A DNA stretch of 25,060 bases from a virus. The notes under the pieces were generated by a model. It was given only the letters and a program-made list of their open reading frames with translations. It had not been told where the DNA came from and did not search any database. A program made the translations under genes and the position numbers. This document shows positions 1 through 25,060 of the stretch, one piece after another. The first letter of the stretch is position 1. Each line of letters starts with the position of its first letter. Where the stretch lies: positions 1 to 25,060 of the IMG/VR virus record IMGVR_UViG_3300024346_000469. The stretch is one strand, 5' to 3'.

Positions 1-2
1 TT

Positions 3-3000
3 GGATGGAACGATCCAGCTAACGCTAACTGGTATGATCAGTTTATTAAAGTTATAAATGCAGCACTCCCCGCAAGTCGACAGTTTGGAAATGCCGACGA
101 TAAAGCCGATATATACGGCATTTCCACAGAGCAATATCGATTCCAGGGATCTAATGTTAATGTACCTGTGTACAGTTTTGCCAAAGCAATTGACGGAAGA
201 AATATGACCTTTGAAGTAGTATCTACTACGTTTAAAGGCGCAGAAGAAATATACGAAGAACCGCCTGCCATCGGCAATAGATTAGCGTTTGTTTATAGAA
301 ATGACGGCAGAGGTGCCGGCAGTACTAGCAGCGGATTCTTCCTGCATTTTAGACAAGGATTACTAAATCAAGGCACATTTACTATTGATCAGCCAGCAAC
401 AAATGAAACAGTTGACCTTGATGCTGTTAACGTTAATAACACTGATGTGTGGTTATATCGCTTAGATCAAAATAGTGTTGAGTCAGAATATTGGGCCAAA
501 GTTCCTAATCTTGAAGGCAATAACATTATCTATAATAGTCTAAACAAGTCTATTAAAAATATTTATAATGTTATTACTAGATCAAATGATCGTATTAGTC
601 TAATATTTAGTGATGGAACTTTTGGCAATCTACCAAGAGGTACATTTAGAGTTTACTATCGCGCAAGTAACGGCATTAGCTATACAATTAATCCTCGCGA
701 TGTAAAAAACGTTTTAATCTCGGTTCCTTACGTGTCTAATGTAGGGCAAGCAGAAACTCTAACACTAACGCTAAGTTTGCAATCATCTGTAAATAATTCT
801 ACAGAAGCTGAAACAAACACTAGTATTAAAAATAATGCACCAGCAACCTATTACACACAAAATAGGATGATTACTGCTGAAGATTACAATGTAAGTCCGT
901 TAGGAGTTAATCAAGAAGTTGTTAAAGTTAAAGCAGTTAATAGAAGTGCCAGCGGCATTAGCCGATACTTTGATTTAATTGACCCCACTGGAAAGTACAG
1001 TAAGACAAATTTGTTTGGCGATGATGGGGCACTTTATAAAGAAGAATACACAACTAGTTTTAGATTTAATTATACTAGTCGTACCGATATTGAAGCAATG
1101 ATTTATAATCAATTGTACGAAACTTTAAAAACAAATCAATTGCGAGATTTTTACTACTCTAAGTTTTTTAGAATTGCCACAGACTCATTAAGTGTTACTT
1201 GGTATAGTAAGACAACAGACACAAATCAGTCAACAGGCTACATTGGAGAATTTGAATCACCATATAAACTTGGAACATATACCAGCACTAATTTACGATT
1301 TGTTGCCGCAGGTGCGTTATTAAAATTCACAGCACCTGCCGGATACTATTTTGATAGAACCAACGACAATGCAAAAACTTTTGGCTCAGCATCGGTTGCC
1401 AACTCGACTACTACGTTATGGGTAAAAGTAATATCAGTATTGGGCGACGGAACCAACGGCGGCAAAGGCGCCCTAGATGACGGATCTGGCACAATTATAT
1501 TAAATGATATTGTTCCCGAAGGCGCAGTATTATCTGAAATTATTCCAGCATGGAAAGCTACGATTAATACAACGGTAATCTCTACCATGGTAGATTTAAT
1601 ATTTTCTAATAAGCCCTTTAGATTACGATACGATATAGAAACTGCTACTTGGAAAATCATATTTGAAGTAAATTTAAATTCTCTAGATAATTTTAGTCTT
1701 GGTAAGCAAGGAGATAACTCTAATCAGCAATTAGATTCAAGCTGGTTAATATTGTTTACCACTGATACTGAATTTTACACAGTTGCTTCTCGACAACTAC
1801 GGTATATTTTTGAAAGCAATAATCAGATTCGATTCTTCTTTGATGCAAGTGATAAAATTTATGATACTAGAACAAACACTATTGTAAAAGATAAAATCAA
1901 AGTACTGGGAATTAATACAGCACCTCCAGGTTTTATTAATTCATTCACTTATGATCGTGATTGGGAAATTACCGAAGAGTATACTGGGTTAGATGGATAT
2001 GTTGATACAAAGAAAATTCAAGTTACTTTTAGCGATACCGACGATGACAGTGTAGTTGATAATCCAGAATTGTTTGAAGAAATTATAGATCAAGAAGACC
2101 CGCTTAACCCAGTTACAGATAATAAAAAATATATAATACTTGAAAGGTATGTAATTGCGCAAGGCCAAGAAGATTACAAACTTTTTGACAACAGTGGCAA
2201 TACAATTATTATTTTAGGCACTCAGCCAACACTAACATCAAGTTATACAGACGGACAATATTTTTACTTTAAAGATGCAATGGTTGTTAAAAGATTTAAT
2301 ACTAGTACATCTACATTTACATTATCATTAAATTACAAGGTATACAATGGCCGAAGAGATATTAAGTTTCAATATATTCATAATGCAGATTATGAATCTC
2401 GCATAGATCCTGGATTAACAAACATTATTGATACTTTTGTATTAACTAAACAATACGATAAAACATACCGACAGTGGTTATCAGGATCACGAACAACTGA
2501 ACCCCTAGCACCGAGTACTGATTATTTGTATACATTACTATCCACAGATCTTAATAAAATTAAATCTATTAGTGATGAATTAATTTATCATCCAGTAAAA
2601 TACAAAGTATTATTCGGGGAGAAAGCTTCATTGGATGTACAAGCAACTTTTAAAATTGTAAAAAATTCAGAAGTTGTTATCAGTGATAACGATATCAAGT
2701 CAAGAGTATTGGCAGCAATTAATGAATTCTTTGCTCTTGAAAATTGGGACTTTGGGGATAGTTTTTACTTTAGTGAATTATCGTCGTATGTAATGAATCG
2801 CCTAACTCCTAATATTGTAAACTTCTTAATAGTACCTAAAGATACTACACTAACATTTGGTAGCCTATATGAAATACGATCTGAAAAAGATCAAATTTTT
2901 ATTAACGGTGCAACTATAGACAATATTGAAATTATATCGGCAGTGACTGCTAGTAAAATTAATAGCAGCGGAACAATAACTATGACAACATCTACATTGA

Positions 3001-3032
3001 GTACACAGTCTATTACTAGTGGGAGTTATTAA
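3..3032 (+). CDS. 6: Baseplate wedge protein, gp6-like (5' end outside window)
   Basis: Structural component of the contractile-tail baseplate wedge; in T4, gp6 dimers hold the wedges together around the hub. The frame is open to the left edge, so the GTG at 168 is an internal codon and the first 55 visible residues precede it. At least 1009 residues are present, against about 660 in T4 gp6. Recognisable parts, numbered from the GTG: the run IFSDGTFGNLPRGTFRVYYR near 147-166, then YYTQNRMITAEDYNVSPLG near 229-247 (typical of gp6/baseplate-J-like proteins), and a C-terminus with FYFSELSSYV and IVPKDTTLTFGSLYEIRSEK followed by QIFINGATIDNIE, which I associate with gp6 of marine T4-like phages. 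The segment between (about 330-800) is beta-rich and accounts for the extra length. It overlaps the next gene by one base (TAATG). The family call is from remembered motifs, not a search. Confidence 0.82.
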   Translation, partial: GWNDPANANWYDQFIKVINAALPASRQFGNADDKADIYGISTEQYRFQGSNVNVPVYSFAKAIDGRNMTFEVVSTTFKGAEEIYEEPPAIGNRLAFVYRNDGRGAGSTSSGFFLHFRQGLLNQGTFTIDQPATNETVDLDAVNVNNTDVWLYRLDQNSVESEYWAKVPNLEGNNIIYNSLNKSIKNIYNVITRSNDRISLIFSDGTFGNLPRGTFRVYYRASNGISYTINPRDVKNVLISVPYVSNVGQAETLTLTLSLQSSVNNSTEAETNTSIKNNAPATYYTQNRMITAEDYNVSPLGVNQEVVKVKAVNRSASGISRYFDLIDPTGKYSKTNLFGDDGALYKEEYTTSFRFNYTSRTDIEAMIYNQLYETLKTNQLRDFYYSKFFRIATDSLSVTWYSKTTDTNQSTGYIGEFESPYKLGTYTSTNLRFVAAGALLKFTAPAGYYFDRTNDNAKTFGSASVANSTTTLWVKVISVLGDGTNGGKGALDDGSGTIILNDIVPEGAVLSEIIPAWKATINTTVISTMVDLIFSNKPFRLRYDIETATWKIIFEVNLNSLDNFSLGKQGDNSNQQLDSSWLILFTTDTEFYTVASRQLRYIFESNNQIRFFFDASDKIYDTRTNTIVKDKIKVLGINTAPPGFINSFTYDRDWEITEEYTGLDGYVDTKKIQVTFSDTDDDSVVDNPELFEEIIDQEDPLNPVTDNKKYIILERYVIAQGQEDYKLFDNSGNTIIILGTQPTLTSSYTDGQYFYFKDAMVVKRFNTSTSTFTLSLNYKVYNGRRDIKFQYIHNADYESRIDPGLTNIIDTFVLTKQYDKTYRQWLSGSRTTEPLAPSTDYLYTLLSTDLNKIKSISDELIYHPVKYKVLFGEKASLDVQATFKIVKNSEVVISDNDIKSRVLAAINEFFALENWDFGDSFYFSELSSYVMNRLTPNIVNFLIVPKDTTLTFGSLYEIRSEKDQIFINGATIDNIEIISAVTASKINSSGTITMTTSTLSTQSITSGSY

Positions 3033-6000
3033 TGGCAAATAACGATCAAAACGAATCAGGTCTTCCATTATCGGGTAAAGATAACAGAGATTCTGCTAGT
3101 TTACTGCCACGAATTTTTAGAACAGATAGTAACAAAAAGTTTTTACAGGCAACATTAGATCAGCTTACTCAACCGGGTACTGTTAAAAAAGTTAATGGAT
3201 ATATTGGACGTCAAAATGCAAAAGCAGTAACATCTGCTGATATTTTTGTAACAGCCACTGACACTGCTCGTCAAAATTATCAATTAGAACCAGTTGCAGT
3301 TATTCAAGATTATCTTGGAAATATTAATTTTTATAAAGATTACATTGATCATATAAATCATGTTGACGTATTTGGGGGCAATGTTTCAAACCACGAGAGG
3401 CTAAACAGCCAAGAATCATACTCGTGGAATCCACATATGAATTGGGATAAGTTTGTCAATTATCAACAATACTACTGGTTACCTTACGGTCCACTGCCCA
3501 TAGAAGTTGCCGGACAACAGCTAGCCATAGAAAGTACATATACAGTTGCCGCAGTTGACGAGTCGGATAATTATGCGTTTCTATTCTCTCCTGATGGATT
3601 AACTCGAAATCCCACATTGACATTATATAGAGGACAAACATACACGTTTGTTATTAATTCTCCGGGTAACCCCTTTAGCATTAAAACTACTAGAGTTTCC
3701 GGAAATCTTGAAAGATATACAATTGGAGTATCAGATAGTGCAGTAGAGGATGGAACAATAACATTCACAGTCGGGGTCAATGCGCCCGACGTATTATATT
3801 ATGTTAGTGAGAATAGTGTAGATACTGGAGGAGTATTCCATGTATTAGACATTGATGATAATACTTACTTGAATATTGATGCTGACGTATTAGGTAAGAA
3901 GACTTATACGATGAGTAGTGGAATGCCGCTGTCAAACGGAATGAAGTTAAAATTTACAGGCAACATTTATCCTGTAAATTATGCATCGGGTTATTGGTAT
4001 GTAGAAGGAGTGGGTACTGCAATTCGATTAGTTGCCGAAACTGACGTAGAAATTATCAGCAGCTACTCGCAAGAAAAAGCATTATTATTTGACGACGATG
4101 CGTTTGATCAAAGTCCATTCAGTACGGCAACTTCCTTTCCACAGAATAAAGATTATATTTTAGTTGCTCGTGGTAGTCCGGATAGAAATCCGTGGAGCCG
4201 ATATAATCGATGGTTCCACCAAGATGTAATTACATCTGCTTCAATAGCATCAGGACAAGTACCCACCCTTGATCAATCCGCCCGTGCAATCCGCCCTATT
4301 ATTGAATTTGATGCCGGACTAAAATTATTTAATTTTGGACACCAAGCAAAAACTAATGTTACGCTAATTGATACTTTTACAACAGATGCATTTTCCTCAA
4401 TTGAAGGCAAGTTAGGATACAATATTGATGGAGTAGATCTAGCTAACGGTATGAGAGTTTTGTTTACTGCCGATACTGATTCATTAGTAAAAGGTAGAAT
4501 TTTTGATATTAATTTTGTTAATGTTACAGTTCCCGGAAGACAAATAGGATTTTATGCATTATCAGGAATTGATCCTGTAACTGATATTATTACTATTGAA
4601 ATTAATACGTTAACTGGAGGAATTGGCCACGGTCTAACAACTGGTAATCAGGTGCTGTATCTTAACAATGGTAACACTAGTATCTCCGGGTTAACTAACA
4701 GAAAAGCATATTATGTATCAGTAGTTAATTCAACACAGATTAAACTATACACTGACAAGAACTTAACAGTATCAGCAGATATTTTTGCCACTGGATCCGA
4801 CGTTCACAAATTAGAAGCGTTTGCAGGCGTTCGCCGTCAGATCAACTTGGTAGAAGCTGCTGACAGTATTCCTTTAGAAAATGAGACTGTACTAATAGAG
4901 CAAGGTTCTGTAAATCAAGGACTAATGTATTGGTACACAGGCACAGCATGGAAATTAGGGCAAAATAAAACATTAGTTAATCAATCGCCGTTATTTGACG
5001 TGTTTGATTCTACTGGGGTTAGCTACGGAAATGCATTAGTGTATGACGGAACAACATTCACTGGAAATAAAATATTTTCATATAAGTTAGGAACTGGCAC
5101 TAACGATAGTGAATTAGGATTCCCATTAGCTTATCAGAATATAAACAACATTGGTGATATTGCGTTTGAATTTAATTTGTTATCTAGCAGCTTCAATTAT
5201 AAAAGCGTAGTCGACATTATTACTAAGAAAACTGATGTTGGGTTTCTAAAGTCCGTAACAAGTTTAACAATGGTTGAGTATGTTAACGGATGGAAGACTA
5301 CAGAAATAACACATTTACAACCTATTATTAGAATTTTTAAAGAAAGTGGGCTAGTTAATAATTTTCCTATTGATGTTTATTCTAACGTAGATGATTTAGA
5401 TGATTTAGAAGTTAGGGTATATATTAACGGAAAACGACTAGCTAGATCTGCGTATGCCATTGCTACTGGTAATATTAGAAAATATGTATTATTAACAACC
5501 GCTGTTGCAACTACAGATGTTATAACATTAAAATGTTTAGCAGCACAGCAAAAAAATGATAACGGATATTATGAAATTCCAGTTAATTTACAAAATAATC
5601 CGCTGAATGACAATCTATCTGAATTTACATTAGGTCAAGTAATTGATCACGTGGACTCGATAATAGATAACATTACTACATTTGTCGGTACATACCCGGG
5701 CACCGGTAATTTACGGGACATTGGAAATATTACACCCTACGGCACAAGATTTATTCAGCACAGCGGCCCAGTGAATTTAAGTTTATATCATCTTGGATCG
5801 TCGACTGCAAACGTTTTCAAGGCGCTTGAGCAAGCAAGAGATGATTACAGTAAATTTAAAAGAGCATTTATTGTAACAGCGTCAAGTTCGGGAATTGACA
5901 CTGATCCTCGACGTCATGTTGATTTTGTATTAGCAGAATTAGCAAAAGATAAATCTACTTCACGACCATACTATCTATCGGATATGTATGGCTACTCGGC

Positions 6001-9000
6001 ATCTACATTACTTGAATATACAGTCCTTGATGCTCGTACGAAAATGTATCCATTAACAACTGCATTTAATTTAACAGTATTATCTAATAAGTCTGTTAAC
6101 ATTTATCTTAATGAAGTACAGCTTATTGAAGGCATTGATTATGTTTTTGGCACTGACGTATTTTTTGAAATATTAACAGACTTAGTTGACGGCGATACAA
6201 TTGTTGCTGTAGAATACGAAAGCACTGACGGATCATTCTGTCCTGCAACTCCTACTAAATTAGGATTATATCCTAAGTTTGTCCCTTCAAAGTTCATTGA
6301 TACAACATATGCAGAACCAACAGAAGTTATACAAGGCCATGACGGTAGTATAACAATTGCGTTCGGCGACTATCGCGACGATTTAATATTAGAATTAGAA
6401 AAACGTATCTATAATAATATTAAAGTACAGTACGATTCAACTATTTTTAATATATATGATCATATTCCTGGATATGATAGAGTAACTACTTATTCAAAAG
6501 AAGAGTTTGAAGACGTATTAGGAACATTTTTCTATCAGTGGACTACTAATGTTGGAACGGACTATACTAAACAAAATGCCGAATGGTGGGACAGACTAAA
6601 TCCATTCACATTTAATTATCGTGGAAATTATACCCCTGACGGGGTATCTGTGCCTGCATTTTGGAGAGGTATTTACCGTTGGGTATTAGATACCGATCGC
6701 CCACATACTCATCCGTGGGAATGTTTAGGATTTAGTATACAACCAAAATGGTGGGAAGAAGTATATGGACCACTACCATATACAAGCGACAATTTAATCA
6801 TGTGGGATGATATTCGTCAAGGTATAGTTAAAGAACCGGGCCGACCTATTAGACGTTTGGAAAAATTTGCAAAATCAATATTAGCAAAGGGCGTTCCGGT
6901 AGACAATTCCGGCAACTTGCAAAACCCAGTCGATGCTAATTTTGTTAACGGCACAATTAAACCTACAGCCGAAGGATATTATACATTTGGAGATGTGGGC
7001 CCGGTTGAATCAGCATGGCGTCGTTCGGGGCATTATCCGTTTGCAGTTATTCAAACAGCCCTATTATTACAACCTAACAAAGTTTTAGGAACATGTTTAG
7101 ATCGAAGCCGTATAGTCCGTAACCTTAGCGGACAATTTGTATATGCCGATACAGGATTACGTATTCGACTTGCTGATATTGTACTGCCATCTACAACATT
7201 AAGTTCAACAAGGGTATTAACATCTGGTCTAATTAATTATATAATTGATTTTATGACTAACGATACAAGTGTATTGATTAATCAATACCAAACAGATTTA
7301 GATTCATTAACTAATAATCTTGGAGTTAAGTTGGGCGGATTTACTGCAAAGAGTAAATTTAAATTATTATTAGATAGCAAGAGTCCCACAAGTACAGGCG
7401 GGGTGTTTGTCCCAGAAGAAAATTACACTGTTTTTCTAAACACATCTTCAGCAGTTAAAAAAGTTGTATATAGCGCCGTGGTTATTACAAAACACCCCGA
7501 CGGATTTGAAATTACTGGGTATTACAACGAACAGCCGTATTTTAACTACTATCCATGGGTAGATTCGGCAAGAACTATTAATGTTGGAGGTATTTCTGAC
7601 AGTTATATTATATGGACCGCAGGAAAGCAATATGTCGCCGGAATTGTTGTAAATTATAATAATCAATATTATAGGGTAAACATTGCTCATACTGCAACTG
7701 ATACATTTGATAGTACGATGTTTTCAAGACTTGCTAACCTTCCAGTCACAGGCGGCCGCGATGCAAATATTCGAAAAGCGTGGGATACTACAACAAAACT
7801 AACTCTAGGATACGGCACAAAATTGTCCACAGTCCAAGATGTAGTCGATTTCTTGCAAGGGTACGGGGCATACTTAGCAGATCAGGGATTTGTGTTTAAC
7901 GACTTTAATACAGAATTAAAATCTATTACTAATTGGGAAACTGCTGTAAAAGAATTTATGTTCTGGACAACTCAGAACTGGGGAGCCGGCGCAGTACTTT
8001 CTTTAAGTCCGTCAGCAAACAGAATATCGATGGTAACTACTAATAGTGTAGTTAACGATCTACTAGATCCGTTCTTTGGATATAAAATATTTAGAGTAGA
8101 CGGTCAAAAATTAGAGCCTGAATTTACTAACACATATAGAAATGCTGAAGCTAATGAATTTTCAATAACGCCGGCTAACACAAATCACGGCATATATGGC
8201 GCTGTATTTTTTATGATACAGAAAGAACATGCATTAATTTTAGATAATACAACATTGTTTAATGACGTAATATATGACCTTGAGCCTGGATATAGGCAAG
8301 AGCGCATTAAAGTTATTGGATATGTTAGTCAAAATTGGAAGGGTGGATTTAATATTCCCGGATTTATATTTGACCAAGCTAAAATTAATGATTGGACACC
8401 GTGGGTTGATTATAAGTTAGGCGACATTGTAAAATACAAAGAATTTTATTATTCAGCATTGTCAACTCTTCCCGGAGTACAACAATTTTCTGCAGCTAAT
8501 TGGGCAATATTGGCAGAGAAGCCGACATCAAAGATGGTAGCCAACTGGGATTACAGAACAGAACAATTCACCGACTTTTATGATTTAGACACTGATAACT
8601 TTGATGCCGAACAACAAAAATTTGCTCAACATTTAATTGGATATCAGAAACGTCAGTATCTTGAAAATATTATCAAAGACGATGTAAGTCAATATAAATT
8701 CTATCAAGGAATGATTATTGAGAAAGGCACACAAAATGTGCTTAACAAACTATTTGATGTACTAAGTGCTGATGGCATGGAAAGTTTAACATTCAATGAA
8801 GAATGGGCAGTACGTGTTGGCGACTACGGAGCAGTTACAGCATTTGACGAAACAGAATTTATACTAGACGAATCAAAGTTTAAAATTAATCCCCAACCAG
8901 TTGAGCTAGTATCAGCCATTGATCCCACAGTGATAGATTTTGTGTATAGACAACGTCCGTCAGATGTGTATATTAAACCATTGGATTATAATAACGATAT

Positions 9001-12000
9001 ATGGACTGTAACCGGTACTAAACAGTATCTGCGTACTCCCGGATTTGTTAGATACGACGATGTAAAATTAAGTGTTGATGTATTAAGTGATGCGGTACAA
9101 TATGATATTAGTACATTTAGCGAAGGTGATTACGTCTGGTGTGCGTTCGAAAACAAGTTAAACAGCTTTAACGAAAAATGGAACGTATATCGATTTACTA
9201 ATAGTCTGTTTAATGTTGAGGCCGTGACGTATGTAACCGGTGTCTTATCTATTACATGTGACAGGATCCCTGATATCACGGCTGGCGATATACTTGGTAT
9301 TGAAAACAATGATTTGGTCAAAGGGTTCCATTCGGTATATTCAGTAGAATTGCGTACTATCAATATTAAAGTAAAAGTTGCAGGATGGGAAGCACCGGTT
9401 AATAGTACACAAATTTCACTGTATCAGTTCCTACCGTGCGTGTTTGATAACATTGAAAATGCAAACAATAACTTACCAACAGTTATCAAGCCTGGTGAAT
9501 TACTGTGGGCAAAAGATTCCGGTAACGGTAATTGGGGAGTGTATAAAAATACTAAAGTGTATAATGTTTCTAATATTGATCTTGCCACAGTTCCGGATCT
9601 TACCGGTATAAATTTTGGGAAGAAAGTAACATTATCACAATCAGGAACAACCGCAATAGTTACCGATGCAGATCAAGTAATTATTTTTGAAAAGTATTAT
9701 TCTACCCCTACTACATATAATTGGATTCAAAATCAATCAATAGTAATAGATACCTCAATTGCTGATATAGCAGCCCAAGAGTTTGGCTCTGAATCTGCAC
9801 TATCTGCCGATGGCAAATGGTTAGCTATTGCTGCTCCGTATGCATCTAATGTTAACAGCAGTGGATTAAATAATCAAGGATACGTTTCTCTTTATTATAA
9901 TACGCCTGGCACAGGGTATGTTTTTGTTGAGTATATTGTTAGTCAAACCCCGGATGACGACGAGTTGTTTGGATCTAAATTAGCATTTGCTAAAAATGGC
10001 AACACTTATATTTTAGCAATCTCGGCTCTTGATAAAGTATATTTTTATCAAGTAACAACGGGAGCATGGACTAATTATGTAACTGCATTGCCGATAATTG
10101 ATGTATATAATATTGCAATATCTGCTACCGGAAACATGTTTGTTGCAGCCGCACCGATTGCAAATGATAGTGCAGGTGATGTATATGTATATCAAATAGG
10201 TGAAACTGGATATGATTTGTTTGATACCTTATCAGGTGCTACAGGTAACAGATTCGGCGAAAGTATAGCAATATCGCAATCTGCTGATTACATTGCAATT
10301 GGCAGTTCATTAGTTGATGTAACAGAAGTTGACCAAGGAGCAGTGTACATTTATACGCTTGATCCTACACAGTATACTTTATATCAAAGTATTGTGAGTC
10401 CCGCAAAAGAACGAGGAGAGCAGTTCGGAGCCGCAGTATACTTTACTAACAATGATACTACATTAGTAGTACTTGCAAAACTTGGCGACTTAAACAGAAT
10501 AGGGACGATGGACGTTTATACAAGTTTATTAGAAGGCGCCGAGGCAGTTCATGGTAGTAGATATATTAATGATCCTGCATCCCCTCTTCGAAATTCTCCA
10601 ACTACATTTGATAGCAACACTCTTAGAATAGTTAATAAACAAGTAGATACTGGACGAATTGACGTGTATGATATGTATGGTTCTAAATTCTTGTATGGTG
10701 AAAGCCTTGACGCTGACATTGTTGCAGTGAACGGCAACGGCTACGGTGCATCAGTTGCAGCAGGTAATGACACTATTTTAGTTGGCGCACCTAAAGACGA
10801 TTTATTAACGGGAGCAGTATATTCTTACTCTAGGGCTGCTACGTATACGTCCTGGGAACTATACTATCAAGAACAACCAAGACCAAATATTTCTAATGTT
10901 AAAAAAGCGTACCTATATAACAGAGTAACTAACAGTATAGTAACATATCTTGATGTAGTTGACCCAATACAAGGAAAGATCCCCGGACCAGCCGATCAAG
11001 AAATTAGATATAAAACATACTTTGACCCCGCAACGTATTCTATAGGATCTGCTGCTGTTAATGTTGATAGTGGACTAAACTGGACTAAAAATCAAATAGG
11101 TATGTTGTGGTGGGATTTAACTCGCGCTAAGTTTTTAGATAATCAAGGTGGCGAAGTTGTATACAGATCAACAACGTGGAACAAGTTATATAAAACTGCC
11201 AGCATTGATATTTACGAATGGGTCGAAACAAAATACTTACCAAGTGAATGGGACAAATTAGCCGATACTGTTAAGGGATTAGCTGCTGGCATCAGCGGTA
11301 CAAGTCGTTACGGAGATGCAGTTTACAGTGTTAAAAACAAATATGATACGGTGGGGCAAAAATTAATCCCAACATATTATTTCTGGGTTAATAATAAAAC
11401 AGTTATACCTAATGTTGCAGGAAGGACGTTGTCAGCTGACAACGTCTCTGAATTAATTGCAGACCCCATCGGATACGGGTACACATGTGTAGCACCAACA
11501 GGCGCGAATAGCTTTAGTTTGGTTAATTTTAATAAAATTGTTCAAGGAACTGATGTAGTATTGAATTTCCAAACATGGCTAATTGACAATCACGAAATTA
11601 ATCTACATAGTCAGTGGAAAATTATAAGCGAGCATATTAATACTACTATTCCTAAGAATATTGAAAATAAATGGATAGATAGTTTGATCGGAAAAGACAG
11701 TAACGATCGAGTAGTACCTGATACCAATCTTCCAGTAAAAAATAGATACGGGATTGAATTTAGACCACGTCAGGGAATGTTTATCAATCGAGTTGAAGCT
11801 CTAAAACAATATATAGAACATGTAAATGCTGTACTAATGGAACAGTTAATTGTTGACGAGTTTGACCTAAGTGATTTACTGTTATCTGATCCACTACCAT
11901 CTACAGTTTCTGGATTATGGGATACTACAATAGATTTTGAGACTGAGTTAAAATTTATTGGTACAGCAACATTAGTTCAAGCAAGATTGACTGCTGTTAC

Positions 12001-15000
12001 TGAAAATGGAATTATAACTGATGTATTAATAGATAATCCGGGATATGGATATAACAATCCACCTTTGATTAAAATCAGCAGTTCGGGTGTCGGTGCAATA
12101 TTAACCGCAGTATTAGATGCTGTTGGTAGAATTGTTTCTGTTAAAATACAAAATCAAGGTCGTGGATACTTTGACGATACTATGTTGTCAGTTAGGTCGT
12201 ATTCTGTATTAGTATTAAGCGACACTAATTCTTTTAACAAGTGGAGTATATATGCATGGAATAGTAAAGACAAGACATGGGACAGATCAAGAAGTCAATC
12301 GTATGATGTAACAAAATTCTGGAATTATACTGATTGGTATGCTACTGGATATACACAGTTTACAAAAATTGATCACTTAGTTGATAACACATATTATCTT
12401 GTAACCTTATCTGTAAATATTGGAAATATAGTAAAGGTAAAAAATATTGGTACTGGCGGCTGGCTATTATTGGAAAAATACAATAATTTAACAACTATTG
12501 ATTACACGCAAAATTACAAAGTAGTTGGTAGACAAAATGGAACCATACAATTCTCAAGCAGTATCTATACGTTTGTTAACTCGTCGATAGGCTTTGATAA
12601 TCAATTATTTGATGCATCATTATATGATAATTTTGCAGCAGCAGAATTGCGAATCATCATTACTGCTATTAAAGACAAAATCTTTGTAGATAATTTACGA
12701 GTAGAATATTTAAAATTATTCTTCTCAAGTTTACGTTATGTATTGCACGAACAAATTTTTATTGACTGGGCATTTAAGACTAGCTTTGTAAAAGCAACTC
12801 ATAATGTTGGCGAGCTAAAAGAAAAAGTTACGTACAATAACGATAACTTGTCTAGTTTTGAAGATTATATAAATGAGGTAAAACCTTATAGAACAAAAAT
12901 TAGAGAGTATGTTAGCTCATACAATAAAACAGATTATGCCAGACAGTCAACCACTGACTTTGACTTAATTCCGTTAGTTTCTGATAATTTAACAGTTACT
13001 CCAATGAGTGTGGTAGTTAGTAACGATGGAAGTATTACGGCAACTTCAAGTGACATTCTTGTGTACCCGTGGAAACATTGGTATGACCATGTAGGATTTA
13101 CTATTCAGTCAATAGAAATATTTGACGGCGGCTCCGGATACATTAATCAACCAGTAGTTAGGATAGACGGAGGATTTGGTACAGGAGCAGCGGCCAAAGC
13201 ATATATTTCTAATGGTAAAGTTAATCGTATTAATATAGTATCTGGCGGCACAGGGTATCTTAAAGCCCCAATAATTACAATTGATGGCGGATTATCAGAA
13301 GGCGGGACTCCTGCAACGGTAGTGGCAATAATTGAAAGTGAAGTAGTTAGATCTAACAAAATCACTATTAAGTTTGATAGAATAACTCGTTCGTATTATA
13401 TTAGTGAAAAAACTGAAACTGAAACATTTACTGGTACTGGATCTCGTGTACAGTTTGCGTTAAAGTGGAGTCCTAGAATAGAAATTGGATCAGCATCTAT
13501 TAAGTTATATCCAGTGGGTATTGATCCTGATGCACCGGGCGTAACCGGCATTGATATTTTACGTGGCGAATATGCATTAACCACTAAAAAATCTACAAGC
13601 AGAGGATACACTAGCTATTCGGGACTGTTAACATTGGACACAGCCCCTGCTGTGGGTGAAACTATTAGGATCACTTACGAAAAGAATTTTGAACATATGT
13701 CAGCGGCTGACAGAATTAATTTCTTCTATGAGCCATCAAGTGGCATGTTAGGAAAAGATCTTGCGCAGTTGATGCGTGGAATTGATTACGATGGCGTTCA
13801 ATTACAAGGAATGGGATTCGGGGCAACTGGAGGATGGGATGCGCTTCCGTGGTTTAGCGATAGTTGGGACGGATTTGACGCCGCATTTGATGATAGAATC
13901 TTCACAGCAGGCGCCGGAGAGTATACATATGATTTACAATATGCTCCGGCAGTTGCCGAAATACTTAACATATATGTTAACGGTACTCGTATTGACGATC
14001 CTGATTTTATAACATATCCGTTGGCAGGTAAGCCGAATGTAGTAATGTTGCCAATTGCAGGCAACGGATCAACCGAAGTGTTTACTATACCCAACGCACA
14101 CTTGACTATTGCTGCTGGTGATAAAGTTGTATTTCGTAAAAGCACAAGCGACGGAAGTGTTCTTCCGCAACCAAATGAATACGACACGCAACTTCAAGGC
14201 GGTGCGTTTAACGGCTCAGTCCTAACAACCGCTACTGGATATGCTCCTGCAGATATTAATATTGATGGCGACGATTTTGTCACCGCAACAACAAGCAACG
14301 CCCCGGAGGAGATTGTTCCTGGGCACGTAACAGATGCGTTAGCAATCAAAGTGTTCCATAGACCGGCAAGTGGTGCTCCTAATATTTTGTTTAAGAATTA
14401 TGTAAGCAACGGCATAAACACCACTTTTGTTGTGGGTCAACACTTTGCAACCGAACGGGCAGTAATTGTTAAAGTTGGAAATGTTGTAATTGAACAGACA
14501 GCTTATAATATTGACTGGCCGTCTAATTCTGTGATATTTGATCTTGCGCCAATAGATAATTTGATAGTAAGTATAATAAGTGTTGGATTCAACAGTGATA
14601 ATATTTTAGATTTAGATTATTTTATTGCCGACGGCACCACTACCGAATACGTTACTCGTGCTCCGTGGATTAATTCGGGACTAAGCTCTACAGTATTAGT
14701 TAATGGATTAGTAATTAGTTACGAATTATTTAGAACTGATTCTACATACAGTAGCCCTAATAGGACAGGAATTCGATTTGGCGCTCCAGTGACCTTAAAC
14801 GCACTTATTAACTATATGATAGATACTAGCACAACTATACAGACGGCTAGCGTAGTAAAGAGTCAGACTATTACAACAGACGGCTCTACTACAATTTATG
14901 ATTTAGATAATTTAAGCCCTGACTTATTACCAGGCAACGGGTTACAGCCATACGAAACAAATGTAATTGTGCGTAAAGGACAAGAAATATTACGTCCACC

Positions 15001-16315
15001 AACAGTGATATATTTCACAATGGCAGACAATGTATTGTCGTATGCAATTCCTTCACATAAATTTGCAACACACACAATTAACGCTACTGATATTAGAGCA
15101 TATTCTGCTTCAAATAAGTTAGAACAGGGTGTGGGATATGTTGTTGATTTGTTTGGAATTACGATTAACATTTCTCAAGCATCGTATGTTGCAGGGGATA
15201 AACTTGCAGTAGTGATTGACTTATCTTCAGATTATACAATAACAGATGCAGGAACAATTGAGTTTACTGATACTTATCCTGCATCCACAACGTTAGAAAT
15301 AGTTACATTCTATAATCACATGTTATTAGATATAGATAGGACTACTGATATATTTGTTCCATCAGCTACATTAACTCCGGGCACAACTGATTATTACGAA
15401 TTTACCAACAAGTTAGGCGGATATTTTACTCTACGCCGCCCTGCTGTATCAGATGATTTTGTATGGATTATTAAAAACGGCACGTTACTAACACATAGTG
15501 TTGATTATGTTGTAGAAGATGATCGAATAACTGTTAAATTAAAAGATTCTCTAGAAGATACAGATGTAATTCAAGTAATGTTGTTTACTGACGAAGTTAT
15601 ACGTACGACATTTGGATATATGCAGTTTAAAGACATGTTAAATCGAGTACATTACAAGCGTTTACGTGCAGACAAAGCATCAACACTGGCTGCTGAATTA
15701 ATACAATCTGATATCGAAATTACCGTAGTAGACGGATCTGTATTTTCTCTACCTAACCCGGCATTAAACCTGCCAGGTATTATTGAAATTAACGGTGAAC
15801 GTATCGAATACTTTACTAAAGTTGGAAATGTTTTAGGTCAATTGAGACGAGGTACATTAGGAACAGGAACCCCTACAGTACATATTGTAGGAGAAGTAGT
15901 CCAGGACATTGGCCCAACTGAAACAATACCGTATACTGATCAAATCATTGTTGATACAGTAGTTAGTGATGGAGTTACTACAAATGTGGGCAACTTAACA
16001 TATATTCCGGAAAATATAAACGAAGTTGATGTGTTCGTGGGTGGATATAAGCTAAAGAAAGTTGCCTATAGTCTGTTTGAAGAACTAAATGACCAGCCAT
16101 ACAGTTTAGAAGGGGACAGTACTTTCCCTGCAGAATTTAGTATAGGTGGAATTGATAATAGCGTCACGTTAACTACTGCCGCCGCCGATAATATTAAAGT
16201 GGTTATTGTTAAGAAAATAGGCAAAGAATGGGGCGATGCAGGTAAGAGCTTGGCAAATTCCGATAATAAGATCGCGAATTTCTTGAAGGAAAACACAACG
16301 GTTTGGCCACGATAA
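3032..16315 (+). CDS. Giant virion structural protein (4427 aa), gene 7 position of T4-like baseplate cluster
   Basis: Predicted structural protein of about 480 kDa, probably part of or attached to the baseplate. The ATG is preceded by GGGAG at 3021-3025, six bases away, and overlaps the gp6 stop. Visible modules: 1-165 conserved head (SLLPRIFRT, KKVNGYIGRQNAK, YWLPYGP); 176-277 cupredoxin-like fold without copper ligands; 525-600 HGLTTGNQVLYL-type module; 1183-1265 tryptophan-rich block (WECLGFSIQPKWWEEVYGP); 1525-1570 and 1788-1827 carbohydrate-binding-like motifs; 2185-2607 FG-GAP propeller; about 2997-3052 and 3361-3420 GxGY repeats; 3280-3302 NEVKPYRTKIREY; about 3460-4427 a chain of VNG-type beta modules ending in LGQLRRGTLGTG and an IANFLKENTTVWPR tail. 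No signal peptide or membrane segment is apparent. Position after gp6 suggests the gp7 slot (T4 gp7 is about 1030 aa), but I see no clear gp7 identity. Similar large structural proteins occur in marine T4-like phages. Confidence 0.8.
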   Translation: MANNDQNESGLPLSGKDNRDSASLLPRIFRTDSNKKFLQATLDQLTQPGTVKKVNGYIGRQNAKAVTSADIFVTATDTARQNYQLEPVAVIQDYLGNINFYKDYIDHINHVDVFGGNVSNHERLNSQESYSWNPHMNWDKFVNYQQYYWLPYGPLPIEVAGQQLAIESTYTVAAVDESDNYAFLFSPDGLTRNPTLTLYRGQTYTFVINSPGNPFSIKTTRVSGNLERYTIGVSDSAVEDGTITFTVGVNAPDVLYYVSENSVDTGGVFHVLDIDDNTYLNIDADVLGKKTYTMSSGMPLSNGMKLKFTGNIYPVNYASGYWYVEGVGTAIRLVAETDVEIISSYSQEKALLFDDDAFDQSPFSTATSFPQNKDYILVARGSPDRNPWSRYNRWFHQDVITSASIASGQVPTLDQSARAIRPIIEFDAGLKLFNFGHQAKTNVTLIDTFTTDAFSSIEGKLGYNIDGVDLANGMRVLFTADTDSLVKGRIFDINFVNVTVPGRQIGFYALSGIDPVTDIITIEINTLTGGIGHGLTTGNQVLYLNNGNTSISGLTNRKAYYVSVVNSTQIKLYTDKNLTVSADIFATGSDVHKLEAFAGVRRQINLVEAADSIPLENETVLIEQGSVNQGLMYWYTGTAWKLGQNKTLVNQSPLFDVFDSTGVSYGNALVYDGTTFTGNKIFSYKLGTGTNDSELGFPLAYQNINNIGDIAFEFNLLSSSFNYKSVVDIITKKTDVGFLKSVTSLTMVEYVNGWKTTEITHLQPIIRIFKESGLVNNFPIDVYSNVDDLDDLEVRVYINGKRLARSAYAIATGNIRKYVLLTTAVATTDVITLKCLAAQQKNDNGYYEIPVNLQNNPLNDNLSEFTLGQVIDHVDSIIDNITTFVGTYPGTGNLRDIGNITPYGTRFIQHSGPVNLSLYHLGSSTANVFKALEQARDDYSKFKRAFIVTASSSGIDTDPRRHVDFVLAELAKDKSTSRPYYLSDMYGYSASTLLEYTVLDARTKMYPLTTAFNLTVLSNKSVNIYLNEVQLIEGIDYVFGTDVFFEILTDLVDGDTIVAVEYESTDGSFCPATPTKLGLYPKFVPSKFIDTTYAEPTEVIQGHDGSITIAFGDYRDDLILELEKRIYNNIKVQYDSTIFNIYDHIPGYDRVTTYSKEEFEDVLGTFFYQWTTNVGTDYTKQNAEWWDRLNPFTFNYRGNYTPDGVSVPAFWRGIYRWVLDTDRPHTHPWECLGFSIQPKWWEEVYGPLPYTSDNLIMWDDIRQGIVKEPGRPIRRLEKFAKSILAKGVPVDNSGNLQNPVDANFVNGTIKPTAEGYYTFGDVGPVESAWRRSGHYPFAVIQTALLLQPNKVLGTCLDRSRIVRNLSGQFVYADTGLRIRLADIVLPSTTLSSTRVLTSGLINYIIDFMTNDTSVLINQYQTDLDSLTNNLGVKLGGFTAKSKFKLLLDSKSPTSTGGVFVPEENYTVFLNTSSAVKKVVYSAVVITKHPDGFEITGYYNEQPYFNYYPWVDSARTINVGGISDSYIIWTAGKQYVAGIVVNYNNQYYRVNIAHTATDTFDSTMFSRLANLPVTGGRDANIRKAWDTTTKLTLGYGTKLSTVQDVVDFLQGYGAYLADQGFVFNDFNTELKSITNWETAVKEFMFWTTQNWGAGAVLSLSPSANRISMVTTNSVVNDLLDPFFGYKIFRVDGQKLEPEFTNTYRNAEANEFSITPANTNHGIYGAVFFMIQKEHALILDNTTLFNDVIYDLEPGYRQERIKVIGYVSQNWKGGFNIPGFIFDQAKINDWTPWVDYKLGDIVKYKEFYYSALSTLPGVQQFSAANWAILAEKPTSKMVANWDYRTEQFTDFYDLDTDNFDAEQQKFAQHLIGYQKRQYLENIIKDDVSQYKFYQGMIIEKGTQNVLNKLFDVLSADGMESLTFNEEWAVRVGDYGAVTAFDETEFILDESKFKINPQPVELVSAIDPTVIDFVYRQRPSDVYIKPLDYNNDIWTVTGTKQYLRTPGFVRYDDVKLSVDVLSDAVQYDISTFSEGDYVWCAFENKLNSFNEKWNVYRFTNSLFNVEAVTYVTGVLSITCDRIPDITAGDILGIENNDLVKGFHSVYSVELRTINIKVKVAGWEAPVNSTQISLYQFLPCVFDNIENANNNLPTVIKPGELLWAKDSGNGNWGVYKNTKVYNVSNIDLATVPDLTGINFGKKVTLSQSGTTAIVTDADQVIIFEKYYSTPTTYNWIQNQSIVIDTSIADIAAQEFGSESALSADGKWLAIAAPYASNVNSSGLNNQGYVSLYYNTPGTGYVFVEYIVSQTPDDDELFGSKLAFAKNGNTYILAISALDKVYFYQVTTGAWTNYVTALPIIDVYNIAISATGNMFVAAAPIANDSAGDVYVYQIGETGYDLFDTLSGATGNRFGESIAISQSADYIAIGSSLVDVTEVDQGAVYIYTLDPTQYTLYQSIVSPAKERGEQFGAAVYFTNNDTTLVVLAKLGDLNRIGTMDVYTSLLEGAEAVHGSRYINDPASPLRNSPTTFDSNTLRIVNKQVDTGRIDVYDMYGSKFLYGESLDADIVAVNGNGYGASVAAGNDTILVGAPKDDLLTGAVYSYSRAATYTSWELYYQEQPRPNISNVKKAYLYNRVTNSIVTYLDVVDPIQGKIPGPADQEIRYKTYFDPATYSIGSAAVNVDSGLNWTKNQIGMLWWDLTRAKFLDNQGGEVVYRSTTWNKLYKTASIDIYEWVETKYLPSEWDKLADTVKGLAAGISGTSRYGDAVYSVKNKYDTVGQKLIPTYYFWVNNKTVIPNVAGRTLSADNVSELIADPIGYGYTCVAPTGANSFSLVNFNKIVQGTDVVLNFQTWLIDNHEINLHSQWKIISEHINTTIPKNIENKWIDSLIGKDSNDRVVPDTNLPVKNRYGIEFRPRQGMFINRVEALKQYIEHVNAVLMEQLIVDEFDLSDLLLSDPLPSTVSGLWDTTIDFETELKFIGTATLVQARLTAVTENGIITDVLIDNPGYGYNNPPLIKISSSGVGAILTAVLDAVGRIVSVKIQNQGRGYFDDTMLSVRSYSVLVLSDTNSFNKWSIYAWNSKDKTWDRSRSQSYDVTKFWNYTDWYATGYTQFTKIDHLVDNTYYLVTLSVNIGNIVKVKNIGTGGWLLLEKYNNLTTIDYTQNYKVVGRQNGTIQFSSSIYTFVNSSIGFDNQLFDASLYDNFAAAELRIIITAIKDKIFVDNLRVEYLKLFFSSLRYVLHEQIFIDWAFKTSFVKATHNVGELKEKVTYNNDNLSSFEDYINEVKPYRTKIREYVSSYNKTDYARQSTTDFDLIPLVSDNLTVTPMSVVVSNDGSITATSSDILVYPWKHWYDHVGFTIQSIEIFDGGSGYINQPVVRIDGGFGTGAAAKAYISNGKVNRINIVSGGTGYLKAPIITIDGGLSEGGTPATVVAIIESEVVRSNKITIKFDRITRSYYISEKTETETFTGTGSRVQFALKWSPRIEIGSASIKLYPVGIDPDAPGVTGIDILRGEYALTTKKSTSRGYTSYSGLLTLDTAPAVGETIRITYEKNFEHMSAADRINFFYEPSSGMLGKDLAQLMRGIDYDGVQLQGMGFGATGGWDALPWFSDSWDGFDAAFDDRIFTAGAGEYTYDLQYAPAVAEILNIYVNGTRIDDPDFITYPLAGKPNVVMLPIAGNGSTEVFTIPNAHLTIAAGDKVVFRKSTSDGSVLPQPNEYDTQLQGGAFNGSVLTTATGYAPADINIDGDDFVTATTSNAPEEIVPGHVTDALAIKVFHRPASGAPNILFKNYVSNGINTTFVVGQHFATERAVIVKVGNVVIEQTAYNIDWPSNSVIFDLAPIDNLIVSIISVGFNSDNILDLDYFIADGTTTEYVTRAPWINSGLSSTVLVNGLVISYELFRTDSTYSSPNRTGIRFGAPVTLNALINYMIDTSTTIQTASVVKSQTITTDGSTTIYDLDNLSPDLLPGNGLQPYETNVIVRKGQEILRPPTVIYFTMADNVLSYAIPSHKFATHTINATDIRAYSASNKLEQGVGYVVDLFGITINISQASYVAGDKLAVVIDLSSDYTITDAGTIEFTDTYPASTTLEIVTFYNHMLLDIDRTTDIFVPSATLTPGTTDYYEFTNKLGGYFTLRRPAVSDDFVWIIKNGTLLTHSVDYVVEDDRITVKLKDSLEDTDVIQVMLFTDEVIRTTFGYMQFKDMLNRVHYKRLRADKASTLAAELIQSDIEITVVDGSVFSLPNPALNLPGIIEINGERIEYFTKVGNVLGQLRRGTLGTGTPTVHIVGEVVQDIGPTETIPYTDQIIVDTVVSDGVTTNVGNLTYIPENINEVDVFVGGYKLKKVAYSLFEELNDQPYSLEGDSTFPAEFSIGGIDNSVTLTTAAADNIKVVIVKKIGKEWGDAGKSLANSDNKIANFLKENTTVWPR
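3557..3862 (+). other. Cupredoxin-like domain lacking copper ligands (residues 176-277 of the giant protein)
   Basis: The pattern PTLTLYRGQTYTFVINS, then NPFSIKT, then GTITFTVGVNAPDVLYYV and finally GGVFHVLD follows the blue-copper-like module common in marine structural proteins. That module usually reads HPFxIKT and YYxCxxH. Here residue 213 is Asn in place of the usual His, and residues 256-262 read YYVSENS, so the Cys and second His are also absent. The fold is inferred from motif memory; the missing ligands are read directly. Confidence 0.6.
9585..10855 (+). repeat. FG-GAP (integrin-alpha type) beta-propeller repeats within the giant protein
   Basis: Residues about 2185-2607 hold at least seven repeats with the form FG-x-(A/S)-x-(S/A)-x-(D/N)-G-x-x-(L/I)-A-(I/V)-x-(A/S)-P followed by a G-x-V-Y-x-Y strand. 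Repeat starts: FGKK at 2195, FGSE at 2251, FGSK at 2313, a copy without FG near 2360 (NIAISATGNMFVAAAP), FGES at 2408, FGAA at 2465 and YGAS at 2571. A further strand GRIDVYD lies between the last two, so there may be one more degenerate blade. Seven is the count of the integrin alpha head. The role as an adhesion or ligand-binding module is inference. Confidence 0.75.
11425..11446. repeat. Perfect 22-bp palindrome inside the giant gene
   Basis: The half-site GACGTTGTCAG (11425-11435) is followed immediately by its exact reverse complement CTGACAACGTC (11436-11446). It encodes part of the ordinary-looking stretch GRTLSADNVSE and lies in no recognised repeat of the protein. Symmetry was checked base by base. 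The function, if any, is unknown. Confidence 0.95.
12019..12186 (+). repeat. GxGY repeat pair, first copy (giant protein, about residues 2997-3052)
   Basis: Two half-repeats of a short beta motif, DNPGYGYNNPPLIKIS and QNQGRGYFDD, separated by an Ala/Val-rich strand pair (GVGAILTAVLDAVGRIVSVKI). The same G-x-G-Y followed by P-x-I/V-x-I module recurs near 13110-13290. This repeat is frequent in large phage structural proteins. No specific function is known to me. Confidence 0.6.
13110..13290 (+). repeat. GxGY repeat pair, second copy (giant protein, about residues 3361-3420)
   Basis: Two half-repeats, FDGGSGYINQPVVRIDGG and SGGTGYLKAPIITIDGG, joined by TGAAAKAYISNGKVNRINIV. They are better preserved than the copy near 12019-12186 and clearly related to it. 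The conserved NEVKPYRTKIREYVSSY block lies between the two copies. Confidence 0.65.
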
Positions 16316-16318
16316 ATA
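16311..16318 (+). promoter_or_regulatory. Candidate T4-type late promoter motif (GATAAATA)
   Basis: GATAAATA overlaps the stop codon of the giant gene and lies 20 bases before the next ATG (16339). It matches the NATAAATA form of the T4-like late promoter -10 element. In this AT-rich sequence several matches are expected by chance, so only its location in one of the two larger gaps of the structural block supports it. The Shine-Dalgarno candidate GAGAG follows at 16328-16332. Confidence 0.4.
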
Positions 16319-16338
16319 ATAAACAATGAGAGATCAAT

Positions 16339-16950
16339 ATGCAAGGTAAAGACTTATCAGGAATTCATATAGAAGGTCATATTAAAATTTATGACCCTAA
16401 AACCCAAGAGGTTTTCATTAATAAACGTAATGCTATACACTACGAAAATATGAGCGTTGCGTTGGCAGAAAGTATTGCCAACGCCGGGCAAGGATTTATC
16501 TATGAAATTGCGTTTGGCAACGGTGGCACAACTGTAGATCCTACAGGTATTATTACCTACCTAACGCCAAATTCAACAGGCACTAGTGCTACATTGTACA
16601 GCGAAACGTATAGTAAGGTAGTAGATGATCGCTCAGTAACTAATTTAGATCCAGTTAGAAATAAAATTGAAACACGTCACGTGACGGGAACAAATTATAC
16701 TGACGTATTTGTTACTTGCTTGTTAGACTACGGCGAGCCTCAAGGACAAGACGCATTTGACAATACTACTAACAATAATTCAGACTTTGTGTTTGATGAA
16801 TTGGGATTAAAATCTTATAGTACTACTGGAAACAGCAAGTTGTTAACTCACGTAATTTTCCACCCGGTTCAGAAGAGTTTAAATCGATTAATCCAAGTTG
16901 ACTATACTGTACGTATACAGAGTTTGACTGGACTAAGTGAGGTTGCATAA
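16339..16950 (+). CDS. Conserved T4-like phage virion structural protein, 203 aa
   Basis: Small protein between the giant baseplate protein and the fibre genes. It starts at an ATG with GAGAG six bases upstream and ends overlapping the next gene by one base. Features: an opening IHIEGHIKIYDPKTQEVFIN strand pair, the NAIHYENMSVALAESIAN helix-like segment near residues 32-49, IYEIAFGNGGTTVDPTG near 54-70, and a C-terminal VIFHPVQKSLNRLIQVDYTV strand. I recognise this architecture from small structural proteins next to fibre or baseplate genes in marine T4-like phages, where it is normally left without a function. In T4 the position would be gene 8, but the 334-residue gp8 shares no motif I can see. 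A role as a fibre-to-baseplate connector is possible from context only. Confidence 0.7.
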   Translation: MQGKDLSGIHIEGHIKIYDPKTQEVFINKRNAIHYENMSVALAESIANAGQGFIYEIAFGNGGTTVDPTGIITYLTPNSTGTSATLYSETYSKVVDDRSVTNLDPVRNKIETRHVTGTNYTDVFVTCLLDYGEPQGQDAFDNTTNNNSDFVFDELGLKSYSTTGNSKLLTHVIFHPVQKSLNRLIQVDYTVRIQSLTGLSEVA

Positions 16951-19232
16951 TGGCATATAATATTGATCACTCTGATGCCCCAAACTACGGTAGTATTACG
17001 GTAGCCGATCAAACTATTAATCAAGAAACAAGTTTGACATTTGTGGGGAAGAATTATACTGGATATTCACAGTACATTGCAGAAAATTTCTTGCATTTAT
17101 TAGAGAATTTTGCCAAGGCGTCCCCACCATCAAATCCACAAATAGGACAATTATGGTATGACACTGGATTGTTATCTGACCCAGCCCAGCCACAGTTAAA
17201 AGTATGGGATAGCACTAACTGGATAGCCGCCGGTAACGTTAGAAAATCAATCAGCGCACCACTTGCTGCCACAGCAACTCTTGGGGACTTGTGGGTAGAC
17301 ACTGCTAATCAACAGTTATCTTTATGGTCGGGGTCTAGTTGGATCCTTGTTGGTCCACAATTTAGTGAAGGAACACAGACTGGTCCTCGCATTGAAACTA
17401 TTATTGATACAACAGCGCCTATTGGTATTAGCCATACAGTAATTAGTTTAATAGTAGCCGATGAAATTGTAGCAATTATTAGCAAAGATGCATTTACCCC
17501 AAAGACTACAATTTCTGGATTTGCAACGATTAGGCAAGGGATTAATATCTCTACCAAAGATTTTGACGGTGACGGCATTGTTCTTAATAAATTATGGGGA
17601 ACCGCCGAGACTGCAAACAGCTTATTAGTAGGAAATAATTCAGTAGCAGCTACAAACTTTTTAAGAAGCGATGTTGCTAGTATTGCTAATTACAGTCTTG
17701 GGATTAGAAATAATTCAGGTCTTACAATAGGGACAGATCTTTCAACCTCATTAACAACTACTCAAGTTGGCGAATCAGTTTTATATAATAAAATTGAAGG
17801 GTCAAGTGTTTTTATTAGAATTAGACAAAGCGGCGCTGATAAAGATATTGTTACCGTGTCTGGAACAAATGTTGGTATTAATAAAACTAATCCTACAGAA
17901 GCGTTAGACGTAACTGGCATAATTAAAACAAGTGATAGCTTATTAATTGCAGGTAGTACTAATGCAACTAACTTAACTACTGGCAGCTTAAAAACTGCAG
18001 GCGGCGCATCTATTACAAAAAACTTGTATGTGGGACAAAATCTTGTTGTAACTGGTACTGCGGCAACTGGAGCACTAACAGTAACCGGCGCAATTGCCGC
18101 ATCCGGCGCAATAACCGCACCTACAGTGACCGCTACTACATTTAACGGAACGTTTGTTGGCCAACTATCGGGTTCAGTTACAGGAACAGCAGCTAGATTA
18201 ACTAGTCCAACGGTGTTCAGTTTAACAGGAGATATGACCAGTAATTCTATTAGCTTTACCGGTCAACAAGTTGGCGGTATTGCTACTTTTACTACAGTTC
18301 TTAACTCAGACTTTATTAATACTAAAACATCAGTTCTTGATTCTGTAATTTCTGATGAATTAATTATCCATAGAATTGGTACAGGATTAAGAAAAACTAA
18401 TAAACAAACATTTTTATCAAATGTAGCAACAGTTCCCGCAGGTGCAATACTGCCCTTTGCCGGTATAACTGTTCCTAATGGATATTTGTTATGTGATGGT
18501 AGTGAGCAATTAATTTCTTTGTATCCGGAATTATTTGCAGCAATCAGTTACACATATAAACCGTTAATTGATATATTAGGAGTATCAACATTTGGATTAC
18601 CTGATTTAAGAGGAAGATTCCCTCTAGGTAAAGATAGTATGAATAATGGAACAACGGTTCCATTCTTGCCGCTTAGTGCAACATATGTATCAGGGGCAAT
18701 AACTCCGTCGACTAATTTAGTTGTAACTGATACCACCGGCATTGTTGCAAATATGATTATTACTGGCACTGGATTTACTAGTGGACAAACTGTAATTTCT
18801 GTAACAAACCCTACAACTATTGTAATATCGGCATCAGCAGACACTACTCCTGCGGGAACATTAACATTCTCTTATGCAGCACCCGGGCCTACAATTACTC
18901 CGGCTGCAGACAGGGTAACTTCCGTTACTGCCGATACTGTTGGTATGTCTGAAGGTACTGAAGATACAACATTATCTGTGGGCAATCTTCCACAACACAG
19001 GCACAACTTACAAGGAAATCTAGGAGGCCAGTATTATGCGTTTAGAAATACTCCGGGAGCGCCTGATGATACAGATGCTTCGAGCGGATTAGGAGCTACT
19101 GCTGCCGCTGCCGGACAGTACTTGACTAATAGCGGTCCTGTACAAACTACCGGATCAATAGGAGTTCCATTTAGTACAATGAATCCGTACTTGACAATTA
19201 ACTACATTATCTTTACTGGTAGGATTATATAA
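16950..19232 (+). CDS. Tail fibre protein with C-terminal phage tail-collar domain (fibre paralogue 1)
   Basis: Probable receptor-contacting fibre. Residues 1-145 form the N-terminal domain shared with the two downstream fibres: GKNYTGYSQYIAENFLHLLE, then GQLWYD, then a GDLWVDTANQQLSLWSGSSW copy of the same motif ending in LVGPQ. Residues about 150-490 are a repetitive Thr/Ala/Gly-rich shaft (VTGAIAASGAITAPTVTATT). From 495 a tail-collar domain of the T4 gp12 type begins: VPAGAILPFAGITVPNGYLL and CDGS, then FGLPDLRGRFPLG near 548-560. An extra module sits at about 568-656, after which the domain resumes with LPQHRHNL and ends in NPYLTINYIIFTG. His683 and His685 correspond to the HxH pair that binds zinc in trimeric gp12. 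The start has GAGG seven bases upstream and overlaps the previous stop (ATAATG). Confidence 0.85.
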   Translation: MAYNIDHSDAPNYGSITVADQTINQETSLTFVGKNYTGYSQYIAENFLHLLENFAKASPPSNPQIGQLWYDTGLLSDPAQPQLKVWDSTNWIAAGNVRKSISAPLAATATLGDLWVDTANQQLSLWSGSSWILVGPQFSEGTQTGPRIETIIDTTAPIGISHTVISLIVADEIVAIISKDAFTPKTTISGFATIRQGINISTKDFDGDGIVLNKLWGTAETANSLLVGNNSVAATNFLRSDVASIANYSLGIRNNSGLTIGTDLSTSLTTTQVGESVLYNKIEGSSVFIRIRQSGADKDIVTVSGTNVGINKTNPTEALDVTGIIKTSDSLLIAGSTNATNLTTGSLKTAGGASITKNLYVGQNLVVTGTAATGALTVTGAIAASGAITAPTVTATTFNGTFVGQLSGSVTGTAARLTSPTVFSLTGDMTSNSISFTGQQVGGIATFTTVLNSDFINTKTSVLDSVISDELIIHRIGTGLRKTNKQTFLSNVATVPAGAILPFAGITVPNGYLLCDGSEQLISLYPELFAAISYTYKPLIDILGVSTFGLPDLRGRFPLGKDSMNNGTTVPFLPLSATYVSGAITPSTNLVVTDTTGIVANMIITGTGFTSGQTVISVTNPTTIVISASADTTPAGTLTFSYAAPGPTITPAADRVTSVTADTVGMSEGTEDTTLSVGNLPQHRHNLQGNLGGQYYAFRNTPGAPDDTDASSGLGATAAAAGQYLTNSGPVQTTGSIGVPFSTMNPYLTINYIIFTGRII
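18651..18915 (+). other. Inserted beta module splitting the tail-collar domain (residues about 568-656 of fibre 1)
   Basis: Collar domains usually run from the DLRGRFPxG motif fairly directly into the region before LPxHxH. Here about 90 residues intervene, built around TTGIVANMIITGTGFTSGQ, then VISVTNPTTIVIS and TPAGTLTFSY. This is a self-contained module often found repeated in other phage fibre shafts. The insertion is visible; its effect on receptor binding is inference. Confidence 0.6.
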
Positions 19233-21085
19233 TGACTTATAAGATTAACAAAACCGATGGGTCGCTAATTGCCGAAGTTATCGACAGTGCAATCGATCAA
19301 ACAACTATAGATATTACACTCATTGGTAAAAATGTATCGGGGTATGGGGAGTTTATTAATGAAAACTTTGTAAAGATCCTGGAAAATTTTGCTAACACTA
19401 GCCAACCTAATAACCCATTAGCTGGCCAGCTATGGTTTGATACTAGTGAAAACAGATTAAAAGTATATGACGGTTTTGGATTTAAAAATGGCAGCGGTCC
19501 TATAGTTTCTGGAACTGCGCCAACTACAGCTATACAGGGAGATTTTTGGATTGACAGTGCTGAAAATCAATTGTATTTTTATACTGGTGCTGCTAGTAGA
19601 CATCCTGCTAGTAAGATATGGAAAGATAGTCAAGGAATATCTGGATTTGAAGTTGACACTATATATGATACAAATAATGCTCCTCGAGTAATTCTTAAAT
19701 TATGGGTTGCAACGACACTATTAGGCATTTTTAGTAAATATGCAATTCCTTTTACTCCTAGAGATGGCACCTCTGGACTTAGTGGATTTACCGGCACAAT
19801 TTCTCCAGGCTTTAATCAAGGAACATTATCTGGGATGAAATTTCATGTTACTGCTACTACTGCTAACGCACTACTTGATGCATACGGTAACAGCAAAACA
19901 GTTGAGAATTTTATAGCAACAAGTGGAACATCTACAATTGCAACTGATATTAACGGCTTTGGCACATTAGTAATTCAAAATGGTACTCCGTTGATTCTAG
20001 GACCAAGTGCTAATAGTGAAATCCGAGTAGATAACAATGCATTCCAAATAGTTAGTAATAATTCAGGGCAAAACTTTTTATTAAAAGTTAAAAATTCCAG
20101 TGGATTAGTTGATGCAATCACAGTTAATAGTTTAAATGAACGTGTAGGTATTTTTAATAATGCCCCAACAGTGACCCTTGATGTTAATGGTGATGTCTTG
20201 ATTACCGGAGACTTAACAGTAAACGGTGCAACTACTACAATTTCAACGTCTGAACTTACTGTTGAAGATAAAAATATTATCATTGCAAATGTAGGATCAC
20301 CAACTAACATTACCGCATCGGGTGCCGGCATTACTATTAGAGGCACAACTAATAAGACTATTGCATGGAATGACCACACTTCATATACTAGTTTTGATAT
20401 CTCTGAAAGTATTAACTTGGCAGTAGGTAAATCTTTATATATTAACGGCACAGAAATTTTAAACTCAACCGGTCTTAGCGCAGCAATTACCAGTGCTCCG
20501 GGTATTATAAGTTTTGGTCCGCAGATTGAAGTAACAGTTGACAATTTGTACTTAAATAATAATAGATTAAGTTCACTAGATACCGATGGCAATATAGAGC
20601 TTGCGCCTGATGGCACCGGCAATGTTGTGTTAATCGGTAGCCCTAAAATTACGGGACTTGCTGATCCCACTAGCAATCAAGATGCAGCCACAAAAATATG
20701 GACTGAAACATATACTAGAGCCCGCACTATTCCGTTAAGTTTAGATATTACTGGATTAAACAGTGCAGGAATTGCCGCAGTTTTAGATGATATTGCTCCT
20801 ACATCATACTATGAAGAAGGTACTCGGGCTAGGATACATTGTACAGCTCAAGTAATTACATATCCTGCTGTTTCTTTAACTAATTCAACAAGTCCAGTTA
20901 CTACCGGTGATTTTGTAAAACATTATGTTGCAGTTGATAAAAATTTGGGGAATCAAAATCAGCCTGTATTAGAAGATTTTGACATCAATTCTTTAAATTT
21001 AGGCTCAGCAACCGTAACCGTAACTAGATCATTAATGATCTTTGAAATACAGTCTAGCCTATGGACAGACATCACGGGTCCATAA
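19232..21085 (+). CDS. Tail fibre-like structural protein (fibre paralogue 2)
   Basis: Second member of the fibre family. The N-terminal domain (about 1-140) repeats the common pattern GKNVSGYGEFINENFVKILE, GQLWFDTSENRLKVYDG and GDFWIDSAENQLYFYTG. The shaft contains VTLDVNGDVLITGDLTVNGA near 312-331, TVEDKNIIIAN near 343-353 and LDTDGNIELAPDGTGNVVL near 450-468, motifs widespread in trimeric fibre stalks. The KITGLADPTSNQDAATKIW segment near 472-490 leads into a C-terminal tip of about 125 residues that I do not recognise (SLDITGLNSAGIAAVLDDIA, YYEEGTRARIHC). There is no collar domain and no visible self-cleavage domain. ATG overlaps the previous stop by one base, with AGGA seven bases upstream. 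It is probably a virion fibre or fibre-like decoration; whether it binds receptor is not shown. Confidence 0.78.
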   Translation: MTYKINKTDGSLIAEVIDSAIDQTTIDITLIGKNVSGYGEFINENFVKILENFANTSQPNNPLAGQLWFDTSENRLKVYDGFGFKNGSGPIVSGTAPTTAIQGDFWIDSAENQLYFYTGAASRHPASKIWKDSQGISGFEVDTIYDTNNAPRVILKLWVATTLLGIFSKYAIPFTPRDGTSGLSGFTGTISPGFNQGTLSGMKFHVTATTANALLDAYGNSKTVENFIATSGTSTIATDINGFGTLVIQNGTPLILGPSANSEIRVDNNAFQIVSNNSGQNFLLKVKNSSGLVDAITVNSLNERVGIFNNAPTVTLDVNGDVLITGDLTVNGATTTISTSELTVEDKNIIIANVGSPTNITASGAGITIRGTTNKTIAWNDHTSYTSFDISESINLAVGKSLYINGTEILNSTGLSAAITSAPGIISFGPQIEVTVDNLYLNNNRLSSLDTDGNIELAPDGTGNVVLIGSPKITGLADPTSNQDAATKIWTETYTRARTIPLSLDITGLNSAGIAAVLDDIAPTSYYEEGTRARIHCTAQVITYPAVSLTNSTSPVTTGDFVKHYVAVDKNLGNQNQPVLEDFDINSLNLGSATVTVTRSLMIFEIQSSLWTDITGP

Positions 21086-21086
21086 A

Positions 21087-21094
21087 GCTAAATA
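21087..21094 (+). promoter_or_regulatory. Candidate late promoter motif (GCTAAATA)
   Basis: GCTAAATA starts one base after the stop of fibre 2 and ends 23 bases before the ATG of fibre 3. It differs at one position from NATAAATA. Its placement mirrors GATAAATA at 16311-16318, 20 bases before its gene. A strong Shine-Dalgarno, AAGGGG at 21104-21109, follows eight bases before the ATG. Motif chance matches are common in this composition. Confidence 0.35.
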
Positions 21095-21117
21095 CTAACA
21101 GTTAAGGGGTAGATCGA

Positions 21118-22620
21118 ATGGCGTATAGCATTGACAGATATAATGGGACAACACTTGCCGTCGTTGAAGACGGTACCATCGACAATACGCTCGATATTAA
21201 ACTTATCGGCAAAAATTACGCTGGCTATGGTGAAGTCCAAAACGAAAATTTTTTACATTTGTTGGAGCACTTTTCTAGCCCAACAGAACCCCCACGCAAG
21301 ATTACTGGTCAAATTTGGTATAATAGTGCTACTAAAAAATTACAATATTATACAGCAACTGGTACTACTGGGTGGAAAACGACCGGTGGCGCAGAAATTG
21401 GAGCCACTCCTCCGACTAGTCCTACAGTAGGTGATTTTTGGTGGGATACTGCTAACGATCAGTTATATTCATGGAGCGGAACAGAATTTATCCTAGTTGG
21501 ACCTCAAGGAGTCTCAGGTAGCGGTACTACGCAGATGAAATCTCGTAGTCTTAGGGCTACCTCTGGAACAGGCGGAGCATTAGTACCAGTTATCCAAGCG
21601 GTAGTTGACGACGATACAATCTATATTATTTCTAAAACGTCGTTTGTAATTGATAATGCAGTACTAGGCAATAGTATTGCAGGGTTTGGAATTATTAAAG
21701 CCGGTATTACATTAAAAGATACTAATAATGCAGAAGGCATAACAACAACTGCAACTGAAGTGTTTCACGGAACTGCCACAAATGCACTTGCACTAGGCGG
21801 CGTATCTGCTGACGATTTCATTGGCATTCTTGACTTTGATTTCTCCGCAGCAATTGGCGCGGTTGGATTTAACGACAACGGACTTACAGTCGGCGGGTCT
21901 GTAGGCGCACTAACAAATACACTAACAGTTAATATTACTAGTGGTAATCCGTTAATTAAGTCTGCAACTTCTCTGATGTCCTTCCAGACAACATCAGGAA
22001 GTATTAGAACACCATTGACACTATCTGGTAATAATATTTTACCAGGTGCAGATAGCATATCTAATATTGGATCTGCTAGTTTTAAATATGCAACAATTTA
22101 TGCAACATCATTCAATGGTCCAGCAACTCAAGCTGACACGCTTAATGTTGGTGGAATATATCGATCAGCAACCGCAAATGCGGTAGTACACACTGTAGCA
22201 GCTCGAGACAATCTTGGCGATTTAACAGCTAACGTATTCCGTGGTATAGCTACTTCAGCACAATATGCTGACTTGGCAGAAAAATACCTTGCAGATGCAG
22301 AATATGAAACCGGAACAGTAGTTGTAGTAGGTGGTGAAAAAGAAGTCACTGCTAGTTCGTGGGGTAAACGTGCAATAGGCGTAGTATCTGCTAACCCAGC
22401 TTACATGATGAATAGTGAGCTAGAAGGCGGAACATACATTGCTCTAAAAGGTCGTGTTCCTGTAAAAGTAAGTGGGGCTGTTCGCAAAGGCGACCACCTA
22501 ATTGCAGCAAATGACGGATGCGCAAGCGTTGCTGTTCATCATTCAAATGATGTTTTTGCCATTGCATTAGAAAGTAGCGACAATACTGGTGTCAAACTAG
22601 TTGAAGCAATTGTATTATAA
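21118..22620 (+). CDS. Tail fibre-like protein with YADLAEKY-type C-terminal domain (fibre paralogue 3)
   Basis: Third member of the fibre family. The N-terminal 140 residues repeat GKNYAGYGEVQNENFLHLLE, GQIWYNSATKKLQYY and GDFWWDTANDQLYSWSG, ending in ILVGPQG. A shaft follows (ITSGNPLIKSATSLMSFQTT; ILPGADSISNIGSASFKYAT near 303-322). From about 382 there is a distinct domain: AQYADLAEKYLADAEYETGT, VVVGGEKEVT, IGVVSANPAYMMN, ALKGRVPVKVSGAVRKGDHL and AIALESSD. This end is found on fibres of T4-like cyanophages and resembles the intramolecular chaperone/Peptidase_G2 type of fibre terminus, but I cannot identify catalytic residues. It may act in trimer folding, with or without self-cleavage. It starts after a 32-base gap with its own Shine-Dalgarno and a possible late promoter. 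Confidence 0.8.
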   Translation: MAYSIDRYNGTTLAVVEDGTIDNTLDIKLIGKNYAGYGEVQNENFLHLLEHFSSPTEPPRKITGQIWYNSATKKLQYYTATGTTGWKTTGGAEIGATPPTSPTVGDFWWDTANDQLYSWSGTEFILVGPQGVSGSGTTQMKSRSLRATSGTGGALVPVIQAVVDDDTIYIISKTSFVIDNAVLGNSIAGFGIIKAGITLKDTNNAEGITTTATEVFHGTATNALALGGVSADDFIGILDFDFSAAIGAVGFNDNGLTVGGSVGALTNTLTVNITSGNPLIKSATSLMSFQTTSGSIRTPLTLSGNNILPGADSISNIGSASFKYATIYATSFNGPATQADTLNVGGIYRSATANAVVHTVAARDNLGDLTANVFRGIATSAQYADLAEKYLADAEYETGTVVVVGGEKEVTASSWGKRAIGVVSANPAYMMNSELEGGTYIALKGRVPVKVSGAVRKGDHLIAANDGCASVAVHHSNDVFAIALESSDNTGVKLVEAIVL

Positions 22621-22630
22621 GGGATAAAAC

Positions 22631-23527
22631 ATGTCAGCAGGTGTTGGGTCAATAATTGAAAAAGCCGATTACGATACGATTAAAGCTAAAGCAGATTTAG
22701 TTTTTGGAACCGGATCGGGACAAACTGGGTACGGGCAGTCTATAACCTCACCAACAGTATCTGCAGGAGCTGTAGTATATGCATCACAGTGGCTTGCATT
22801 GAGAAATGATATGGTCAAAGCACGCCAACACCAAACTGGCACATCAATTGGCACAAGTAGCGCAACAGATGGTGCAAACTTATTAATACCAGAAAGCGGT
22901 GGCTCCATTACAGAAGCATTACGTAATCAATTTAATTTATTTTCAAACACTATAACTTCAGATAAATTCTCAATCGGTGCTTCACAATATTCAAGTGAAG
23001 TACTAATTACAGGAACTCGTTCAACAGCATGGAATGGAACATTAACTCATACCGTTACAATTTCGAGTACTGCTGATAACATACGACAATTTTTCAATGC
23101 TGGCGGAAAAATACGTGTATCAGCTAATAGGTCCGGCGGCACATCAAGCAGCAAGAATACAACTTGGGATACTATGTTTACTCAGATGGGTGAATTTATT
23201 ATGGATTATACCCAAACAACATACACTGGCGCAACTGCATCTGGATCTGCTACCGGCTGGTTTGATCTTACAACATCAGATGTCCTTATTGCACAGAAAA
23301 CTGCGCCAGCTGGTTCATATGCAGAGAACAGATATTATATCTATGCTCGACGAGATTCAGGGTCAACGCAACTAATTTTAACAATTCAGTTTGCTGATCT
23401 TGACGTCGGAGATCCAAACTTTGACGAAAATGTTGACGGTACGTTAAACAGCGTAGTCAGCCAATATCGACCTTCGGGCACTAACGTATCAGTAACTAGT
23501 CCAACTGCTACGCAGTCAGTATTATAA
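22631..23527 (+). CDS. Phage virion structural protein, fibre-cluster type, 298 aa
   Basis: Predicted minor virion or tail protein. The N-terminal module KADYDTIKAKADLVFGTG, GYGQSITSPTVSAGAVVYAS and QWLALRNDMVKARQHQTG (residues about 11-75) is a recurrent head of small structural proteins in marine T4-like and T7-like phages. The rest is a beta-rich domain with TADNIRQFFNAGGKIRVSAN near 147-166, RSGGTSSSKNTTWDTMFTQM just after it, and ILTIQFADLDVGDPNFDENV with DGTLNSVVSQYRPSG near the end. The same order of motifs is usual in that family. AAGGGA at 22619-22624 lies six bases before the ATG and overlaps the upstream stop, so the gene is closely coupled to fibre 3. It is the last gene of the structural block. 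Its exact place in the particle is unknown. Confidence 0.75.
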   Translation: MSAGVGSIIEKADYDTIKAKADLVFGTGSGQTGYGQSITSPTVSAGAVVYASQWLALRNDMVKARQHQTGTSIGTSSATDGANLLIPESGGSITEALRNQFNLFSNTITSDKFSIGASQYSSEVLITGTRSTAWNGTLTHTVTISSTADNIRQFFNAGGKIRVSANRSGGTSSSKNTTWDTMFTQMGEFIMDYTQTTYTGATASGSATGWFDLTTSDVLIAQKTAPAGSYAENRYYIYARRDSGSTQLILTIQFADLDVGDPNFDENVDGTLNSVVSQYRPSGTNVSVTSPTATQSVL

Positions 23528-23532
23528 CTCCA

Positions 23533-23583
23533 AACCTCTTGACAAGCTAATTACTATAATATATAGTAAAAGCTCTGGAGGTT
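23533..23583 (+). promoter_or_regulatory. Imperfect inverted repeat enclosing the promoter and the Shine-Dalgarno of the 115-aa gene
   Basis: Three nested complementary arm pairs can be read: AACCTC (23533-23538) with GAGGTT (23578-23583); AGCT (23545-23548) with AGCT (23571-23574); and TTACTATA (23551-23558) with TATAGTAA (23562-23569) around a three-base loop. The outer arm covers four of the five bases of the GGAGG ribosome-binding site. RNA read through from upstream could therefore hide the site, whereas RNA starting near 23574 would lack the 5' arms. The inner eight-base dyad also overlaps the -10 element and could be an operator. Not an intrinsic terminator: no U-run follows. Confidence 0.6.
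23539..23567 (+). promoter_or_regulatory. Sigma-70-type promoter before the glycosyltransferase cluster
   Basis: A perfect -35 TTGACA (23539-23544) is separated by exactly 17 bases from TATAGT (23562-23567), a five-of-six match to the -10 consensus. The expected start, about seven bases on (near 23574), would give a leader of only about 13 bases carrying just the GGAGG at 23577-23581. It lies in the largest gap of the window and marks a new transcription unit. The early-gene character is inferred from its host-like form. Confidence 0.65.
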
Positions 23584-23586
23584 ACT

Positions 23587-23934
23587 GTGGACGAACGATT
23601 AGAAAAAGCATTTCAAACAGCCAATTATATGACAACGTTGAGCAATCAACGCAAGGTCATTCTTGAAGAATTTCAACAAAGTCTTATCTATTATTTTCAA
23701 GGTGCAAGTTTCACAATTGATAGAAACTTAATCACCTTTATTGGCACCCTAGTTGCCCGCGATACTACCGTTGCAGTAGTACTTGACGACAACAATATCC
23801 CAGTAGAAATACCCGATTTAAAATCGTTTTTAGACGAGATCATTTCTATCTACTTTAGTGCAACTAACGACTATTTGGTAAAGTACAATCAAATTAAAAC
23901 CAAACGCCGTGTTGGCGATTTAATGGCCCTATGA
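23587..23934 (+). CDS. Conserved T4-like phage protein of unknown function, 115 aa
   Basis: Small soluble protein of the kind found in many T4-like cyanophages as a conserved hypothetical. The start is GTG, chosen because GGAGG (23577-23581) sits five bases upstream and the first residues MDERLEKAFQTANYMTTLSN match the family's beginning as I recall it. It has a helical N-terminal half (RKVILEEFQQSLIYYFQGAS), a central strand region (LITFIGTLVARD, VAVVLDDNNIPVEIPDL) and a closing helix (LKSFLDEIISIYFSATNDYL), with a basic tail KTKRRVGDL. No catalytic motif is visible. It is first in the new transcription unit and overlaps the glycosyltransferase start by four bases (ATGA), so the two are translationally coupled. 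Confidence 0.75.
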   Translation: MDERLEKAFQTANYMTTLSNQRKVILEEFQQSLIYYFQGASFTIDRNLITFIGTLVARDTTVAVVLDDNNIPVEIPDLKSFLDEIISIYFSATNDYLVKYNQIKTKRRVGDLMAL

Positions 23935-24770
23935 CACGTGGCGTATTAATATTTGCGCAAAATAATGCAGAGATTGACTATGCGAAGATATCTTTGTTTG
24001 CAGCCAAACGAGTAAAAGAATACCTAGGTGTACCTGTTAGCCTAGTTACAGATAGCGCAAGCTGGCTCAAACAAAGTCAGCCAGATGCCGAACAAGTGTT
24101 TGATCAGATTATAGAAATATGGACAGAGACACATCAGACTAAAAAATTTTACGACGGATCGTTAGCCGTAAAAACATTAACTTGGAAAAACTTATCACGT
24201 GTTGATTGTTGTTTTTTGTCTCCTTATGACGAGACCCTAGTTATTGACAGTGACTTTATTATTAGCAGTCCCACATTAAAAAATATATGGGATAATCAAA
24301 ACGATTTTTTAATTTATAAAGATAGTTTTGACCTAGCCAACTGGCGTGACGACCGCAGTTTTAGATATTTAAATCAGCATTCTATTCCGTTCTATTGGGC
24401 CACTGCATTTTATTTTAAAAAGACCGCAGCTACGTGGGCGTTCTTTGATTTAATTAAAAACATTAAATTAAATTGGAATTATTATAGATTGTTGTATAAT
24501 ATAGATTCTACAGTATTTCGAAATGATTTTGCGTTTAGCATTGCTATACACATGATGGGTGAAGATTTTGCAACTCCGTTGCCCGGAAAGATGAACTACA
24601 TTTTAGATAGAGATATATTGTTAGAAATAGATAATGCTAAACTAAAATTTTTAGTAGAAAAGAAAAACTATAATGGTGAATATACTGCTATTAAAACTAG
24701 CAATCTAGATGTACATGTTATGAACAAATTTAGTCTTACTCGTTGCATTGATGGAGTAGTACATGAGTAA
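23931..24770 (+). CDS. Phage glycosyltransferase-like protein, GT-A fold with DxD motif
   Basis: Probable nucleotide-sugar-dependent transferase. The opening strand TRGVLIFAQNNAEIDYAKIS resembles the start of GT-A enzymes, followed by a VPVSLVTD strand. The metal/nucleotide-binding DxD motif is DSD (Asp106 and Asp108) in ETLVIDSDFIISSP. Downstream, IPFYWATAFYFKK near 157-169 and NIDSTVFRNDFAFSIAIHMM near 196-215, with a late histidine, fit the acceptor half of GT8-like proteins. At 279 residues it is a complete small GT-A domain without membrane segments. Its start is the ATGA overlap with the previous gene and has no good Shine-Dalgarno of its own, which points to translational coupling. It is related to the next gene. 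The sugar and acceptor are unknown; virion proteins or host surface glycans are possible. Confidence 0.7.
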   Translation: MTRGVLIFAQNNAEIDYAKISLFAAKRVKEYLGVPVSLVTDSASWLKQSQPDAEQVFDQIIEIWTETHQTKKFYDGSLAVKTLTWKNLSRVDCCFLSPYDETLVIDSDFIISSPTLKNIWDNQNDFLIYKDSFDLANWRDDRSFRYLNQHSIPFYWATAFYFKKTAATWAFFDLIKNIKLNWNYYRLLYNIDSTVFRNDFAFSIAIHMMGEDFATPLPGKMNYILDRDILLEIDNAKLKFLVEKKNYNGEYTAIKTSNLDVHVMNKFSLTRCIDGVVHE

Positions 24771-25060
24771 GGGCTTTTTAGTACTTGCTCAGAATAGTGA
24801 TGTTGACTATATTAGACAAGCATATGCGTTAGCTCTAAGTATCCGAGCAACACAGCCTACTATTAATAATATTAGTATTGTCACCAACGATGCAGTTCCT
24901 AAAGAATATCAAGCAGCATTTGATCAAATTATTCCAATTCCATTTAACGATGCTGCATCTAATAGTACATGGAAAGTTGAGAATCGTTGGAAACTTTATC
25001 ATGCAAGCCCGTACAATGAAACTATAATATTTGATACCGATATGTTAGTATTAGATAATA
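24763..25060 (+). CDS. Second glycosyltransferase-like protein (3' end outside window)
   Basis: Ninety-nine codons are visible and the frame is open to the right edge. The ATG overlaps the preceding gene by eight bases and has GGAG at 24753-24756, six bases upstream. The protein starts MSKGFLVLAQNSDVDYIRQA, parallel to TRGVLIFAQNNAEIDYAKIS of its neighbour. It continues with INNISIVTND, a FDQIIPIPF segment matching FDQIIEIWT of the neighbour, and an IIFDTDMLVLDN block whose DTD (Asp91 and Asp93) lies where the neighbour has DSD. It is therefore a tandem paralogue of the GT-A type. It carries a WKVENRWKLYHASPYNETII stretch before the DxD, similar to nucleotide-sugar transferases of T4-like cyanophages. 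Substrate unknown. Confidence 0.7.
   Translation, partial: MSKGFLVLAQNSDVDYIRQAYALALSIRATQPTINNISIVTNDAVPKEYQAAFDQIIPIPFNDAASNSTWKVENRWKLYHASPYNETIIFDTDMLVLDN

Follow-up and report, generated by a model that had tools for sequence, protein, structure and literature searches.

The window analysed here, a stretch of 25,060 nucleotides of viral DNA from IMG/VR, is dominated by one giant open reading frame, which fills 53% of its length and encodes a product of 4427 aa with a computed mass of 492 kDa and pI of 4.75. The ATG of this frame begins on the last stop-codon base of a gp6-type baseplate wedge gene. The product of this wedge gene is 58% identical to that encoded upstream of the giant in a related 259-kb contig (G010). 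Features of the window are collected in Table 1.

Table 1. Genes, domains and conserved blocks in the window (nucleotide positions of the window; residues of the giant protein).
Feature	Position	Strand	Evidence
gp6-type baseplate wedge gene, 5′ end truncated by contig	3..3032	+	phrog_10646 ‘baseplate wedge subunit’ E 4e-224; phrog_219 E 1.5e-9
Giant gene, probable wedge protein	3032..16315	+	ATG start, 4427 codons, no internal stop; phrog_10938 ‘virion structural protein’ E 4e-299
N-terminal conserved block of short helices, residues 1-165	3032..3526	+	In 10/10 isolates; AF2 model
Predicted cupredoxin-like beta-sandwich, residues ~157-285	3500..3886	+	AF2 + Foldseek vs PDB: rusticyanin TM(target) 0.45
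Optional 100-aa module, residues 501-600	4532..4831	+	In 18/58 tree rows; 5 parsimony changes on core tree
Conserved block, residues 1183-1265 (HPWE.LGF...WW..YG motif)	6578..6826	+	Isolate alignment
CBM5/12-type carbohydrate-binding module, residues 1528-1555	7613..7696	+	PF02839 E 1.4e-7, above cut-off; in 7/10 family members
Putative gp7 core, first half, residues 1603-1650	7838..7981	+	hhalign to gp7-core columns 25-71
CBM-like insert (by reading; W..W..Y..GD.V.Y...YY.A) within putative gp7 core, residues 1781-1850	8372..8581	+	Alignment
Putative gp7 core, second half, residues 1865-1914, K-G-T motif	8624..8773	+	hhalign to gp7-core columns 62-112
Predicted FG-GAP beta-propeller, ~seven blades by reading, residues ~2200-2615	9629..10876	+	PF14312 E 1e-4; Foldseek
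Conserved scaffold block, residues 2625-2950	10904..11881	+	Alignment
First copy of G-x-GY repeat module, residues 2989-3053	11996..12190	+	hhalign to cyanophage gp7 columns 2105-2169; weak alone
Conserved block, residues 3200-3310 (DYINEVKPYRTKIREYV)	12629..12961	+	Alignment; XacN1, RAS14 mostly without
Second copy of G-x-GY repeat module, residues 3357-3435	13100..13336	+	phrog_460 E 2.8e-17
Variable C-terminal beta-repeat region, residues 3641-4230	13952..15721	+	Length 73-690 aa (isolates), 188-954 aa (environmental relatives)
Conserved 203-aa partner gene	16339..16950	+	Homologues in PA5oct, Phosso, Atu_ph07, SCTP-2, Vibrio 2.275.O, RaK2; phrog_11259
Tail-collar fibre protein with common N-terminal anchor domain	16950..19232	+	PF07484 E 5e-17; anchor as in PA5oct gp358
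Second protein bearing this anchor domain	19232..21085	+	Sequence comparison
Third protein with that anchor domain, Peptidase_G2-like C-terminus	21118..22620	+	Sequence comparison

An initial annotation of this DNA had described a single uninterrupted 13.3-kb gene with a product of 4427 residues, which was borne out by the intact frame and by single-frame homologues. A chance frame of such length is impossible. When the gene was compared with its closest relative (L085), synonymous changes outnumbered non-synonymous changes in every 500-codon block (33–71 versus 8–29), so that the giant is evidently translated along its whole length and, judging from these alignments, is under purifying selection from end to end. 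An artefactual join of two genes—the outcome that the initial annotation had named as fatal to its claim—or read-through of a decayed locus might be suspected from one relative (L119), in which the gene occupies two overlapping frames on the + strand (4707–11864 and 11803–20010; 2386 and 2736 codons), because the gene is truly split or because the assembly holds a frameshift. However, a single open frame is found in some 50 further contigs and in the ten isolates, and with selection acting throughout, this explanation is already refuted; chimeric assembly is likewise ruled out as the source of the giant by the single-frame homologues and the synonymous pattern.

Homologues were found in 20 further IMG/VR contigs, each as one open frame (19 complete, 4206–5185 aa; one truncated by the contig end), together with 32 additional complete homologous ORFs (4203–5055 aa), while a degenerate scan of IMG/VR returned at least 577 related stretches. 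In ten isolated jumbo phages a giant of 3138–4555 aa lies directly behind gp6: PA5oct (3857 aa), Phosso (4555), RaK2 (3326), SCTP-2 (3807), Atu_ph07 (4449), Vibrio 2.275.O (3771), GAP32 (~3340), 121Q (~3330), XacN1 (3313) and RAS14 (3138). A gp7-type gene is expected directly downstream of gp25–gp6; in the window gp6 lies directly upstream of the giant and in relatives gp25 precedes gp6, the order gp25–gp6–giant being found in PA5oct, Phosso, GAP32, 121Q, XacN1 and contig G010. Similarity to phrog_10938 extends across the conserved scaffold of the protein, in the alignment with the ten isolates as in the profile match, and the giants of this family (PA5oct gp355, RaK2 ORF070, 121Q gp582, Atu_ph07 gp180) have the slot behind gp6 and the conserved blocks in common with the window protein; Sinorhizobium phage AP-J-162 gp58 was grouped with them by size and place. 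The window protein and its environmental relatives are longer (4.2–5.2 thousand residues) than most isolate proteins (3.1–3.9 thousand) and differ from them in a 70-aa insert in the putative gp7 core; in RaK2-like members the cupredoxin-like module is missing and the propeller region is far shorter.

Mass spectrometry of virions has detected 17 peptides of the 382-kDa phAPEC6 gp245, which adjoins a wedge gene (PMC7247149), and 21 peptides of CBB_236, which adjoins gp6 (PMC5259590); we assigned both as orthologues of the giant by position beside gp6 and, for phAPEC6, also by mass. PA5oct gp355 carries an ‘ESI-MS/MS’ mark in its sequence record. Members of the family appear to be virion proteins in these relatives, a status that would extend to the window protein by relationship. 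The gene and its virion nature are already known, as ‘virion structural protein’ with no assigned role, and our literature search found no published account of the jumbo-phage giant as gp7.

Alignment of the window protein with 62 relatives separated a scaffold kept by nearly all rows (residues 1–165, 351–500, 601–1000, 1051–1500, 1601–1780, 1851–1960, 2601–2950 and 3101–3320) from intervening segments that are either whole or missing. Residues 166–350, for example, comprise 185 aa in the window and 7 aa in RaK2, 121Q, GAP32 and Vibrio 2.275.O, while residues 2051–2600 range from 66 aa (XacN1, RAS14) to ~1335 aa (Phosso, Atu_ph07). On a tree built from scaffold columns, module presence changes one to six times per module, below the shuffled-label mean in every case; an insertion of >160 aa in the C-terminal repeat region changes six times. 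Lineages have therefore acquired and lost modules around a persistent scaffold. The comparison thus supports growth by module insertion into a conserved scaffold, as the initial annotation had proposed for what it saw as a mosaic of modules between conserved blocks: shorter homologues lack whole modules, among them the cupredoxin-like domain, the 100-aa module at 501–600, CBM5/12-type pieces and the predicted FG-GAP propeller, and relatives vary in module presence on the core tree, rather than displaying the identical module order that it had listed as a possible refutation. Three of its conserved blocks (residues 1–165, 1183–1265 and around 3200–3310) reappeared in our alignment, with residues 1201–1250 showing the highest identity to distant isolates in the protein (44%); from the last ~180 residues that it had also listed, only ~4251–4300 proved conserved, and it had passed over equally conserved blocks at 351–500, 601–1000, 1601–1650, 1851–1960 and 2601–2950.

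Among the inserted modules, the cupredoxin-like domain also matched multicopper oxidases in the PDB (Foldseek) and has close relatives in cyanophage fibres. The ligand columns (His/Cys/His/Met) of copper-binding cupredoxins are not kept, so copper binding was rejected as its function, and no baseplate protein of known structure was found among the 50 best PDB matches of the AF2 model of the N-terminal part that includes this domain. Among viral models, Foldseek also connected this module with ‘beta-sandwich proteins’ from Marseillevirus and Pithovirus, a curious distribution across phages and giant eukaryotic viruses. The predicted propeller has the repeat signature and the modelled fold of FG-GAP proteins: its PF14312 match (22.9 bits) falls just under the cut-off of 23, and Foldseek ranks integrin alpha headpieces highest for its AF2 model (E 9e-12, TM(target) 0.60). 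Here, however, the propeller is one domain inside a phage protein, with ~14% identity to integrin alpha, and we claim no common function. The block that bears it is the fastest-changing part of the giant in comparison with a relative (L086). The segment at residues 1781–1850 is 70 aa long in all environmental relatives versus 20 aa in all isolates. The G-x-GY family (phrog_460) is also matched by cyanophage gp7.

The initial annotation had suggested an ancestral wedge protein and set the giant in the gene position of T4 gp7. In cyanophages and in Ochrobactrum phage OC the gene-7 slot adjoins gp8; it encodes proteins of 3515–6376 aa in the former (at least 4108 aa in P-SSM5) and one of 631 aa in OC. 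By hhalign, the OC protein matches T4 gp7 residues 644–892 and the cyanophage giants match the OC protein in two pieces with a ~2200-aa insert between them. Direct comparison of the whole window family with T4 gp7 by hhalign found no match; the window gp6, used as a positive control, was equally unmatched to T4 gp6 by direct profile comparison, so we built a deeper gp7-core profile from OC-type proteins of 80 further contigs together with T4 and cyanophage sequences. The OC-type core alone recovered T4 gp7 residues 647–758 in the PDB (E 9e-10). When ~110 stretches of the giant were compared with the deep profile, the two best were residues 1868–1913 and 1604–1650, in the correct order for the two halves of the core; these lie ~215 residues apart, and the K and G of the K-G-T motif in the second half are invariant in the family columns. 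Spliced together, the halves scored 36.1 (probability 77%, E 2e-5) over ~85–95 columns with splice points picked after the scan, against null maxima of 19.4 for 252 random splices and 21.6 for 182 similarly optimised reversed splices. Isolates alone gave the same register with a weaker score (21.5), the RaK2-like group alone 18.7, and the T4-only core 13.9 against the giant. We regard this as moderate evidence, at the level of remote profile similarity recognised after the scan, for the helical core with its D-x-D and K-G-T motifs (T4 647–758) in the giant, and likewise as moderate evidence that this core is itself split by an insertion. A gp7 ancestry therefore fits the gene-7 slot and the core at residues 1603–1650 and ~1865–1913, a core that profile comparison puts outside the blocks listed in the initial annotation. 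For the later segment conserved among gp7 proteins (the HP segment, T4 865–890, with an HP-x-G motif), no plausibly placed stretch of the giant scored higher than the reversed control.

The HP segment of the giant may have been lost or have diverged past detection; block 3200–3310, considered as a candidate, was unsupported by an HP-segment profile search, and residues 20–60 (LPRIFRTD), considered as the start of the gp7 core, were unsupported by the deep profile. The Pfam model of the T4 gp7 helical domain (PF21428) was unmatched in the window, in any jumbo genome and in cyanophage SynMITS9220M01, and its only match in OC was below the cut-off and outside gp7; the model appears T4-specific, given its silence on the gp7 of both SynMITS9220M01 and OC. 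Direct sequence search of the whole giant against the PDB returned only chance antibody matches, and a profile of the region 1605–1960 returned nothing. AF2 confidence was low in the core region (model residues 248–367, pLDDT mostly <50), so that a fold match to gp7 was not possible; this region may fold only with gp6.

In our preferred reading, the giant is quite probably a gp7-type subunit of the contractile-tail baseplate wedge, enlarged by inserted beta modules. In T4 and XM1, one gp7 joins two gp6 subunits in each of six wedges (PMC3004832, PMC10457771). By analogy, the short helical core of the giant would join two gp6-type neighbours in a (gp6)2-gp7 heterotrimer, with six heterotrimers per baseplate, and the cupredoxin-like, CBM5/12, FG-GAP propeller, G-x-GY and C-terminal repeat modules inserted around and inside that core would form the outer baseplate and a surface for fibre attachment and host contact. 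With ~1600 residues before the core, a ~215-residue insert in it and ~2500 residues after it, six copies of 492 kDa would add up to an enlarged outer baseplate of ~3 MDa carrying sugar- or protein-binding modules. A precedent for an insert in the gp7 core is provided by XM1 gp17, a gp7 orthologue of 242 aa, in which a loop inserted in the core domain holds the tail spikes (PMC10457771). More speculatively, and on balance doubtfully, gp7 itself may have become the outer baseplate, six copies displaying propeller, cupredoxin-like domain and CBMs as an exchangeable ~3-MDa host-binding apron that does the work of gp8 and of part of the periphery in T4.

Several other readings were weighed against the gp7-type assignment. 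The giant might be a baseplate-periphery or adhesin protein unrelated to gp7, the real gp7 being another small, unrecognised gene: T4 gp7 was not matched directly, many of its modules belong to adhesin or fibre types, and an orthologue as small as that of XM1 is easily missed. Yet the collinear core match lies well above both nulls, every relative examined retains the slot, which a true gp7 occupies in cyanophages and OC, and the 203-aa neighbour has no gp7 match, which together make this unlikely. Extreme length could also point to a virion polyprotein cut after synthesis, which would be compatible with a gp7 core; this is improbable, as the virion lists give phAPEC6 gp245 and CBB_236 each as one product, although a chain need not be intact to yield such peptide counts.

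A fusion of the wedge genes for gp7, gp8 and gp10, along the lines of the absorption of gp7 and gp10 functions raised in the initial annotation, would account for the gp8 Pfam family being unmatched in all ten giant-bearing jumbo genomes and present in OC and in a cyanophage, where gp8 is separate. Cyanophage gp7 is just as large while keeping gp8, however, and searches for gp8, gp9, gp10 and gp11 inside the giant gave no signal clearly above reversed controls, by a method that is weak at such distance and for which the positive control was weak too. Moreover, in contig G010 the giant is immediately followed by a 1027-codon ORF that starts with a gp9/10-type N-domain, PA5oct has a separate gene annotated ‘T4-like gp10’ (gp358) a few genes past the giant, and gp358 has an N-terminal anchor in common with the downstream proteins of the window. 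Such separate gp10-like genes indicate that gp10 was probably not absorbed into the giant; its absorption is not supported by these comparisons, and we consider fusion of all these wedge genes very unlikely; gp8 by itself may have been taken up.

In the window, the anchor (GKN..GY....ENF..LLE.F....P....GQ.W) recurs in three consecutive products (16950–22620) with different ends—tail collar, unassigned and Peptidase_G2-like—which look like an exchangeable fibre set on one anchor. G010 also holds a 5826-codon ORF (G010:C1:129581) with a gp9/10-type N-domain (PF07880), which may encode a giant fibre protein. Further downstream in the window, adjacent genes at 23931–24770 and 24763–25059 encode similar proteins, glycosyltransferase-like by reading; neither matches Pfam and the first has no PHROG match.

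Enlarged gp7 proteins are known from Kyanoviridae as the ‘baseplate wedge initiator’ (phrog_2885, phrog_701), in SynMITS9220M01 (4067 aa), ACG-2014f (4225 aa), S-RSM4 (3515 aa) and Syn33 (6376 aa). They resemble the window giant in lying between gp6 and the wedge gene that follows, in size and in the G-x-GY module, but have a clear gp7 core at the N-terminus followed by a ~2200-aa insert before the HP segment, a YHYH domain and a separate gp8, and outside the modules their sequences are not clearly similar to those of the window family. T4 gp7 (PDB 5HX2, 5IV5), for which the initial annotation had correctly given about 1030 residues (1032 aa in the sequence compared), is alike in the gp6–gp7 order and in remote core similarity; it shows no detectable direct similarity, is a quarter of the length and has the HP segment that is absent from the window protein. 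Minimal forms of gp7 are found in OC, with a core segment as in the window family and almost no added modules, and in XM1, where gp17, likened to the giant from its published description (PMC10457771), is almost devoid of them.

Products of the gp7 slot thus range from 242 aa (XM1) through 400–1032 aa (OC-type, T4) to ~6400 aa (Syn33), a series that apparently includes the jumbo-phage giants. If so, one could trace baseplate size and complexity to sites of insertion in a single protein, and proteins among the largest unexplained in PA5oct-, 121Q- and RaK2-type phages would gain an assignment testable by proteomics and cryo-EM. The largest gene-7-slot protein encountered was that of Prochlorococcus phage Syn33 (L113:8162-21728; record 53719-72849), with its 6376 aa taken from annotated coordinates. 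The gp6-position protein of Vibrio phage 2.275.O (L007:9941-13804) is annotated with CBM5/12, a module type also found in the window giant, and modules may be moving between neighbouring wedge genes. In Salicola phage SCTP-2 the gp6-position protein (gp141; L005:8627-17917) is also enlarged, to 3096 aa, so growth may extend beyond the gp7 slot.
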